Of a DNA stretch of 64,000 nucleotides, positions 1-64,000 are shown one piece after another (position 1 is the first letter of the stretch; each line of letters opens with the position of its first letter). Under the pieces are notes generated by a model. The model had not been told where the DNA came from and did no database searches. It saw nothing but the letters and a program-made list of their open reading frames with translations. The stretch lies in the NCBI RefSeq assembly GCF_009498035.1, contig NZ_CP034550.1, positions 5,766,001-5,830,000 on the forward strand, read 5' to 3'. This DNA is from Saccharothrix syringae. GTDB lineage: Bacteria > Actinomycetota > Actinomycetes > Mycobacteriales > Pseudonocardiaceae. A program made the position numbers and the translations under genes.

Positions 1-784
1 GCACGACGTGCAGCGCGCCGAGCGCGACCAGGTCGCTGTAGCAGAACACCGCGTCCGGCGGGTCGTCGCGGTCGAGCAGGTGCCGCATGGCGCCGGAGCC
101 GTCGGCGCGGTTGAACCGCGGCGTGCGGATGACCAGGGACTCGTCCACGGGCAGGCCGGCGTCCTCGTGCGCCCGGCGGTAGCCGCAGGTGCGCAGCTGC
201 GCGGCCTCGCCCGTGGGGTACGGCTGGTCGCCGATGGCGGCGACGCGCCGCCTGCCCAGGCCGATCAGGTGTGCGGTGGCCTCGCGGGACGCGGCCACGT
301 CGTCGATGCCGACGTGGTCGAAGACCCCGTTGGACACCCGTTCGCCCAGCACCACCAGCGGCAGCTCGGGGTCGCCGTCGGCCAGGTCGTCCTGCGCCAG
401 GCCGAGCGGGCTGAAGATCATGCCGTCGAACAGCAGGGCGCGGCCGCCGCGGCGGATCAGCTCGCGCTCGTGGTCGGGGTCGCCGTCGGTCTGGTCGATC
501 AGGACGTTGTAGCCGCGGTCGCGGGCCCTGGGGATGATGGCCTGCAGCAGCTCGGCGAAGTACGGGGTGTCCAGGTAGGGCACCACCACGGCGATCTGGC
601 CGGACCGGCCGTTGGCCAGGTTGCGGGCCAGCACGTTGGGCCGGTAGCCCAGCTCGTCGATCGCGCGCTCCACCTTGGCGCGGGTGTGCTCGGTGACGCG
701 CGCGTAGCCGTTGACCACGTTGGACACCGTGCGCGGCGACACGCCCGCGAGGAGCGCTACGTCACGCAGCGTGGCTTCGCGCAT
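1..784 (-). CDS. LacI-family transcriptional regulator (3' end cut by window edge)
   Basis: The minus-strand frame begins MREATLRDVALLAGVS, a typical LacI helix-turn-helix start, followed by the hinge-helix region (RPNVLARNLANGRSG) and a periplasmic-binding-protein-like effector domain. The ATG follows a strong GAGGAGGAG ribosome-binding site. About 261 codons are visible, so roughly 70-90 C-terminal residues lie outside the window. It is divergent from an ABC sugar importer and a GH51 arabinofuranosidase. By family precedent it is a repressor of that operon relieved by an arabinoside; the effector is inferred. Two matching operator-like sites lie in the shared promoter region. Confidence 0.9.
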   Translation of the reverse strand, partial: MREATLRDVALLAGVSPRTVSNVVNGYARVTEHTRAKVERAIDELGYRPNVLARNLANGRSGQIAVVVPYLDTPYFAELLQAIIPRARDRGYNVLIDQTDGDPDHERELIRRGGRALLFDGMIFSPLGLAQDDLADGDPELPLVVLGERVSNGVFDHVGIDDVAASREATAHLIGLGRRRVAAIGDQPYPTGEAAQLRTCGYRRAHEDAGLPVDESLVIRTPRFNRADGSGAMRHLLDRDDPPDAVFCYSDLVALGALHVV

Positions 785-898
785 GGCTCCTCCTCCTCGC
801 GACCGGCGCGACGACCCACCGCTGCGGCGCTGGACAGGAGTGTGCCCGGAGCGGCCCGCCGCGACAAGCACGACCCGCTTCGGGATTCGAATGGGGTC

Positions 899-944
899 TT
901 GCAGCGCGGCAAAAGCCGGTACATAGTGCTTTGCAGCGCAGCAA
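899..944. promoter_or_regulatory. Twin LacI-type operators
   Basis: Two 14-bp near-palindromes, TTGCAGCGCGGCAA (899-912) and TTGCAGCGCAGCAA (931-944), start 32 bp apart, about three helical turns, in the 339-bp divergent region between the LacI gene and the importer. The shared form TTGCnGCGCnGCAA has the central CG usual for LacI/GalR operators. The second site sits in a longer arm pair (GCTTTGC/GCAAAGC, 928-947). Nothing else was recognised in 785-1123. Confidence 0.7.
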
Positions 945-1123
945 AGCCTGGTGCCACGGCGGCACGCGGGGCCGGTGCCCACCGTGCCCGCCGGTCGTGG
1001 CGCGACACCCGGACCGAAACCGGCGGCCCGCCGCCGGCCCCTCTCGCCCCTACGTCCTGCTCACGCTCGGTGATGGCGGTCGCGCGTGCCCAACGAGGTG
1101 CACGCGACGGAAAGGCGCTGCTC

Positions 1124-2446
1124 ATGTTCGGTGTCAGCCGGTTGGCGAAATCCCTCCGGGCCGCCTGCTCGGCCCTGGTCGCGGGCGGGCTGCTCGCGGT
1201 GGCCGCGTGCGGCGGCGCCGGGGGCGACGACGGGCCCGTGCGCGTGTCGGTGTGGGCCTGGTACCCGGAGTTCAAGGGCGTGGTGGACGCCTTCAACGCC
1301 TCCCACGCCGACGTCCAGGTCGAGTGGACCAACGTCGGCACCGGCCCCGACCAGTACGCCAAGCTCAAGACCGCGTTCACCGCGGGCAAGGGCGCGCCGG
1401 ACGTGGCCATGGTCGAGTTCCAGCAGATCCCGACCTTCGTCATCCTCGACGCCCTGGTCGACATGGGGCCGTACGGCGCCAACGACGACGAGGCCCTCTA
1501 CGCGGAGTGGGCCTGGAGCCAGGCCACCGACGGCGACAAGGTCTACGCGATCCCGGTCGACGGCGGGCCCATGGCGCTGATGTACCGCAAGGACCTGTTC
1601 GACCTGCACGGCATCCCGGTGCCGACCACGTGGGACGAGTACCGGACCGCCGCCGAGCGGATCAAGGCCGTCGACCCGAACGCCCACATCGCCAGCTTCG
1701 GCAGCGACGGCGGCTGGATCAACGGCCTGATGTGGCAGGCCGGGTGCCGCCCCTACGGCTACTCCGCGGCGAAGGCGCGCGACCAGGTGCGGATCGACCT
1801 CACCGCGCCGGCCTGCCGCAAGGTGTTCGAGCTGCACGGCGACCTGGTCCGGCGCGGCCTGATGGCCACCGACCCGTTCTTCACCGCCGACGCCACCGCC
1901 GCGCTGGACTCCGGCAGGTACTGGACCTGGGCGGCGGCGGGCTGGACGCCCGGCTACGTGGCCGGGTCGCTGAAGAACACCGCGGGCAAGTGGGCCGTCG
2001 CGCCGATGCCGCAGTGGACGGCGGGCGCCGACGAGCAGGGCGACTGGGGCGGCTCCACCTTCACCGTCACCAAGCAGGCCAAGGACCCCGCGGCGGCCAC
2101 CAGGGTGGCGCGGGAGCTGTTCGGCCGCTCCAAGGAGGCTTGGGACGTCGGGCTCAACAAAGCCTTCCTCTACCCGCTGGTCAAGGACATCGCCGCCGAC
2201 CCGGCGTTCACCGGCAAGACCTACGAGTTCTTCAACGGCCAGAAGGTCAACGAGATCTTCGTGCCGGTGTCGCAGAAGCTGGGCGAGTTCCAGTACACGC
2301 CGTTCCAGGACTTCGTCTTCGGCGAGCTGAACGACCGCAGCGCGGAGGCGATCGCGGGCAGCAGGCCGTGGGAGACGGTGCTGGAGGAGACGCAGGAGAA
2401 CGTCATCGCCTACGCCCGGCAGCAGGGCTTCAAGGTCGGCAACTAG
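1124..2446 (+). CDS. ABC sugar transporter, substrate-binding lipoprotein
   Basis: Extracytoplasmic sugar-binding protein of about 440 residues (SBP family 1). The N-terminus is a lipoprotein signal: a basic start, a hydrophobic stretch and a lipobox ending AVAAC at about residue 28. The mature part begins VRVSVWAWYPEFKGVVDAFN, usual for oligosaccharide-binding proteins. The open frame continues upstream to position 8, but coding character and signal peptide begin at this ATG, so the start was placed here behind GAAAGG. It heads an operon with two permeases and a GH51 enzyme, so an arabinose-containing oligosaccharide is the likely ligand (inference). No ATPase is encoded nearby; a shared MsiK-type ATPase is the usual solution in actinomycetes. 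Confidence 0.9.
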   Translation: MFGVSRLAKSLRAACSALVAGGLLAVAACGGAGGDDGPVRVSVWAWYPEFKGVVDAFNASHADVQVEWTNVGTGPDQYAKLKTAFTAGKGAPDVAMVEFQQIPTFVILDALVDMGPYGANDDEALYAEWAWSQATDGDKVYAIPVDGGPMALMYRKDLFDLHGIPVPTTWDEYRTAAERIKAVDPNAHIASFGSDGGWINGLMWQAGCRPYGYSAAKARDQVRIDLTAPACRKVFELHGDLVRRGLMATDPFFTADATAALDSGRYWTWAAAGWTPGYVAGSLKNTAGKWAVAPMPQWTAGADEQGDWGGSTFTVTKQAKDPAAATRVARELFGRSKEAWDVGLNKAFLYPLVKDIAADPAFTGKTYEFFNGQKVNEIFVPVSQKLGEFQYTPFQDFVFGELNDRSAEAIAGSRPWETVLEETQENVIAYARQQGFKVGN

Positions 2447-2465
2447 TTCGCGGAGGGGGTGTCCC

Positions 2466-3359
2466 GTGGCCTCTCGGTCCTCGCGCCGCGTGACCGCGCA
2501 CCCGGTCGCCGGGGTGCTGTTCGTGCTGCCGTTCTTCCTCGTCGTGGTGGCGTTCCTGGTGGTGCCGCTGGGGTACGCCTTCTGGCTGAGCCTGTCCACC
2601 CGCAGCCTGGCCCTGGGCACGCGCTTCACCGGCCTGGAGAACTACCTGCGGGCCTTTACCGACCCCGTGCTGCTCGACGGGCTGCTGCGGGTGGTGGTGT
2701 TCGGCGCGGTGCAGATCCCGGTGATGCTGGGCATCGCGCTGGCCGGCGCGCTGGCCCTGGACGTGGTCACCACGAGGTTCGCCCTGGCGTTCCGGCTGAT
2801 CGCGTTCATGCCCTACGCCGTGCCGGCCGTGATCGGCGCGCTGATGTGGGGCTTCCTCTACAGCCGCACGTTCGGGCCGTTCGCGGACCTGCCGACGCTG
2901 GTGGGCGGTGCGCCGCTGGACTTCTTCGGCCCCGGGCTGCTGCTGGCGTCGCTGGGCAACATCGTGACCTGGGCGTGGACCGGCTACAACATGATCGTGC
3001 TCTACTCGGCGCTCCAGGGCGTGCCGCGGGAGTCCTACGAGGCGGCGGTGATCGACGGCGCCTCGCAGGTGCAGATCGCGCTGCGGGTGAAGGTGCCCGC
3101 GATCCGGCAGGCCATCGCGCTGGCCGCGATCTTCACCGTCATCGGCACCATGCAGTTCTTCACCGAGCCGCAGGTCATGGCCCGCTTCGCGCCCGCGGTG
3201 TCGGCCGGGTACACGCCCAACCTCTACGCCTACAACCAGGCGTTCGCCTACTCCGACTTCCACTACTCCGCCGCGATCTCCTTCGCGCTGGGCTTCGTGG
3301 TGTTCGTAACGGCCTACGCGTTCGTGTTCGTCAACCGGCGCCGGGGGGCCGCCTCGTGA
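2466..3359 (+). CDS. ABC sugar transporter permease (MalF type)
   Basis: Inner-membrane permease of 297 residues with about six hydrophobic segments and the cytoplasmic EAA loop near residues 196-215 (YEAAVIDGASQVQIALRVKV), which contacts the ATPase. The GTG start follows a GGAGGGGG ribosome-binding site 19 bp after the binding-protein gene. Its stop overlaps the next permease start (GTGA), indicating translational coupling. Confidence 0.92.
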   Translation: MASRSSRRVTAHPVAGVLFVLPFFLVVVAFLVVPLGYAFWLSLSTRSLALGTRFTGLENYLRAFTDPVLLDGLLRVVVFGAVQIPVMLGIALAGALALDVVTTRFALAFRLIAFMPYAVPAVIGALMWGFLYSRTFGPFADLPTLVGGAPLDFFGPGLLLASLGNIVTWAWTGYNMIVLYSALQGVPRESYEAAVIDGASQVQIALRVKVPAIRQAIALAAIFTVIGTMQFFTEPQVMARFAPAVSAGYTPNLYAYNQAFAYSDFHYSAAISFALGFVVFVTAYAFVFVNRRRGAAS

Positions 3360-4198
3360 AGCCGCGCACCCGCCTGGCGCACCTGCTGATGTTCGCGGGC
3401 GTGCTGTACTTCGCCGTCCCGCTGCTGTGGGTGCTCGTGGCGGCCACCAAGAACCAGGCCGACCTGCTGTCCTCCCCCGCGCTGTGGTTCGGCGAGGAGT
3501 TCAGCCTGTTCGACAACATCGGCCGGCTGTTCCGCGAGGACGACGGCGCCTACGGCCGCTGGATCGCCAACACCGCCCTGTACTCGGGCACCAGCGCGGT
3601 CGGCGCCACCGCGCTGGCCGCGCTGGCGGGCTACGGCCTGGCCCGGTTCTCCTTCCCCGGCAAGCGGTTGCTGGAGACCGCGCTGCTGGGGATGATCATG
3701 GTGCCGGCCACCGCGCTGGTGCTGCCCACCTACCTGATCCTGGCCGAGCTGGAGGTGGTGGACACCGCGTGGGCGGTCATCCTGCCCTCGCTGCTCAGCC
3801 CGTTCGGCACCTATCTGATCCGCGTGTACGTCGCCGAGGCCGTGCCCGTGGAGCTGATCGACGCCGCGCGCGTGGACCGGGCGGGCGAGCTGCGGATCTT
3901 CTGGCGGATCGTGGTGCCGGTGATGCGCCCGGCGCTGGTCACGGTGTTCCTGTTCAGCCTGGTGGCGACCTGGAACAACTACTTCCTGCCGCTGGTGGTG
4001 CTCAGCGACGCCGACCTCTACCCGCTCACCGTCGGCCTGACCACGTGGTTCAACACCGCGCAGCAGGAGGCGGGCACGCGCGTGCTGTTCGACCTGGTGG
4101 TCACCGGCTCCCTGCTGGCGATCGTCCCGCTCGTCATCGCCTTCGTCCTGCTCCAGCGCTTCTGGCGCAGCGGCGCGGGCACGGGCGCCCTGAAGTAG
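3356..4198 (+). CDS. ABC sugar transporter permease (MalG type)
   Basis: Second permease, about 280 residues, starting at a GTG that overlaps the preceding stop. It has the family's N-terminal membrane segment (MFAGVLYFAVPLLWVLVAAT), several further transmembrane helices and an EAA-type loop (ELIDAARVDRAGELRIFWRI). With the upstream permease it should form the heterodimeric channel. The longer open frame beginning at 2459 is in the same register, but its first part overlaps the MalF gene and is not coding. Confidence 0.92.
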   Translation: MKPRTRLAHLLMFAGVLYFAVPLLWVLVAATKNQADLLSSPALWFGEEFSLFDNIGRLFREDDGAYGRWIANTALYSGTSAVGATALAALAGYGLARFSFPGKRLLETALLGMIMVPATALVLPTYLILAELEVVDTAWAVILPSLLSPFGTYLIRVYVAEAVPVELIDAARVDRAGELRIFWRIVVPVMRPALVTVFLFSLVATWNNYFLPLVVLSDADLYPLTVGLTTWFNTAQQEAGTRVLFDLVVTGSLLAIVPLVIAFVLLQRFWRSGAGTGALK

Positions 4199-4205
4199 GA
4201 GGACC

Positions 4206-5711
4206 ATGCTCACCGCAACCCTTGCCCTGCACGCCGACGACGTGGTGGCGCCCGTGCGGCGCCGGCTGTTCGGCTCGTTCGTCGAGCACCTGGGCCGCTG
4301 CGTCTACACCGGCATCCACGAACCGGGGCACCCCACCGCGGACGAGGACGGCTTCCGCGGCGACGTGCTGGCGCTGACCCGCGAGATGGGCGTGTCCGTG
4401 GTGCGCTACCCGGGCGGCAACTTCGTCTCCGGGTACCGCTGGGAGGACGGCGTCGGCCCGGACCGCCCGGTGCGCCGGGACCTGGCGTGGCGCAGCATCG
4501 AGACCAACGAGGTGGGCCTGGACGAGTTCGTCCGCTGGGCCCGCAAGGCCGGCGCCGAGGTGATGTACGCGGTGAACCTGGGCACGCGCGGCGTGCTGGA
4601 GGCGCTGGACGTGCACGAGTACGCCAACCACGAGGGCGGCACGCACCTGTCGGAGCTGCGCCGCGCCAACGGTTCCGACGCGCCGCACGGCATCCGGCTG
4701 TGGTGCCTGGGCAACGAGATGGACGGGCCGTGGCAGACCGGCCACAAGACCGCGCACGAGTACGGCCGGCTGGCCGCGGAGACCGCGCGGGCGCTGCGGC
4801 AGGCCGAGCCGGGGCTGGAGCTGGTGGTGTGCGGCAGCTCCAGCCACGCCATGCCGACCTTCGGCGCGTGGGAGGACACCGTCCTGGAGCTGTGCTACGA
4901 CCAGGTGGACCACATCTCGCTGCACGCCTACTACGAGCCGCTGGACGGCGACGTGGACAGCTTCCTGGCCTCGGCGGTGGACATGGACCGCTTCATCGAG
5001 CAGGTGGTGGCCACCGCCGACGCGGTGGGCGCCCGGCTCAAGAGCGACAAGCGGATCACGCTGTCGTTCGACGAGTGGAACGTCTGGTACCTCAGCCGCT
5101 ACCAGGCCGACCCGCCCACCGAGTGGCGGGTGGCGCCCCGCCTGATCGAGGACCGGTACGACGTGACCGACGCCGTCGTGGTCGGCAACCTGCTGATGTC
5201 GCTGCTGCGGCACGGCGACCGGGTGGCCGTGGCGTGCCAGGCGCAGCTGGTCAACGTCATCGCCCCGATCCGCAGCGAGCCCGGCGGGCCGGCGTGGCGG
5301 CAGACGACCTTCCACCCGTTCGCGCTGACCTCGCGGCTGGCGCGCGGGGACGTGCTGCGCGGGCACGTCGCCGCGCCGACCCACGCCACCGGGCGGCACG
5401 GCGAGGTGCCGCTGGTGGACGCGGTGGCCACCCGCGACCCGGGCAGCGGCGAGGTGGTGGTGTTCGCGGTCAACCGGCACCGCGGTGAACCGGTGGAGCT
5501 GCGCGTGCCGCTGGCGGGCCTGGGCGGGGTGGAACCCGTGGAGGCGTGGTCGCTGCACGACGCCGACCCCACCGCGACCAACACCGAGCGGGAGCCGGAC
5601 CGGGTGGTGCCGCGGCCGTTGGAGGTCGAGGTGGTGGACGGTGCGCTGCGGGTCGTGCTGCCGCCCGTGTCGTGGCAGGCGATCCGGCTGGGCGCCCGGT
5701 CGGATCGGTGA
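4206..5711 (+). CDS. abfA: Alpha-L-arabinofuranosidase, GH51
   Basis: Retaining arabinofuranosidase of 501 residues, the normal length for intracellular GH51 enzymes, with no signal peptide. The acid/base glutamate is E171 in CLGNEMDGPW and the nucleophile E290 in LSFDEWNVWY. The conserved N-terminal FGSFVEHLGRCVYTGIHEP and RYPGGNFVSGYRWEDG segments are present. ATG follows AGGAGGACC, 7 bp after the permease stop. It should release arabinose from imported arabino-oligosaccharides in the cytoplasm. The gene converges on the esterase with 16 bp between stops. Confidence 0.95.
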   Translation: MLTATLALHADDVVAPVRRRLFGSFVEHLGRCVYTGIHEPGHPTADEDGFRGDVLALTREMGVSVVRYPGGNFVSGYRWEDGVGPDRPVRRDLAWRSIETNEVGLDEFVRWARKAGAEVMYAVNLGTRGVLEALDVHEYANHEGGTHLSELRRANGSDAPHGIRLWCLGNEMDGPWQTGHKTAHEYGRLAAETARALRQAEPGLELVVCGSSSHAMPTFGAWEDTVLELCYDQVDHISLHAYYEPLDGDVDSFLASAVDMDRFIEQVVATADAVGARLKSDKRITLSFDEWNVWYLSRYQADPPTEWRVAPRLIEDRYDVTDAVVVGNLLMSLLRHGDRVAVACQAQLVNVIAPIRSEPGGPAWRQTTFHPFALTSRLARGDVLRGHVAAPTHATGRHGEVPLVDAVATRDPGSGEVVVFAVNRHRGEPVELRVPLAGLGGVEPVEAWSLHDADPTATNTEREPDRVVPRPLEVEVVDGALRVVLPPVSWQAIRLGARSDR

Positions 5712-5740
5712 GGTCGGATCGGTGGGGTCAGATCGGTGAG
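5699..5740. repeat. Three tandem 14-bp repeats across convergent gene ends
   Basis: Three head-to-tail copies of GTCGGATCGGTGAG (5699-5712, 5713-5726 with one change, 5727-5740 with one change). They span the stop codons of the arabinofuranosidase and the convergent esterase, and supply both C-terminal ends. Confidence 0.85.
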
Positions 5741-6885
5741 CAGTCGGGCTTGTCGGTCCAGCCGGCCGGGCAGCGGTAGAGGGTGAAGGCGGTGGTGTAG
5801 CCGTAGCGGGCGCCCAGGGTGTTGTAGTCGGTCACGCCGATGCGGCCGGCCACGTAGTGCTGGGTCGCGGTGCCGGTGGCGGTGTCGACGGGCTGCGCCG
5901 TGCTCGTGGTGGTGGTCGGGGTGGTTCCGGTGGTGATGCCCCAGAAGCGGGCCAGGTGGTAGGCGGAGCAGATGTCGACGTCGAGCACGTAGGCGCCCGC
6001 GGTGCCGCACTGGGTCGGCCCGGTGCCGGGGTCCACCGGGTGGCCGTGGCCCATGCCGGTGATCTGGTACAGCTCCACCACCCCGCCGTAGACGCGGTGC
6101 GGGTAGCCGGCGACGGTGTCGCTGACGTCGGGGGTCTGGTCGGTGCCGTGGACGTCGGTCCACTGCTCGACCAGCTCCCCGGCGTTGGCCGGGACCACGG
6201 TGGTGTCGGCGGTGCCGTGCCAGATGGAGACCTTGGGGCGCGGTCCGCCCGCGTAGGCGGCGCGGACCTTGTCGCCCCACTGGGCCGGGGTGAGGTTCAC
6301 GCCGGGGTTCATGCAGCCGAATGCCTGGGCCACGGCGGTCGCGCAGCCGTAGGGCAGGCCCGCGACCACGCCGCCGCCGGCGAAGACGTCCGGGTAGGTG
6401 GCCAGCATGACGGCGGTCATCGCACCGCCCGCGGACAGGCCGCTGACGTAGGCGCTCGACGCCTTCACGTCCTGTTTGACCCGGTCGACCATCTGCTTGA
6501 TCGACAGCGCCTCGCCGGCGCCGCGCCGGGTGTCGCCGGGTTCGAACCAGTTGAAGCAGGAGTTGAGGTTGTTGGCGCTGCGCTGCTGCGGGAAGACGAC
6601 CGAGAAGCGCCACTGGTCGGCGAGTTTGGTCCAGCCGGTGCCCGTGGCGTAGGACGCGGCGTTCTGGGTGCAGCCGTGCAGGGCGACGACCACCGGGCGG
6701 TCCGGGGGCAGGCCGTCGGGGACGTAGCGGAACATCTGGAGGTTGCCCGGGTTGGTGCCGAACCCGGTGACCTCCTGCAGGCCCGCGGCGCGGGCCGGTG
6801 GTGCGGTGGTGGTCAGCGCCGCGGTGGCCAGTGCGGCGGTGAGCGCGGCGGCCAGGGCTGCGACGGCAGGGCGAAGAGCCGGCAT
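5728..6885 (-). CDS. Secreted PHB-depolymerase-family esterase
   Basis: Extracellular serine hydrolase of 385 residues. An N-terminal signal peptide (about residues 1-33, ending ARA) precedes an alpha/beta-hydrolase domain with the LHGCTQNAASY oxyanion region, the lipase box GLSAGG, an aspartate in WHGTADTTVV and a histidine in GMGHGHPVD. After a Thr-rich linker, a C-terminal segment of about 45 residues (HYVAGRIGVTDYNTLGARYG) with two cysteines resembles the small appended domains of secreted PHB-depolymerase/feruloyl-esterase-type enzymes. ATG follows GGAGAGGT. The substrate cannot be read from sequence: polyhydroxyalkanoate or acyl groups on plant xylan are both plausible, the latter fitting the adjacent arabinofuranosidase. 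Confidence 0.88.
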   Translation of the reverse strand: MPALRPAVAALAAALTAALATAALTTTAPPARAAGLQEVTGFGTNPGNLQMFRYVPDGLPPDRPVVVALHGCTQNAASYATGTGWTKLADQWRFSVVFPQQRSANNLNSCFNWFEPGDTRRGAGEALSIKQMVDRVKQDVKASSAYVSGLSAGGAMTAVMLATYPDVFAGGGVVAGLPYGCATAVAQAFGCMNPGVNLTPAQWGDKVRAAYAGGPRPKVSIWHGTADTTVVPANAGELVEQWTDVHGTDQTPDVSDTVAGYPHRVYGGVVELYQITGMGHGHPVDPGTGPTQCGTAGAYVLDVDICSAYHLARFWGITTGTTPTTTTSTAQPVDTATGTATQHYVAGRIGVTDYNTLGARYGYTTAFTLYRCPAGWTDKPDCSPI

Positions 6886-6907
6886 GACGCGACCTCTCCG
6901 TTGAGGT

Positions 6908-6925
6908 GAGTGACGGGCGTCACTC
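6908..6925. promoter_or_regulatory. Perfect inverted repeat upstream of the esterase
   Basis: GAGTGACG-GG-CGTCACTC, two 8-bp arms with a 2-bp centre, begins 23 bp upstream of the esterase start. Size and position suit a dimeric repressor operator or a promoter-overlapping site. The regulator is unknown. Confidence 0.5.
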
Positions 6926-7073
6926 GCGTTGGGCTGATGGTACGAACGGAGGTGCGTCGTCCGCCCTGGTGCGCGTCACCACTCCCGTCGGCGGCGGGAT
7001 ATCGGTGGGCCACACGCGAAGCGGGGTGCGGTGCAGGCCCTGGCGCGCGCCCGCCAGGCCCTGGGCCTTCAGG

Positions 7074-7889
7074 TCATCGGCGCAGCAGCGGTATCACCGC
7101 GATGGCGATGCCCCTGCTGGTGGTGCTGCTCGCCTGGTCCCGCAGGGGCGCCCAGTGCACCTCCGTGGGACCTTCGTTCGGGTAGCGGAACACGCCGTAC
7201 CCACTGGCGAAACTGGTGTAGTTGTACGCCTCGCAGAAGAGGTCCCAGCCGATGTAGTCCCCGGGGCGCGGACGCGGGAAGTCCGGTTCCTGGAGGGCCG
7301 GGACGTAGCTCCAGCAGTTCGGCAGCAGGGTCGCGGCGATGTGCTCCTGCGCGCTCAACAGCGTGCTGGCCAGCGCCTCGGTGGTCAAGCCGGTGCGACC
7401 GCGTGCGTTGAGCGCGATCGGGGACACGATGCTCAGGGCGAAGCCGAGCTGGTCCTTCCGGGCCGCGTCGGAAATCGCCGGCAGGGTGCTGGCGATCTGC
7501 ACCGCGCAGCCGGTCGCGTTCTGGGCGAACTGCTGCATGTTGTCCGGTGCCATGCGTTCGATGTCGATGTACTCGATGAACGCGTGGTTGGCGCACGCCC
7601 GCAGCTCGGCCACGGCGATCGTCTCCATCTGGGCCAGGATCTCCGCCTTCGCGGAGTTGACCGCCGACAGGATCTGCGTGGTGGCCTGCTTGATGGCCTC
7701 CTCGGTGTTGGCCGAGGAAGCCCAGGAACCGATCGCGCTGATGGCGGCCACCACGACTTTCGTCCAGTCGAGGTATGCCTGTGGCGGCTGCTCGGCGGCG
7801 GTCGCCCGGACCGGTTGCCCGCCGAGCGGGATTATGACGAGGGCGGACAGCGCAGCGGCGATCAGCGCGCGCCAGTGTCTTGTTCGCAT
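7074..7889 (-). CDS. Secreted protein of unknown function
   Basis: About 271 residues. The ATG at 7889 was chosen because GAGGTGG lies just upstream; an in-frame ATG at 7907 is possible. A signal peptide (RHWRALIAAALSALVIIPLGG, cleavage near ATAAEQ) is followed by a mostly helical, Ala-rich region (about residues 40-110) and a cysteine-containing C-terminal part ending in an aromatic-rich segment (YIGWDLFCEAYNYTSFASGYG). No family was recognised. It lies between the esterase and a SARP gene, on the same strand as both, with 188 bp to the esterase start. Confidence 0.75.
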   Translation of the reverse strand: MRTRHWRALIAAALSALVIIPLGGQPVRATAAEQPPQAYLDWTKVVVAAISAIGSWASSANTEEAIKQATTQILSAVNSAKAEILAQMETIAVAELRACANHAFIEYIDIERMAPDNMQQFAQNATGCAVQIASTLPAISDAARKDQLGFALSIVSPIALNARGRTGLTTEALASTLLSAQEHIAATLLPNCWSYVPALQEPDFPRPRPGDYIGWDLFCEAYNYTSFASGYGVFRYPNEGPTEVHWAPLRDQASSTTSRGIAIAVIPLLRR

Positions 7890-8016
7890 GTTCCACCTCA
7901 TTTTCATTCCATTCGCCGCGGCTTACCTCGGCGCGGCGATCGGACATCGCGAAAAGCGAATGAGGCACATTACGCCCGAACCGGAAGCGCCGGCTACGGG
8001 CATTTCTCCCCGACCG

Positions 8017-11000
8017 CTAAAGGGCGGTCCAGTGCGGTGCGCCGGCCCGTTCGGCGACGGCCAGCGCGTGCTCGCGGTGCTCGGCCGCCCGGCGGTGGCG
8101 GCCCAGGGTGGCGGCCAGGTCGCCGAGGTAGTGGGCGACCGGGCGCAGGGTCAGCATGCCGCTGCCGGCGCCCGCCAGTTCGTTCGCGGCGGGTTCGAGG
8201 GCGGCGTGCAGGCGTTCGGCCGCGGGGCGGTCGTTGGTGCGGACGGCGGTGATGGCGTGCAGGCAGGTGCGGGCTTCGTAGAGCAGGTCGTGGGGTGAGT
8301 CCGGGATGGGGGTTTCGGTTTGGGTCAGGAGGGGGCGGCACCAGGGGGTGTAGGCGCCGAAGTCGGTGTCGTCGATCGGGGGTTCGCCGCGTTGGAGGCG
8401 GTCGCACAGCAGGGCCAGGGGCAGGATGCCGTTGTCCACACCGGACATGCCGGTGCCGGCCAGGCGGGCGGCGGCGGCGCGGTAGGCGGGTTCGGCGGGT
8501 TCACCGGTGACGCCGGTCCGCAGGGCGCGGTACCAGTCGGTGAAGACCCGGACCAGGGGCAGTTGGTGCGTCCGGCCCAGGCGGTCGGCCGCGGCGGCGT
8601 GGTGGTCGGCGGTGGTGAAGTCGGCGAGCGCCGAGTTGGCCTGGATCAGGACCAGGTGGCCCAGGACCTCGAAGGTGACCAGGTCGTGCCGGTGGGCCAG
8701 GTCGACCAGTTCGGTGCCGACGCGGGCGCGGTCGGGGGCCAGGCCAGCGCGGTCGAAGGACTGCAGGAAGCGGGCGTTGAGGGCGAACGCGAGCAGCGCC
8801 GGGTCCGTTGAGGAGCGGGCCAGGGCTTCGGCTTCGCGGGCGGCGGTGCGGGCGCGGGTGCCGCCGGTGCTGCGCAGCTCCACGGCGAGGGTGGCGAGCA
8901 GGCGGGCCCGGGTGGTGGTGCGGTCGGCGGGGAGGGCGGCCAGGGTGCGTTCGGTGGTGGCGGCGATCCGGGCGGCCAGGGGTGGGTCGTCGTGCTCGGT
9001 CCAGACGGCGGGGACGTCGAAGGCGGTGATCACGCGGGCGGTCAGGTCGGGGTCGCCGAGGTCTTCGGCGAGTGCGATCGCCTCGGCTCGGTGGTGGCGG
9101 GATCGGGCCAGGTCGCCGGTGACGGCTCTGGTGCGGGCCAGGCCCATGACCAGGTCCAGCCTGGTGGCTGCGGGGGTGGGGTGGGTTGCTGCGGGGGTGG
9201 TGGGCGCGAGGGTCGTGGCGGGGGCAGGGTCGGTGGCGGGGGCGTCGGTGCCTGAGCGGTCGGCGGCGAAGCGGCCGGCGGTCGAGTGGCCGGGACCAGA
9301 GCGGTCGGCGGTTGAGCGGTCGTGGGCGGTGAGTGCGGCTTCCCACAGCCGGGCCGCTTCGTGCGGGGCGCCTCGGCGTTCGGCGCGTTCGGCGGCGGCG
9401 CGGGCGTAGTGGGCGGCGCGGGGGTCGGTTTCGGGACTGTCGGCCAGCAGGAAGTGGTGGGCCAGCGCGTCCACCTCGTCGGGGCGCAGCCGTTTCAGCG
9501 CCTCGGCGGTGGCGGCGTGCCAGTGGGCTCGGCGGGAGCCGGTCAGGTCCTGGTAGAGGGTGTCGCGCACGAGGGCGTGGGCGAAGCGGAACCGCCGCGG
9601 GCCGCGTTCGACCAGGAAGCCGTGGTCGGTCGCGGTTTCCACCGGTGCGAGCACGTCCTCCCCCACCAGGGCGGTCAGCAGCTCCAGGTCCAGGTCGGTG
9701 CCGACCACGGCGGCCCGCCGCAGCACGGCCTGCGCGGGTTCGGGCAGGCGGGCCAGGCGGTGGCGGACCACGTCGCGCACGCCGGGCGGTACCGAGGCGG
9801 CCCAGTCGGGGCCCTCGCTCTCGACCAGCCGGGCCAGCTCGCGCACGAAGAACGGGTTGCCGCCGCTGCGCCGGTGGATCGCGGTCGCGGTGGCCTCGTC
9901 CACGTCGTGGCCGGTGGTGGCGCGCACCAGTTCGGGCACGGCGGTGGCGGGCAGTCCGCCGAGGTAGACGCGCGTCGGTTCGGCGCGGGCCACGCGGCCG
10001 AGGAGGCCGGCCAGGGCGGTGGGGACGTCGGTGGTGCGGTGCGTCGCGATCACCAGCAGCGGGTGGGCGGTCGACCCGGTGACCACGGCGACCAGCAGCG
10101 CCAGGGTCTCCTCGCCGGCCTGGTGCAGGTCGTCGAGGACCAGCAGCAGCGGGGTCCGGCGGGCGACGGCGGCCAGGTGCTCGCCGACGGCGCGGTGCCG
10201 GTGGAAGCGGGCCACCAGCGGGTCGCCGTCGGTGGGGGTGGCGGGCGGGTGGCCGTGGCCCCGGGCGGCGAGGGTGTCCAGGAGTTGGTGCCACGGCCAG
10301 GCGGCGGGCAGGCCCTCGGTGTCGGGGTTGGTGCCCCAGGCGGTGGTCCAGCCGCGGGTGGTCAGGTGGTCGGTGAACGCCTCGGCCAGGGCGGTCTTGC
10401 CCGCGCCGGCGTCGCCGGAGACCAGGGCCAGGACGGGGCGCGGCAGCTCGGTGGCCCGGGTGGCCGCGGCGTCGAGCTGCGCGACCTCGTCGGCGCGGCC
10501 GACCAGCCGGGAGGGGGTGAGGAGGTGGCGCTCCGGCCGGGCGGGGGTGGGGGTGTCGTTGGGGCGGGTGGGGGCGGGTGGTGCGGCCAAATCGGCACCG
10601 TGCGCGGCCGAATCCGGGCCGTGTGCAGCCGAGTTGTGGCCGTGCGCAGCCGAGTTGTGGCCGTGCGCGGTGGGTGCGGCCGAATCGGGACCGTGCGCGA
10701 CTGGCGTGGCCAACCCGTGGGTGCCCGCGAGTGGCGCGGCCAGGTGGGGCGCGTGGGCCAGGACATCGGCCTCCAACTGCCGCAACCCCGGCCCCGGATC
10801 GACACCCAACACCTCGGCCAGCCGCCCCCGCGCCCGGCGCAGCGCACCCAGCGCGTCCCCCTGCCTCCCGGCCCGGTACAGGGCCAACGCGAGCAACCGC
10901 CAGGCGTCCTCCCGCCACGGGTGCTGCCCGACGTGCGCCTCCAGGTCCGGCACGGCGGCCGCAGCCCGTCCCGACGCCAGCAGCGCCTCCGCCCGCCGTT

Positions 11001-11490
11001 CCAGGGCCAGCAGGCGCAGTTCGTCGAGGCGGGCGGCCTCCGCGCGGGCCCACGGCCGGTCGGCGAACTCGGCGTAGGCCGGTCCCCGCCACAGCGCCAG
11101 CGCCTCGTCCACCAGCGCCTCGTCCACCCCCGCCGCGTCGCGGTCCCCGGTCACGGCCGCCTCGAACCGCCACGCGTCGACCGCGTCCGGTTCGGCGCGC
11201 AGGGCGTAGCCGGGTGGCGCGGTCACCAGCACCCGGGCGGGGGCGCGTGGCGGCCGGTCCGGTTCGAGGGCCCGTCGGAGCGCGGCGACGAACGTCTGGA
11301 TCGCACCCACCGCACCCTCGGGCGGGTCGTCGTCCCACAGGTCGTCGACCAGGTGGCCCACGGGCACCACCCGGCCGCGGGCGACCAGCAGCCGCGCCAG
11401 CACCGCGCGGTGCCGGGGCCCGCCCACGCGCACCGGGCCCCTGGCGTCCTCGGCCACCAGCGGGCCGAGCACGCCGAACCGCACCGACAT
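8017..11490 (-). CDS. SARP-type regulator with ATPase and TPR domains (AfsR-like)
   Basis: About 1157 residues. The order is a winged-helix DNA-binding domain (FGVLGPLVAEDARGPVRVGG, residues 3-100), a BTAD domain (to about 250), an Ala/His-rich repeat linker, an AAA/NB-ARC-like ATPase with Walker A GDAGAGKTAL, and TPR-like helices to the C-terminus. The frame runs upstream to 12576, but the true start is the ATG at 11490 behind GGGAGGG. Such proteins bind 11-bp-spaced direct repeats overlapping the -35 region and recruit RNA polymerase. It is divergent from the alpha/beta hydrolase gene, and two 11-bp repeats lie in the shared intergenic region. Confidence 0.88.
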   Translation of the reverse strand: MSVRFGVLGPLVAEDARGPVRVGGPRHRAVLARLLVARGRVVPVGHLVDDLWDDDPPEGAVGAIQTFVAALRRALEPDRPPRAPARVLVTAPPGYALRAEPDAVDAWRFEAAVTGDRDAAGVDEALVDEALALWRGPAYAEFADRPWARAEAARLDELRLLALERRAEALLASGRAAAAVPDLEAHVGQHPWREDAWRLLALALYRAGRQGDALGALRRARGRLAEVLGVDPGPGLRQLEADVLAHAPHLAAPLAGTHGLATPVAHGPDSAAPTAHGHNSAAHGHNSAAHGPDSAAHGADLAAPPAPTRPNDTPTPARPERHLLTPSRLVGRADEVAQLDAAATRATELPRPVLALVSGDAGAGKTALAEAFTDHLTTRGWTTAWGTNPDTEGLPAAWPWHQLLDTLAARGHGHPPATPTDGDPLVARFHRHRAVGEHLAAVARRTPLLLVLDDLHQAGEETLALLVAVVTGSTAHPLLVIATHRTTDVPTALAGLLGRVARAEPTRVYLGGLPATAVPELVRATTGHDVDEATATAIHRRSGGNPFFVRELARLVESEGPDWAASVPPGVRDVVRHRLARLPEPAQAVLRRAAVVGTDLDLELLTALVGEDVLAPVETATDHGFLVERGPRRFRFAHALVRDTLYQDLTGSRRAHWHAATAEALKRLRPDEVDALAHHFLLADSPETDPRAAHYARAAAERAERRGAPHEAARLWEAALTAHDRSTADRSGPGHSTAGRFAADRSGTDAPATDPAPATTLAPTTPAATHPTPAATRLDLVMGLARTRAVTGDLARSRHHRAEAIALAEDLGDPDLTARVITAFDVPAVWTEHDDPPLAARIAATTERTLAALPADRTTTRARLLATLAVELRSTGGTRARTAAREAEALARSSTDPALLAFALNARFLQSFDRAGLAPDRARVGTELVDLAHRHDLVTFEVLGHLVLIQANSALADFTTADHHAAAADRLGRTHQLPLVRVFTDWYRALRTGVTGEPAEPAYRAAAARLAGTGMSGVDNGILPLALLCDRLQRGEPPIDDTDFGAYTPWCRPLLTQTETPIPDSPHDLLYEARTCLHAITAVRTNDRPAAERLHAALEPAANELAGAGSGMLTLRPVAHYLGDLAATLGRHRRAAEHREHALAVAERAGAPHWTAL
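10600..10662 (-). repeat. 21-bp tandem repeats coding the SARP linker
   Basis: Three adjacent 21-bp units (10600-10620, 10621-10641, 10642-10662), with degenerate copies on both sides, encode a seven-residue repeat of the form AHGxxSA between the BTAD and ATPase domains. The length is a multiple of three, so copy-number change would keep the frame. Confidence 0.8.
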
Positions 11491-11548
11491 CAACCCTCCC
11501 GACGCCGGGACTCTAACCCGGCCCGGCCCGGCGCCCCCGCTCAGCCGT

Positions 11549-11570
11549 TGCTGATCGGCTGCTGATCGGG
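11549..11570. promoter_or_regulatory. Two 11-bp direct repeats between SARP gene and hydrolase
   Basis: TGCTGATCGGC (11549-11559) and TGCTGATCGGG (11560-11570) are head-to-tail, ending 46 bp before the hydrolase start and lying 59-80 bp upstream of the SARP start. SARPs typically recognise heptamers spaced 11 bp apart, so this is a candidate site for the adjacent regulator. Confidence 0.45.
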
Positions 11571-11616
11571 GTCCCGGAGGCTGGCGGCACGGCAACCCGA
11601 CCCGAGAGGCAGGACC

Positions 11617-12489
11617 ATGCAGATCCCCGGATTCGACTACCGACGGGTGACCGTCGCCGACGGCGTGGCGCTCAACGCGGCCGTGGCCGGTTCCGGCGAC
11701 CCGGTCGTGCTGCTGCACGGCTTCCCGCAGACGCACCTGATGTGGCGGCACGTGGCCGCCGACCTGGCGGCCGACCACACCGTCATCTGCCCCGACCTGC
11801 GCGGCTACGGCGACAGCGACAAGCCCGCCGACACCGACGGCCACGCCTACAGCAAGCGCACGATGGCCGCCGACGTGGTGGGCCTGGCCCGCGCGCTCGG
11901 CCACGACCGCTTCGCCCTGGCCGGGCACGACCGCGGCGCGCTGGTCGCCATCCGCGCCGGCCTGGACCACCCCGACGCGGTCGGCCACCTGGCCGTGCTG
12001 GACGTGCTGCCGACGCTGGACATGTGGGACGTGCTGCACGGCGTGACCGCCGCGGTGGGGTTCCACCTGTACCTGATGGCGCAGCCGCCCGGCCTGCCCG
12101 AACAGCTCATCGGGGCCGCGCCGGACGCGTTCTTCGGCCACTTCCTCGACGCCTGGACCCGCGACCCCGCGGCCATCCCAGCGGACGTGCGCGCGGCCTA
12201 CCTGGAGGCGTCCCGGAACGCGGTGACCTCGATCGTGGCCGACTACCGCGCCACCGCGGGCGTCGACGTGGCGCACGACACCGCCGACCGGCTGGCCGGC
12301 AACCGGCTGGGCATGCCGGTCACCGTGCTCCAGCAGGACTGGGGCGCGGCGCTGGGGTACGACGCGGCGGCGCTGTGGCGGGCGTGGGCGCCGGACCTGG
12401 AGCACCGCACGGTGTCGTGCGGCCACTTCATGGCCGAGGAGGCGCCCGCGGACGTGGTCAAGGCCCTGCGCGGGCTGCTGGCGCGCTGA
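11617..12489 (+). CDS. Alpha/beta hydrolase related to haloacetate dehalogenases/epoxide hydrolases
   Basis: Cytosolic alpha/beta-hydrolase of 290 residues. It has the oxyanion segment LLHGFPQTHLMW, the nucleophile D105 in GHDRG (aspartate rather than serine, so an ester-enzyme mechanism), an acidic D129 in VLDVLPT and a catalytic H270 in CGHFMAEE. Overall it resembles fluoroacetate dehalogenases. However, the halide-binding tryptophan expected after H150 is a leucine (L151), which argues against defluorination. Epoxide or other ester/halide hydrolysis is possible. ATG follows GAGAGGCAGGACC. It is divergent from the SARP regulator. Confidence 0.88.
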   Translation: MQIPGFDYRRVTVADGVALNAAVAGSGDPVVLLHGFPQTHLMWRHVAADLAADHTVICPDLRGYGDSDKPADTDGHAYSKRTMAADVVGLARALGHDRFALAGHDRGALVAIRAGLDHPDAVGHLAVLDVLPTLDMWDVLHGVTAAVGFHLYLMAQPPGLPEQLIGAAPDAFFGHFLDAWTRDPAAIPADVRAAYLEASRNAVTSIVADYRATAGVDVAHDTADRLAGNRLGMPVTVLQQDWGAALGYDAAALWRAWAPDLEHRTVSCGHFMAEEAPADVVKALRGLLAR

Positions 12490-12654
12490 CACCGGCGGGA
12501 CCGGCCGTCGCCGGGCCCGGGCCCGACCACGCGGCTCCGCGACCTGCCGGAGCGGTTCGCCCCGGTGGCGGAGCACCCGCCCGACCCGGCGGGGCGGGGA
12601 CGCCCGGGATCGGCCAGACCGCGCTCGGCCTGGCCGCCCGGGCGTGAAAGCGGC

Positions 12655-13110
12655 TCACGGCTCGTTGAAGTACCAGCGCTGGTCGCTCCGGCCGTAGTCG
12701 CACCGCTCCAGTCGCGGGCTGCGCTCGTGCCCGTCGTAGGTGAGGCAGGTGCCGAACTCGTCGTTCACGATGACCCGGGAGTTGCCACCGCCCTCGCGCC
12801 ACCACAGCTGCCCGGGGTCGTCGGGGTCGCACGCGCGCCCCTTGAGCTGACCGCCGATGGCGGCGGCGCACAGGCCGGTCCCGATGTTCCTGATCAGGTT
12901 GTCACCGGCGCCGAGGCGCCACACCTGCCGGTCGTTGCCGCGGTAGTCCTCGGTGATGATCGGCTTGGTGTCCCAGAGCGTCTGGAGCCACACGTCCTCC
13001 GAACCGTTGGCGCTCTCGATCACCGCCACCGTGTCCGCCGAGGCCGGTGGTGCCCACGCCAGCGCCGAGCCCGCGACCACCAGGGCGACCAACGTCTTCC
13101 GGAATGCCAT
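12655..13110 (-). CDS. Small secreted ricin-type beta-trefoil-like protein
   Basis: 151 residues: a signal peptide (MAFRKTLVALVVAGSALAWA, cleavage near ASA) followed by segments spaced like QxW lectin repeats (RQVWRLGAGDN, GQLWWREGG, DQRWYFNEP) and paired cysteines (LCAAAIGG/GRACDPDD, GTCLTYDG/ERCDYG). The pattern suggests a beta-trefoil carbohydrate-binding or inhibitor fold. No catalytic motif. The ligand is unknown. Confidence 0.75.
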   Translation of the reverse strand: MAFRKTLVALVVAGSALAWAPPASADTVAVIESANGSEDVWLQTLWDTKPIITEDYRGNDRQVWRLGAGDNLIRNIGTGLCAAAIGGQLKGRACDPDDPGQLWWREGGGNSRVIVNDEFGTCLTYDGHERSPRLERCDYGRSDQRWYFNEP

Positions 13111-13329
13111 GGCCCTCTACCTCTCCCGCCGTCCCGGGCGGCGCCGTCACCGACCCGGGTGCCGAAACGTTCGGCGTCCCCAGTGAAACCGGGCGGTCCC
13201 GATCGGCCAACGCTCGTGACACGAGCAGGTGGGAGAAGAACTCGTTGGGGTATCAGGGAAAGCCCGCTGCCACGGACGGTGTCGGCGTGCTGCGGCCGAA
13301 CACGTGGTCGCGCACCAGCACATCGTGTA

Positions 13330-13656
13330 GTGGCGCGGGCCGTCCTGGACAGCTCCGCCGGCGGTGCAGTAGGCACGGACGCGCAGTTGTCGCAGGCAAA
13401 CCCCGATCACCACAGGGAGCACTGCACCGGCGGGACCCGGTTCTGGAACATGCCCTTCGTCCACGTCGGCGGGTGCTCGGCCTTCACCGACAGCGGCGGC
13501 CCTTACGTGATCCGCATCGACAGGCTGCAGATGATGCCGACCCCGATCAACCCGCTGCGCATCGTGTTCTACGACGTCGTCGCCACGTGCGGCAGCTACA
13601 GCCCGAACGTCGGCGGACAGTTGAGCGAGGGGTCGAGCTGCACCTTCCAGCTGTGA
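13330..13656 (+). pseudogene. Orphan C-terminal coding remnant of a cysteine-containing protein
   Basis: From about 13330 (an in-frame GTG without a good ribosome-binding site) to the TGA at 13656 the frame has strong GC-rich third positions and protein-like content (VIRIDRLQMMPTPINPLR, then IVFYDVVATCGSYSP), with four cysteines near the C-terminus. No signal peptide or recognisable N-terminus precedes it, so it looks like the surviving 3' end of a secreted-protein gene. A real short gene starting at the ATG at 13450 (68 residues) is the alternative. Confidence 0.4.
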
Positions 13657-13662
13657 TCGACC

Positions 13663-14139
13663 TCAGTCGCGGGTCGCGCCGTCCGGCCAGACCACCGTGA
13701 CCGGCATCCCCCTGCGCCCGGCCTCCCCGACGACGTCCGCGGTCCCGCCGTGGCCGCGGGCGGGCCGCCCGTCCCACACCGCCACCAGCTCGTCGGCCCG
13801 GTCGAGCATCCGCAGGCTCGCGTCCAGGTAGGCGGCCGGGTCCGGTTCGACGTGGTCGAGCGCGACCACCTCCGCGGCGCGCGAGAGCAGGTCGTCGTAG
13901 ACGGGGTGGTGGGACCCGGGCAGTGCGCCGCGGTACTTCGCGGCGGGCACGACCACGACCAGCGAGCCGCCGGCGTCCAGGACGGCGCGGGCGAACAGCG
14001 CGTCCGCACCGTCGGCGATGCAGGACAGGCCGACCAGGTGCGCATCGGCCCGCGCGGCCAGCAGGTCGCGCAGGGCCGCGTCGACCAACCGCTCCGTCGG
14101 TCCCGGCAGGCCGCGGTGACCGGTGACGGCCAGGCGCAC
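13663..14139 (-). CDS. SLOG-superfamily nucleotide-binding protein
   Basis: 158 residues, GTG start overlapping the ribosome-binding-site region made by the end of the upstream gene (GAGGAGGGGAG, which also contains that gene's TAG). The start RLAVTGHRG and the segment LVGLSCIADGADALFA are typical of SLOG/LOG-like Rossmann proteins that bind nucleotides or nucleotide-derived signals. A later KYRGALPGSHHPVYDD and an ELVAVWDG strand fit the same fold. Tight coupling to the membrane pentapeptide-repeat protein suggests a functional pair. Confidence 0.75.
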   Translation of the reverse strand: MRLAVTGHRGLPGPTERLVDAALRDLLAARADAHLVGLSCIADGADALFARAVLDAGGSLVVVVPAAKYRGALPGSHHPVYDDLLSRAAEVVALDHVEPDPAAYLDASLRMLDRADELVAVWDGRPARGHGGTADVVGEAGRRGMPVTVVWPDGATRD

Positions 14140-14141
14140 GG

Positions 14142-15209
14142 CTACTCCCCTCCTCGGCGGGACCCGTCCACGGCGGTTTCCCCCGGCGACGCCCGTTCCC
14201 CGCGCGGGGTCGCGAGGTCGGTCCCCGTCACGTTCGCGCCGCTCAGCTTCGCACCGCTCAGGTCGGCGCCGCCCAACCGCGCACCTCCCAGGTCCGCCCC
14301 GGTGAGGTCGCAGTTCCGCAGGCCGGCTCCGCCCAGCTCGGCTTCCCGCAGGTCCGCGTGGTCGAGGGTGGCGTGGTCCAGGACCGCCCGCCCCAGGTGG
14401 GCGCCGCGCAACCGGGCCCTCCCCAGCCGCGTGTCGACCAGTTCGGCGAAGCTCAGGTTCGCGTGCCGGAGGTCGACCTCGTGCGCCACGGTGTACTTGA
14501 GCTTGGCGCCCCACAGGTTCGCGTGGTCCAGGCGGAGGCCCGACAGGTCGGCACCGCAGAGGTCGGCGGTCCTGAGGTCGACGGGGTTGCGCTCCGGACG
14601 CCGGGGACGCCGGCCGAGGACGGTGAGCGCCACCTGCACGTCCGTCGCCAGGGAGCGGAAGGCGGGCTTCGACCCGTCGTGCCGGCAGTTGTGCCTCTCC
14701 TCGTGCATACCGGTCTCCCCGGTGGTGGTCCGCTCGCGGATGAAGGCGGCGAGGACTTCGACGACGGTGACGTGGTCGCGTTCCGACTCGACCATGAGGT
14801 GTTCGAGGGCGTAGACGCCGCCGACGCGCTCGGTGAGCTTGTCGGAGGCGAGCTGCGCCACCGCCTTCCCGTAGCGGTCGGTGAGCTGACCCCGGCGGGA
14901 CAGGTAGTAGGTCCGGGCGGTGAACCCGATGCCGACGAGCGCGGCGGCGCCCCCGGCCGCGGCGAGGAGCACCTGCCGGGTCGAGTTGACGGCGTCGGCC
15001 TTCTCCTTGCCCTTGAGCTCACCCACGGACGCGGTCGCCCACCACGCCACGGGGCCGAGCAGCAGGACCAGGACCGCGCAGGTGCCCACGACGGCCGACA
15101 GGGCCAGCGGAACCGGGTGGCGCAGCGGCGACCGGCGGCCCGTGCGCGGGCGGCGTCGTGAGGCCGGACCGGTTTTGCCCGGGAGGTCTCGCGGTAACGG
15201 CCGTGTCAT
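14142..15209 (-). CDS. Membrane-anchored pentapeptide-repeat protein
   Basis: About 355 residues. The start at 15209 follows AAGGAGGG. A basic N-terminus, two transmembrane helices (about residues 28-62 and 78-100), a conserved cytoplasmic stretch (QLTDRYGKAVAQLASDKL, then the YALEHLMVESERDH region), and from about residue 205 a run of pentapeptides A(D/N)LxX forming a right-handed beta-helix to near the C-terminus. The architecture recurs in actinomycetes with no assigned role. Its stop lies 3 bp before the SLOG start. Confidence 0.85.
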   Translation of the reverse strand: MTRPLPRDLPGKTGPASRRRPRTGRRSPLRHPVPLALSAVVGTCAVLVLLLGPVAWWATASVGELKGKEKADAVNSTRQVLLAAAGGAAALVGIGFTARTYYLSRRGQLTDRYGKAVAQLASDKLTERVGGVYALEHLMVESERDHVTVVEVLAAFIRERTTTGETGMHEERHNCRHDGSKPAFRSLATDVQVALTVLGRRPRRPERNPVDLRTADLCGADLSGLRLDHANLWGAKLKYTVAHEVDLRHANLSFAELVDTRLGRARLRGAHLGRAVLDHATLDHADLREAELGGAGLRNCDLTGADLGGARLGGADLSGAKLSGANVTGTDLATPRGERASPGETAVDGSRRGGE

Positions 15210-15379
15210 GGCCCTCCTTGCGCGGGGACAGCCGGGACAGCCCGAGCGACCTCCGGTGGCGGCTCCCCCGACACCGCGACCCATCGGCGCTGAAACCCGG
15301 CAATCATGGCACAGCAGGTCGCCCCTCCGGCGTGAACGCCCTCCCACACCAGCGGGGTCGGGACCCGTCGGCGAGCCGC

Positions 15380-15434
15380 GCCAGGGCGCTGCCGGCGCGC
15401 CGGCAGCGCCCTGGCAGCACCCTGGCAGCGCCCC
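15380..15434. promoter_or_regulatory. 36-bp perfect palindrome running into 11-bp direct repeats
   Basis: 15380-15415 is an uninterrupted perfect palindrome centred in GGCGCGCC with arms GCCAGGGCGCTGCCGGCG. Its right half begins a set of three 11-bp direct repeats, GGCAGCGCCCT (15402-15412), GGCAGCACCCT (15413-15423) and GGCAGCGCCCC (15424-15434). They end 17 bp before the monooxygenase ATG, which lacks a clear ribosome-binding site, so transcription may be leaderless. The repeat period is that of SARP sites; the palindrome could serve a dimeric repressor or form a cruciform/hairpin. Confidence 0.65.
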
Positions 15435-15451
15435 CGGCCAGGGTGTCCGGC

Positions 15452-16834
15452 ATGGATACCCGAGTTCTCATCGTCGGAGCCGGCCCGACCGGCCTCACCC
15501 TCGCCTGCGACCTGGCCCGCCGGGGCGTCGCGCACCGCGTCGTGGACCGCGATCCCGGCACCTTCGCCGGTTCCCGCGGCAAGGGGCTCCAGCCCCGCAC
15601 CCTGGAGGTCTTCGCCGACCTGGGCGTGATCGACCAGGTCCTCAAGCACGGCGGCCCCTACCCGCCCATGCGCGCCTACCGCGGCCGCGAGGTGGTGTGG
15701 GAGCGGCCGATGCGCGAGGTGTCGCCGCCGCGCGACGACGTGCCCTACCCGAACGGGCTGATGCTGCCGCAGTGGCGGACGTGCCTGATCCTGCGCGAGC
15801 GGTTGGCCGAGCTGGGCGGGCGCGTGGAGACCGGGGTGGAGCTGACCGGGTTCGAGCAGGACGACGACGGGGTGACCGCCTACCTGGACGGGGTGCCGGT
15901 GCGGGCGGAGTACCTGGTGGGCGCGGACGGGGGGCGCAGCACCGTGCGGCGGGGGCTGGGTGTCGGCTTCGCGGGCGAGACCGACGAGGAGCACCGGCAG
16001 GTGATCGCCGACGTGCGGATCTCCGGGTTGGACCGGAACCACTGGCACTTCTGGGCCTCCGACGACCCGGTCGTGCCGCTGCTGGGCGCGTGCCCGATGG
16101 CGGGCACCGACTCGTTCCAGGTGACCACCACGCACCTGGAGGAGGCGTCGGTGGAGGGGTTGCAGGAGCTGCTGACGCGGGCCTCCGGGCGGGACGACCT
16201 GGTGGTGGGCGACCTGACGTGGTCGAGTTCGTGGCGGCCGAACGTGCGCATGGTCGACCGCTACCGGGTGGGGCGGGTGTTCCTGGCGGGCGACGCCGCC
16301 CACGTGCACGCCCCGACCGGCGGCCAGGGGCTGAACACGGGCGTGCAGGACGCCTACAACCTGGGCTGGAAGCTGGCGCTGGGCGGCGAGGTGCTGGACA
16401 CCTACGAGGACGAGCGGCTGCCGGTGGCGGCCGAGGTGCTGGGGATCAGCTCGGCGTTGTTCCGGCGGGCTCTGCGGGGTGGTCGCGACGCCGTGGACCG
16501 CAGCGACCCGGCGCTCAAGCAGCTGGGGGTGAACTACCGCGGCAGCGCGCTGTCGGTGGAGCTGCGGGCGAAGCCGGGCACCGTGCGGGCGGGTGACCGG
16601 GCGCCGGACGGGTGGTGCGGGGACCGGCGGGTGCACGAGGTGCTGACCGGTCCGGGGTTCGCGGTGCTGGCCTTCGGGCGGGCGCGTTTCCCCGGTGCCC
16701 ACGAGGTGACCTACGCCCCCGCCTTCGACGTGGTGGGCGACGCGCTGGCGGTGGTGCGCCCGGACGGCTACGTCGGGTTGTTCGCCGACACCGCGGACGA
16801 GGTCAGCCCGTACCTGGACCGCTGGTCCCGGTGA
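15452..16834 (+). CDS. FAD-dependent aromatic monooxygenase (PHBH/RdmE type)
   Basis: 460 residues of the class A flavoprotein hydroxylase family. FAD-binding GAGPTGLTLACDLARRG at residue 8, the DG motif region GADGGRSTVRRGLG near 165, and the second FAD motif FLAGDAAHVHAPTGGQGLNTG near 277. It is shorter than polyketide hydroxylases of about 500-540 residues, with only a short C-terminal thioredoxin-like part. Likely hydroxylates an aromatic substrate with NAD(P)H and O2. The 3' end overlaps the convergent SARP gene by 32 bp. The upstream palindrome and direct repeats make it a candidate target of a nearby regulator. Confidence 0.9.
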   Translation: MDTRVLIVGAGPTGLTLACDLARRGVAHRVVDRDPGTFAGSRGKGLQPRTLEVFADLGVIDQVLKHGGPYPPMRAYRGREVVWERPMREVSPPRDDVPYPNGLMLPQWRTCLILRERLAELGGRVETGVELTGFEQDDDGVTAYLDGVPVRAEYLVGADGGRSTVRRGLGVGFAGETDEEHRQVIADVRISGLDRNHWHFWASDDPVVPLLGACPMAGTDSFQVTTTHLEEASVEGLQELLTRASGRDDLVVGDLTWSSSWRPNVRMVDRYRVGRVFLAGDAAHVHAPTGGQGLNTGVQDAYNLGWKLALGGEVLDTYEDERLPVAAEVLGISSALFRRALRGGRDAVDRSDPALKQLGVNYRGSALSVELRAKPGTVRAGDRAPDGWCGDRRVHEVLTGPGFAVLAFGRARFPGAHEVTYAPAFDVVGDALAVVRPDGYVGLFADTADEVSPYLDRWSR

Positions 16835-19601
16835 CGCGGGCGCGCAGGCCGGGGTTGTCGGTGCCGCGCAGCCGCCGGGCCTGGTCGAGCAGGTCCAGGG
16901 CGGCGGCGCGGTCGCCGCGGGCGACGTGCCACTCGGCCTGCCCCTCCAGCACGGCGGCGTGCGCGGGGCCGTCCTGGCTGCGGCGGGCCAGTTCCACGGC
17001 GCGCTCGTGGTGGTGGCCCGCCAGGTCGAGGTCGCCGAGCTCGGTGAGGGTCCTGGCGTAGTTGCCGTGCATGCCGGCCAGGAACTGGGTGGTGGCGAGG
17101 GCGGGGTCGACGGCCATGGCCTTGTGGTGCCAGCGCAGCGCGGTGGCGGTGTCGCCGCTGAGGCGGGCGATCTCGGCCAGGCCGTTGTGCAGGCGGGCGA
17201 GCGCGAGGGGGTCGTCGTCGTGGACGGCGTCCCGCTCGGCGCGTTCGAGTTCGCGCCGGGCGTGGTCGAGGTCGCCGGCGCGGGCGTGCAGGCGGGCGGC
17301 CTGGACGAGCATGACCGCGGGGACGGTGCTGATGTGGCGCATGGCCTCGGACAGGGACTCCATCGCCTCGGCGGTGGCGCCGCGGTCGGCCTGCAGGACC
17401 GAGCGGAACATCAGCGAGCAGGCCAGCAGGAGGTGGTCGCCGGTGTCGCGGAAGCCCTGGGCGGCGGCGGTGTAGTGCTCCTCGGCGGGTGCGGCGCCGC
17501 CGGTGGCGATCTCGGCGGTGGCGTAGCCGCGCAGCAGGTGGCCGGCCGCCCGGCGCCACGGGTCGGTGGAGGCGGTGAGCCGGTCGGCGACGGCGGTGAG
17601 GCGGGCGCGGTTGGTGTGGTCGGCGAGCACGGCCACGGCCAGGGCGGCGGGCTCCTCGCGGGCGGCCAGGCGGTCGAGCAGGTCGGGGGTGGGTGCGAGC
17701 AGGGCGGTGGCCAGGTCGTGGGCCAGGTCCGCGGTGGGGTCCGGGAACGGGTCGGCGGCGAGGACGGCGGTCGCCCAGCGGCGGGCCTCGGCCAGTTCGG
17801 TGCGCACCAGCCAGTACCACAGGCGGGCGGTGAACAGCCGCGGTGACGTGGCCCGGTCGGACATGGCCTGGTCGAGGTTGGCCTGCTCGGTGGCCAGCCG
17901 GTCGACCCACACGGCCTGCTCGGGGCCGCGCAGCCGGGGTTCGGCGTGCTCGGCCAGGGCGGTGTAGTGGGCGGTGTGCCGGGCGCGGACCCGGTCGGCG
18001 TCCTCCAGGTGGGTCGCGGCGTACTCGCGGACGGTCTCCAGCAGGCGGTACCGCTCGTCGGTGGCGACCACCAGGGACTTGTCGACCAGGGACGCCACCT
18101 GGTCCAGGGTGCCGCCGGTGACGTCCTCCACCGCCCGGAGGGTCGCACCGCCGGCGAACACCGACAGGCGGGCCAGCAGGGTGCGCTCGGCGGGGTCGAG
18201 CAGGTCGTGGCTCCAGTCCAGCACGGCGCGCAAGGTGCGGTGGCGGGCCGGTGCGCCGCGCACGCCGCGGTCGAGCAGGCCGAGCCGGTCGCCGAGGCGG
18301 TGGGTGAGCTGGGCCGGGGTGAGGGAGCGCAGGCGGGCGGCGGCGAGTTCGACGGCCAGCGGCAGGCCGTCGAGGGCGCGGCAGATCGCGGTGGTGGTCT
18401 CGTCGGGGGTGAAGCCGGGGCGCACGGCGCGGGCGCGGTCGGTGAACAGGGCGACGGCCTGGGCCCCCGGCAGCGGGTCGAGGGGGCGCAGGACCTCGCC
18501 GGTGACGCCGAGGGGTTCGCGGCTGGTGGCCAGCACGCGCAGCCGGGGGCAGCGGGCGAGCAGGTCGGCGGCGAGGCCGGCGACGCCGTCGAGGAGGTGC
18601 TCGCAGTTGTCCAGCAGCAGCAGGGCGGTGCGGCCGGCCAGGAAGTCGGCGGGGCGGTCGGTGGTGCCCAGGGCGGCGCGCACGGCGGGCAGCAGGCCGT
18701 CGTCGGCGGGCACGGGGGCGAGGTCGACCAGCCAGACCCCGTCGGGCGCGGGGGTGCGGTCGGCGGCTTCGAGGGCCAGCCGGGTCTTGCCGGCGCCGCC
18801 GGGACCGGTGACGGTGACCAGGCGGGCCTCGGCGAGGGCGCGGGTCAGCTCGTCCAGCTCGTGCTCCCGGCCGACGAAGCTGGTCAGCCGGGCGGGCAGG
18901 CCGGGGCGGCGGGTCGGTGCGCGCAGGGCCTGCCGGTGGGCCTCGCGCAGTTCCGGGCCGGGGTCGGCGCCGAGCTGGTCGGCGAGCAGGGCGCGGGCGC
19001 GCTCGTGGGCGGCGAGGGCGTCGGCGTGGCGGCCGCGGGCGCACAGGGCGCGCATCAGGCGGGCGTGCAGGCCCTCGCGCAGGGGTGTGGCGGTGGCCAG
19101 TTCCTCGATCTCGGCGACGAGCTCGGGGGTGGCGCCCGCGGCGAGGTCGAGGTCGAGGCGGGCCTCGACGGCGCTCAGCCGCAGCTCCTCCAGGCGGGCG
19201 AGGGTGGCCTGGGCGAACCCGGTGTCCGCGACGTCGGCCAGGGGCGCGCCCCGCCACAGGGCCAGGGCCTCGCGCGGCCGGCCCTCGGCGACGGCGCGGG
19301 CGAACGCGTGCAGGTCCACCTGCTCGGGTGGCAGGTCGAGCCGGTAGCCGGTGGGGTGGGAGCCGATCGCGTCGCGGCCCAGGGCGCGGCGCAGCCGGGC
19401 GACCAGCGACTGGAGGGCCGCGGTGGGGTCGGCGGGCGCGGTGTGCGGCCACAGGTCGGCGACGAGGCGGTCGGTGGTGACCACGCGGCCGGTGTCGACG
19501 GCCAGGCGCAGCAGCAACGCGCGCAGCATCGGACCGCCGAGGTCGACGCGGGTGCCGTCGGGTCCGCGGACCTCCAGTTCCCCCAGTGCCCTGATCCGCA
19601 C
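16803..19601 (-). CDS. SARP/AfsR-type regulator with NB-ARC ATPase and TPR
   Basis: About 932 residues from a GTG at 19601 behind GAGGA. An N-terminal winged helix (IRALGELEVRGPDGTRVDLG), a BTAD domain to about 240, an NB-ARC domain beginning RLTSFVGREHELDEL with Walker A TGPGGAGKTRLALEA and LLLLDNCEHLLDGVA, then TPR-like helices. The open frame extends upstream to 22031, but only this part is coding. It converges on the flavin monooxygenase and is divergent from the carboxypeptidase, 66 bp away. The 11-bp direct repeats in front of the monooxygenase fit a SARP target. Confidence 0.9.
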   Translation of the reverse strand: MRIRALGELEVRGPDGTRVDLGGPMLRALLLRLAVDTGRVVTTDRLVADLWPHTAPADPTAALQSLVARLRRALGRDAIGSHPTGYRLDLPPEQVDLHAFARAVAEGRPREALALWRGAPLADVADTGFAQATLARLEELRLSAVEARLDLDLAAGATPELVAEIEELATATPLREGLHARLMRALCARGRHADALAAHERARALLADQLGADPGPELREAHRQALRAPTRRPGLPARLTSFVGREHELDELTRALAEARLVTVTGPGGAGKTRLALEAADRTPAPDGVWLVDLAPVPADDGLLPAVRAALGTTDRPADFLAGRTALLLLDNCEHLLDGVAGLAADLLARCPRLRVLATSREPLGVTGEVLRPLDPLPGAQAVALFTDRARAVRPGFTPDETTTAICRALDGLPLAVELAAARLRSLTPAQLTHRLGDRLGLLDRGVRGAPARHRTLRAVLDWSHDLLDPAERTLLARLSVFAGGATLRAVEDVTGGTLDQVASLVDKSLVVATDERYRLLETVREYAATHLEDADRVRARHTAHYTALAEHAEPRLRGPEQAVWVDRLATEQANLDQAMSDRATSPRLFTARLWYWLVRTELAEARRWATAVLAADPFPDPTADLAHDLATALLAPTPDLLDRLAAREEPAALAVAVLADHTNRARLTAVADRLTASTDPWRRAAGHLLRGYATAEIATGGAAPAEEHYTAAAQGFRDTGDHLLLACSLMFRSVLQADRGATAEAMESLSEAMRHISTVPAVMLVQAARLHARAGDLDHARRELERAERDAVHDDDPLALARLHNGLAEIARLSGDTATALRWHHKAMAVDPALATTQFLAGMHGNYARTLTELGDLDLAGHHHERAVELARRSQDGPAHAAVLEGQAEWHVARGDRAAALDLLDQARRLRGTDNPGLRARVTGTSGPGTG

Positions 19602-19667
19602 GGGTCCATCCTCGCAACCGCCGGTCGCCGGTGGTGCGCGCGGGTCGGTGCCGGGCAGGATCGCGGG

Positions 19668-21194
19668 ATGAGGAGTCGGTCGAGCTGCCTGCTGCTGTCG
19701 TTGACGCTGGTCCTGGGGGTGGCCGCCGGTGCGGCCGCCGAACCCGGTGACCCGCTGGTCGCGGACCTGGACCGCCTGCTGGGCGAACCGCGGCTGACCT
19801 CCGCCGCGGTGGGCCTGGTGGTGCGCGACGCCGACACCGGCGACCTGCTCTACGACCGGTCGGGGCGCACCCGGTTCCAGCCGGCGTCCACGGCGAAGCT
19901 GCTGACGGCGGCGGCGGCGCTGGAGGGGCTGGGTCCCGACCACCGGTGGGACACCGACCTGGCGGCGACCGGGCCGGTGCGGGGTTCGGTGCTGCTGGGC
20001 GACCTGTACCTGCGGGGCACCGGCGACCCGACCGCGCTGGCCGGGGACTACGACGCGCTGGCCGCGCGGTTGGCGGCGAGCGGCGTGCGGGTCGTGCGCG
20101 GCGCGCTGGTGGCCGACGACACGTGGTTCGACCAGGTGCCGCTGGGCACGGGGTGGGCGTGGGACGACGAGACCTACTCCTACAACGCGCAGACCTCGGC
20201 GCTGACGTTCGCGCCGGACACCGACTACGAGCCCGGGTCGGTGGTGGTGCGGGTCTCCCCCGGCGCCGAGGGCGGTCCGGCGCGGGTGCGGGTGGAGCCG
20301 CCGGTGGAGGTGGAGGTGCGCAACACCGCCGTCACGGCCGCCGGCGGCGGGGTGCGGGTGCAGCGCGCGCACGGCACCAACGTGGTGCACGTCGACGGGT
20401 CGATCGCGCCGGGTGCCGGCGACCACGTCGCGCGGGTGGCGGTGGACGGGCCGACCGCGCTGGTGGCGGGGTTGTTCCGCAGGTCGCTGGAGGCCCACGG
20501 GGTGGTGGTCACCGGCGGGACGGAGTTCCGGGCGACGCCGGCGTCGGCGCGGGTGCTGGCGCGGCACCGGTCGATGCCGCTGCGGGAGCTGCTGGTGCCG
20601 TTCTTGAAGCTGAGCAACAACCTGCACGCCGAGGCGCTGGTCAAGACGTTGGGGCGGCGGTGGCACGGCGAGGGCAGCTGGTCCGCGGGGCTGCGGGCGG
20701 TGGCGTCGCTGCTGTCGGGGCTGGGCGTGGACGTGACGGCGTCGCGGCTGGTCGACGGGTCGGGTCTGTCCAGGATGGACGCGGTGTCGCCGGAGGTGCT
20801 GGTGGCGCTGCTGGGCGCGGCGCGGGCCGAGCCGTGGTTCGCCGACTGGTACGGCGCGCTGCCGGTGGCCGGGAGGCCGGACCGGCTGGAGGGCGGCACG
20901 CTGCGCAACCGGATGGCGGGCACGGCCGCGGCGGGCAACGTGCGCGCCAAGACCGGGACGTTGACCGGGGTGAGCGCGCTGGCCGGGTACGTGACCACGG
21001 CCGACGGCCGCCGGTTGGTGTTCTCGCTGGTGTCCAACAACTACGTGTCGGCGGCGCCGAAGGACCTGGAGGACGCGGTGGCGGTGCGGTTGGCCTCGGA
21101 CCGGGCGGGGCAGGGGCAGCCGCAGGCCCGGGTCGCGGGCGCGGATGCCGGTGCGGTGGTGGAGCTGGAGTGCTCGTGGACGAGGTCGTGCTGA
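19668..21194 (+). CDS. dacB: D-alanyl-D-alanine carboxypeptidase/endopeptidase, PBP4 family (S13)
   Basis: 508 residues with a signal peptide (LLLSLTLVLGVAAGAAAE). The three penicillin-binding motifs are present: S74-T-A-K77, SNN in KLSNNLHAEAL, and KTG in AKTGTLTGVSALAGYV. The long insertion between the first two motifs is characteristic of PBP4/S13 enzymes. It trims peptidoglycan peptides outside the membrane. The last 30 or so residues (Gln/Ala-rich, ending in cysteine) are poorly conserved in style. Confidence 0.92.
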   Translation: MRSRSSCLLLSLTLVLGVAAGAAAEPGDPLVADLDRLLGEPRLTSAAVGLVVRDADTGDLLYDRSGRTRFQPASTAKLLTAAAALEGLGPDHRWDTDLAATGPVRGSVLLGDLYLRGTGDPTALAGDYDALAARLAASGVRVVRGALVADDTWFDQVPLGTGWAWDDETYSYNAQTSALTFAPDTDYEPGSVVVRVSPGAEGGPARVRVEPPVEVEVRNTAVTAAGGGVRVQRAHGTNVVHVDGSIAPGAGDHVARVAVDGPTALVAGLFRRSLEAHGVVVTGGTEFRATPASARVLARHRSMPLRELLVPFLKLSNNLHAEALVKTLGRRWHGEGSWSAGLRAVASLLSGLGVDVTASRLVDGSGLSRMDAVSPEVLVALLGAARAEPWFADWYGALPVAGRPDRLEGGTLRNRMAGTAAAGNVRAKTGTLTGVSALAGYVTTADGRRLVFSLVSNNYVSAAPKDLEDAVAVRLASDRAGQGQPQARVAGADAGAVVELECSWTRSC

Positions 21195-21242
21195 GCTGAA
21201 TTCCGGGGTGGCGGTCCCCGGTGCGGCACTACGGTTCCGCCC

Positions 21243-22148
21243 ATGACCGTGGTGGAGATCTCCGACCTGGTGGCGGTGTGGGACCCGGGCACCGGTGAGC
21301 GCGTGCCGGTGCGGCGGGACGAGGTGGTCGACCGGTTGCGCGCGGCCGGGGACGCCCGGGCCGCCCGGATCGTGGCGCGGATGCCGGTGGTCGGCGGGGT
21401 GCTGGACCCGGTGGCGGTGGACCGGCTGCTGGTGCGGGTGCACACCGAGTTGCAGCGGCTCAACGAGGAGCTGCGCATGGCGGACCGGTTCGCCGAGCTG
21501 CTGGTGCCGGTGCTGGCCGCGGTGCGCGCGACCGGGGTGCGGCCGCGGGTGGTCGACGTGGGGTGCGGGCTGGGGTACCTGGTGCGCAGCCTGGCCGCCT
21601 CGGGGGTGCTGGGCGGTGACGTGGAGCTGGTGGGGGTGGACTTCAACCGGGCGCTGGTGGCCGAGGCGGCCGGGTTGGCCGCGGAGGAGCGGTTGCCGTG
21701 CTCGTTCGCGTGCGGTGACGCGTTCGCGCCCGCCGAGCCGGCGGTCTACGTGTCCAGCGGGTTGCTGCACCACCTGCCCGCGGACCGGCTGGCCGGGTTC
21801 TTCCAGGCCCAGGACCGGGCCGGGGCGCCGGCGTTCGTGCACTACGACATCGCCGCGACGCCGTTGGCGCCGTTGGGTGCGTGGTTGTTCCACCGGGCGC
21901 GGATGCGGGAACCGCTGGGGCGCCACGACGGGGTGGCCTCGGCGCGGCGCGCCCACGGTGACGGGGTGCTGCTGTCGGCGGCGGCGCGGGCCGAGGGGCT
22001 GGAGGTGTTCCTGTTCGAACCGGTGCGGCACGCCAACCCGTGCTGCGCGGCGATGCGGCCGGTGGTCGGGGTGCGGCCGGAGCTGGTCGGTGCGGTGCGC
22101 CAGGGGTTGGGGCGACGGGCGCGCGGGCTGGTGGGTGCGGCGGCGTGA
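21243..22148 (+). CDS. SAM-dependent methyltransferase
   Basis: 301 residues with a class I methyltransferase core: motif I VVDVGCGLGYLVRSLA, an acidic end of strand 2 in LVGVDFN, and a motif IV-like stretch (SSGLLHHLPADRLAGFF). The N-terminal 95 residues are helical and could recognise substrate. It starts 48 bp after dacB; its stop overlaps the next gene's start (GTGA), so it is coupled to a small membrane protein. The substrate is unknown. Confidence 0.82.
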   Translation: MTVVEISDLVAVWDPGTGERVPVRRDEVVDRLRAAGDARAARIVARMPVVGGVLDPVAVDRLLVRVHTELQRLNEELRMADRFAELLVPVLAAVRATGVRPRVVDVGCGLGYLVRSLAASGVLGGDVELVGVDFNRALVAEAAGLAAEERLPCSFACGDAFAPAEPAVYVSSGLLHHLPADRLAGFFQAQDRAGAPAFVHYDIAATPLAPLGAWLFHRARMREPLGRHDGVASARRAHGDGVLLSAAARAEGLEVFLFEPVRHANPCCAAMRPVVGVRPELVGAVRQGLGRRARGLVGAAA

Positions 22149-22696
22149 CCGGGGGTGGCGTGGTGGCGGTGGCGGTTCCGGTGGTGCTGGTGCTGCTGTG
22201 GTTGGTGGACGCCGGTTTCGCCGGGTTCCGCGCGGCGACGGGGCGCAACGCCCGGATCGACAAGCGGGTCTACCACCTGGTGGCCGCGGGTCGGGGGTTG
22301 GCGGTGGGCGCGGCCGGGCTGGGGGTGGTGGCGGTACCGGCCCTGGTGGCCCTGGCGGGCGCCGCGGACGTGGGTGCCCGCTACGACGGGCTGGTCGGTG
22401 CGGGGGTGCGGATGTTGCAGGTGCTGCTGCCGTTCGCGGGTCTGCTGGCGGCGGCGCTGCCCGCGTACTGGCTGCTGCCGATGCGGGAGAGCGCGTTCGT
22501 GGTGCTGGTGGGGCTGGGGCCGTTCACCCTGGTCCGGCCGGTGGTCGTGGTGGCCGCGGCCGGGTGGGCGGCGGCGGGGTCGGGCGACTGGCTGGTGTGG
22601 GCGGTGGCCGTGGCGGCGGCGGTCGGGGTGCTGGTGGTGGAGCCGGTGGTGCACCGCCGCTGGTACCGGGTGCCGGTGCGAGGGCTCAGGGCGTGA
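22145..22696 (+). CDS. Small polytopic membrane protein, translationally coupled to the methyltransferase
   Basis: 183 residues, GTG start inside the preceding stop. About four hydrophobic segments (VAVAVPVVLVLLWLVDAGF; VAVPALVALAGA; MLQVLLPFAGLLAAALPAYW; AVAVAAAVGVLVVEPVV) with a basic loop (GRNARIDKRVYH). No family recognised. The 3' end overlaps the convergent flavin oxidase by 11 bp. Confidence 0.75.
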   Translation: MTGGGVVAVAVPVVLVLLWLVDAGFAGFRAATGRNARIDKRVYHLVAAGRGLAVGAAGLGVVAVPALVALAGAADVGARYDGLVGAGVRMLQVLLPFAGLLAAALPAYWLLPMRESAFVVLVGLGPFTLVRPVVVVAAAGWAAAGSGDWLVWAVAVAAAVGVLVVEPVVHRRWYRVPVRGLRA

Positions 22697-23966
22697 CCGG
22701 GAAGTTGTGGCGGAAGACGTTGTCCGGGTCGTAGGCGGCCTTGACGCGGCGCAGGCGGGCCAGGGTGTCCGGCGGGAAGACCTTGGTCAGGGCGGCGGCC
22801 TGGTCGTGGGTCTCGAAGCTGAGGTGGATCGCGTCGGCGTCGAGCCGGTCCCAGGCGGCGGGGCCGGTGTCGAGGACGGCGGCCAGGGAGAAGTTGCGGT
22901 CGCGGTGGGCGTAGGCGGGGACGTCGGCGGGGACGTCGTTGACCGCGCCGCCGACCGCGCGGACCTCCAGGTGGGCGGTGTGACCCGCGGTGAACAGGTC
23001 GGCGACCACGTCGGTGGTGCGGGGGTCCAGGTGCTCGACCAGGGCGGAGCGGCTGCGCCCGCGGCCCTGGCCCCGGTGGCGGGCGTGGTCGGGGGCCATG
23101 ATCGCGGCGTACGGCAGCAGGTCGGCGTGGTGGCGGTGGACGGGGGCGAGGTCGAGGAAGGGCTGGAGCGCCGCGGCGGCGGCACCGGTGTCGTCGCCCG
23201 CCCAGACGGCCCTGGTCTGGGCGATGCGGTGGTCCTGGGCGCGGACGAGGGTGAGGAACGCGGTGAGCTCGCGGGGTGCGTGCTCGACCAGGTCGCCCCA
23301 GGCGCGCAGGAACGCGGCGGTGTCGGTGGCGTCGTGGGTGAACGCGGCGTGGACGACGTCGGACAGCTCGACGGCCTCGATGTCGAAGGAGGTGACCACG
23401 CCGAGGTTGCCGCCCGCGCCGCGCAGGGCCCAGAACAGGTCGGGGTGGTGGTCGGCGTCGGCGCGCACGGTGCGGCCGTCGGCGAGCACGACGGTGGCGG
23501 CGCGGACGCGGTCGACGGTCAGGCCGTGGGCGCGGGCGAGGAGTCCCTGGCCGCCGCTGGTGGCCAGGCCGCCGACGCCGACGTCGCCGTAGTCGCCGGA
23601 GCTGATGGCCAGGCCGTGCGGGGCGAGGGTGCGGGCCACGTCGCCCCAGCGGGCGCCGGCGCCGACGCGGACCAGGCGGTGGTCGAGGACTTCGACGCCG
23701 TGGAGGGCGGTCAGGTCGATGACGATGCCGCCGTCGTTGGTGGCGCGGCCGCTGATGCCGTGGCCGCCGCTGCGGATGGCCAGGGGGAGCGGGCGGGTGC
23801 GGGCGTGGGTGAGGGCGCGGGCGACCTGGTCGGGGTCGGTGGGGCGCAGGAGCAGGGCCGGTGAGCCGGGCCAGGCGTAGGTGGAGCGGAGGCGGTCGTA
23901 GTCGGGGTGGCCGGGGGTGACGGCGCGGGCGGCCAGGTCGGGGGGCGGGGTGTCGTGGTCGGTCAC
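22686..23966 (-). CDS. FAD-linked oxidase with berberine-bridge-enzyme (BBE) C-terminus
   Basis: 426 residues. PCMH-type FAD domain with the covalent flavin histidine H69 in RSGGHGISG, and a C-terminal BBE motif YDPDNVFRHNFPV. At the position of the second covalent attachment (normally a cysteine in GxCPxVG) the sequence reads SSGDYGDVGVGGL, so attachment is probably through histidine only. No signal peptide. Likely oxidises an alcohol, sugar or secondary metabolite with O2. The 257 bp upstream hold no recognised feature. Confidence 0.88.
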   Translation of the reverse strand: MTDHDTPPPDLAARAVTPGHPDYDRLRSTYAWPGSPALLLRPTDPDQVARALTHARTRPLPLAIRSGGHGISGRATNDGGIVIDLTALHGVEVLDHRLVRVGAGARWGDVARTLAPHGLAISSGDYGDVGVGGLATSGGQGLLARAHGLTVDRVRAATVVLADGRTVRADADHHPDLFWALRGAGGNLGVVTSFDIEAVELSDVVHAAFTHDATDTAAFLRAWGDLVEHAPRELTAFLTLVRAQDHRIAQTRAVWAGDDTGAAAAALQPFLDLAPVHRHHADLLPYAAIMAPDHARHRGQGRGRSRSALVEHLDPRTTDVVADLFTAGHTAHLEVRAVGGAVNDVPADVPAYAHRDRNFSLAAVLDTGPAAWDRLDADAIHLSFETHDQAAALTKVFPPDTLARLRRVKAAYDPDNVFRHNFPVTP

Positions 23967-24223
23967 GGGTGCTCCCCCGGGCTGGACGGCGCCGCGGGCG
24001 GAGGGTACTCCCCCGCCCGCGGCGTCGTTCAGGTCGCGGTGCGCGTCGGTTCAGGCCGCGGGTGGGCGGCTGTCTGAGCCGAAGTACGCAGCCGGCCGGG
24101 CCGCGGGTGCGCGGCAGGTCAGGCCGGAGGTGGCGCCTGTCGAGCCTCCGTGTGCGTGGTCGGCCGGGTCACGTGACCGTGCCCGAACCGCGCGTGCGGT
24201 CCGACCCGGGCACGGGTGCGCGA

Positions 24224-24787
24224 TCAGGCCGCGGTGTGCGCGGCGACGCGGGAGGCCAGGCCGTTGAGCAGCTCGGTGAGCTGGGCGGTGACCTCGGCGT
24301 CGTCGGCCGGGTGGGTCTCGGCGAAGCGGACCACCGAACCGGGGATCGACAGGGTGAGGTCGCCGAGCACGGTGGCGCCGGCGATGCCCGCCGCCTTGCG
24401 CGCCTCGTCCTGCGCCCACACGCCGCCGTACTGGCCGTACGCGGTGCCGACCACGGCGACCGGCTTGTCCTTCAGGGCACCCGCGCCGAAGGGGCGGGAC
24501 AGCCAGTCGATGGCGTTCTTCAGCACGGCCGGGATGGTGCCGTTGTACTCCGGGGAGAACAGCAGCAGCGCGTCGGCCCCGGTGGCGGCGGCGCGCAGCC
24601 GGGTGGCGTGCTCGGGCGCGGAGCCGTCGAGGTCGATGTCCTCGTTGTAGAAGGGCACGTCGGCCAGTCCCTCGAACAGCTCGATCTCGACGCCCTCGGG
24701 GGCGAGCCGGACGGCGGTCTCGGCGAGCTGGCGGTTGTGGGAACCGGCGCGGAGGCTGCCGACGAGGGCCAGGATGCGGACGGGCAT
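24224..24787 (-). CDS. NADPH-dependent FMN reductase
   Basis: 187-residue flavodoxin-like enzyme with the FMN phosphate loop GSLRAGSHNRQLAE at residue 10 and the family motif SPEYNGTIPAVLKNAIDWLSR near residue 80. It reduces FMN or quinone/azo-type substrates in the cytoplasm. It is divergent from a TetR regulator with 88 bp between starts, the usual arrangement for a detoxifying reductase and its repressor. Confidence 0.92.
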   Translation of the reverse strand: MPVRILALVGSLRAGSHNRQLAETAVRLAPEGVEIELFEGLADVPFYNEDIDLDGSAPEHATRLRAAATGADALLLFSPEYNGTIPAVLKNAIDWLSRPFGAGALKDKPVAVVGTAYGQYGGVWAQDEARKAAGIAGATVLGDLTLSIPGSVVRFAETHPADDAEVTAQLTELLNGLASRVAAHTAA

Positions 24788-24875
24788 GGGAAAACTCCCC
24801 CGGGTACGTGGGTGACTGACGTTGCACCAGGCTAAACGGGACGTGGTCCGGTTATCTTCCGGCTACCCTTCCGAC

Positions 24876-25514
24876 GTGACCGACGCCACGCCGCCCGCCG
24901 CGGGGTCCCGCACGCCGCTGCCGCTGGTCCCCGGCGAGGGCGAACCGCGCCTGCGGGCCGACGCGGCGCGCAACCGGGCGCGCCTGCTGGAGGCCGCGGC
25001 CCGGTTGGCGGCCGAGCACGGCGCGGCGAACCTGACCATGGACGCCGTGGCCGCGGCGGCGTCGGTGGGCAAGGGTACGGTGTCGCGGCGCTTCGGCGAC
25101 CGCACCGGGCTGCTGCTGGCCCTGCTCGACCACCACGAGCGGCGGTTGCAGGAGGCGTTCCTGGCCGGTCCGCCGCCGCTGGGGCCCGGCGCGGACCCGG
25201 TGCAGCGGCTGCTGGCGTTCGGGCCCGCGGTGGTGCGGCACGAGCGCGCCCACCTGGACATGTACCTGGCGGCCGAGCCCGGTCGGCGCCGCTTCACCGT
25301 CCCGGCGAACCAGGTGCGCCGCACGCACGTGGCGGTGCTGCTGCGGCAGGCCGGCGTGGGGGTGGACGCGGAGCTGACCGCGTACGCGCTGGTCGGCACG
25401 TTGGACACGGCGCTGGTCGACCACCTGCTGACCGAGCGGGGGTTCCCGCCGGAACGGCTGGACGCCGGGTGGCGCGACCTGGTCACCCGCGTGGTGGGAA
25501 CGCGCCGGACCTAG
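24876..25514 (+). CDS. TetR-family transcriptional regulator
   Basis: 212 residues from a GTG. After a Pro-rich N-terminal tail of about 25 residues, the HTH reads RLAAEHGAANLTMDAVAAAASVGKGTVSRRFGDRTGLL, a standard TetR DNA-binding domain. The C-terminal ligand domain includes a conserved-looking HERAHLDMYLAAEPGR. No convincing ribosome-binding site is seen, so the message may be leaderless. It probably represses the divergent FMN reductase. Its stop overlaps the convergent lanC by 4 bp. Confidence 0.9.
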   Translation: MTDATPPAAGSRTPLPLVPGEGEPRLRADAARNRARLLEAAARLAAEHGAANLTMDAVAAAASVGKGTVSRRFGDRTGLLLALLDHHERRLQEAFLAGPPPLGPGADPVQRLLAFGPAVVRHERAHLDMYLAAEPGRRRFTVPANQVRRTHVAVLLRQAGVGVDAELTAYALVGTLDTALVDHLLTERGFPPERLDAGWRDLVTRVVGTRRT

Positions 25515-26620
25515 CGCAGGCCCAGCAGGGGGAGCCAGCCGCGGGGTGCGCCCGAGGCGGTGCGCGCGGCGGCGAGGACGCCGGCCGCGCCGTTGAGCAG
25601 CGTCATGTCGGTGCGGGCGAGTTCGGCCACCTCGTCCTGGTGCCGCCGCAGGTGGTCCAGGAGGCGGTGCACCGCGGCGGCGGTCCCGGGGAGGCCGGCG
25701 CGGGTGAAGGCGTCGAAGACGGCCAGGACGCCGGCCGCGCCGTGGCAGACGGCCAGCCGGTCGCCCGGGGTGTCGCCGGTGAAGTGGAAGTCGTCCGGGG
25801 AGCTGACGGCGGCCGCGGCGAGTGCGGTCAGGTCGGGGTCGCCGAGGGCGGTGCCGGTCTCCCACAGCGCCCAGGCCACGCCGGGGACGCCGTAGCACCA
25901 CGCCCGGCGCGTGCGGGGCGGCGTGCCGTCGGCGGCCGACCAGGTGATCGCGCCCCGTTCGTGGTGGGCCTGGTCGGCCAGCCAGCGGCCCAGGGCGCGC
26001 AGCGCGGCGACCGCGGCGGGTTGGCCGGTCCCGGCGCGCACGGCGGCGGCCAGGGCCACCGCCACGCCGGGGACGCCGTGGGCCAGGCCGAGGTTGATCC
26101 TGCCCTGCATCCAGGCCAGCTTGTCGTGGTGCTCGTAGGCGGTGCACCGCAGACCTTCGGCGCCCCGGGCGCACAGCTCGGCCAGGTGGGCGGCGTGGGG
26201 GGCCAGCTCGTCCGGGTCGGCGGCGGGGGCGCAGTGGGCCAGCAGCACGCCGGCGGGACCGGAGACCAGGTCGTAGTCGGGGAAGCCGAACCCGGTGCCG
26301 CGGGGTCGGGTGCGGCGCAGGGCTCCGGCGATGGGCGTGGCGAGCCGGTGCAGGGCGGGGTGGTGCGCGGCGAGCAGGCGGAGGCCGGCCAGGTGCCCGG
26401 CGAGGCCGCCGAACAGGCCGGGGCGCGGGTTGGCGGTGTGGCGCAGGCCGTTCAGCCACGTCCGGGCGGCCAGGGCGGCGGTCGGGTCGTCGGGGGGCAG
26501 GGTGGAGGCCAGGACCACCGGTCCGGGGTCGGGGGTGGGGTCGCCGCGCTCGGCCCACTCCCGCAGGACGTGGTGGGTCAGCTCGTCCAGGGTGGGGTCG
26601 CGGTGGGCGGTGTGGACCAT
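25511..26620 (-). CDS. lanC: Lanthionine synthetase C (LanC) cyclase
   Basis: 369 residues, the expected size for a stand-alone LanC. The zinc ligands are C242 in AWCYGVPG and C292-H293 in CHGAAG. The alpha-toroid repeats are visible as recurring GxxGV motifs (LAHGVPGVAVAL, CYGVPGVAWALW, CHGAAGVLAVFD, LNGAAGVLAAAR). It catalyses Michael addition of cysteine thiols to dehydroalanines in the precursor peptides encoded just upstream. A strong hairpin separates it from the precursor genes. Confidence 0.93.
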   Translation of the reverse strand: MVHTAHRDPTLDELTHHVLREWAERGDPTPDPGPVVLASTLPPDDPTAALAARTWLNGLRHTANPRPGLFGGLAGHLAGLRLLAAHHPALHRLATPIAGALRRTRPRGTGFGFPDYDLVSGPAGVLLAHCAPAADPDELAPHAAHLAELCARGAEGLRCTAYEHHDKLAWMQGRINLGLAHGVPGVAVALAAAVRAGTGQPAAVAALRALGRWLADQAHHERGAITWSAADGTPPRTRRAWCYGVPGVAWALWETGTALGDPDLTALAAAAVSSPDDFHFTGDTPGDRLAVCHGAAGVLAVFDAFTRAGLPGTAAAVHRLLDHLRRHQDEVAELARTDMTLLNGAAGVLAAARTASGAPRGWLPLLGLR

Positions 26621-26680
26621 GCGGTGTCCGTCCGATGTGGATCTGGCGCGGTGCGGATCTGGCGCGGCACGGGTTCCGCG

Positions 26681-26714
26681 CGGGTGGGCGGGTCCGCGGG
26701 GACCCGCCCACCCG
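26681..26714 (-). terminator. Hairpin between precursor and cyclase genes
   Basis: C-GGGTGGGCGGGTCC / GGACCCGCCCACCC-G forms a perfect 15-bp stem with a 4-nt GCGG loop. It lies 12 bp after the first precursor's stop and 61 bp before lanC. No U-tract follows, as is common in high-GC actinomycetes. It probably acts as a partial terminator or mRNA-stabilising structure that keeps precursor transcript above cyclase transcript. Confidence 0.7.
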
Positions 26715-26725
26715 GTCGCGCTCGG

Positions 26726-26902
26726 TCAGTACGAGTCGCCGTCGTCGTCGCAGAACGCGAGGACCGAGCACGCGAGGACGCTGCAGCCGTGCTGGCTGAA
26801 CGCCATGGGGTTCGCGTCGGACAGCCGGACCTCGCTGATGCGCTCCTCCAGGTCGGTGATGAGGCTGTCCAGCTCGCCCGGTTCCAGGATCGCCTGGTCC
26901 AT
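26726..26902 (-). CDS. lanA: Lanthipeptide precursor A1
   Basis: 58-residue peptide, ATG behind AAGGGAG. The leader (1-35) is acidic and helical (MDQAILEPGELDSLITDLEE), followed by RISEVRLSDANPMAF. The core begins near S36 and holds three consecutive Ser-Cys units: S36-x3-C40, S41-x3-C45 and S46-x4-C51, then the acidic tail DDDGDSY. Each serine could be dehydrated by the split LanB and captured by its cysteine, giving three adjacent lanthionines (prediction). The first 36 residues match precursor A2 except for one Ser/Gly change. Too short for usual gene callers but well supported by context. Confidence 0.88.
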   Translation of the reverse strand: MDQAILEPGELDSLITDLEERISEVRLSDANPMAFSQHGCSVLACSVLAFCDDDGDSY

Positions 26903-26923
26903 TCTCGTTCTCCCTTCAGATCT

Positions 26924-26970
26924 GGTCGGCCGCTAGTGCCGTTCCCACCCGGACGGGTGAGGGGTCGGTG
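26924..26970 (-). repeat. Duplicated copy of the lanB 3' end between the two precursor genes
   Basis: The 47 bp from 26924 match 27221-27267, the last codons of the dehydratase gene, with only a few changes. The copy sits upstream of lanA1 exactly as the original sits upstream of lanA2. The two precursors therefore arose by tandem duplication of a unit made of the lanB tail, ribosome-binding site and lanA. Confidence 0.85.
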
Positions 26971-27022
26971 GTGCCGCCGCGGGGGCCGGTGTGCGGGGTG
27001 GGACGTCCCGGGGCGGCGGTCG

Positions 27023-27196
27023 TCAGGAGGCGTCCTTGTCGTAGCAGAAGGCGATGAGCGAGCACAGCGCGACGCTGCAGTCGTCCTCGCTGAACGCCAT
27101 GGGGTTCGCGTCGGACAGCCGGACCTCGCTGATGCGCTCCTCCAGGTCGGTGATCAGGCCGTCCAGCTCACCCGGTTCCAGGATCGCCTGGTCCAT
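27023..27196 (-). CDS. lanA: Lanthipeptide precursor A2
   Basis: 57 residues, ATG behind AAGGGAG, 15 bp after the dehydratase stop. The leader is nearly identical to A1. The core keeps the same spacing: S36-EDD-C40, S41-VAL-C45, S46-LIAF-C51, then YDKDAS. The Ser/Cys frame is fixed while loop residues differ, as expected for a pair of related modified peptides, possibly two-component. No GG-type protease site is obvious; the change after MAF suggests the core starts near S36. Confidence 0.88.
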   Translation of the reverse strand: MDQAILEPGELDGLITDLEERISEVRLSDANPMAFSEDDCSVALCSLIAFCYDKDAS

Positions 27197-27211
27197 GTCG
27201 TTGTCTCCCTT

Positions 27212-29758
27212 TCAGGTTGCGTCGGCCGCTGGTGCCGCTCCCACCCGGACGGGTGGGGGGTCGGTGGCGTCGGCGACGGGCAGGCGCAGCAGCAGCTGGC
27301 AGGCCAGGCGGTCGCCGGCGGTGTCCTCGACGGGGGACCCGGTGGGATCGGGCAGCATCTCGGTGAGGACGAGGGAGTCGGCGGTCAGGAGCCGGTCGAG
27401 GGTGCGCAGGGCGGGCAGGCCGGCCAGGTCGACCGGCACCTGCCGGTCACCGGGGGCGCCGGCGAACACCCAGCGGGGCAGGGCGCGGGCGCGGGTGAGG
27501 CGGCCCAGCGCGCGGAACCTGGTCTCGACGTCGGCGTCGGGCGCCCACAGCTCGTCGCGGTCGACGCGCCACTGGGCCCGGGTGAGGACCACGGGTCCGG
27601 CGGTCAGGCGCGGCAGGTGGCGGCGGTCGGGGAACGCGGCGATGGGCTGGGGCCGGTGGCGGTCGGGCGTGCGGGGGCCGGCGGCCAGGAGCAGGGCCAG
27701 GGCGAGGTCCCAGGGCGGGAAGGGCGCGCGGGTGGCGTGGTGGACGGGCCACAGGCGTTCGCCGCGGGCCTCGGCGACGACGTGGCGGCCGTCGCGGCGC
27801 AGGGTGATCTCGTGCAGCGGCACGTACCGCCCGGGGTGGTCGCGGCCGAGGTAGGGGTGGGCGTCGGGGTCGCCGGTCCACAGGTCGGTGTAGGCGGGGC
27901 GGCGCACCGCGTTGGCGGAGCGGGCGTTGTGCGGTGGCACCAGGACCTCGACCAGCCGGCCGCCGCGGCGGTGCTCGAACCCGCGCAGGAACTCCCGGTG
28001 CGCGGTGACCGCCGCGGGTTCGTTGCCGTGCAGCAGTTCCAGGCCGCGGGCGAAGCGGGCGTCGAGGACCCCGGCGGGCACGACGGCCTCCAGCACCGCC
28101 CCCGGGTCGCCGGGCAGGGGGCGGAGCAGGCAGTCGACCGGCCAGTCGGTGGTGGGGCGGGGCGCGCCGACGTCGTCGAGCAGGTCGTGGGTGATCTCGG
28201 TGGTGTGCCCGATGCGGCGCAGCAGTTCGGCGTAGCCGGAGGCGGGGTCGTGCGGGACCGGCCAGGTGTCGCGGTCGGTGGCGGCCGGGCGGTGGTCGGG
28301 GCGCTCGGCCAGGAAGCGGCGCACCAGGTCGGGCAGCGGGGTGGGGCGGCCGTCGAGCAGGTCGTGGACGGTGGTGGGCGGGGGCGGGGTGTCGGCGCGG
28401 ATGAGGGCGTCCAGGCGGCGCAGCACGTCGACCGCGGTGCGCACGGCGGTCGGGTCGGGGGCGGGGGGTGTGCCGGTGACGTGGCGGTGGACGTCGAGGA
28501 AGTCCTCGCCGGTGCGGGGGCGGGGGCGGGGCGGGCCCCAGGCGGAGGTGCGCTCGGGGACGCGGTGGCAGCGCTGGAGCACGCCCAGGGTGGCCAGGTG
28601 GTCGGTGAAGGCGGTGAGGGCGGCGCGGGCGGCGGGGTCGTCGGCGCGGGGGCCGAGCAGGGTGGTGACCAGGTCGTGGTGCGGTCGGGGGCCGGTGGCC
28701 AGGGCGGTGCGGACGGCGCGCAGGGCCGGGGTGTCGCGGACCCGGATCTCGCGCAGCAGGGTCGGGGCGTCGGGGTGCGGGGCCCAGGTGACGAAGTCGC
28801 CGTCGTGGGACCAGTGCAGGCCGGTGGGGGCGAGGGTGGTTGCGGCGGGGTCGTGCCTGGTGGTGTGCACGTTGGGCACTTCGTGGGTGGCGAACGGGCC
28901 GGCGGTGGGGGTGGGGCGGGCGGCGCCGGGCGGGGCGACAGGCGCGACGGTGGCAGGCGCGACGGTGGCAGGCGCGACGGTGGCAGGCGCGACGGCGGTG
29001 GGCGCGACGGCGGTGGGCAGGTCGGTGCCGCCGACCAGGGCGATGTGGGCGAACCAGCTGCGCGGCGTGGTCTTGGCGGTGCCGCGGGCGATCAGGCGCC
29101 ACAGGTGGTCGGCGCGTTGGCGCAACCTCTTGCCGTCCCAGGGTTCGCCGGCGGCGAGCCGGCGTTCGACGTCGGCCACGAGGTCCGCGGCGTCGTGGGC
29201 GAGCGCGGCACCGCCCACCGGCGAGGAGCGCAGCAGGCGCCAGGGCAGCCCGGCCAGGCGGTGCTGCTCGGCGGCCAGGTCCTCGCGCACGCGGTCCTCG
29301 GCCTGCCGGTGGTGGCGGGCGCGGGCGACCAGGCGGTCCAGGCCGATGGCGGACGGCGGGTCGACGCGGGCGGCGGCGGTGCGGGCCAGGGCAATGGTGG
29401 TGTCGTCGGGCAGGGGGCGGCCGTTGTGGGCGGCGCGGCGCACGCGCAGGACGGCCTGGCGTTCGCGGTCGGTGACGCCCGGGTGGGGTACGACGCGGTC
29501 GCCCAGGCGTGCGGCGAGGGTGCGGCCGTGCTCGCGGCACGCGGCGGCTGCCGCGTCCGCGTCGGCGAGGGCGGTGAACAGCCGGGGGCACGCACCTGCC
29601 GCCCACAGGCTCGCGGGCAGGCCGGCCAGGCGCAGCAGCACCGGCCCGCCGCCCGCGGCCTGATCCACCGCCACCTGAACCACTGCCTGCTCCAGCGCGA
29701 CCTGAACCACCGCTCGCCGCACCCCCGCCACCCGCTCCCCCGCACCCGGTTCACCCAC
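27212..29758 (-). CDS. lanB: Lantibiotic dehydratase, N-terminal (glutamylation) part of a split LanB
   Basis: About 848 residues. The GTG at 29758 overlaps the upstream stop by 8 bp and has GGTGGAG 7 bp ahead. The N-terminus carries the LanB-type LLRLAGLPASLW start, then a conserved basic stretch RLIARGTAKTTPRSWFAHIALV typical of the tRNA-Glu-dependent domain. The C-terminal third has RFARGLELLHGNEPAAVTAHREF and LVEVLVPPHNARSANAVRRP. It should transfer glutamate from glutamyl-tRNA to precursor serines. The elimination domain is encoded separately just upstream. Confidence 0.88.
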   Translation of the reverse strand: MGEPGAGERVAGVRRAVVQVALEQAVVQVAVDQAAGGGPVLLRLAGLPASLWAAGACPRLFTALADADAAAAACREHGRTLAARLGDRVVPHPGVTDRERQAVLRVRRAAHNGRPLPDDTTIALARTAAARVDPPSAIGLDRLVARARHHRQAEDRVREDLAAEQHRLAGLPWRLLRSSPVGGAALAHDAADLVADVERRLAAGEPWDGKRLRQRADHLWRLIARGTAKTTPRSWFAHIALVGGTDLPTAVAPTAVAPATVAPATVAPATVAPVAPPGAARPTPTAGPFATHEVPNVHTTRHDPAATTLAPTGLHWSHDGDFVTWAPHPDAPTLLREIRVRDTPALRAVRTALATGPRPHHDLVTTLLGPRADDPAARAALTAFTDHLATLGVLQRCHRVPERTSAWGPPRPRPRTGEDFLDVHRHVTGTPPAPDPTAVRTAVDVLRRLDALIRADTPPPPTTVHDLLDGRPTPLPDLVRRFLAERPDHRPAATDRDTWPVPHDPASGYAELLRRIGHTTEITHDLLDDVGAPRPTTDWPVDCLLRPLPGDPGAVLEAVVPAGVLDARFARGLELLHGNEPAAVTAHREFLRGFEHRRGGRLVEVLVPPHNARSANAVRRPAYTDLWTGDPDAHPYLGRDHPGRYVPLHEITLRRDGRHVVAEARGERLWPVHHATRAPFPPWDLALALLLAAGPRTPDRHRPQPIAAFPDRRHLPRLTAGPVVLTRAQWRVDRDELWAPDADVETRFRALGRLTRARALPRWVFAGAPGDRQVPVDLAGLPALRTLDRLLTADSLVLTEMLPDPTGSPVEDTAGDRLACQLLLRLPVADATDPPPVRVGAAPAADAT

Positions 29759-30779
29759 GACCCGGCTCCACCGTCGTGCCCAGGGCCTCGGCCAGCAGGA
29801 TCTGGCGCTCGGCGGACAACGCCGCCCGGTTCCAGTGGAAGACGATGCAGAACGCGGCCGCGTGCCGCGGCCCGACACCGCCGTCGTGGCCGTCGAAGAA
29901 CTCCGCGCGCCAACGCCTGCCGACGTCGACGGCGCGTTCCCGGTGCCGGGCCACGACCTCGCGCGCCCAGTCCGGCAGGGATTCGAGCAGCCGGTCCTGG
30001 TCGTGCCACAGGTGGCGGATGCCGCGCACCGCGGCGTCGAGCCCGGTCTCGCCGCGGGCGGGTTCGGGCAGGCGCCTGCCGGCCTCCCAGCGGACGCGGT
30101 CCCACACGTCGCGGTCCTCCCAGCCGACGACGCCCAGGCCGTCGAACAGGGCGCGGAGCATCGGCAGCGACACCGCCCAGACCGGCACCTCGCGCCGCCC
30201 GCCGCGGTGGTGCACGCGCAGCCAGGCCAGGGAGTCGGCGGTGAACAGCTCGTGGGCGTAGCGGGCGGAGGCGCGGCCGCCGAACAGGCCGGCCTCGACC
30301 TCGTACACGCCGGGCACGACGGCGGTGGTGGCGCCGCCCGCGGCCAGGTCGCGGCCCCAGCGCAGGACCTCGTCGCGCAGCTCGTCCCGACCGCCGGGGG
30401 GCGCCTGGAACCGGACGCGCAGGCCGGGGTGCTTGTGCATGAAGAAGAACGCGGTGGCCCGGCCGTCGTCGAGCAGCCGGGTGGCGAAGTCGTGCAGGGC
30501 GGCGTAGAGCGGCGCGCTGCGCTCGACGGCGGGCGAGAGCCCGACCTGGACCCAGCGGCGCTCCTCGGCGGGCGGGGCGAGGGCGGCGAGGCCGGCGGCG
30601 AGGAACGCGCGTTGCGCCTCGGCCAGCTCGGGGTCGTCGGGGACGCCCTGGCCGGTGGCCGTCCGCAGGCAGCCGGTGAGCAGGTCCACCAGGGACACCG
30701 ACCCCTCCCCCACGGAGACCGCGGCGGTGCGCGGGGGTGGGACGCGGGTGGCGGCGCCGGTCAGCACGCGTGGTGGCAT
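29751..30779 (-). CDS. Glutamate-elimination (SpaB_C / thiopeptide-type) part of a split LanB
   Basis: About 342 residues; start chosen at ATG 30779 (MPPRVLTG) behind GGGGA. After about 80 residues the SpaB_C domain reads RRWVQVGLSPAVERSAPLY, then FFFMHKHPGLRVRFQAPPGG, the signature of the thiopeptide-type bacteriocin biosynthesis domain that eliminates glutamate to give dehydroalanine. It overlaps and precedes the glutamylation-domain gene, so the two are made together. A TTGACA sequence on the minus strand (30873-30868) is a weak promoter candidate. Confidence 0.87.
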   Translation of the reverse strand: MPPRVLTGAATRVPPPRTAAVSVGEGSVSLVDLLTGCLRTATGQGVPDDPELAEAQRAFLAAGLAALAPPAEERRWVQVGLSPAVERSAPLYAALHDFATRLLDDGRATAFFFMHKHPGLRVRFQAPPGGRDELRDEVLRWGRDLAAGGATTAVVPGVYEVEAGLFGGRASARYAHELFTADSLAWLRVHHRGGRREVPVWAVSLPMLRALFDGLGVVGWEDRDVWDRVRWEAGRRLPEPARGETGLDAAVRGIRHLWHDQDRLLESLPDWAREVVARHRERAVDVGRRWRAEFFDGHDGGVGPRHAAAFCIVFHWNRAALSAERQILLAEALGTTVEPGRG

Positions 30780-30970
30780 GTCACATCCCCGGGGGTAGGT
30801 GTGTGCCAACCGGATTACGGCGTCGGGGCGTTGCTAAACACCGCTGCGACGTGCGTTCACCTCATCGTGTCAACTTATGCCCCGTTCGTGATGTCCAAGA
30901 TCACCCGACCGAGGAATTGCCCCCCACCGCCGTGCCGTGCTCCGCAACGGTCCAATCAGGACGGTCGCCC

Positions 30971-32650
30971 TCAGCGGTTCGCCACCGGCAGCACGTCGCG
31001 CACCGACCTGAGCACCGTCTGCTCCGAGTCCACCCGCGGCACCAGCGGGGGCAGGGCTGGCACCGGCGACGACGCCGGGCCCAGCGTGTACGACTCCGGG
31101 AAGTCCACCTCCACCGCGACCTCGTCGCCCCCGATCTCCCGCGTGATCCACGGCCCGGTCTCCACCAGCTGCCGCAACGTCTTCAGGTGCAGCCCGGCGA
31201 TCCGCCGGAGGTACCACTCGTCCGGCGGCAACGCCCCCATCCGCCCCGCCAGCCGCGCCTTGACCGCCCGCACCCGCTCCCACAGCACCGCCGTCAGCGC
31301 CGCCCGGTCGCCCGACCCCCGCAGCCCGTCCCGCAACCGCGCCTCGATCCCCCGCGGCACCCCGTCCTCGTCCGGCATCAGCATCGTCGTCCACGCCCGC
31401 GACTTCTCGCGGTACTGCAACTGCTGCATCAACCCCTCGTGCCCGGAGAAGTCCGCCGCCCGGAACGGCCGACCCCGCCACCGCGACCGCAGCGTCCCCG
31501 CCAGCGACAACGCGCTCTTCACCCCGGTGTTCAACCCGCGCCCCGGCCAGAAGTGCAGCGAGTTCGCCGCGTCCCCGACCAGGAACCCGAACGCCTCCGG
31601 CCCCAACTGGGCGGTGAACCGCGCGTTCTGCGTCATGCCCAACCGGAACACCGTGATGCCCAGCACGTCCTGCGGCCCCGCGCCGAAGAACCGCGCCCCC
31701 TCCAGCACCCGCGGCCACAGGAACGACAACCGGTCCACCGACGGCTTGAAGATCGCCCGGTGCCGGTCGCACACGAACCGCCCGCCGCGCGGCAGCACCG
31801 TGCACCGGAACTTCGCGATGCACTCCACCGGGCCGTCCTCGCCGATCGCGACGACCTCCGATGCCTCCTCCGCGGTCAGCCGCATGTTGATGAACCCGCC
31901 GCCCAGCGAGTTGAACAGGTACCGGTTCTGGCACACGGTCAACGGCACCGTGTGCTCGTCCGGGAACACCCCCTTGACGCGGATGCCCAGCACCGTCTCC
32001 ACCAGCTGCTCGCCGTCCACCGAGTAGAAGTCCCGGTCGGGCGTGCCGAAGTGCTCCCGCAACGCCTCCCGCGTCGGCGAGTTCGCCCCGTCCGCCACCA
32101 CCAGGATGTCCGTCCCGCCCCAGGTCGCCGGCACCTCGAACCGCCCCGGCACCAGCTCGATGCCGTACACGTCCTGCGCCATGTCCAGCAGGCAGTCCTC
32201 GATCCACCGGATCCGGATGTTGCGCGGGCGCCCCCGCTCCGCGGGCGAGTCCGGCCCCAGCGGCCACATCTCGCCGAACCGGCCCTCCGCGAACAGCCGC
32301 TCCTGCACCAGGTGCGGCAGCGTGGACCACACGTTGCCCTGCAGCGTCACCACCTGCTCGCGGCGGAAGTTCCCCTCCGCCTCGCCCAGCCACACCACCC
32401 GGCTGCCCCGCCGCCGCCACCGCCGGTCGTGGACCCGCACCTCCACCTGGTCGCCCATCATCGCCCGCAGCGCGCACGCGAACGACAACCCCACCGGCCC
32501 ACCGCCGGCCACCACGACCCGCAGCGGCTTGCGCCCGCTCGGCAGCGGCTCCAGCTTCTTGAACAACCCGGTCGCCCACTCCCCGGCGGGCGCGCCCGCC
32601 GGGCGCTCCGGCATCCGGATGAACGTCGTCCTCACGTCGGCGTTGCTCAC
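30971..32650 (-). CDS. FAD-dependent monooxygenase upstream of the lanthipeptide genes
   Basis: 559 residues. The Rossmann FAD motif VVVAGGGPVGLSFACALR begins near residue 47, and the second FAD region is GDAANSLHFWPGRGLNTGVK near 365, as in class A flavin hydroxylases and MICAL-like proteins. About 150 extra C-terminal residues have no recognised domain. It is on the same strand as the lanthipeptide genes, 191 bp upstream. It could tailor the peptide (hydroxylation or oxidation) or be independent; the gap leaves this open. Confidence 0.8.
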   Translation of the reverse strand: MSNADVRTTFIRMPERPAGAPAGEWATGLFKKLEPLPSGRKPLRVVVAGGGPVGLSFACALRAMMGDQVEVRVHDRRWRRRGSRVVWLGEAEGNFRREQVVTLQGNVWSTLPHLVQERLFAEGRFGEMWPLGPDSPAERGRPRNIRIRWIEDCLLDMAQDVYGIELVPGRFEVPATWGGTDILVVADGANSPTREALREHFGTPDRDFYSVDGEQLVETVLGIRVKGVFPDEHTVPLTVCQNRYLFNSLGGGFINMRLTAEEASEVVAIGEDGPVECIAKFRCTVLPRGGRFVCDRHRAIFKPSVDRLSFLWPRVLEGARFFGAGPQDVLGITVFRLGMTQNARFTAQLGPEAFGFLVGDAANSLHFWPGRGLNTGVKSALSLAGTLRSRWRGRPFRAADFSGHEGLMQQLQYREKSRAWTTMLMPDEDGVPRGIEARLRDGLRGSGDRAALTAVLWERVRAVKARLAGRMGALPPDEWYLRRIAGLHLKTLRQLVETGPWITREIGGDEVAVEVDFPESYTLGPASSPVPALPPLVPRVDSEQTVLRSVRDVLPVANR

Positions 32651-32839
32651 GACCGGGTCTCCCCCTCAGGCACCAGCGGCACGGACAGCTCCCACACGCA
32701 CGGCGACCCGGATCGGTTCACCCGGGTTCCGGACGCCAGAGGAGGCACCCGAACGCCGGTTTCCCCGACGGACCGACCGCGCACCACCAGTTGATCACCG
32801 ACCCGTATACTGCGGGCTCCGACATCCGGGGGGACAGCG

Positions 32840-33274
32840 GTGGCCGTGCACGCCCACGACTTCTTCCGCCTCGTCGACGCGCTCGCCGACGTCGACCAGG
32901 CCAAAGGCGACCAGTACACGACGCTCACCGTGCGCGGCAAGCGCTTCGGCTACTACTGGCCGCGCACCCACACCGCCGGTCTCAAGCAGACCCTCTCCGA
33001 GCAGCGCGCCCTCGTCGCCGAACGCCCCGACGTCTTCGAGGAGCAGTTCACCGCAGGCGGCTTCGGCTGGGTCGTCGTCCACCTCGACGGCATCGAACTC
33101 GACGAACTGTCCGAACTGGTCTTCGAGGCGTGGCGGCTGTCCGCGCCCGAGGAGCTGGTGGCCGAGGTGCCGGACTGGGCCGAGCAACCGCCCCTCCAGG
33201 CGCGATCGCGCGCCGGGCGGAGCAGGTCTACGGGCAGTCCTCGTCGCTCCGCGCCACCACGACCGGCGCGCTGA
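32840..33274 (+). CDS. MmcQ/YjbR-family DNA-binding-like protein
   Basis: GTG start behind GGGGGGA, 144 residues. The first 115 or so match the YjbR fold (DFFRLVDALADVD, RGKRFGYYWPR, GGFGWVVVHLDGI, FEAWRLSAPEELVAE). The last 25 residues are Arg/Ser/Pro-rich and overlap the 3' end of the convergent Sph3-like gene by 47 bp, so the original stop may have been lost and the tail may be non-native. Role unknown for the family. Confidence 0.8.
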   Translation: MAVHAHDFFRLVDALADVDQAKGDQYTTLTVRGKRFGYYWPRTHTAGLKQTLSEQRALVAERPDVFEEQFTAGGFGWVVVHLDGIELDELSELVFEAWRLSAPEELVAEVPDWAEQPPLQARSRAGRSRSTGSPRRSAPPRPAR

Positions 33275-34748
33275 ACTCGTCCACGCCGTCGTAGCCGTTG
33301 AACACCGCCACCTGCGTGGCACCCGCCGAATCGCCGAACGCGCCGACGGGCACCCGCCAGGTGACCACCCGCCCGTCCTCCACCTGCTCGGCGTCGACCA
33401 CCGGCTCCCACGCCCACCCCGGTCCGACATACCGGTAGAGCACGCCCTCCTCGATCATGTGGTCCACCCCGGCGGGCAGCCCCGGCGGCAGCACCCAACC
33501 GCCCGTCGCGTCGCCGTCGGTGTCGATGAACACCCTGCGGTGGGTGAAGTCCCTGGCGAAGGTGGCCCGGTAGCTGGCGGTCGTCGGGCCGAGGCACGCA
33601 GCGGGGTCCCGCACCACCGGGGTCGGGGTGACCACGGTGACCGGCGCGCCGGGGGCCGACGCGTTGCCCGCGACGTCGCGGGCGCGGACGGCGAAGGTGT
33701 AGGTCGTCCCGGGTAACAGGTCGGTGGCGGTGAAGGCGGTGTCGTAGGTGGTGCCCACCGGCACGCCGTCCCGCAGCACCTCGTAGTCGGCCACCGCCAC
33801 GTCGTCCAGCGCCGACCGCCACCGCAGGACCGCCTGCCACGGCGTGGCGACCGCGGTGGTGCCGCGCGGCGGGGCGGGCGGGCTGGTGTCCACCACGCCC
33901 GCGACCTCGCCCAGCTCGGCGTCCCAGTAGCCGGCGATCGAGTCCCAGGTGTACGGGCCGAAGGACCGGTCGGTGACGTAGACGTACCCCGCGCCGTTGG
34001 CCTTGCTGCGGCGCACGACCTCGGCCATGTCCTGCGCGGTGGGCACGCCGTGGACCAGGTGCCAGAACTTGGCCCGGTCCTGGTGCCCCCGCTCCCACGC
34101 GGGCGGGGTGTGCGCCAGGTAAGCCTGGTGGTCGCCCTCGAAGGACAGGATGGTGTCGGCGACGGCGTCGTAGCACTGCTCGGTCGCGGTGCCGGGGTTG
34201 ACGGCGATGTGCGCGTACGGGTGGGCGCCGCGGACGTGGTCGGCGATCGCGGCGTAGTGGGCGACGTACCCGCCGTCCGGGCCGCAGGTGTGCAGGGCCT
34301 GGTCCAGGAACACGCCGTCCACGCCGTGGCCGCCGTAGAGCGCGTACCAGTCGTCGACGTCCTGCCGGACCTGGGCGGCCCACGCCTCGGCCGAGGTCTC
34401 GCCGGTCCTGGTGCGGTGCGCGCCCTGGCCCACGTCCACGCCGAAGTAGCCGGTGTCGACGTAGACGAGCACCTTGGCGCCGGAGTCGTGCACCGCCCCG
34501 ATCGCGTCGGCCCACGCGTCGGAGTAGGGCGCCTCCGGCCTGCTCAGGCTGCCGTTGACCACCACGATGCCGGTGGCGGGCCGGTTCTGGGCCAGGCGCC
34601 GGAACGCGGTCAGGCCGTCGGGGGTCGCCGGGCTCCAGTAGGCGGGCACCGCGGCCCACTGGTGGGTGACCGCGGGACCGGGGTTCAGCAGGGTGAACGT
34701 CGTGACCACCGCCCCCACGCGGGCCAAAGCGGTTCTCAGGCGCGCCAT
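33228..34748 (-). CDS. Sph3-like (GH135, spherulation-specific family 4) glycosidase with fibronectin-III domain
   Basis: About 506 residues from ATG 34748; a longer frame to 34877 lacks coding character. After a signal-like N-terminus, the domain begins AAVPAYWSPATPDGLTAFRR and continues TGIVVVNGSLSRPEAPYSD, then VLVYVDTGYFGVDVGQG and GVDGVFLDQALHTCGPDGGY, a TIM-barrel family exemplified by Aspergillus Sph3. A fibronectin-III domain follows (from about residue 300), then a beta-rich C-terminal domain of about 120 residues. In fungi this family cleaves N-acetylgalactosamine linkages of galactosaminogalactan. It is divergent from the deacetylase operon. Extracellular. Confidence 0.85.
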   Translation of the reverse strand: MARLRTALARVGAVVTTFTLLNPGPAVTHQWAAVPAYWSPATPDGLTAFRRLAQNRPATGIVVVNGSLSRPEAPYSDAWADAIGAVHDSGAKVLVYVDTGYFGVDVGQGAHRTRTGETSAEAWAAQVRQDVDDWYALYGGHGVDGVFLDQALHTCGPDGGYVAHYAAIADHVRGAHPYAHIAVNPGTATEQCYDAVADTILSFEGDHQAYLAHTPPAWERGHQDRAKFWHLVHGVPTAQDMAEVVRRSKANGAGYVYVTDRSFGPYTWDSIAGYWDAELGEVAGVVDTSPPAPPRGTTAVATPWQAVLRWRSALDDVAVADYEVLRDGVPVGTTYDTAFTATDLLPGTTYTFAVRARDVAGNASAPGAPVTVVTPTPVVRDPAACLGPTTASYRATFARDFTHRRVFIDTDGDATGGWVLPPGLPAGVDHMIEEGVLYRYVGPGWAWEPVVDAEQVEDGRVVTWRVPVGAFGDSAGATQVAVFNGYDGVDEFSAPVVVARSDEDCP

Positions 34749-34922
34749 GCGGGCCAGTTTCGACCGCTCCCGACGAACGGGCAATCGGTCGGAAGGCAGG
34801 ACCCGGATTAGGCCGCCTGCCGGTATGCGAAAGAATTCGCCGATGCCGTCCGCCGCGATCCGGACAACGCACGACAAGAAACGCGAAACATACTCACATG
34901 CCCCCTGGGCAGCGCGTCGGGA

Positions 34923-34948
34923 CCTTTTCCGCCGATGCGCGGAAAAGG
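34923..34948. promoter_or_regulatory. Inverted repeat in the divergent promoter region of the exopolysaccharide locus
   Basis: CCTTTTCCGC-CGATGC-GCGGAAAAGG is a perfect 10-bp inverted repeat with a 6-bp centre, inside the 497-bp region (34749-35245) between the Sph3-like gene and the deacetylase operon. The region is distinctly less GC-rich than its surroundings and includes GGAATTTAACGTTCATTAC and GCGTTAATAACGAG, plausible promoter sequence. No short gene was recognised in it. Confidence 0.55.
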
Positions 34949-35245
34949 CTCCGACGAGGCGTCGTCCGGGTCGCCGGGAATTTAACGTTCATTACATCCG
35001 ACCCGGCATCCCCGCGCGATCGTCCCGGTAGCGGGGCTACGTTACCGCTGCGTTAATAACGAGACGGTATCGAACGGGACCCACCCACCGGTTGTTCCAA
35101 TCGGCGGCACTTACCACGAATTGCGGTACCGCCCCTCCGGAATGCGCCCTACCTTCTCGACGGGAACAGATCGGAGAACTACCGCGCACCCGGCGTGGGG
35201 ACCGCTGCTGTGCGGAATCAGGTAACTCGACCGGGAGGTCTTACC

Positions 35246-37342
35246 TTGAGAACACGTCCTTCGCGCGCGAGAAAATGCGCGGTAGCGCTGCTCGCGCCCG
35301 TGCTCGCCGCGGCCCTCGCGCCCGGCACCGCGGCCGCCACGCCGGGATCGCACCGGCACCCCTTCATCAAAGCCGCGGTCGCGCGGCCGCAGGCACCGCC
35401 CCCGGTGCGGCTGACACCGGTCAACGGCCCGCTCCCCGCCGAGGCCGAGAGCACGCCGTTCGCGCCGGCCGACCAGGTCGCGCTGCGGCCCCTGGTGGTC
35501 GCCCTGGACGGCACCGACTTCGGCCTGCCCACCTGGCGCGCCGTGCTCAACCGGATCGGCACGCCCTACGACGTGCTGCTGGCCAAGGACGAACCGCTCA
35601 CCGCGCAGCGGCTGGTCCGCTCGGACGGCGTCGGCCGCTACAACGCCGTCCTGCTCACCGACAACGCCCTGCTCTACCGCAACAGCTCCGGCGGGTACGT
35701 CAGCGCGTTCGACGACACCGAGTGGCGGACCCTCTGGGCCTACGAGCGCAGCCACCGGGTCCGCCAGGTCTCGCTGTTCACCTCGTGGGGCACCTTCCCC
35801 GAGGACCACTGCCTGCGCCCCGGCGTCGAGGGCGAGGTCAACCCGCCGGTGCAGGCGGCGCTGACCACCGCGGGCGCCGCCCTGTTCGACCACCTGGAGG
35901 CCAACGCGCTGGTGCCGATCAGCGACTCCTACGCCTACCGGTCGGTCCTCGCGCCGAACTGCGCGGCGCAGCCCCTGCTGACCGTCGGCACCCACGTGCT
36001 GGGCGTGACCTCGACCTCGACCGACGGGCGGGAGCGCGCCGCGCTGACGTTCTCCTCCAACGAGAACCTGGCGCAGACCGACATGCTCGCCCCCGGCCTG
36101 CTGCGCTGGGCGACCCGGGGCGTGCACCTGGGCGAGCAGCGGCACTGGCTCAACGCCGACGTGGACGACTGGTTCAACTCCAGCGACCACCTCTACCCCG
36201 ACGGCCGCCTGGAGACCGACCCCGGGTTCCGGCTCAGCGGCACGGAGGCCGCCGCGGTCGCGGTGCAGCAGCGGACGCTGCGGGCGGAGCACCCGGTGGC
36301 CGCCGGGTTCACCCTGAACCTGCCCTACAACGGCGGCGACCTGAACACCGCGGCGCCGTCGCGGTGCTCCTCCCTGCTCACGCCCGACCCGCTGACCAGC
36401 TACTCCCGGTGCCTGTCCCGCGAGTTCCGCTGGGTCAACCACACGGTGAGCCACCCGGAGCTGAACGCGACCGACTACGCGACCAGCCGCGGCGAGATCG
36501 CCGACAACCTGACCATCGGCCGCAACGCCGGGCTGACCGTGCCCACCGACGTGCTCAAGACGCCCGCCTACTCGGGGCTGGGCGTCTACAACCCGGACCC
36601 GAACGCGCCGGACACCGACCCGCCGACGGACTTCGGGCTGGCCCGGTCGAACCAGGCCATGCTCGACGCCGCGCGTGACGTGGGCGTGCGCTACCTGCAC
36701 GGCAACATGTCCTTCGCCAGCCACCGGCCGGCCTGCTTCAACTGCGGCACCTACCACCCGCTGCGGCCCGAGCTGCTGGTGGTACCGGACTGGCCGACCA
36801 ACATCGGCTACCAGACCACCGCGCCCGCCGAGCTGACGCTGTTCTACAACCGGCTCTACGGCCCCAACGGCAGGTTCCCGTACCACGACCACGACCTGAC
36901 CTACGCCGAGGTCGTCCACTACGAGTCCGAGGTGGCGCTGCAGCACGTCATGACCGGCTCGGTCTACAGCCACACCCTGCACCAGGGCAACCTGCGGCAG
37001 TACGGGGTCGGGCGCAGCCTCACCTTCGACTGGCTCAAGGCCGTGGTCGACAAGTACGACGCGCGGTACCGGGTGCCGTTGAAGAACCCGGACTGGCCGA
37101 CCCTGGCGCGGTACGTGCAGGCCAGGAACGCGCACTTCGCCGAATTGGCCGCGGGCGGCGACGCGATCTGGGACCGGGCGGCCAACACCGTGACCTACAC
37201 CGCGGCCACCGCGGGCTCGCTGTTCATCACCGGTGCCACCGCCTCCGGTGCCGAGACCGAGCGGTACGGGCAGGACAGCGTCACCAGGATCACGACCAGG
37301 GCGGGCACCCGCGTCACGGCCGCGGTGGACACGCGTCGATGA
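35246..37342 (+). CDS. Exopolysaccharide deacetylase, CE18/Agd3-like (copy 1)
   Basis: About 698 residues from a TTG behind GGGAGGTC; upstream in-frame starts lack a ribosome-binding site. Signal peptide (VALLAPVLAAALAPGTAAA). The first 250 or so residues form a beta-rich domain; the NodB-like catalytic region has D305, D307 and D308 in NADVDDWFN and H399/H403 in WVNHTVSHPELN, then LHGNMSFASHRPACFNCGTY and HTLHQGNLRQYG. The whole pattern matches the fungal galactosaminogalactan deacetylase Agd3, founder of CE18. It should remove acetyl groups from GalNAc outside the cell, making the polymer cationic. First gene of a coupled operon. Confidence 0.85.
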   Translation: MRTRPSRARKCAVALLAPVLAAALAPGTAAATPGSHRHPFIKAAVARPQAPPPVRLTPVNGPLPAEAESTPFAPADQVALRPLVVALDGTDFGLPTWRAVLNRIGTPYDVLLAKDEPLTAQRLVRSDGVGRYNAVLLTDNALLYRNSSGGYVSAFDDTEWRTLWAYERSHRVRQVSLFTSWGTFPEDHCLRPGVEGEVNPPVQAALTTAGAALFDHLEANALVPISDSYAYRSVLAPNCAAQPLLTVGTHVLGVTSTSTDGRERAALTFSSNENLAQTDMLAPGLLRWATRGVHLGEQRHWLNADVDDWFNSSDHLYPDGRLETDPGFRLSGTEAAAVAVQQRTLRAEHPVAAGFTLNLPYNGGDLNTAAPSRCSSLLTPDPLTSYSRCLSREFRWVNHTVSHPELNATDYATSRGEIADNLTIGRNAGLTVPTDVLKTPAYSGLGVYNPDPNAPDTDPPTDFGLARSNQAMLDAARDVGVRYLHGNMSFASHRPACFNCGTYHPLRPELLVVPDWPTNIGYQTTAPAELTLFYNRLYGPNGRFPYHDHDLTYAEVVHYESEVALQHVMTGSVYSHTLHQGNLRQYGVGRSLTFDWLKAVVDKYDARYRVPLKNPDWPTLARYVQARNAHFAELAAGGDAIWDRAANTVTYTAATAGSLFITGATASGAETERYGQDSVTRITTRAGTRVTAAVDTRR

Positions 37343-39432
37343 GGACGAGGCTGCCGCGATCGGCTCCCCCGGTGCACGCGCCGCTGCTGGCGGTCCTGCT
37401 GCTGGCGCTCGGCGCGATCACCGTCATGAGCCCGCCCGCCCCGTCGGGCGCCGGACCGACCGGGGCGGGCGCGGCGCCGCCCGTCCCGGACCCGGTCCCG
37501 GTCGCGGTGCCGGCCAAGCAGCGAATCCCCGTGCGCCGGGCCGGGCCGCCGACCGGCCCGGCCGCGCGGGGCGACCGGGTGGCGCTGCGCCAGCTCGTGG
37601 TCGCCACGGGCCAGGACGACTTCGGCCTGGCCGCCTGGCGGTCCGTGCTCGACGCGATCGGCACGCCGTACGACGTGCTCGTGGCGGGCGCCGAACCGCT
37701 GACCGCGGACCGGCTGGTCGGCGCGGACGGCGTCGGCCGGTACAGCGCGGTCCTGCTGACCAGCGGCGCGCTGCTGCGACCCGACGCGGACGGCGCCTAC
37801 ACCTCCGCGCTGGACGACGGGCAGTGGCAGGTCCTGCAGGACTACGAGCGCGCCTACCGGGTCCGGCAGGCGGCGCTGAACACCCACCCCGGCACCTACC
37901 CGGACGACCTGTGCCTGCGGTCCGGGTCCGAGGGTGCGGTGAGCGGGGCGCCGGTGCCGCTCTCGCTCACCCCGGCCGGCCGGCGGGTCTTCGACCACCT
38001 CAGGCCCGAAGCCTCGGTGCCGCTCACCAACGCCTACCTGTACCGGACGCTGGTCGCCGACGGCTGCGGCGCCGAACCCCTGCTGTCGGTGGAGGACCGG
38101 GTGGCCGCGGTGACGAGCCGGGCGCCGGACGGCCGGGAGCGCCTGGCGCTCACCTTCTCGCTGAGCCCGGGCTCGACCGCCGAACTGCTGCTCGGCCACG
38201 CCGTCGTGCGCTGGGCGAACCGCGGGGTGCTGCTCGGCGAGCGGCGGCACTGGTTCAACGTCGACGTCGACGACTGGTTCAACGTCACCCAGCGCCTGCG
38301 CCCCGACGGCACCGCGGAGCTGTACCGGCTCGGCGCCGGTGACGCCGTGGCCGTGGACGCGCAGCAGCGCGGGCTGCGCGAGCGCCACCCGGTGGCCGCC
38401 GGGTTCACGCTCAACCTGCCCTACAACGGCGGCCGGTTCGACGCCGCGGCGCAGGCCACCTGCGCCGGCACCGGCGGGGGCGACGCGCTCAGCGGCTGCT
38501 CCAAGGCCCTGGTGGACCGGTTCCGGTGGATCAACCACACGGTCAACCACCCCCAGATGAACGACACGCCCTACGACACGAGCCGGAACGAGATCACCGA
38601 CAACCTGCGGATCGCGGCGGCCGCCGGGCTGCCGGTGCCGGCGGCCGTGCTCAAGACCCCGGAGTACTCGGGGCTGGGCGTGTTCGACCCGGCGGCGGGC
38701 TCGTCCGGGCCGCCGACCGACTTCGGGCTGGCCCGGTCGAACCAGGCGCTGCTCGACGCCGCGCACGACGTGGGCGTGCGCTACCTGCACGGCAACATGT
38801 CCTTCGAGGGCCACCGGCCGACCTGCTTCAACTGCGGCGTCCACCACCCGCTGCGGCGGGAGGTGCTGGTCGTGCCCGACTGGCCGACCAGCATCGCCTT
38901 CGAGGCGACCGAGCCCGCCGAGCAGGTGGCCCTCTACAACCACGAGCGCGGCACCGGGCTGACCTACGAGCAGGTCGTCGCCGCCGAGGCCGCGGTGGCG
39001 CTGCAGCACCTGCTGGGCGGGTCGGTGTACGCGCACACGCTGCACCAGGGCAACCTGCGCGAGTACCAACCCGGCCGCAGCCTGGCGTTCGACTGGGCCG
39101 AGGCCGTGGTGGCCGCCTACGACGCGCTGTGCGCGGTGCCGCTGGAGAACCCCGACTGGCTCACCCTGGCCCACTACGTCGAGGCGCGGACCGCGCACTT
39201 CGCCGAGCTGGCCGAGCACCGCGACGCGGTCTGGGACCGGGCCACGGGCGCGGTCACCTACCCGGCGGCCCGCGACGGCGCCCTGTTCGTGACCGGGGTG
39301 GAGACCAGGGAGGCGACCGGGGCCGACCAGGGTTCCCCCGACGAGGCCGAGGTCTACGGCTCGGACCAGGTGTCGCGGATCGGGCTGACCGCGGGCGAGC
39401 AGGTCGTGCTGACGGCGAGCCCCCGCCCATGA
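37339..39432 (+). CDS. Exopolysaccharide deacetylase, CE18/Agd3-like (copy 2)
   Basis: 697 residues, ATG overlapping the first copy's stop (ATGA). Clear paralogue of copy 1 along its full length, with D309, D311 and D312 in NVDVDDWFN, H400/H404 in WINHTVNHPQMN, and LHGNMSFEGHRPTCFNCGVH. The N-terminal hydrophobic segment (LLAVLLLALGAITVMS) without a clear cleavage site suggests membrane anchoring, unlike copy 1. This could split the work between a tethered and a released deacetylase (inference). Confidence 0.85.
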   Translation: MRTRLPRSAPPVHAPLLAVLLLALGAITVMSPPAPSGAGPTGAGAAPPVPDPVPVAVPAKQRIPVRRAGPPTGPAARGDRVALRQLVVATGQDDFGLAAWRSVLDAIGTPYDVLVAGAEPLTADRLVGADGVGRYSAVLLTSGALLRPDADGAYTSALDDGQWQVLQDYERAYRVRQAALNTHPGTYPDDLCLRSGSEGAVSGAPVPLSLTPAGRRVFDHLRPEASVPLTNAYLYRTLVADGCGAEPLLSVEDRVAAVTSRAPDGRERLALTFSLSPGSTAELLLGHAVVRWANRGVLLGERRHWFNVDVDDWFNVTQRLRPDGTAELYRLGAGDAVAVDAQQRGLRERHPVAAGFTLNLPYNGGRFDAAAQATCAGTGGGDALSGCSKALVDRFRWINHTVNHPQMNDTPYDTSRNEITDNLRIAAAAGLPVPAAVLKTPEYSGLGVFDPAAGSSGPPTDFGLARSNQALLDAAHDVGVRYLHGNMSFEGHRPTCFNCGVHHPLRREVLVVPDWPTSIAFEATEPAEQVALYNHERGTGLTYEQVVAAEAAVALQHLLGGSVYAHTLHQGNLREYQPGRSLAFDWAEAVVAAYDALCAVPLENPDWLTLAHYVEARTAHFAELAEHRDAVWDRATGAVTYPAARDGALFVTGVETREATGADQGSPDEAEVYGSDQVSRIGLTAGEQVVLTASPRP

Positions 39433-40889
39433 CCGTTCCCGCGGTGCGCCCCGTCACGGCGGACCCCCCGGACCCGGACGACGGGCTGCGGGTCGCGCTG
39501 GTCTCCGAGGGCACCTACCCCTACCACCCCGGCGGCGTGAGCCTGTGGTGCGACCAGCTCGTGCGCGGCATGCCCGAGCACGCGTTCACCGCGGTGGCGC
39601 TGACCGTGGACGGCACCGAGCGCCCCTCCTGGCCCGCGCCCGCCAACCTCGTCGGGGTGGTCGACATCCCGCTGTGGGGCGGGTCGCCCGGCCCGGCCCG
39701 GCGCGAACCGGAGGGGTTCGCGGCGGCCCACGACGCGTTCCTGCGGTCCTTCGTCCCGCACGCCGAGGGCAGCGCCGAGGCGTTGCTGGTGGCGCTGCGG
39801 CGCCTGTTCGAGCTGTCCCGCTCGGCCGACCTCGGGCCGGCGCTGGTGTCCAACGACGCGGTGGGCAGGCTGGTCGACGTCACCGCCGAGCGGTGCGGCA
39901 GTCCCCTGCCGCTGCACCACGCGGTGGCGGTGACCGACCAGCTCGAACACATGCTGCGGCCGCTGTGGCACCCGCCGGTCCGGGTCGACGTGTGCCACCT
40001 GGCCATGAACGGCCTGAGCGCGCTGGTCGGCCTGGCGGCCAAGTGGGCGCACGGCACACCGCTGCTGATGTCCGAGCACGGCGTGTACCTGCGGGAGCGC
40101 TACCTCGGCGCGGCCGAGCAGGGCGGGCCGCGCGCGGTCCGGGCACTGGTGCTGGGCTTCCACCGGGCGCTGGCCGGCGCCGCCTACCGCGCCTGCGACG
40201 TGCTGGCGCCGCACTCGGACTACAACCGCCGGTGGCAGCTGCGCAACGGCGCGGACGAGGCGCGGGTGAACACGATGTACAACGGCATCGACCCCGACGA
40301 CTTCCCGCCCGCCGCGGGTGAGCCGGACGAGCCGACGATCGTGTTCGTGGGCCGGATCGACCCGCTCAAGGACGTGCGCACGCTGATCCGGGCGTTCGGG
40401 CTGGTCCGGGCGGAGCTGCCGCGGGCGCGGCTGCGGGTGTTCGGCCCGGTCACCGCGGCCAACCGGGACTACCACGCGGACTGCGTGCGGCTGGTCGAGC
40501 AGCTCGACCTGGCGGGCGCGGCCGTGTTCGAGGGCCGGGTGCCCAACCAGGTCGACGCCTACCACGCCGGGCACGTGGTGGCGCTGACCAGCGTGTCGGA
40601 GGGCTTCCCCTACTCCCTGGTCGAGGCGATGTCCACGGGCCGGGCCACGGTGTGCACGAGCGTCGGCGGGGTGCCCGAGGCGGTCGGCGGCGCCGGCCTG
40701 CTGGTGCCGCCGCGCGACCACGCGGCCGTGGCGCGCGCCTGCCTCCGGCTGCTCACCGACGGCGAGCTGCGCGACCGCCTGGGCCGCGAGGCCCGGCAGC
40801 GGGTGCTGGAGCGCTTCACCCTCCAGCGCTGGAACGACGGCTACCGGACCCGGTACGCCGAGCTGGCGCTGCCGGGGGGCGCGGGATGA
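39429..40889 (+). CDS. PelF-like GT4 glycosyltransferase
   Basis: 486 residues, start overlapping the preceding stop (ATGA). The N-terminus VALVSEGTYPYHPGGVSLWC is the hallmark of PelF-type cytosolic transferases. The GT-B C-terminal half has FVGRIDPLKDVRTLIRAF and the EX7E motif E391-GFPYSLV-E399. PelF uses UDP-sugars for Pel polymerisation, so this is the likely polymerase for a hexosamine polymer. The product is inferred from context. Confidence 0.88.
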   Translation: MTVPAVRPVTADPPDPDDGLRVALVSEGTYPYHPGGVSLWCDQLVRGMPEHAFTAVALTVDGTERPSWPAPANLVGVVDIPLWGGSPGPARREPEGFAAAHDAFLRSFVPHAEGSAEALLVALRRLFELSRSADLGPALVSNDAVGRLVDVTAERCGSPLPLHHAVAVTDQLEHMLRPLWHPPVRVDVCHLAMNGLSALVGLAAKWAHGTPLLMSEHGVYLRERYLGAAEQGGPRAVRALVLGFHRALAGAAYRACDVLAPHSDYNRRWQLRNGADEARVNTMYNGIDPDDFPPAAGEPDEPTIVFVGRIDPLKDVRTLIRAFGLVRAELPRARLRVFGPVTAANRDYHADCVRLVEQLDLAGAAVFEGRVPNQVDAYHAGHVVALTSVSEGFPYSLVEAMSTGRATVCTSVGGVPEAVGGAGLLVPPRDHAAVARACLRLLTDGELRDRLGREARQRVLERFTLQRWNDGYRTRYAELALPGGAG

Positions 40890-42244
40890 GCGTGACCGAC
40901 CCGGTGGAGCGGGTGCGGGCGCTGCTGCCCGACCCCGTGGACGAGCTGCAGGTGGCGGCGCTGCTGGAGAGCCAGGGCGTCACCGACGCGGTGGCGCTCG
41001 ACGACCACGGCGCGGCCGACGTGTTCGAGCTGGCCGAGCAGGTGTACGCGCGGCTGGCCGCGGAACCGACGGCCGAACCCGAACCCGAGCCGCCGCCGGA
41101 GCGCCCGCGGGCGTGGCTCGACGCCGGGCACGGCCCGCTGTACCTGATGCCCACCACCGCCTACCCGGCGGTGTTCGCGGTGCTCGGCGACGCGGAGGCG
41201 TTGCGCGCCCTGCTGTTCGGCACCTCCACCGGCTGGGTGTGGGGCGCGGTGACGAGCTGGGTCGCGCACCGGCTGGCCGGCGCGGGCGCGGCGGCCAGGG
41301 CGCTGGTCGTGCTGGGCGGCCTGGGCACCGCCGCGGCGGCGCTCGGCGCGGTGCTGCTGGCGCTGCTCACCGGCGGCGGACCGGGCACGGTGCTGTTCGT
41401 CGCGGTGCTGGCCGCCTTCCAGGCCGCCGCCGGCGCGCTGCTGCTCCACCGCGCGGAGGGCCGGCTGCTGCTCGCCGCGCTGCCCGCAGGCGTGGCCGGG
41501 CTGGTCCACCTGGGTTCCGGCTACGCCGACGCGCTCGTCGTGCCGGTCCTGCTGGCCGGCGCCGCCACCGCGGTGCTGGCCCTGCACGGGGCGTGGCGCA
41601 CCTGCCGGGCCGCCGGGCCGGTCGGCCCGGGGCGCGTGCCACCGCTCGGGGTGCTGGCGCGCGGCGCGCTGCCCGGTGCGGCGCACGCGGCGGCGGGCGC
41701 GGCGCTCCTGCTGCACACCGACGCCCGCCACGTGCTGGGCCCGCTGGACCTCGCGATCGCGGTGGCGCCGCTGGCGCTGGGCATGGGCGTGGTCGAGTGG
41801 CGCGCCAACCGGCTGTTCGACCGGGCCGGGCGCCTGCTGCGCACCACCGGGCGCCCCGAGCGGTTCCGCGCCGCGGTGTGGCGCCTGCTGCTGCGCGAGT
41901 ACGCCACGTGCCTGCTCGCGCTCGGCTCGGTCGCCCTGGTGCTGATGCTGGTGCTGCGGTGGTCCGGCGCGCTCACCGCGCCCGGCGCGCTGCTGGTCGA
42001 CGGGCACGTGGTGCTCGGCGGCGCGTACTTCCTCGGCTTCGTCCTGGTCCGGACGGGGGGCGCGGCCCTGGCACCGCTGCTCACGTCGGGGGTGCTGCTG
42101 ATCGACGTCGCGGTGGTCGCGGTCGTCGGCGACGCGGTGCCCGACGTCGACGTGCCGGTGTTCCTGGCCTGCGGAGCCCTCCTGTCCCTCCTGCTGCTGG
42201 CGGCGCTCCACCGGAGCGTCGGCCAGGTTCGCCACTACCGATGA
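40886..42244 (+). CDS. Polytopic membrane protein in the PelG position
   Basis: 452 residues, start overlapping the glycosyltransferase stop. An N-terminal cytosolic segment of about 95 residues (a small helical domain, then an acidic Pro/Glu linker) precedes about eleven hydrophobic helices. Size and position after a PelF-like gene match PelG, the membrane partner through which Pel is exported. Sequence resemblance to PelG cannot be judged by eye. It most likely forms the export path or activates the transferase. Confidence 0.72.
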   Translation: MSVTDPVERVRALLPDPVDELQVAALLESQGVTDAVALDDHGAADVFELAEQVYARLAAEPTAEPEPEPPPERPRAWLDAGHGPLYLMPTTAYPAVFAVLGDAEALRALLFGTSTGWVWGAVTSWVAHRLAGAGAAARALVVLGGLGTAAAALGAVLLALLTGGGPGTVLFVAVLAAFQAAAGALLLHRAEGRLLLAALPAGVAGLVHLGSGYADALVVPVLLAGAATAVLALHGAWRTCRAAGPVGPGRVPPLGVLARGALPGAAHAAAGAALLLHTDARHVLGPLDLAIAVAPLALGMGVVEWRANRLFDRAGRLLRTTGRPERFRAAVWRLLLREYATCLLALGSVALVLMLVLRWSGALTAPGALLVDGHVVLGGAYFLGFVLVRTGGAALAPLLTSGVLLIDVAVVAVVGDAVPDVDVPVFLACGALLSLLLLAALHRSVGQVRHYR

Positions 42245-42278
42245 GATGCCACCACCGATGAGATAAGGAGGACCCGGT

Positions 42279-43019
42279 ATGCACGCGGTGATACTCGCCG
42301 GCGGCCGTGGGGTGCGCCTCCGCCCCTACACGACGGCACTGCCCAAGCCCCTGGTCCCGATCGGCGAGGAGTACGCGATCCTCGACATCATCCTGCAACA
42401 ACTGCGCGCCCGCGGGTTCCGGCGCGTCACCCTGGCGATCGGCCACCTCGGCTCGCTGATCCGGGCCTTCGTCGGCGACGGCTCGCGCTGGGACCTCGCG
42501 GTCGACTACAGCGAGGAGGTCAAACCGCTGTCCACCATCGGGCCGCTGCTGAACTTCCTGGACCGGCTGCCCGAGCACTTCCTGGTGATGAACGGCGACG
42601 TGCTCACCGACCTGGACTACACGGCGCTGCTCGCGCACCACACGGCCAACGGGGCGCCGCTGACGGTGGCCACGTACCAGCGCAAGGTGAAGATCGACTT
42701 CGGCACGCTGTCCACCGAGCAGGGCCGGATCGTGCACTTCGTCGAGAAGCCGGAGCTGTCCTACGGCGTCAGCATGGGCGTGTACGCGATGTCCCGCGAG
42801 ACGCTGGCGCCCTACCCGCGGGACGTGCCGTTCGGCCTGGACCAGCTGGTGCTCGACCTGCTGGCCCGCAGCCGCCGCCCGGCCGCCTACGAGTTCGAGG
42901 GCTACTGGCTCGACATCGGCCGCCCCGACGACTACGACGAGGCCAACCGCTGCTTCGAGCAGGCGCGGTCGGCGCTGCTCCCGGGACCGCGGCGGGCGCC
43001 GCTGGGAGCCGTGTCGTGA
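42279..43019 (+). CDS. Sugar-1-phosphate nucleotidyltransferase
   Basis: 246 residues, ATG behind AAGGAGG. The N-terminal signature VILAGGRGVRLRPYTTALPKPLVPIG, VMNGDVLTDLDY with the metal aspartate, VEKPELSYGVSMGVYA, and YWLDIGRPDDYDEAN identify an NTP_transferase-family enzyme of the mannose/glucose-1-phosphate type, without a hexapeptide acyltransferase tail. It supplies an NDP-sugar for the polymer or its decoration. A 10-bp sequence (CCGATGAGAT) occurs twice in the 34 bp upstream. Confidence 0.88.
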   Translation: MHAVILAGGRGVRLRPYTTALPKPLVPIGEEYAILDIILQQLRARGFRRVTLAIGHLGSLIRAFVGDGSRWDLAVDYSEEVKPLSTIGPLLNFLDRLPEHFLVMNGDVLTDLDYTALLAHHTANGAPLTVATYQRKVKIDFGTLSTEQGRIVHFVEKPELSYGVSMGVYAMSRETLAPYPRDVPFGLDQLVLDLLARSRRPAAYEFEGYWLDIGRPDDYDEANRCFEQARSALLPGPRRAPLGAVS

Positions 43020-43906
43020 GCCCCACCCGGGTGCTGGTGTTCGGCGCCACCGGCTACCTCGGGCGGCGGGTCGTCGCCGCGCTCACCGCCCGGCCGGGGG
43101 TGGAGGTCGTCCCGGTGCGGCGCGGCGGGCCGCCGGGCGGCGACCACGTCCGGCACGACCTGGTCAGCACCGATCCGGCGGACCTGCTCTCCTCGACCGC
43201 GCCGGACGCGGTGGTCAACTGCACCGGGCGGCTCGGCGGCACCGCGACCGAGCTGGTCGCGGCCAACGTGACGGCGGTGGCGCGCCTGCTCGACGCGCTG
43301 CCCGCGGCCACCCGGCTGGTCACCCTGGGCTCGGCGGCCGAGTACGGCGTGGTGCCGGTGGGCCGGCCGGTCGGCGAGGACGCGCCCGAGAAGCCGGTCA
43401 GCGCCTACGGGGCCACCAAGCTGTCGGCCACCGGCCTGGTGCGGGCGGCCGTGGCGGCGGGCCGGGCGGACGCCGTGGTGCTGCGGGTGTTCAACCCGGT
43501 CGGGGCGGGCGCGCCCCACGACACCGTGCTGGGCCGCGCGGTGGCGGCCATCCGCAGTGCCGCCACCGGCGTCCGGCTCGGCCCGCTGGGCGCGCACCGG
43601 GACTTCGTCGACGTCCGCGACATCGCCGAGGCGGTCGCCCTGGCCGCCCTGGCGACCGGCGCGCCCGGCCCGGTGCTCAACATCGGCAGCGGCACGGCGG
43701 TCGTGGTCCGGGACGCGGTGAAGCTGCTGGTCGAGGAGTCCGGGTTCACCGGCCAGGTCGTCGAGTCCGACCCCGCGCCCGACCGGTCCCGCGCGGTGGA
43801 CTGGATCGCGGCGGACGTCACCCGCGCCCGCGAGGTGCTGGGCTGGCGACCGCGGCACGACCTGCGGGCGTCGGTGCGCGACCTCTGGGCGGGTGGCTCG
43901 GGGTGA
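43016..43906 (+). CDS. NAD-dependent epimerase/dehydratase (extended SDR)
   Basis: 296 residues, GTG overlapping the upstream stop. N-terminal GATGYLGRRVV for NAD binding, a serine region TLGSAAEYG, the catalytic Y-x3-K in YGATKLS, and VDVRDIAEAV. It converts a nucleotide sugar, in line with the adjacent nucleotidyltransferase. The exact reaction (4-epimerase, reductase or dehydratase) is not decidable. Last gene of the plus-strand operon; a strong terminator follows. Confidence 0.85.
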   Translation: MSPTRVLVFGATGYLGRRVVAALTARPGVEVVPVRRGGPPGGDHVRHDLVSTDPADLLSSTAPDAVVNCTGRLGGTATELVAANVTAVARLLDALPAATRLVTLGSAAEYGVVPVGRPVGEDAPEKPVSAYGATKLSATGLVRAAVAAGRADAVVLRVFNPVGAGAPHDTVLGRAVAAIRSAATGVRLGPLGAHRDFVDVRDIAEAVALAALATGAPGPVLNIGSGTAVVVRDAVKLLVEESGFTGQVVESDPAPDRSRAVDWIAADVTRAREVLGWRPRHDLRASVRDLWAGGSG

Positions 43907-43912
43907 GGGCCG

Positions 43913-43947
43913 GGCGGGTGTGCCGGTGGGGTGCCGGCACACCCGCC
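43913..43947 (+). terminator. Terminator of the exopolysaccharide operon
   Basis: GGCGGGTGTGCCGG / CCGGCACACCCGCC form a perfect 14-bp stem with a 7-nt loop, starting 7 bp after the epimerase stop. The same stem sequence recurs in the terminator of the convergent operon. Confidence 0.85.
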
Positions 43948-44129
43948 TCCCCGTTCGGCGGGCCGGGTGCGCCGGGTTCGGCGGGCCAGGGGTGCCGGGT
44001 GCGCCGGCCGAGGGGTGTTCGCGGGTGTGACGCGCGGGTCGAGGACCGGGTCGAACGGCGGGTGGTCGAACGGCGCGCCGGTCCGGCCGGGCTCACCCCG
44101 GCGCGGGACCGGTGGACGCCCCGGGACCC

Positions 44130-44164
44130 GGGCGGGTGTGCCGGCCGAACCGGCACACCCGCCC
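44130..44164 (-). terminator. Terminator of the convergent nucleotide-sugar operon
   Basis: GGGCGGGTGTGCCGG / CCGGCACACCCGCCC form a perfect 15-bp stem with a 5-nt loop, 4 bp beyond the stop of the minus-strand epimerase. The stem is identical to the one at 43913-43947. Between them, 43948-44129 holds only short GC-rich repeats. Confidence 0.85.
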
Positions 44165-44168
44165 TCTC

Positions 44169-45119
44169 TCACCCCGCGTGGTCCCGGTACCACTCGTAGG
44201 TCTGCCGAACGCCCTCCTCCAGCGGCACGGTCGGCTTGAACCCGGTCATCGCCCGCAGCAGGGTCAGGTCGGGGCAGCGGCGGTGCACCGAGCCGCGCGG
44301 CGCGGGCACCTGCTCCAGCACCGGGTCGTGGCCGGCGACGTCGAGCACCAGCCTGGCCAGGTCGCCGATGTTGGTCTCGGCCGTGTCGTCGCCGATGTGC
44401 ACGACGCGGCCGACGGCCTCGTCCGCCGCCATCAGCCGCACCACCGCCTCGACCGCGTCGTCCACGTGGCAGAACGCCCGGTACTGGTCGGTGCCGTAGA
44501 CCCGGAACGGGTCCTCGCGCCGGGCCGCGCGCAGCGACAGCTCGGGGATCACGTGGTCGGCGCCCATCCGCGGCCCGTAGACGTTGTGGAACCGGCCGAT
44601 CACGGCCGCGACGCCCTTCGCCCGCCCGGTGTGCGCGACCGCGGCCTCACCGAGGACCTTGCTCACGCCGTAGGCGGCCCTGGGCGCGGTCACGTCCGCC
44701 ACGACCAGCGGGACCGACTCGGGCGTCGGCACCGGCACCACACCGGAGTCCACGCCGCCGGCGTAGGTCTCGCTGGTGGAGGCGAAGAACAGCCTGTGCC
44801 GGGGCGTGACCCACGCCAGCGCGTTGAGCACGACCAGGGTGTTGACCCGGATCACCCGCTCCGGGTCGCGCTCGACGTTGCGCACCCCCACCACCGCGGC
44901 CAGCAGGTACACGTGGTCGACGTCGTCGGGCAGCGCGTCGAAGGCCGCCGGGTCGGTGAGGTCGGCCGAGACCACCGGCACGCCCAGCAGCCCCAGCTCG
45001 GTGTCGTCGCGGCCGCGGGAGAAGTCGTCGACGACGACCACGTCGTGGCCGTCGGCCAGCAGGCGGCGGGTGAGGTGCACCCCGATGAACCCGGCGCCGC
45101 CCAGCACCAGCGCCCTCAC
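44169..45119 (-). CDS. NAD-dependent nucleotide-sugar epimerase/dehydratase
   Basis: About 316 residues; GTG at 45119 overlaps the upstream dehydrogenase stop. LVLGGAGFIGVHLTRRLLA binds NAD; the active site has STSETYAGG and the Y-x3-K in YGVSK; NVYGPRMG and YRAFCHVDDAVEAVVRL are typical of UDP-glucose/UDP-GlcNAc 4-epimerases and related dehydratases/decarboxylases. Candidate for making UDP-GalNAc, as Uge3 does in fungi, or for processing the uronate from the neighbouring dehydrogenase. Confidence 0.87.
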   Translation of the reverse strand: MRALVLGGAGFIGVHLTRRLLADGHDVVVVDDFSRGRDDTELGLLGVPVVSADLTDPAAFDALPDDVDHVYLLAAVVGVRNVERDPERVIRVNTLVVLNALAWVTPRHRLFFASTSETYAGGVDSGVVPVPTPESVPLVVADVTAPRAAYGVSKVLGEAAVAHTGRAKGVAAVIGRFHNVYGPRMGADHVIPELSLRAARREDPFRVYGTDQYRAFCHVDDAVEAVVRLMAADEAVGRVVHIGDDTAETNIGDLARLVLDVAGHDPVLEQVPAPRGSVHRRCPDLTLLRAMTGFKPTVPLEEGVRQTYEWYRDHAG

Positions 45120-46429
45120 CGGGCCGCCCCCGGCTCGTAGCCCAGGGCGGCGTAGCGGACGCCGTGCCGGGTGACCCGGTCGGGTTCCAGCAGCCGCCAG
45201 GAGTCGTAGAGCAGGCGGATGCCGGACCCCGGCAGCAGCGCGTCGACGTCCAGGTCCTGGTACTCGCGGTGGTCGGTGATCACCAGCACCGCGTCGGCGG
45301 CGGCGAACCCGGCGGCCAGGTCGACCGGCTCGCCCCCGTAGCGGCGGATGACCCCGGCGTCCACCAGCGGGTCGTGGCCGAGGACCCGCAGGCCCGCGTC
45401 GGCGAACACCGGCGTCATCGAGGCGATCGGCGTGCCCCGCATGTCGTCGGTGGCGGGGCGGCCCTTGTAGGCCCAGCCGAGCACCAGCAGCGCGTCGCCG
45501 GGCCGGGCGCCCATCAGCTCCACCACGCGTTCGGCGACGTGCCGCGGCAGGTCCTCGTTCACCTTCCGGGCGGCACCGACCAGCGGCAGCTCGCGGCCCA
45601 CCCGCCCGGCGACCGACAGCAGGATGTACGGGTCCTTCGACAGGCAGCCGCCGCCCACGTAGCCGGGCCTGGCCAGGTCGGGGCGCGGGTAGTCCAGGTT
45701 GGCGGCCCGGATGACCTCCAGCGGGTCGAGCCCCAGCCGCTCGGTCAGCCCGGCCACCTCGTTGCCGTAGGAGTAGATCACGTCGGTGTGGCAGTTGTTG
45801 GCGAGCTTGACCAGCTCGGCCGTCTCCAGGTTCGACACCGGCACCACCCGGTCGGTCAGCCGGCCGAACAGCGCGAGCCCGAGCCGCAGGCTCTCGTCGT
45901 CGAGCCCGCCGACGACCTGCGGCAGCTCGACCAGCTCGCGCAGCGCCTGCCCCTGGATGGTGCGCTCGGGCGCCATCACCAGCCGCGCCGAGCCCCACGC
46001 GTCCACCAGCCGCGGCAGCACGACCGACCTGGTGGCGCCCACCGGCACCGTGCTGCGGACCACCACCAGGGTGTCCGGCGAGCACCGCTTGGCGATGTGC
46101 TCGGCGGCCGCGGCCAGGTTGCCCAGCCTGGGTTCGTGACCGGTCTCGTCCACGGGGGTCGAGACGCAGACCACCGCCGCGTCCACGCCGCCGTCGGGCA
46201 GGTCGGGGCCCAGGAAGATGCGCCTGCCCACCCACTCCCCGAAGGTCTCCTCGACACCCGGTTCGAAGATGTGCGCCCGGCCCCGCGACAGCGAGTCCAG
46301 CACGGCCTGCTGGGTGTCGACGCCGTGCACCTCGAACCCGCGCCGGGCCAGCGCGGCGGCCAGCGTGAGGCCGACGTAGCCCATCCCGACGATCCCGATC
46401 CGGTGCAGCTCCGGTGGTCCTTCCGTCAC
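45116..46429 (-). CDS. UDP-sugar 6-dehydrogenase (UDP-HexNAc/UDP-Glc dehydrogenase family)
   Basis: 437 residues with the three expected domains: NAD-binding RIGIVGMGYVGLTLAAALA, the central domain with VVVRSTVPVGATR, the catalytic cysteine in GYVGGGCLSKDPYIL, and a C-terminal UDP-binding domain (LGWAYKGRPATDDMRGTP). The PERTIQGQALRELVELPQVVGG stretch resembles WecC/UDP-N-acetylhexosamine dehydrogenases more than plain UDP-glucose dehydrogenase. It makes an NDP-uronate, so the polymer may carry acidic residues. It overlaps the downstream epimerase. Confidence 0.87.
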   Translation of the reverse strand: MTEGPPELHRIGIVGMGYVGLTLAAALARRGFEVHGVDTQQAVLDSLSRGRAHIFEPGVEETFGEWVGRRIFLGPDLPDGGVDAAVVCVSTPVDETGHEPRLGNLAAAAEHIAKRCSPDTLVVVRSTVPVGATRSVVLPRLVDAWGSARLVMAPERTIQGQALRELVELPQVVGGLDDESLRLGLALFGRLTDRVVPVSNLETAELVKLANNCHTDVIYSYGNEVAGLTERLGLDPLEVIRAANLDYPRPDLARPGYVGGGCLSKDPYILLSVAGRVGRELPLVGAARKVNEDLPRHVAERVVELMGARPGDALLVLGWAYKGRPATDDMRGTPIASMTPVFADAGLRVLGHDPLVDAGVIRRYGGEPVDLAAGFAAADAVLVITDHREYQDLDVDALLPGSGIRLLYDSWRLLEPDRVTRHGVRYAALGYEPGAAR

Positions 46430-46463
46430 ATCCGCTCCTCGTTGGTCCGGCGCGTCCGACGGG

Positions 46464-47369
46464 TCACCCGCAGGGCGCGCCGACCCGGTCCAGCGCCTGC
46501 ACGGTCACGTATCCCTCGAAACCCTCTTCGCGGTACCGGCGGCACGCCGCCGCGACGTTGTCCGGCCGCACCGCGTAGTCCACCGCCAACACCGTCTTGC
46601 CGGCGTCGCGGATCTCTCTGGTGGCCGCCAGGTTCGCCGCGCAGTACGAGGCGGTGCACGGCCGGTCGGTGGCCAGGAAGAACAGCTCCTCCACGCCGAT
46701 GCCGTCGATGGCGTCGAGGTAGCCGGGGTGGGCCAGCAGCTCGGGCGAGTTCTGCGGGAACACCAGGAACCCGGGGCGGGCGGCCTCGGCGTGCCCGGCG
46801 ATCCGGGCGATCAGGTCGACCATGCGCCTGCCCAGCTCCGCCCGGTCCAGGCCGGGCACCAGGTCCTGGTCGATCTCCTCGTAGGCCAGCGGGGTGTCCA
46901 GGTAGGCGCCGTCGAACCCGGCGGCCAGCGCCCGGTCCAGCCGGGGCCGGACGGCCAGCTCCCACCAGCTCGGCTCCCAGTAGCGGACGAAGTGCTCGCC
47001 GGGCCAGCTCGCCCACTCGTTGAGGACCAGGCGGGCCGGGTCGGCCGCGACGGCGGCGTGCTCGGGCCGGAACGACTCGATCGCCCCGATTTCGAAGTAG
47101 GCCAGCACGATCTTCCCGGATGCCCGCAGCCGGGACACCTCGGCGCGGGTGAAGTACGAATTTCCGGCATCCCGCGCCAAGTCGACCACGACGTAGCGGA
47201 AAGAGGACGAAGCCAATTCTTCGAGCCCGCCGTCCCGATAACCCTGCAACTGGTACGCGAAACCGTCCGGATGTTTCTCCACCACCCTTTGCGGAGCACA
47301 CCCGGGTGCACCGAGGAGCAGGACCACCGGGAGGACGACGAAAACGCCGGGAAACCGTCGACCCACCAC
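46464..47369 (-). CDS. GH114 endo-alpha-1,4-polygalactosaminidase, lipoprotein
   Basis: About 301 residues; GTG at 47369 (or 47366) fits the signal, while the longer frame to 47579 has no coding character. The hydrophobic start ends in a lipobox-like GAPGC. The TM1410/GH114 barrel shows FRYVVVDLARDAG, IVLAYFEIGAIESF, AGFDGAYLDTPLAYEEID, FLVFPQNSPELL and GIGVEELFFLATD, with conserved Asp/Glu at strand ends. The family cleaves alpha-1,4-linked galactosamine, as fungal Ega3 does. It is 34 bp upstream of the dehydrogenase in the same operon, consistent with polymer trimming at the cell surface. Confidence 0.87.
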   Translation of the reverse strand: MVGRRFPGVFVVLPVVLLLGAPGCAPQRVVEKHPDGFAYQLQGYRDGGLEELASSSFRYVVVDLARDAGNSYFTRAEVSRLRASGKIVLAYFEIGAIESFRPEHAAVAADPARLVLNEWASWPGEHFVRYWEPSWWELAVRPRLDRALAAGFDGAYLDTPLAYEEIDQDLVPGLDRAELGRRMVDLIARIAGHAEAARPGFLVFPQNSPELLAHPGYLDAIDGIGVEELFFLATDRPCTASYCAANLAATREIRDAGKTVLAVDYAVRPDNVAAACRRYREEGFEGYVTVQALDRVGAPCG

Positions 47370-47524
47370 GGCACCACCATACCGGCGCAGGTAAACCGGG
47401 CAATGCCCCGTTGAGGGGAACCGATCCGGGCGCCGATACGTGAATTGCGGATTACCAGAACGGGACGGGTCGGGCGGAATAATTCGGGGCGCGGGCGACC
47501 GCGCGACGACGACCCGGACGAAAC

Positions 47525-47595
47525 GGGCGGACGACTTCGCGACGGCGGCCCGACCGGGATGGGTGGACGACTTCGCCACGGCGACCCGGTCGGGT
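47525..47595. repeat. Two 35-bp direct repeats between GH114 and the ackA side
   Basis: GGGCGGACGACTTCGCGACG... (47525-47559) and GGGTGGACGACTTCGCCACG... (47561-47595), 36 bp apart, share most positions and touch the stop of the small gene at 47595. The rest of 47370-47594 has no recognised feature. Confidence 0.7.
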
Positions 47596-47996
47596 CACCA
47601 GCGCCATTCGGCGCCTTCCGCCGCGTCCTCGGCCTCACCGAGGTGGCACAGCGTGGCGCGAGCGGCGATCAGCGCCGCCCTGGTGGCCTCGACGTCCCCG
47701 CCGACCGCGTGGGTGAAGGCGTTGCCCAGGTAGCCCCGGGCCACCTCGAACACGCCGCGCGGGTCGTGCACCGCCCCCGCCAGCGCGCCCTGCACCGGGG
47801 AGACCGCGGCGGCGAAGTCGGTCAGCATCGGTTCCAGGGCGTCGGCGCGCGCGGCCGGGGGCAGCGCGGCGATCGCGGCGTCCACGGCCGCGACCAGCAC
47901 GGTCAGCGGGTCCTGCGGCGAACGCGCGCGGCAGGCCGTCGCGGAGCCCGCGCGCGTCTGCTGCGGCACCTGGACGGGCGGCGGGTCGAGGCTCAC
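47595..47996 (-). CDS. Hypothetical protein downstream of acetate kinase
   Basis: 133 residues. After a Pro/Gln-rich N-terminus it is helical and Ala-rich (LTVLVAAVDAAIAALPPA, then EVARGYLGNAFTHAVGGDVEATRAALIAARATL), without signal peptide or membrane segment. Not recognised. It starts 9 bp after ackA on the same strand, so it is probably the last gene of the xfp-ackA operon. It may be a small helical cytosolic accessory protein. Confidence 0.65.
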   Translation of the reverse strand: MSLDPPPVQVPQQTRAGSATACRARSPQDPLTVLVAAVDAAIAALPPAARADALEPMLTDFAAAVSPVQGALAGAVHDPRGVFEVARGYLGNAFTHAVGGDVEATRAALIAARATLCHLGEAEDAAEGAEWRW

Positions 47997-48005
47997 GGCA
48001 TGAGC

Positions 48006-49133
48006 TTAGGAAGGAGGGGGAGGCTCCGCTCGGCGTGCATCTGCACGTGCACCCGCACGGGCTAACGGTGTCCGCAGCAATGCGGTCCTGGTCCCGGCCG
48101 CGACCTCGGCGTCCTCGCGCGCGGTGACCACCCAGACCCCGATGGCCGAGCCGGCGGCGCTGATCCGCGAATCACCCGATGCAGTGAGGTTGGCGTCCCG
48201 GTCGAGGGTCGGGCCCAGGAACGCCAGGCCGTCGACCACCCGCGCGCGCACCTCGGCGTCGTGCTCGCCGACGCCGCCGGTGAACACCAGCAGGTCCAGC
48301 CCGCCCATCGACGCGGCCATCGCGGCGACGCCCTGGCGCAGCCGGTGGGCGAACACGTCGACGGCCAGCCGGGCGGCCGGGTCGCCGTCGGCGGCGGCCC
48401 GGTGCACGTCGCGCAGGTCGGCGTGCCCGGCCAGCCCGGCCAGGCCGGAGCGGTGGGCCAGGCCGTCGGCCAGTTCGCCGGGGGTGAGGTGGTCGAGCAG
48501 CCACAGCAGCAGGCCGGGGTCGAGGTCGCCGGGGCGGGTGGCCATGGGCAGGCCGGCCATCGGGGTGAAGCCCATGGTGGTGTCCACCGAGCGGCCGTCC
48601 CGGACCGCGGCCAGCGAGCAGCCCGCGCCCAGGTGGCAGGTCACCACGCGCGAGCCCCCTCCGGCCAGGTCGACCGCGTGCCGGGAGGCGTGGGCGTGGG
48701 ACAGGCCGTGGAAGCCGTAGCGGTGCAGGTCCCAGCGCTCGCGCCACTGCGCCGGCAGCGGGTAGGTGGCGGCGACCGGGGGCAGGGTGCGGTGGAAGGC
48801 GGTGTCGAAGCACGCCACGTGCGGCACGTCCGGGAACAGCCCCACCGCCGCGTCGATGCCGGCCAGGGCCCGGGGTTGGTGCAGCGGCGCGAGGTCGGTC
48901 AGCTCCTCGATGCCGCGCCGCACCCGGTCGTCGAGCACGGTGGGTTCGGTGAAGCGGGTGCCGCCGTGGACGACGCGGTGCCCCACGGCGTCCACCCGGG
49001 GCAGCGGCAGGTGGCCGAGGTCGGGGCGGCCGTCCCACCGCTCCACGTGGTGCTCGGCCAGGACGGTGTCGTCCGGGCCGAGCACGGTCAGCTTCAGGCT
49101 GGACGAGCCCGCGTTGACCACCAGGACGTCCAT
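48006..49133 (-). CDS. ackA: Acetate kinase
   Basis: About 375 residues. The N-terminal motif VLVVNAGSSSLKLTVLG, the substrate segment HRVVHGGTRF, CFDTAFHRTLPPVAATYPLP, RYGFHGLSHAHASRHA, CHLGAGCSLAAVRDGRSVDTTMGFTPMAGLPM and FTGGVGEHDAEVR are all classical. It converts acetyl phosphate and ADP to acetate and ATP. Its ATG overlaps the phosphoketolase stop (TGATG), so the pair forms the ATP-yielding end of a phosphoketolase shunt. The C-terminal 20 or so residues are Arg/Pro-rich. Confidence 0.96.
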   Translation of the reverse strand: MDVLVVNAGSSSLKLTVLGPDDTVLAEHHVERWDGRPDLGHLPLPRVDAVGHRVVHGGTRFTEPTVLDDRVRRGIEELTDLAPLHQPRALAGIDAAVGLFPDVPHVACFDTAFHRTLPPVAATYPLPAQWRERWDLHRYGFHGLSHAHASRHAVDLAGGGSRVVTCHLGAGCSLAAVRDGRSVDTTMGFTPMAGLPMATRPGDLDPGLLLWLLDHLTPGELADGLAHRSGLAGLAGHADLRDVHRAAADGDPAARLAVDVFAHRLRQGVAAMAASMGGLDLLVFTGGVGEHDAEVRARVVDGLAFLGPTLDRDANLTASGDSRISAAGSAIGVWVVTAREDAEVAAGTRTALLRTPLARAGARADARRAEPPPPS

Positions 49134-51490
49134 CAGTACGGCCAGGTCCAGTCGCGGACCTCGGGCAGGTCCTCGCCGTGCTCGCGGATGTGGTCGTGGT
49201 GGCGGGTGCGCTGGTCCTGCATGAGCTGGCGCAGGCCGGCGGCCTTGACACCCAGGCCCGGGACGCGGTCGATGACGTCGATGACCAGGCGGTAGCGGTC
49301 CATGTCGTTGAGCACGAGCATGTCGAAGGGCGTGGTGGTGGTGCCCTCCTCCTTGTAGCCGCGGACGTGGATGTCGCGGTGGTTGGTGCGGCGGTAGGTC
49401 AGCCGGTGGATCAGCCACGGGTAGCCGTGGTAGGCGAAGATCACCGGCTTGTCGGTGGTGAACAGGGCGTCGAACTCGCGGTCGGGCATGCCGTGCGGGT
49501 GCTCGGTCTCGGGTTGCAGCCGCATCAGGTCCACCACGTTGACCACCCGGATGCGCAGTTCGGGCAGGTGCTCGCGCAGCAGGGCGGTGGCGGCCACGAC
49601 CTCCAGCGTGGGTGCGTCGCCGGCGCAGGCCAGCACCACGTCGGGTTCGGTCAGGCCGTGGTCGGTGCCCGCCCACTCCCAGATCCCCGCGCCGCGGGCG
49701 CAGTGCAGCGCCGCCTCCTCCGGGCCCAGCCAGTCCGGGGTGAAGTTCTTGCCCGCGACGACCACGTTGACGTAGTCGCGGCTGCGCAGGCAGTGGTCGG
49801 TCACCGAGAGCAGGGTGTTGGTGTCCGGCGGCAGGTACACGCGGACGACCTCGGCCTTCTTGTTCATCACGTGGTCGATGAACCCGGGGTCCTGGTGGGA
49901 GAACCCGTTGTGGTCCTGCCGCCACACGTGCGACGAGAGCAGGTAGTTCAGCGAGGCCACCGGGCGGCGCCAGTCCAGCTTCCGGTGCGTGCCCAGCCAC
50001 TTGGCGTGCTGGTTGAACATCGAGTCCACGATGTGGGTGAACGCCTCGTAGCAGTTGAACAGCCCGTGCCGCCCGGTGAGCAGGTAGCCCTCCAGGAAGC
50101 CCTGGCACAGGTGCTCCGACAGCACCTCCACCACCCGGCCGTCGGTGCCCAGGTGCTCGTCGGTGGGCAGCCGCTCGGCCAGCCACTGCCGCGCGGTCAC
50201 GTCGAACACCGCGTCGAGCCGGTTGGAGGCGGTCTCGTCCGGGCCGAACAGCCGGAAGTTGCGCCGGTCGGCGTTGAGGGTGAGCACGTCGCGCAGCATC
50301 CGGCCCATCACCCGGGTGGGCTCGGACGTCGTCGTGCCGTGCTTGGTCACCTCCACCGCGTACGGCGCCGTGCCGGGCAGGCGCAGGTCGCGCAGCAGCA
50401 GGCCGCCGTTGGCGTGCGGGGTGGCGCCCATGCGCAGCTCGCCGCGCGGGGCCAGGGCCAGCAGCTCGGGCTTCGGGCCGCCGTCGGCGTCGAACAGCTC
50501 CTCCGGCCGGTAGGACTTGAGCCAGTCCACCAGCAGGGCGAGGTGGCGCGGGTTGTCGCGGACACCGGCCAGCGGCACCTGGTGGGAGCGCCACGTGCCC
50601 TCCACCGGCACACCGTCCACCTCGGCCGGACCGGTCCAGCCCTTCGGCGTGCGCAGCACGACCATCGGCCAGCGCGGGCGCCCGGTGTCGCCGGCGCGGG
50701 CGGCTTCCTGGATGCGGCGGATCTCGTCGACGACCTCGTCGAGCACCTGCGCCATGCGCGGGTGCAGCGCGGCCGGGTCGTCGCCCTCCACGTAGTGGGG
50801 GGCGTAGCCGTAGCCGCGCAGCAACGCGTCCAGCTCGTCGTGCGGGATGCGCGCCAGGATGGCCGGGTTGGCGATCTTGTAGCCGTTGAGGTGCAGGATC
50901 GGCAGCACCGCGCCGTCGTGGGCGGGGTCGAGGAACTTGTTGCCGTGCCAGCTCGCCGCCAGCGGGCCGGTCTCGGCCTCGCCGTCGCCGACCACGCAGG
51001 CCACCACCAGGTCCGGGTTGTCGAACGCCGCGCCGAACGCGTGCGCCAGCGAGTAACCCAGCTCGCCGCCCTCGTGGATCGAACCGGGCACCTCGGGCGC
51101 GACGTGGCTGGGCACCCCGCCCGGGAAGGAGAACTGGCGGAACAGGGTGCGCATGCCCTCGGCGTCGCGTGACACGTTCGGGTGGGTCTCGGTGTAGGAG
51201 CCCTCCAGCCACGTGTTGGCCAGCAGGGCGGGGCCGCCGTGACCGGGACCGGTCACGAACAACACGTTCAGGTCACGCGCGTTGATCACCCGGTTCAGGT
51301 GGGCGTAGACGAAGTTCAGGCCGGGCGTGGTGCCCCAGTGCCCGAGCAGCCGCGGCTTGATGTGCTCCGGCGCCAGCGGTCGGGTCAGCAGCGGGTTGTC
51401 GAGCAGGTAGATCTGTCCCGCCGAGAGGTAGTTCGCCGCCCGCCAGTAGGCGTCGACGAGGGACAGGTCGGTGTTCTCCGGCTGGGGCAT
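49133..51490 (-). CDS. xfp: Xylulose-5-phosphate/fructose-6-phosphate phosphoketolase
   Basis: 785 residues, the normal length. The N-terminal [23 protein letters not shown], the acyl-phosphate loop [35 protein letters not shown], and the thiamine-diphosphate motif [20 protein letters not shown] are diagnostic. It cleaves xylulose 5-phosphate (or fructose 6-phosphate) with phosphate to acetyl phosphate, which ackA turns into ATP without oxygen. Upstream sites resembling DosR boxes suggest induction under hypoxia. Confidence 0.96.
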
Positions 51491-51553
51491 CGCTTCTCCT
51501 GCCTGGGGTTTCGGCTGCTTCCCCAGCCTGCCGCCGGGACCGGGGCGGTCCCA

Positions 51554-51593
51554 GGGACGCCGGCCCCCGATCCGACCGGGACCTTCGTCCCGG
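51554..51593. promoter_or_regulatory. DosR/DevR-like boxes upstream of xfp
   Basis: 51576-51593 reads CCGGGACCTTCGTCCCGG, a perfect 7-bp inverted repeat around CTTC that fits the mycobacterial DevR core GGGAC-N4-GTCCC. A second match, GGGACGCCGGCCCC, lies at 51554-51567. They are 64-103 bp upstream of the xfp start, a usual place for tandem DosR sites. The binding factor is not in the window. Confidence 0.6.
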
Positions 51594-51640
51594 CGCGCCG
51601 GGCCCGTCCGACGCTAGTGGCAGCCGGCCGGGGTCGCACC

Positions 51641-52495
51641 TCAGCCGGCCGGGGTGCGCGCCCCTTCCGCCACCCGCAGCGCGACGCGGGCGAACGCGGC
51701 GGCCGGCCGGGAGCGGGACCACTCCGGCCACGCCACCACGACCGTCGTGAGTGGACCGTCGACCACCGGCACCGCCACCAGGTCCCCGATCAGGTGGCGT
51801 CGCGCCGAGTCGGGCAGCACGGCCACCGCCCGGCCCAGCGCGATCAGCTGCATGAGCTGGGCGCTGTCGCGCACCAGCGGCCCGCCGGCGTCCGCGGCCG
51901 AGCCCGGCCACCGGGGCAGCGGCTCGCCCGCCAGGTCGGCCATCCGGACCTCGGCCCGCCCGGCCAGGGCGTGGTGCGCGGGCAGCACGGCGACGGCGGG
52001 TTCGACCAGCAGCCGCTCGTGGTCCAGGCCGGTGAGGTCGTCGTGGGGCAGGTGCAGGAACCCGACGTCGGCCCGGCCGTCCCGCAGGAGGTGGGCCTGC
52101 TCCCCGATCCCGCACACCAGCACGTCCACCGGCACCGCGTCGGGGTCGGCGGCGTAGGCGTCGAGGATCGGGCCGAGCAGGCCGCTGTCCCCGCCCGGCT
52201 TCACCACCAGCACCAGCTCCGGCTCGGGCCGGCCGGCCCGCTGCGCCCGCCGCCCCGCGGCGGCCACCGCGACCAGCGCCCGGCGCGCACCGTCGAGCAG
52301 CTCCTCGCCCGCGCCGGTCAGCTCCACCTTCCGGCTGGTGCGCTCGAACAGCACCACGCCCAGCCGCCGCTCCAGCTGCCGGATCGCCCGCGACAGCGGC
52401 GGCTGCGCGAGCCCGAGGCGCTCGGCCGCGCGGCCGAAGTGCAGCTCCTCGGCGACGGCCACGAAGTAGGCCAGCTCGCGGGTCTCCAGATCCAT
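51641..52495 (-). CDS. LysR-family transcriptional regulator
   Basis: About 284 residues from the ATG at 52495 (METRELAYFVAVAEELHF-like start); the frame upstream of it is not coding. The winged HTH is FGRAAERLGLAQPPLSRAIRQLERRLG, followed by LFERTSRKVELTGAG. The effector domain includes DVGFLHLPHDDLTG. It is divergent from an SDR reductase with 70 bp between starts and so probably controls it. The 3' end is 150 bp from the xfp start. Confidence 0.92.
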   Translation of the reverse strand: MDLETRELAYFVAVAEELHFGRAAERLGLAQPPLSRAIRQLERRLGVVLFERTSRKVELTGAGEELLDGARRALVAVAAAGRRAQRAGRPEPELVLVVKPGGDSGLLGPILDAYAADPDAVPVDVLVCGIGEQAHLLRDGRADVGFLHLPHDDLTGLDHERLLVEPAVAVLPAHHALAGRAEVRMADLAGEPLPRWPGSAADAGGPLVRDSAQLMQLIALGRAVAVLPDSARRHLIGDLVAVPVVDGPLTTVVVAWPEWSRSRPAAAFARVALRVAEGARTPAG

Positions 52496-52565
52496 ACCGC
52501 GACGGTATCGCCCATGACCGAGGTCGTCATCGCCGGCGCGGCGGCGCGGTGGTGGGGTCGACTTC

Positions 52566-53282
52566 GTGACCGACACGAAGATCGCCCTCGTCACCGGTGC
52601 CAACAAGGGCATCGGCTACCAGATCGCCGCGCAGCTCGTCGAGCTGGGCACGACCGTCCTGCTCGCCGCCCGCGACCGCGAGCGGCGCGAGAAGGCCGCC
52701 GCCGAGCTGGGCGCCCACCCGATCGCGCTCGACGTGACCGACCCCTCCTCCGCCACGGCCGCGGCGGAGGAGGTGGGCAGGCGGTTCGGCAGGTTGGACG
52801 TCCTGGTCAACAACGCCGGGATCGCCGGACCGTGGGAGCAGGGGCCGGGCACCGGGGCGGTGGACGTCGCGCGGGCGGTGTTCGAGACCAACGTCCTCGG
52901 CGTCATCGCCGTCACCGACGCGATGCTGCCGCTGCTGCTGCGCTCCCCCGCGCCGCGCGTCGTCAACGTCTCCAGCGGGGTCGCCTCGCTGACCGCGATG
53001 AGCGACCCGGGGCACCGGCTGGCCGCCCTGCCCGCCGGCCTGGCCTACCCGCCGTCCAAGACCGCGCTCAACGCCGTCACCGTGCAGTACGCCAAGGCGC
53101 TGCGCGAGCACGGCGTCCTGGTCAACGCCGCCGACCCCGGCTTCTGCGCCACCGACCTCAACGGCCACCGCGGGCACCGCACCGCCGCCCAGGGGGCCGC
53201 GGTCGCCGTCCGCCTGGCCACCCTCGGCCCCGACGGCCCGACCGGCGGGTTCCACGGCGAGGACGGGCCGCTGCCCTGGTGA
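52566..53282 (+). CDS. Short-chain dehydrogenase/reductase (carbonyl-reductase-like)
   Basis: 238 residues, GTG start. Cofactor motif TGANKGIGYQIA, NNAG in VLVNNAGIAGPW, serine in VNVSSGVASL, and Y-x3-K in YPPSKTALNAVTVQYAKAL. The TGANKGIG form and the ending GGFHGEDGPLPW are typical of actinobacterial SDRs related to carbonyl reductases. NADP(H)-dependent by the basic residue after the second strand (AARDRERRE). Divergent from the LysR gene. Confidence 0.92.
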   Translation: MTDTKIALVTGANKGIGYQIAAQLVELGTTVLLAARDRERREKAAAELGAHPIALDVTDPSSATAAAEEVGRRFGRLDVLVNNAGIAGPWEQGPGTGAVDVARAVFETNVLGVIAVTDAMLPLLLRSPAPRVVNVSSGVASLTAMSDPGHRLAALPAGLAYPPSKTALNAVTVQYAKALREHGVLVNAADPGFCATDLNGHRGHRTAAQGAAVAVRLATLGPDGPTGGFHGEDGPLPW

Positions 53283-53432
53283 CTCCGTTCGCCCTGCCGG
53301 CGGTCGGGCGATCCTCCGAAGTGGACCGGAGGCGCCGCCCACCGGCCTCCGCACCACCGGCACCGGGCACGGGGGGGCGGCCGGCCGGTGGCAGTCGCCG
53401 GAGGGGGTCCCGGCGGTGGTCCTCGCCGGAAC

Positions 53433-53446
53433 GGGACTTCCGACTC
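53433..53446. promoter_or_regulatory. Weak DosR-like box upstream of the nitroreductase remnant
   Basis: GGGACTTCCGACTC matches the 5' half of the DosR core and three of five bases of the 3' half, 67 bp upstream of the remnant's ATG. A second half-site, GGGACCGGGCAC, starts at 53480. The rest of 53283-53512 has no gene. Confidence 0.35.
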
Positions 53447-53512
53447 TGCGTTCGCCCCTCGGCCGGTGCCACTGTCGGAGGGACCGGGCACAAGCGGCGG
53501 AGGTGAGCCGGC

Positions 53513-53707
53513 ATGGAGCGGGGCGGACGGGACCGGGGGACGATCGGCGCGGCGGTGGCACCGGCCCGCCGCGCGCCGTCGGCGCACAACGCGCGGCCTT
53601 GGCGGTGGCTGGTCGGCGACCGGGGCGTGCACCTGTGCGCCGACCCGCTGCCGCCGACGCCGCGCCGCCCGGTCGGCGAGGTCGTGGAGGGGTCGGCGGG
53701 CCCGTGA
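53513..53707 (+). pseudogene. Truncated Acg-family (dormancy) nitroreductase
   Basis: A good ribosome-binding site (GGAGGTGA) precedes this ATG. The 64-residue frame carries ARRAPSAHNARPWRWLVGDRGVHLCAD, the conserved N-terminal segment of Acg-type putative nitroreductases found in the mycobacterial DosR regulon (full length about 330 residues). After about 50 residues the similarity stops, and no continuation was found in any frame up to 53907. It is therefore probably a deletion remnant that kept its promoter. Confidence 0.6.
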
Positions 53708-53838
53708 GGTTCCGCGGCGACCGGGTTCACGGTCGGCGACCGCGGCGGGTTCGGTGGTCGCCGGGGCCTTCGCCACCCCGGCGGCCACCACGACGGTGAC
53801 CGGTTCGCCGACGCCGGGGACGAAGTCCTTGCCGCACG

Positions 53839-53852
53839 GGGACTTCGTGCCC
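53839..53852. promoter_or_regulatory. DosR-like box upstream of the Gmad2-LysM gene
   Basis: GGGACTTCGTGCCC fits GGGAC-N4-GNCCC with one mismatch and lies 56 bp before the start. It is also the right arm of a wider inverted repeat, ACGAAGTCC (53820-53828) / GGACTTCGT (53840-53848). Confidence 0.5.
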
Positions 53853-53907
53853 TGGTGCGCGCGGTGCCCGGTGCCGACACTGACCGGGCACAGGAAGCGG
53901 GTGGACC

Positions 53908-54402
53908 ATGACGATCGACGTGCAGCAACCGAGGACCTACGACCTGGTGGACAACACCGTGCGGGTGGCCGGTGTCGCCGGCGGGGCGTTCGAGGCCAAC
54001 TTCAACTACCGCGTCCACGAGGGCCACGACGAGGTCGTCGGGTCCTTCCTGGCGGGCGACGGCGCCGGCGGGCACGGCCAGTTCCAGGTGGCCGTGGACG
54101 TGTCGGGCGCGGCGTTCGTGCGCGACCGGCTGTTCGTGGAGGTCTACCACGTCTCGCCCCGGGACGGCACCGAGCTGGACAAGGTGGTCGTGCCCGTCGT
54201 CTTCGGGCCGAAGATCGTCCCGGGCTACTACTCCTACCTGGAGCACGTGGTCGCGGCGGGCGAGACGCTGTGGGCGATCGCCACCCGCTACTACGGTTCG
54301 GGCAACCTCTACCACCGGCTGGTGGCGGCGAACCCCGGCACGATCAGCAACCCGAACGTCATCCACCCCGGTGACGTGATCAGGGTGCCGCAGGGCAGCT
54401 GA
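53908..54402 (+). CDS. Gmad2 and LysM domain protein
   Basis: 164 residues. The first 105 or so form a Gmad2 (spore-germination-associated immunoglobulin-like) domain (VRVAGVAGGAFEANFNYRV, then VGSFLAGDG and FVEVYHVSPRDG). The last 50 are a LysM motif (HVVAAGETLWAIATRYYGSG, then NPNVIHPGDVIRVP) that binds peptidoglycan glycans. There is no signal peptide, which is odd for a wall-binding protein, so secretion may be non-classical or occur on lysis. ATG follows AGGAAGCGGGTGG. The 3' end overlaps the convergent stress-protein gene by 23 bp. Confidence 0.87.
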   Translation: MTIDVQQPRTYDLVDNTVRVAGVAGGAFEANFNYRVHEGHDEVVGSFLAGDGAGGHGQFQVAVDVSGAAFVRDRLFVEVYHVSPRDGTELDKVVVPVVFGPKIVPGYYSYLEHVVAAGETLWAIATRYYGSGNLYHRLVAANPGTISNPNVIHPGDVIRVPQGS

Positions 54403-55198
54403 CCTCCTGGGGCACGATCACCAGCGGGCACGGCGCGTGCAGGACCAGCGCCTGGCTGGTCGAGCCCCGCACCACCCCGGCCGACGGCGCGTGGCCGTGC
54501 GTGCCGACGACGAGCAGCCTGGCCCGTCGGGCGGCGCGCACCAGCGCCCACACCGGGCTGTCGCGCAGCACCACGCCGTCGACCTCCACGGCGGGGTGCT
54601 TGTCCCGCCACGGTGCCAGGCGCTCGGCCAGCAGGAGGCACTGCTCCTCCACCACGTCCGGCCAGTCGCGGGCCAGGCGGGGGCGGCCGCCGACCAGCAG
54701 GTCGGTGACGGCCATGACGGCCCGCAGCGGCGCGCCGAGCGCGTCGGCCTCGGCGAAGGCGTGCTCGACCGCCGCGTCGCCGGCGGCCGTGCCGTCGACG
54801 CCGACCACCACGGGCCCGTCGGGCACCTCCGGCCGCCGGTGGACGACGACGGGGCAGGTGGCGCGCGTGACGACCGCGGCGGCCACCGCGCCGGCCGACC
54901 GGTCGCGGGCCTCGTCCGGACCGCCGACCACGACCAGCCGCGCGTGGTGCGAACGGCGGACCAGCACGTGCGCCGGCCTGCCGCGGACCAGCTCGGCCAC
55001 CCCGGTGCCGGCGGCGCGCTCCGCCTCGTCGAGCCAACCCCGGACGCGCTGGTCGGCCTCGTGGTCCCCGGCGGCGCGGGAGCGGACGTGCAGCAGCCGC
55101 AGCGGTGCGCGCAGGCGGTTCGCCTCCTCCGCCGCCCAGCGGACCGCGCGCAGCGCCCGCTCCGTGCCGTCCACGCCCACCACGACCGGTCCGTCCAC
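54380..55198 (-). CDS. Tandem universal stress protein (UspA x2)
   Basis: 272 residues, GTG start behind GGAGGAG. Two Usp domains, each beginning PVVVGVDGT (residues 4 and about 128). The second keeps the ATP-binding pattern G-x2-G-x9-GS in GTHGHAPSAGVVRGSTSQ; the first has lost it (VVGGPDEARDRSAGA), so one domain is probably regulatory. Tandem Usps of this kind are core members of the mycobacterial DosR regulon, and three DosR-like boxes lie upstream. Confidence 0.92.
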   Translation of the reverse strand: MDGPVVVGVDGTERALRAVRWAAEEANRLRAPLRLLHVRSRAAGDHEADQRVRGWLDEAERAAGTGVAELVRGRPAHVLVRRSHHARLVVVGGPDEARDRSAGAVAAAVVTRATCPVVVHRRPEVPDGPVVVGVDGTAAGDAAVEHAFAEADALGAPLRAVMAVTDLLVGGRPRLARDWPDVVEEQCLLLAERLAPWRDKHPAVEVDGVVLRDSPVWALVRAARRARLLVVGTHGHAPSAGVVRGSTSQALVLHAPCPLVIVPQEVSCPAAP

Positions 55199-55255
55199 GG
55201 CCCGCTCCTCCGCTCGGTTCCCACGACCCTAGGGGACGGGGGTGGTCGGGCGCGG

Positions 55256-55320
55256 TGGCCCTTGGTCCCTGGCCGGCAGGGACCAACGGCAGGTGTCGGG
55301 TCGACAGGGACTTTGGCCCC
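55256..55320. promoter_or_regulatory. Cluster of three DosR/DevR-like boxes between usp and hypF
   Basis: On the minus strand GGGACCAAGGGCCA (55269-55256); on the plus strand GGGACCAACGGCAG (55279-55292) and GGGACTTTGGCCCC (55307-55320). The last fits the mycobacterial form GGGACTTnnGGCCC closely. Box 1 is 58 bp upstream of the stress-protein start; box 3 is 91 bp upstream of hypF. They would serve both divergent promoters. Confidence 0.65.
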
Positions 55321-55411
55321 TCCCCCGACGGCACCGGGGGCGGAAGCGTGGGGGTGTCCCGGACCCACCGGCGGCACCGTCGCGGTGGGGCGGGCGCGGG
55401 AGGTGGACGGC

Positions 55412-57976
55412 GTGGACGCGGGCAAGGCGCGAAGACGGGTCGAGCCCACCGAGGCCGGTGGCGCGGGCACGGGTGGAGCGGAGCAGCACGTCGAAGCCGG
55501 CAGCGCGGCCGGCGCACGACGACCAGACGAGGTCAGCGGCACGGCAGGCACGCGGCAACCCGGCGAGGTCAACGGGACGCCCGGCGCCCGGCATCCAGGC
55601 GAGATCAGCAGCACGGCAGGCACCCGGCAACCCGGCGAGATCAGCGGCACGGCAGGCACCCGGCAACCCGGCGAGACCAGCGGCACGGCAGGCGCACGAC
55701 AGCCCGCCGAAGCGGGCGGCGCCAACAAGGCGCGCAGGCGGGTGGAGCGCATCGAGGTCAGCGGCGCGGTGCAGGGCGTGGGGTTCCGGCCGCACGTGCA
55801 CCGCCTGGCCGCCTCGCTGGGCATCGACGGCGACGTGCGCGACGTCGACGGCCACGTGGTGATCACCGCCGCGGGCCGGCCGCACGACCTGGCGGAGTTC
55901 CACCGGCTGGTGCGGGACCGGCCGCCGCCGGTGGCGCGGGTGGACCGGGTCGTGGTCAGCTCGCTGCCCGCCTCCGCCGCACCACCACCGGGTTTCCGCG
56001 AGGGCGGCCCGGCCGACGACGCCGGCGTGCGCTCGCTGCCACCGGACCTGGCGACCTGCCCGGCGTGCGTGGCCGACCTGTTCACCCCGACCGACCGGCA
56101 CTACCGGTACCCGTTCACCACCTGCTCCCGGTGCGGGCCGCGGGCGACCATCGTCGAGGCGCTGCCCTACGACCGCGAGCGCACCACCATGCGCGGTTTC
56201 CGCATGTGTGCGGACTGCGCAGCGGAGTACGCCGACCCGGCCGACCGCCGCTTCCACGCCGAGCCCGTCGCGTGCCCCGCGTGCGGCCCGGTCCTGTGGT
56301 GGGGCGCGCTGGCCGGTGAGGACGCGTTGCGCGCCGCGGAGGCCGTGGTCGCCGGGGGCGGGCTGGTCGCGGTCAAGGGCGTCGGCGGCTACCAGTTGGT
56401 CTGCGACGCGGCCGACGAGGCCGCGGTGCTCCGGCTGCGGCGGGCCAAGGGGCGGCCCCGCGAGCCGTTCGCGGTCATGGCGCCCTCGCCGGCGGCGGTG
56501 CGGGAGCTGGCGACCGGTGTCGACGAGGCGGTGCTCGTCTCGCCGGCGGCGCCCGTCGCGCTGCTCCCCCGCCGTCCCGGTGCGCGGCTGGCGCCGTCGG
56601 TCGCGCCGGGCCTGGCCGAGGTCGGCCTGTGCCTGCCCCACAGCCCGCTGCACCACCTGCTGCTGGCCGACCTGGCCCGACCGCTGGTGGTCACCGGCGG
56701 CAACCGGTCCGGCGACCCCCTGGTCACCGACGACGGCGAAGCGCTCACCTCCCTGGGGCCGCTGGTCGACGGCGTGCTGGGCCACGACCGGCCCATCCGG
56801 TCGGGCTACGCCGACTCGGTGGTCCGCGGCCCGGCGCTGGTGCGCCGCGCCCGCGGCTACGCGCCCGAACCGCTGCCGCTGCCGGTGACCGCGCCCGAGC
56901 CGGTCCTCGCGCTGGGCGCGCGGCTGCGGCACACCGCGGCGGTGGCGGTCGGCGGGCTGGCCGTGGTGGGCCCGCAGAACGGTGACCTGTCCGACTGGCG
57001 CGGCCTCGCCGCGTTCGAGGCGAGCGCTCGGGCGTTGTGCCTGGTGCCGGACGTGCGGCCGGCGTACTGCGCGCACGACCCGGACCCCGGCTGCCCGTCG
57101 ACCCGGCACGCGCTGGGCTGGCCGCCCGGCCGTCGGATCGCGGTCCAGCACCACCACGCGCACGTGGCGGCCACGGCCGCCGAGCACGGCGTGGCCGGCC
57201 CGTTCATCGGCGTGGCCTACGACGGGCTGGGGCAGGGCGACGACGGCACGCTGTGGGGCGGCGAGGTGCTGCTGGCCGACTACCTGGGCTACCGGCGCGT
57301 CGGCCGGATCGGCACCGCACCGCTGCCCGGTGGCGAGGTCGCGGTGCGCCGCCCCGCCCGGATGGCCCTGGGCTACCTGCTGGGCGCCGAGGACTTCGGG
57401 GCGCACCCGGTCGGCGACGACCTGCTGCGCCGGGTCGGGCCTGCCGAGGCGGAGCTGGCGCGGCGGATGATCGCCCGGGGCGTGGACTCGCCGGTGGCCT
57501 CCAGCGTGGGCAGGCTGTTCGACGCGGCGGCCGCGCTGCTGGGCGTGTGCGACGACAACACCTACGACGGCGAGGCCGCGGCGCTGCTGGAGGCGGCCGC
57601 GGCCGGGCTGCCCGCCGGCGAGCCACTGTCGTGGCGGCTGCACCACCGCGACGGCCTGTGGGTCTACGACCCGGTGCCGACGCTGCGCGACGCGGTGACC
57701 GCGGGCGAGCCGGTGGGCGCGGTGTCCGCGCGGTTCCACACCACCGTCGCGCACGCCACCCGCGCGCTGGTCGGGCGGGTGGCCGACGACGCGGGCGTGC
57801 GGGTGGTGTGCCTGGGCGGCGGGGTGTTCCGGAACAGCCGGTTGACCGGCGAGGTGGTGCGCGGCCTGGCCGAGGACGGGTTCGAGGTCCACGTCGGCGC
57901 GCGCGTGCCGGTCGACGACGGCGGCATCAGCTACGGGCAGGCCGCGGTCGCCGCGGCCCGGTTGGCGAAGGGGTGA
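55412..57976 (+). CDS. hypF: Hydrogenase maturation carbamoyltransferase HypF with a repeat-containing N-terminal extension
   Basis: 854 residues from the GTG at 55412, which has GGGAGG 8 bp ahead; a GTG at 55742 would give the usual length. The standard protein starts at about residue 107: acylphosphatase domain RIEVSGAVQGVGFRPHVHRLA, two zinc-finger pairs (CPACVADL/CSRCGPR and CADCAAEY/CPACGP), a YrdC-like domain (LVAVKGVGGYQLVCDA), and the Kae1-like carbamoyltransferase domain (VQHHHAHVAATAAEHG; CLGGGVFRNSRL). It makes the cyanide ligands of NiFe hydrogenase from carbamoyl phosphate. The extension contains five 12-residue repeats. Confidence 0.9.
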   Translation: MDAGKARRRVEPTEAGGAGTGGAEQHVEAGSAAGARRPDEVSGTAGTRQPGEVNGTPGARHPGEISSTAGTRQPGEISGTAGTRQPGETSGTAGARQPAEAGGANKARRRVERIEVSGAVQGVGFRPHVHRLAASLGIDGDVRDVDGHVVITAAGRPHDLAEFHRLVRDRPPPVARVDRVVVSSLPASAAPPPGFREGGPADDAGVRSLPPDLATCPACVADLFTPTDRHYRYPFTTCSRCGPRATIVEALPYDRERTTMRGFRMCADCAAEYADPADRRFHAEPVACPACGPVLWWGALAGEDALRAAEAVVAGGGLVAVKGVGGYQLVCDAADEAAVLRLRRAKGRPREPFAVMAPSPAAVRELATGVDEAVLVSPAAPVALLPRRPGARLAPSVAPGLAEVGLCLPHSPLHHLLLADLARPLVVTGGNRSGDPLVTDDGEALTSLGPLVDGVLGHDRPIRSGYADSVVRGPALVRRARGYAPEPLPLPVTAPEPVLALGARLRHTAAVAVGGLAVVGPQNGDLSDWRGLAAFEASARALCLVPDVRPAYCAHDPDPGCPSTRHALGWPPGRRIAVQHHHAHVAATAAEHGVAGPFIGVAYDGLGQGDDGTLWGGEVLLADYLGYRRVGRIGTAPLPGGEVAVRRPARMALGYLLGAEDFGAHPVGDDLLRRVGPAEAELARRMIARGVDSPVASSVGRLFDAAAALLGVCDDNTYDGEAAALLEAAAAGLPAGEPLSWRLHHRDGLWVYDPVPTLRDAVTAGEPVGAVSARFHTTVAHATRALVGRVADDAGVRVVCLGGGVFRNSRLTGEVVRGLAEDGFEVHVGARVPVDDGGISYGQAAVAAARLAKG
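55526..55705 (+). repeat. Five 36-bp tandem repeats in the hypF 5' region
   Basis: Units at 55526, 55562, 55598, 55634 and 55670 each encode a variant of GEISGTAGTRQP. The block is flanked by two similar copies of a sequence coding KARRRVE (55424 and 55727), 303 bp (101 codons) apart, as if the original N-terminus had been duplicated and filled in frame with expanding repeats. Confidence 0.85.
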
Positions 57977-57983
57977 ACCTCGG

Positions 57984-58193
57984 ATGTGCTTCGGTGTGCC
58001 GGGCCGGGTCGTCGCGGTGGAGGCGGGCGAGCCGCGCAGCGGGGTGGTCGACTTCGACGGGACGACCCGGCCGGTGTGCCTGGCCTACGCGCCGGGGGCC
58101 GGTGTGGGCGACTGCGTGATCGTGCACGTCGGGTTCGCCATCGGCGTGGTGGACGAGGCGGTCGAGGCGGTCGACGTGCCGGGGTCGGCGTGA
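57984..58193 (+). CDS. hypC: Hydrogenase assembly chaperone HypC
   Basis: 69 residues starting MCFGVPGRVV, the invariant N-terminal Met-Cys-x-x-x-Pro-Gly of HypC/HybG, followed by a small beta-barrel sequence (SGVVDFDGTTRPVCLAYAPG, VGDCVIVHVGFAIGVVDE). It carries the Fe(CN)2CO unit with HypD. It starts 7 bp after hypF. hypD and hypE, normally adjacent, are absent. Confidence 0.93.
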   Translation: MCFGVPGRVVAVEAGEPRSGVVDFDGTTRPVCLAYAPGAGVGDCVIVHVGFAIGVVDEAVEAVDVPGSA

Positions 58194-58210
58194 GGCGGGG
58201 TGTCCCGGCC

Positions 58211-58240
58211 GGCCGCGGGCGTGTGGGCGCGCCCGCGGCC
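58211..58240 (+). terminator. Terminator after hypF-hypC
   Basis: GGCCGCGGGCG / CGCCCGCGGCC form a perfect 11-bp stem with an 8-nt loop, 17 bp after the hypC stop. This ends the operon and separates it from the lamin-tail gene. Confidence 0.75.
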
Positions 58241-58446
58241 AGGGCGCGGAGGGCTCACCGGCGCCGATCGGCTCCTGCCGGTGAGCCCGGTGACGCACTC
58301 CCCATTGTGCGACCACTTCGGCCGACGTGTGCAAGGGGCCGGAACCGGACCGTCCACATCGGACTTGTTCACACTACTGCGGCGATGTTGCGGGCCGGTG
58401 TCATTGGCCCCCTGTGTCGACCGCCGACTCGCGAAAGACTTCGACC

Positions 58447-58950
58447 ATGATCGCAATAAGCCACCCCGCAGCCGCGCTGGCCGTGGCGTGCACCGCGCTC
58501 ATCGGCCCGGGTCAACCGCCGGTGAAGGTGCACGGCGTGCTGGCGAACGGCCAGGCGGGCTACGTGGAGCTGCACAACCCCTCCCAGGCCGAGGTCGACC
58601 TGTCCGGTTGGTCCCTGGCGTCGTGCTCCGGCTCGACCAAGACGGTGTTCCTGGTGTTCCCCTCGGGTTTCTCACTCCCGCCGGACGAGCACCTGCTGAT
58701 CGCCGGGGCCGACTTCGCGGGCACCTCGGAGCGACGGGTCGTCGTGCCCGAGATCTCCGGCGAGGGCCAGGTCCTGCTCGACCGCCACGGCACCACGGTG
58801 GACCGCGTCGGGCTCAGCGCCACCTCCCCGTGCCGGGAGGCCGAGGCCGCGGAGCCGTGCGCGCCGGGGCTGCCGCTGGTCAGGGACGAGCGCAGCACCG
58901 ACACCGACTACAACCGGCGGGACTTCACCTGCGCGGAGGCACCGGCTTGA
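58447..58950 (+). CDS. Lamin-tail-domain secreted protein (copy 1)
   Basis: About 167 residues from the ATG at 58447. A weak hydrophobic N-terminus (AAALAVACTALIG) may be a signal. The LTD fold reads GYVELHNPSQAEVDLSGWSL, then PSGFSLPPDEHLLIAG and LDRHGTTVDRVGLS, ending STDTDYNRRDFTCAEAPA. Cysteines suggest extracellular disulfides. The domain and its STDTDxNRxDFT ending are shared with the gene at 60264. Function unknown; LTDs are often adhesion modules. Confidence 0.8.
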   Translation: MIAISHPAAALAVACTALIGPGQPPVKVHGVLANGQAGYVELHNPSQAEVDLSGWSLASCSGSTKTVFLVFPSGFSLPPDEHLLIAGADFAGTSERRVVVPEISGEGQVLLDRHGTTVDRVGLSATSPCREAEAAEPCAPGLPLVRDERSTDTDYNRRDFTCAEAPA

Positions 58951-59075
58951 GTTCCCGCGAGCGCGCAAGGTGCTGTGAACGCGAGAGGGCCCGCGAGAGA
59001 CGGCCGGACGGCCGGGCGCGGCCGGCTGCCGCGCGGGTGCCGACCGCGCGGGTTCTGGCACCACCTCCAGCCGCC

Positions 59076-59232
59076 CCGGCCTTGGCCGCGTTGCCCCCGG
59101 CCACGCCACTTCCAGCGGCGCCACCCCCAACGGCGGCGGCCTCAGCCGCGCCAGCCTCAGCCGCGCCACCGCCAACGGCGCCGGCCTTGGCCGCGCTGCC
59201 CCCAGCCGCGCCACTTCCAGCGGCGCCACCCT
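59076..59232. repeat. Long imperfect direct repeat in non-coding Ala/Pro-type DNA
   Basis: About 52 bp from 59076 (CCGGCCTTGGCCGCGTTGCC...) recurs at 59181 with few changes, 105 bp apart, with shorter 15-bp units (CCTCAGCCGCGCCAG type) between. The stretch 58951-59311 has no recognised gene; frames through it give only low-complexity Ala/Pro or Gly/Ala sequence. Confidence 0.75.
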
Positions 59233-59311
59233 CAGCCGCGCCACCCCCAGCCGCGCCGCACCGGCCGCTGCCCCCACCCCCGACCGCCGCCCCCGCGGCC
59301 CCCTGATTCCC

Positions 59312-59740
59312 ATGGCCACCGAATCCCTGGAACCCGCGCGCACCGGCGAACCGGTGGTCGTGCTGGTCGAGCAGCTGGTCGGGCGCTGGGCCGTCGGCGA
59401 CGCGGTCGGCGTGAGCAGGCTGTTCGCCGAGCCCGTGCAGTGGTGGACCACGCCCGTCCCCGGTGCGCCGTGGCCCGCGCACGTGCGCACGCGTCGCGAG
59501 GTCGAGGCGTTCTTCATCGCCTTCCGCGGCGCCCTGGAACCCGGCGGCATCACCAGCCAGGGCCTCGTGGTGGACCGCTCGGACGCCGTCCTGATGGGCC
59601 GACTGGACCTGCGGACACCCGCGGGCGGGTGCCCGGTCAACCAGCACTTCGCGCTCTCGATCGGCGTCCGGGACGGCCTGATCAGCGATTTCCACCTGTA
59701 CCTGGACACCTTCGCCATCCGCCTGGCGCTGCCGCGCTGA
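59312..59740 (+). CDS. NTF2/SnoaL-like protein
   Basis: 142 residues with the alpha-plus-beta cone pattern of SnoaL-like proteins: an N-terminal helix (VVVLVEQLVGRWAVGDAVGVSRLF), TRREVEAFFIAFRGAL, and C-terminal strands (HFALSIGVRDGLISDFHLYLDTFAI). The family includes small cyclases, isomerases and ligand-binding proteins. The ribosome-binding site is weak, with repeat DNA directly upstream. Substrate unknown. Confidence 0.8.
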   Translation: MATESLEPARTGEPVVVLVEQLVGRWAVGDAVGVSRLFAEPVQWWTTPVPGAPWPAHVRTRREVEAFFIAFRGALEPGGITSQGLVVDRSDAVLMGRLDLRTPAGGCPVNQHFALSIGVRDGLISDFHLYLDTFAIRLALPR

Positions 59741-59843
59741 TTCACCGCCGGATGTTCCGCGGGTATCACCGTGACGCTTTCCCACGAGTCGGCGCGCCGG
59801 TGAAACAATGATCACGACGAACCCGCACGAGGAAGGTTTTGCG

Positions 59844-60161
59844 GTGCTTGCAGAGAACCGGGAATCGAGACCGGAACCGATCAGCGAGGTACTGCCCAGG
59901 CTCAGGCGCGGTCACGGCCTGACGCAGTGCGAACTGGCGGCGCGCCTGCTCGACGCGTCCGGAAATCCCAGCATCACCAGGGAAGAGGTGTCGCGCTGGG
60001 AGCGCGGCAAGCGCATACCCGGCCCCTACTGGCGGTCCTGGCTGTGCCTGGTGCTGGACGCCCCGCAGCACGAGCTGGAGCGGGCGGCGGCATTCGGCCG
60101 ACGCCTCCGCCGAATGCGCCGGGAGGCCAGTTCACCATTTAACAGAAATACACCTCGCTAG
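59844..60161 (+). CDS. XRE-family helix-turn-helix regulator
   Basis: About 105 residues. The GTG at 59844 was preferred because AGGAAGG lies 7 bp upstream; the frame is open from an ATG at 59808. The HTH reads LRRGHGLTQCELAARLLDAS, then ITREEVSRWERGKRIPGPYW. The C-terminal tail is basic (GRRLRRMRREASSPF). It could control the neighbouring lamin-tail genes (position only). Confidence 0.85.
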   Translation: MLAENRESRPEPISEVLPRLRRGHGLTQCELAARLLDASGNPSITREEVSRWERGKRIPGPYWRSWLCLVLDAPQHELERAAAFGRRLRRMRREASSPFNRNTPR

Positions 60162-60263
60162 TTGGCCCCTTTCTTCCGAAACCTTCGAGGAGCATTCTCG
60201 GAAGGGTCGAGGAATTCCCCCGGCCTCGACCGGAAGAAACACAACAGCTAGGAGAGGAAAGTC

Positions 60264-60905
60264 ATGCGTCGATTTCTGAGCGGTGCCGCGGTGACCGCGG
60301 TGCTGGCCGGCGCCGCCGTGACGAGCGGTATCGCGTTCGCCTCCCCCGACACCGACGGCGTGCAGCCGATGGTCTCCTCGTCGCTGGTCATCAACGAGGT
60401 CGCCACGCGCGGCCCGAACGGTGAGCGCGACGAGTTCATCGAGATCCGCAACGTCAGCGGCCAGTCGATCAACCTGGAGAACTTCGTCGTGCGCCTGTAC
60501 GGCGCGCAGAACCAGGAGGTCGGGTCGATCACCTTCCCGGCGGGCACCGAGCTGGCGCCCAAGGGCAACACGGGTGACCTGGCGGTGCTGGTCGGGCCCG
60601 AGTTCTCCGGTACGGTCCCCGCCGAGATCCTGACGGTGCCCTTCAACCTCGTCGGCACCGCGGGCATCCCGGACACCGGCGGCGTGGCGCTCTACACGCT
60701 GAACAACGTCAAGGTCGACGGCGTGGCGTTCTCCAGCGTCGTGACCCAGGCGCGCGAGGGCACGGCCGCGCGGCCGATGACCAACCTCCCGGTGATCGAC
60801 CCGCTGACCTACATCGCCTCGGCACGTGACGTGCTCAGCACGGACACCGACAACAACCGGGCGGACTTCACCCTGCACATGGCCACCCCGGGTGAACTGA
60901 ACTGA
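60264..60905 (+). CDS. Lamin-tail-domain secreted protein (copy 2)
   Basis: 213 residues, ATG behind AGGAGAGG. Signal peptide (RRFLSGAAVTAVLAGAAVTS, cleavage after AFA), then an LTD: SLVINEVATRGPNGERDEFI, EIRNVSGQSINLENFVVRLY, LAPKGNTGDLAVLVGPEF, ending STDTDNNRADFTLHMATPGE. Compared with copy 1 it has a clear signal and lacks cysteines. Extracellular; role unknown. Confidence 0.87.
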   Translation: MRRFLSGAAVTAVLAGAAVTSGIAFASPDTDGVQPMVSSSLVINEVATRGPNGERDEFIEIRNVSGQSINLENFVVRLYGAQNQEVGSITFPAGTELAPKGNTGDLAVLVGPEFSGTVPAEILTVPFNLVGTAGIPDTGGVALYTLNNVKVDGVAFSSVVTQAREGTAARPMTNLPVIDPLTYIASARDVLSTDTDNNRADFTLHMATPGELN

Positions 60906-61198
60906 CCCGTTCGGCACGCCGGTCCGCCGGTGCCCGCGAGGGCACCGGCGGACCGGGTCCCTCCCGCCGCCGGGGGGGAGGACCGGCCGCACCTCCAGCG
61001 GCCACCTCGGCCGGGCACCCGCCCCACGGGTGCCCGGCCCCCGGGCACCCGGGCCGGGCACCCGACCGAGGCCCCGGGTCTCCGGGCCTCGGGCCGGGCG
61101 CCCGGCCCGGACCTCGGGCCCGCGCACCTGGTCCGCGGACCGGACCCGCGGACCGGCTCCACCGGGCCTCGGGCGCCCGGCCCGGACCCCGGGTCCGC

Positions 61199-61276
61199 GC
61201 GCCGGACTCGCGCACCGGACTCGTGCGCCGGACTCGCGCACCGGACTCGTGCGCCGGACTCGCGCACCGGGCTCGT
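61199..61276. repeat. Three 26-bp tandem repeats in GC-rich non-coding DNA
   Basis: GCGCCGGACTCGCGCACCGG plus ACTCGT, at 61199, 61225 and 61251 (the third with one change). The whole stretch 60906-61508 is extremely G+C rich, with related CCGGG/CCCGG motifs and many short hairpins, and has no credible gene. Frames through it give only low-complexity Arg/Pro/Gly sequence. Confidence 0.8.
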
Positions 61277-61508
61277 GCGCCGGGTCTACAGACCGGCTCC
61301 ACCGGGCCCCGAGCCCAGGACCGGCCCCAGCGCCGACCTCGGCCCAGCCCCCGGAAACCCCCGGCACCGGGTTCGCGAACCAGACCCGCGGATCACCGCC
61401 GCGAACCGGGCTTCGCGAACCAGCCCCACCCACCGCCGCCGAACCACCACCCCGGCGGACCGCACCCGCGAACCGCGGCCGGTCCCGCCACCAGAGGTCC
61501 CGCACAGA

Positions 61509-61540
61509 GGGCCCCGACCGTCACCGGACGGCCGGGGCCC
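61509..61540. terminator. Strong hairpin, probable terminator
   Basis: GGGCCCCG-A-CCGT / ACGG-C-CGGGGCCC pairs over 12 of 13 positions with a 6-nt loop. It would end transcripts entering from the lamin-tail side before the protease promoter. Confidence 0.6.
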
Positions 61541-61552
61541 GTGCGCGTGCGT

Positions 61553-61583
61553 GGCGGCAAGTCGCCGGCGGCGACTTGCCGCC
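61553..61583. promoter_or_regulatory. Perfect 14-bp inverted repeat upstream of the protease
   Basis: GGCGGCAAGTCGCC-GGC-GGCGACTTGCCGCC, a perfect 14-bp stem with a 3-nt loop, 67 bp before the protease start and 12 bp after the preceding hairpin. It may be an operator, a second terminator or a structured 5' leader. Confidence 0.5.
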
Positions 61584-61650
61584 CTCTTCAACAGTTCCGC
61601 CACGCCGGGCGCGGCCCCATCCTCGGACTCCCCTGTACCGAGGAGGAGCC

Positions 61651-64000
61651 ATGATGCGTCGTCACGGGTGTGCGCTCGGCGTAGCACTGCTCACCGCGGC
61701 CCTGATCCAGGGCAGCGCGCCACCGGGCGCCGCCGCCGGCCCCAATGCCTCCGGTCCGCCCGCCGAGGCGCACCGGATCACCCTGATCACCGGCGACGTC
61801 GCCTCCTACCAGCAGGACCCGGGCACGGTGCGGATCGACCCGGCGCCGCGCGAGGACGGCTCGCAGCCCTCGTTCGCCACCACGACCACCGCGCACGGTG
61901 TGTTCGCCTACCCGTCCGACGCGCTGCCGCTGATCGGCGCGGGCCGCCTGGACCCCGAGCTGTTCAACATCACCGCGCTGGTCGCCGACGGCAGGCAGGA
62001 CGACGAGACCCCGACCATCCCGGTGATCGCCAAGCCGGACGGTCGGCCGATGGCGCTGGCCGTGCACACCCACCTGTCGGACGCGGTGGGCGTCCGGGTG
62101 CCCAAGCAGGACGCCCCGCGCTTCTGGGCCTCGCTCAAGGCCGACGAGCTGGGCCTGTCCTCGGTGCGACTGGACCGCAAGGTCAGGCCGCTGCTGGAGC
62201 GCAGCACGCGCCAGATCGGCGCGCCGACCGCCTGGGACCTCGGCCTGGACGGCAGCGGGGTCAAGGTGGCCGTGGTCGACACCGGCGTGGACGACACGCA
62301 CCCCGACCTCGCCGGGAAGGTGGTCGCCGCGGCCGACTTCAGCGGTGAGGGCGACGCGGTCGACCGGCACGGTCACGGCACGCACGTCGCCTCGACCATC
62401 GCGGGCACCGGTCGCGCGTCCGACGGGCGCAACCGCGGCGTCGCACCGGGGGCGTCCCTGCTGTCGGCCAAGGTGTTCGACGGCTCCGGGCAGGGCGACG
62501 AGTCGGGTGTGATGGCCGGCATCGAGTGGGCCGTCGCCCAGGGCGCCGACGTGGTGAACCTGAGCATGGGCTCGGGCGTCACCGACGGCTCGGACCCGCT
62601 CAGCGAGCTGGTCGACTCGCTGTCGGCCTCCACCGGCACCCTCTTCGTGGTCGCGGCGGGCAACGACGGGCCGGGCGACCGCTCGATCAACTCCCCCGGC
62701 TCGGCCGCCTCGGCGCTGACCGTCGGCGCGGTCGACCGGGACGACTCGCTGGCGTGGTTCACCAGCCGCGGCCCCCGGCTGCGCGACGCCCTGGTCAAGC
62801 CCGAGATCGTGGCACCGGGCGTCGGCATCGTGGCCGCGCGGGCGGCGGGCACCGCCATGGGCGAGCCGGTCGACGACTACTACACCGCCGCGTCCGGCAC
62901 GTCCATGGCCACGCCGCACGTGGCCGGTGCCGCCGCCCTGCTGGCGCAGCAGCACCCGGACTGGACCGGCGCGACCATCAAGGACGTGCTCGCCTCGACC
63001 GCCAAGGACGTCGGCCACAAGTGGTACGAGCAGGGCGCCGGGCGGCTGGACGTGGCCAGGGCCGTGACGCAGCGGACCACCGGCCCGGCCTCGGCGAGCT
63101 TCGGCAAGGTCGAGGGCGTCGCACCGGCGAAGCACGCCGTGACCTACACCAACACCGGTGACGCGCCGCTGACCGCGGGCCTCGCGCTCGGCGTGGCGTC
63201 CTGGGACGGTTCCGCGCCCGACCCGGGCACCATGGCGCTGGCCGGTTCCTCGCTGGCCCTGCCCGCCCGCTCGACCGCCGACATCACCGTGACGGTCGAC
63301 CCGGACGAGGGCCCGTTCGGCGTGTACGGCGGCACCGTGGTCGCCACCACCCCGGACGGCGGCACCGTCCGCACGCCGGTGAGCACCTACAACGCGCCGC
63401 CGCTGTTCCCGGTGTCGGTGCGGGTCCTGGACACCTCCGGCACGCCCGCCAAGCAGGCCGTCGTGCAGCTGGTGGACGACCGCCTGGGCACGGAGAACCG
63501 CAACGACCCGTTCCTCGACCAGGTGGAGCACTGGGTGGACCTGGTGGACGGCGCGGGCCGGGTGTCGCTGCCCGCGAGCACCTACTCCGCGCTGGGCTGG
63601 ACCTCCGAGAAGAGCCTGACCGCACGCCGGTGGCTGGGGCTGAGCGCCGCCGAGGTGCCGGTGTCCGGCGCCACCACCATCACCCTCGACGGCCGCGCGA
63701 CCGTGCCCGTCTCGGCGCGTCCGGCCGGGCGCACCGACCAGCGCGACCGCACCGTGGCGCTGCGCCGCGTGCTGCCCGCGACCGGCGACCGGGAGGGCCT
63801 GGTCACCGAGGTCGGGCTGAGCGCGGGCGCGACGCCCTGGGAGGTCCGGCTGACCCCGGCCGCGGCGGCGGGGACCGGCGCGGTGTCGGTGCAGGACCAC
63901 GGCATCCACGGCAGCGCCGCGGTGGACCTCAAGTCCGGGGCCACCACGCTCGACCCCGTCTACGACGTCCCCTCCATCACCACCTGGCCGGGTGAGCACC
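61651..64000 (+). CDS. Secreted subtilisin-family (S8) serine protease, 3' end outside window
   Basis: ATG behind GAGGAGGAG; the frame stays open to the window end (783 codons seen). Signal peptide (ALGVALLTAALIQGS, cleavage near AAAG), a pro-region of about 170 residues, then the S8 domain with D210 in VVDTGVDDTHPDLAG, H242 in HGHGTHVAST, the oxyanion asparagine in VVAAGNDGPG, and S418 in SGTSMATPHVAGAAALLAQQ. C-terminal beta-rich domains follow (from about residue 475). This is the large multidomain type common in actinomycetes, often over 1000 residues. Confidence 0.95.
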   Translation, partial: MMRRHGCALGVALLTAALIQGSAPPGAAAGPNASGPPAEAHRITLITGDVASYQQDPGTVRIDPAPREDGSQPSFATTTTAHGVFAYPSDALPLIGAGRLDPELFNITALVADGRQDDETPTIPVIAKPDGRPMALAVHTHLSDAVGVRVPKQDAPRFWASLKADELGLSSVRLDRKVRPLLERSTRQIGAPTAWDLGLDGSGVKVAVVDTGVDDTHPDLAGKVVAAADFSGEGDAVDRHGHGTHVASTIAGTGRASDGRNRGVAPGASLLSAKVFDGSGQGDESGVMAGIEWAVAQGADVVNLSMGSGVTDGSDPLSELVDSLSASTGTLFVVAAGNDGPGDRSINSPGSAASALTVGAVDRDDSLAWFTSRGPRLRDALVKPEIVAPGVGIVAARAAGTAMGEPVDDYYTAASGTSMATPHVAGAAALLAQQHPDWTGATIKDVLASTAKDVGHKWYEQGAGRLDVARAVTQRTTGPASASFGKVEGVAPAKHAVTYTNTGDAPLTAGLALGVASWDGSAPDPGTMALAGSSLALPARSTADITVTVDPDEGPFGVYGGTVVATTPDGGTVRTPVSTYNAPPLFPVSVRVLDTSGTPAKQAVVQLVDDRLGTENRNDPFLDQVEHWVDLVDGAGRVSLPASTYSALGWTSEKSLTARRWLGLSAAEVPVSGATTITLDGRATVPVSARPAGRTDQRDRTVALRRVLPATGDREGLVTEVGLSAGATPWEVRLTPAAAAGTGAVSVQDHGIHGSAAVDLKSGATTLDPVYDVPSITTWPGEH

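Follow-up and report, generated by a model that had tools for sequence, protein, structure and literature searches.

The locus at positions 33228-47369 of the analysed window (the whole stretch of 64,000 nucleotides from Saccharothrix syringae) raises the question of whether its genes, which recall both the fungal galactosaminogalactan (GAG) cluster and the bacterial Pel system, together make a galactosamine polymer. The reading we prefer, at a probability of about 0.72, is that a Pel/GAG-type exopolysaccharide rich in alpha-1,4-GalNAc/GalN is made here, secreted and partly deacetylated, with polymer and enzyme activities predicted from sequence. The locus covers about 14 kb and contains ten genes in two convergent operons plus a divergent hydrolase gene, and both this layout and the coordinates agree with the preliminary description. 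Some neighbouring genes overlap by 4 bases, as the PelF gene does with the genes of CE18b and of the membrane protein MEM. The genes are:

33228-34748, minus strand: Spherulin4/GH135-like hydrolase with an fn3 domain (PF12138 and fn3 profiles)
35195-37342, plus strand: CE18a, Agd3-like deacetylase with CBM87 (PF25116 and PF25115 profiles)
37339-39432, plus strand: CE18b, tandem Agd3-like deacetylase (PF25116 and PF25115 profiles, match to 6nwz)
39429-40889, plus strand: predicted PelF-type GT4 polymerase (NF038011, PF11997)
40886-42244, plus strand: MEM, multi-spanning membrane protein of PelG size that immediately follows pelF and occupies the position of PelG (hydropathy)
42279-43019, plus strand: NTP, sugar-1-phosphate nucleotidyltransferase (PF00483, 122.3 bits)
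43016-43906, plus strand: SDR1, NDP-sugar epimerase/reductase family (PF01370, 117.9 bits)
44169-45119, minus strand: SDR2, UDP-glucuronate decarboxylase (UXS)-like SDR (UXS1 structure match)
45116-46429, minus strand: nucleotide-sugar 6-dehydrogenase (TIGR03026, 292.6 bits, cut-off 189.8)
46464-47369, minus strand: predicted GH191-like endo-galactosaminidase (PF03537, match to 9ep5)

The Spherulin4/GH135-like protein scores 127.5 bits with PF12138 (cut-off 30.2) and 28.3 bits with fn3. As a single sequence it yielded no match to Sph3 at E ≤ 1; a 7-row profile of the protein and its relatives matches the Sph3 structures 5d6t/5c5g with an E value of 1.5e-28, in line with its earlier designation as an Sph3-like GH135 hydrolase. 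Residues D149 and E204, invariant in 7/7 rows, form the putative catalytic pair. For this gene, ATG 34748 is a likelier start than TTG 34877, and the product is probably secreted.

The barrel encoded at 46464-47369 had been placed in GH114, the family of the fungal Ega3. It does match the Pfam GH114 model (PF03537, 110.9 bits), but among structures it lies closest to the founding members of GH191, 9ep5 (E 2.3e-75) and TM1410 (about 1e-24), compared to 0.012 for Ega3 (6oj1), indicating GH191 instead. Counted by hand on the alignment, D159 and E228 (numbered on the 302-residue reading starting at 47372) align with D156 and E225 of TM1410, which are named as its active site (PMC12054363). Judged by eye, the barrel is perhaps a lipoprotein. 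On Aspergillus GAG, the GH191 enzyme of T. maritima was inactive (PMC12054363), an observation that counts against the polymer reading.

Both CE18-like proteins exceed the cut-off of 27.6 bits for CBM87_Agd3 (PF25116), with 38.0 bits for CE18a and 53.2 bits for CE18b. For the esterase domain Agd3_CE (PF25115, cut-off 27.6), CE18b scores 43.5 bits, whereas CE18a stays below the cut-off with 24.1 bits. The single sequence of CE18b matches the Agd3 structure 6nwz (E 1.6e-18), which is also the sole PDB match at E ≤ 0.01 of an 8-row CE18 profile, A3 (E 1.3e-24). Read by eye, the N-terminus of CE18a resembles a cleavable signal peptide and that of CE18b a membrane anchor. The tandem duplication, new here, has produced one secreted-looking and one membrane-anchored-looking copy, locations that are predicted.

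The description of the fourth gene as a PelF-like GT4 transferase is supported by the equivalog model NF038011 (150.9 bits, cut-off 100) and by PF11997 (158.8 bits). Its membrane partner MEM, with a soluble N-terminal domain followed by 9 hydrophobic segments in a simple hydropathy analysis, has the position and size that had been claimed for a PelG-like protein, but no profile tested identifies it as PelG. MEM has no match in Pfam or NCBIfam, including the PelG model PF16933 (cut-off 29), which also found nothing in the whole genome at E ≤ 10. Profile-profile comparison with PelG gave a probability of 0.1 for MEM and of 0.1-0.4 across MEM and its intermediates, using our own PelG profile, which is poor (5 rows, of which L063 is a 49-residue fragment and probably not PelG, and L059 and L060 are untrimmed long frames). 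Among the MEM relatives, the distant L073 reaches 20.8 bits with the PelG model, which is below the cut-off of 29, and L054, L086, L087 and L092 gave no match to it. After removal of the N-terminal domain of MEM, its membrane part and those of the intermediates match only weakly (probability 36, E 4e-4). PelG has a 12-helix fold of the MOP superfamily; the AF2 model of MEM is all-helical and of low confidence (pLDDT 50.7, pTM 0.49). Equating MEM with PelG was set aside as unproven, given the unsupportive Pfam, own-genome and profile-profile searches. The score of L073 would be compatible with a very distant kinship but does not demonstrate it.

NTP is nearest to mannose-1-phosphate guanylyltransferases, with 7d72 (mannose-1-phosphate guanyltransferase beta) as best structure (E 4.4e-28), and the best structure for SDR1 is the GDP-6-deoxy-lyxo-hexulose reductase 2pk3 (E 2.7e-21). 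SDR2 best matches UXS1 (4lk3, E 5.4e-37) and, counted by hand, aligns with E120, Y147, K151 and R277 of the UXS1 chain, residues which we take to be catalytic. The dehydrogenase is closest to CalS8 (4xr9, E 3.8e-52), an enzyme of the glucose dehydrogenase type. Together, SDR2 and the dehydrogenase look like a UDP-glucuronate/UDP-xylose route. A 4-epimerase candidate had been proposed within the locus; however, the GalE model gives 75.5 bits for SDR1 and 76.6 bits for SDR2, far below its cut-off of 262.3, while a galE gene exceeding the cut-off lies outside the locus, at 1.80 Mb of the genome. A GalE within the locus was accordingly rejected. NTP and SDR1 resemble GDP-sugar enzymes and SDR2 a UXS; as a plain GalNAc polymer would require none of these, their presence speaks against a GalNAc polymer.

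The 10.93-Mb genome contains one match to Spherulin4, at the window locus, and three matches to PF03537 at E ≤ 0.01, two of which exceed the cut-off. These two lie at the two CE18 loci of the genome, and chance clustering was rejected on the grounds that they and the sole Spherulin4 protein are all found at CE18 loci. The second CE18 locus, L005, holds the second of the over-cut-off PF03537 matches and repeats the order CE18a-CE18b-PelF-MEM-NTP-SDR1, without the dehydrogenase and SDR2. A module of conserved gene order that occurs twice in one genome is new here.

Across the phylum, at least 15 CE18 loci were found in 13 of 396 genomes. In 14 of the 15, PelF belongs to the same gene run as CE18; the gene after it is MEM in 12 loci and PelG in 2. 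All 14 PelF-bearing loci also have a gene of the GH135-like or GH191-like type in the fetched stretch, two of them with weak scores on the GH191 model (L044, 36 bits; L081, 27 bits). The fetched stretch of L053 contains CE18 and no PelF, which is at odds with the polymer reading. At the level of the order, MEM occurs at 14 or more places in 12 of 397 genomes, and CE18 and PelF adjoin it at all 14. These counts are lower bounds, since genomes were sampled and few candidates per genome were scored at first look; in the genome of the window, this first look overlooked L005. Genes in relatives were called with a script for G + C at codon positions and as stop-to-stop frames, without annotation. 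Distance matrices of CE18, PelF, MEM, NTP and SDR1 correlate with r values of 0.86-0.98 (19-24 loci; 0 of 999 permutations as high), although shared ancestry of the organisms is by itself enough for high r values. Untrimmed frames were used for these matrices, with the lower-start frame of each tandem pair (CE18b for L005).

Pfam and NCBIfam profiles detected no GAF, GGDEF or TPR/HEAT gene of the kind that PelD or PelE would represent among the ten locus genes. The absence of PelD and PelE noted in the preliminary description thus holds for the locus, but not as a plain trait of Gram-positive bacteria: B. cereus, which is Gram-positive, has pelDEADAFG (PMC7112168), and among actinobacteria CE18 adjoins PelF and PelG in L051 and L052, where in L051 they are preceded by a GAF/GGDEF and a HEAT/TPR gene. 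Further points against the polymer reading are the lack of a recognised PelG, PelD or PelE, the exchange of Arg613 and Met666 (Agd3 numbering) in both deacetylases and the sub-cut-off esterase domain of CE18a.

The analysis establishes which genes the locus holds and in what order, that their catalytic residues are conserved and that the module is conserved. In the proposed pathway, for which substrates, locations, polymer composition and biological role are predicted, PelF would polymerise UDP-GalNAc in the cytoplasm, supplied by the galE gene elsewhere in the genome, and MEM, standing in for PelG, would bring the chain through the membrane. The membrane-held CE18b and the secreted CE18a would deacetylate the polymer and so render it cationic. 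The GH135-like hydrolase may trim acetylated and the GH191-like enzyme deacetylated stretches. SDR2 and the dehydrogenase probably supply a side branch to UDP-GlcA/UDP-xylose, so that pentose or uronic acid residues may decorate the polymer. The polymer may serve hyphal adhesion or biofilm formation, as had been predicted.

Three families with characterised members acting on GalNAc/GalN polymers (PMC7229062, PMC12054363) share the locus with an equivalog PelF, supporting the conclusion that such a polymer is made. This functional reading, already predicted earlier, remains the best-supported one, while GH114 and a GalE within the locus do not stand. An unlikely alternative is a heteropolymer or other glycan in which GalNAc is minor or absent and NTP, SDR1, SDR2 and the dehydrogenase supply the main sugars, for instance UDP-xylose or an unusual hexose. 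The UXS1-type residues of SDR2, the closeness of the dehydrogenase to CalS8 and of NTP to guanylyltransferases, and the presence of the dehydrogenase-SDR2 pair in 12 of 15 examined loci of families f1 and f15 (two of the other three are cut by contig ends, the third is L005) would fit this. However, the CE18-like, GH135-like and GH191-like proteins and PelF all indicate GalNAc/GalN, L005 does without the pair, and neither NTP nor SDR1 is seen in the fetched stretch of 8 of the 14 PelF-bearing CE18 loci in the phylum sample. It is highly improbable that hydrolases and deacetylases serve to attack fungal or foreign bacterial galactosamine polymers instead of acting on the strain's own polymer, even if the hydrolases appear secreted by eye and polymer-making moulds and actinomycetes share the soil as a general consideration. 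Genes for synthesis do not belong in a locus of this kind, yet the PelF gene is joined by its 4-base overlaps to CE18b and MEM and belongs to nearly every CE18 gene run.

In the active site of the CE18-like proteins, the catalytic base Asp, the metal ligands Asp/His/His and the acid His (D377, D378, H510, H514 and H668 of Agd3) are kept in 28/28 aligned sequences. In contrast, the Arg613 of motif CM3, which is integral for Agd3 activity (PMC7229062), is lost in 19/19 sequences of the window clade (Asp in 14, Cys in 5) and kept in 9/9 others; both window copies have Asp (D514 in CE18b). Met666, like Arg613 needed in Agd3 (PMC7229062), is likewise replaced in all 19, including both window copies, which is less telling because only 3 of the 9 others keep it. 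These losses would suit binding proteins without deacetylase activity. We consider this quite unlikely, as besides the intact catalytic residues the same 19 sequences have a Lys at the position of the CE4 MT3 Arg (K-x-P; K439 in CE18b), and both copies are kept in 5/5 f1 loci with whole CE18 genes (in L008, the sixth, the CE18 frames are broken). Fourteen of the 19 show an Asp-Trp resembling CE4 MT4 where Agd3 has Arg-Trp. CM3 is conserved in all fungal and most, but not all, bacterial Agd3 homologues (PMC7229062). The assignment of two Agd3-like CE18 deacetylases is backed by CBM87, the 6nwz match and the catalytic residues, but weakened by the replaced Arg613 and the Agd3_CE score of CE18a. 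Since the CM3 arginine is absent, we call the window proteins CE18-like, a divergent clade, rather than plain CE18. New here, as judged from the alignment, is a clade without the essential Arg613 of Agd3 and with a Lys at the MT3 position. A tentative scenario, which we hold to be possible but short of an even chance, is that the active site was re-wired to the CE4 pattern, followed by the tandem split into membrane-anchored and secreted copies, with MEM as a new exporter family replacing PelG.

If the preferred polymer reading is true, filamentous soil bacteria make galactosamine exopolysaccharides with machinery mirroring the fungal GAG cluster. The CE18-like clade would then be a natural test of the active-site wiring required by a GalNAc deacetylase, and the locus would offer a candidate PelG replacement and an enzyme set that may act on GAG/Pel biofilms. 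Three likely labels are corrected: GH191 instead of GH114, no recognisable PelG and a UXS-like SDR.

Compared to known systems, the gene combination is not a first, because bacterial agd3 operons were described by Bamford et al. 2020 (PMC7229062), with CE18, a cytoplasmic glycosyltransferase, a multi-spanning membrane protein, a GH114-type enzyme and, in some actinobacterial operons, Spherulin-4. Section 13 and further passages of that article mention neither tandem CE18, nor the loss of Arg613 with an MT3-like Lys, nor a UDP-xylose-type pair, nor GH191, which was defined later. With pelDEADAFG of B. cereus (PMC7112168, PMC13254593) the locus shares a PelF polymerase, a membrane partner following it and a membrane-anchored three-domain deacetylase, but it differs by the absence of PelD, PelE or a recognisable PelG and by deacetylases that are CE18-like, not CE26. 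The window barrel keeps the catalytic Asp/Glu of the GH191 endo-galactosaminidases (PMC12054363), from which the predicted enzyme is set apart by its location in a biosynthetic locus. Relative to the GAG cluster of Aspergillus (uge3, sph3, ega3, agd3, gtb3; PMC4817252), the window locus has no GalE-type epimerase, a GH191-like barrel and two deacetylases, and it encodes polymerase and membrane protein separately, whereas Gtb3 is a transmembrane glycosyltransferase (PMC4817252). Both nevertheless combine deacetylase, two galactosaminidase-type hydrolases and glycosyltransferase, with matching predicted roles.

The locus is a real, conserved module, from which we infer its polymer, enzyme activities and biology. 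The window covers positions 5,766,001-5,830,000 in a genome consisting of a single contig of 10.93 Mb. The locus is arranged, as the preliminary description had stated, as two convergent operons and a divergent hydrolase gene:

33228-34748 (-), Spherulin4 gene (GH135-like hydrolase), divergent
35195-43906 (+), forward operon: CE18a and CE18b (tandem Agd3-like deacetylases), PelF (GT4 polymerase), MEM (multi-spanning membrane protein), nucleotidyltransferase, SDR1
47369 down to 44169 (-), reverse operon: GH191-like barrel, nucleotide-sugar dehydrogenase, SDR2
Left flank: lanthipeptide dehydratase-type gene, FAD-enzyme-like gene (by eye), YjbR-family gene
Right flank: small gene without Pfam match, acetate kinase, phosphoketolase-like gene (by eye)

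Overlaps of 4 bases (CE18a/CE18b, CE18b/PelF, PelF/MEM, nucleotidyltransferase/SDR1 and dehydrogenase/SDR2) suggest that translation of these gene pairs is coupled in both operons. The flanking genes look unrelated to the locus. A lanthipeptide-type cluster occupies positions 25511-30809 of the window; it encodes a Lant_dehydr_C protein (29751-30809; PF14028, 73.4 bits) and, by eye, a LanC-like protein and two near-identical small precursor-like products (26726-26902 and 27023-27196). At 48006-51490, the acetate kinase gene (PF00871, 333.7 bits) adjoins the phosphoketolase-like gene.

The gene combination initially pointed out was already known, since Bamford et al. 2020 (PMC7229062) describe such operons. 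Agd3 homologues are reported there in 45 bacterial species, and 30 of the 35 in the tree are located in or near carbohydrate-enzyme operons. All operons identified include a multi-spanning membrane protein along with a glycosyltransferase. The presence of a GH114 gene is described as "highly consistent" among bacterial agd3 operons, and Spherulin-4 occurs in some actinobacterial ones. For the tandem CE18 pair and the Arg613/Lys switch, no report was found among the open-licence papers that the searches listed or in the passages of running text consulted.

Of 397 genomes sampled from the order, 12 carry MEM (4-row profile), and CE18 and PelF adjoin it at all 14 MEM places of this survey. CE18 is present in 13 of 396 genomes of the phylum (8-row profile), corresponding to 15 loci, each of which was read. 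PelF belongs to the same gene run at 14 of these, the exception being L053, whose genome has a different contig that carries PelF together with a MEM relative (L073). The 14 PelF-bearing loci contain either MEM (12) or canonical PelG (L051 and L052), and a GH135-like or GH191-like gene was found in the stretch around every one of them, in two cases as a weak match. PelG exceeded the cut-off in 7/396 genomes of the phylum, one of which shows a partial match of 30.9 bits (L072) remote from all these locus genes. A wider MEM profile (7 rows, intermediates included) matched 20/396 genomes, some in the N-terminal domain only. Three named loci (Actinocrispum wychmicini, Actinosynnema sp. and Kibdelosporangium philippinense) were obtained from a scan of genome contigs.

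L051 and L052 (family f32) are mixed Pel/GAG loci, in which CE18 directly follows PelF and canonical PelG, with Spherulin4 nearby. Upstream in L051, a GAF/GGDEF gene and a HEAT/TPR gene are PelD- and PelE-like by position. The locus of K. philippinense (L008, 9833-13067) is reduced: CE18 frames are broken, the nucleotidyltransferase, SDR2, dehydrogenase and Spherulin4 frames are kept, and PelF, MEM and SDR1 were not found in it. In L081 (G681, 7937-10200), CE18 is split over several frames, with PelF frames and a MEM relative adjoining.

MEM takes the place of PelG in the gene order and is, by position, a candidate PelG counterpart. The "PelG-sized membrane partner" described earlier holds for its size and its place directly after PelF, but no library model matches MEM (Pfam and NCBIfam searched), and profile comparison did not link its deep-branching intermediates to PelG (probability 0.3-0.4). 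The PelG model matched one of 15 aligned MEM-family members (L073, 20.8 bits, cut-off 29). Its N-terminal domain is soluble (A-A-x-L-E-x-x-G ... F-x-L-A) and is followed by 9 hydrophobic segments, as judged by simple hydropathy; across the 21 MEM-family rows, among them the window and L073, this number is 7-11, and it is 10 in each of two PelGs. Profile comparison places MEM and the intermediates (L054, L073; also L086, L087, L092) in one family with probability 99, but the match is weak when just the membrane parts are compared (probability 36). The structure predicted from 3 sequences is all-helical but of poor confidence (pLDDT 50.7). The N-terminal domain alone matches other proteins of f18 genomes (G719:C1:3040647-3041051, G753:C4:90870-91385, G499:C1:165594-166001 and others) and may therefore be a mobile domain.

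The barrel hydrolase is a member of the Pfam GH114 family, as first described, but the endo-galactosaminidase Ega3 is only distantly similar to it (E 0.012). Its nearest structures are 9ep5 (E 2.3e-75) and TM1410 (about 1e-24), enzymes on which, according to PMC12054363, GH191 was founded in 2025. D159/E228 align with the active-site pair D156/E225, as counted by hand on the alignment. The supposed 4-epimerase was not borne out: the locus has no GalE, and the best structure for SDR2 is a UDP-glucuronate decarboxylase. That for the dehydrogenase is CalS8, and these nearest structures suggest that the two enzymes together yield UDP-GlcA and UDP-xylose. The pair occurs in 12 of the 15 f1/f15 loci examined (f1 being the family of the window genome, presumably Pseudonocardiaceae, to which its nearest named relatives belong); of the other three, L045 and L046 are truncated by contig ends, and L005 has no such pair. 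A second, small GH114-like protein (about 233 aa) adjoins SDR2 in L007:16408-17115(-) (24.8 bits, under the Pfam cut-off of 27), L041:2691-3575(-), L044:14380-15264(+) and others.

L005 is a second copy in the same genome, at 2.896-2.916 Mb (stretch 2,896,000-2,915,999, locus at 9509-19445). Its gene order is CE18a-CE18b-PelF-MEM-NTP (nucleotidyltransferase)-SDR1, plus a convergent GH191-like gene; Spherulin4, dehydrogenase and SDR2 were not found in this stretch.

The 28-sequence tree (DEACETYLASES), whose f1 members are the five loci with whole CE18 genes, groups both CE18 copies of these loci in one set (100/99) and the five CE18b copies in one clade (100/100). CE18a and CE18b therefore probably arose by tandem duplication early in f1. 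The order of their split is less certain because the CE18a side is not a clade and the fork is drawn open. At all five loci, judged by eye, CE18a N-termini end in A-x-A-like sites; those of CE18b show a hydrophobic stretch followed by T-x-x-S-P, without such a site.

Catalytic base, metal ligands and acid are retained in 28/28 CE18 sequences. The position of Agd3 R613 was set by its 55-residue spacing to H668 in 6nwz together with the profile alignment. Arg occupies it in nine of the nine sequences outside the window clade; among the 19 window-clade sequences, 14 have Asp and five Cys. All 19 also carry Lys where the nine others have Val, in the context L-K-T-P-x-Y-S-G (G replaces P in one row, likewise in 6/9 others). 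Since the 19 stem from one branch, this switch counts as a single event and not as repeated evidence. Thr stands at the Met666 position in 19/19, a change not special to the clade, as just 3/9 others keep Met.

According to PMC10967932, CE4 motif MT3 is R-P-P-Y-G, its Arg held to the MT1 Asp, MT4 is D-W, its Asp held to the MT5 His, and Agd3 lacks MT4 and recruits its Arg from another place. Compared to CE4, the window-clade Lys (K439) stands where MT3 has Arg, and D514-W515 resembles the D-W of MT4 in 14/19. Judged by sequence, the clade therefore resembles CE4 enzymes here, K439 being the putative MT3 residue and D514-W515 the putative MT4.
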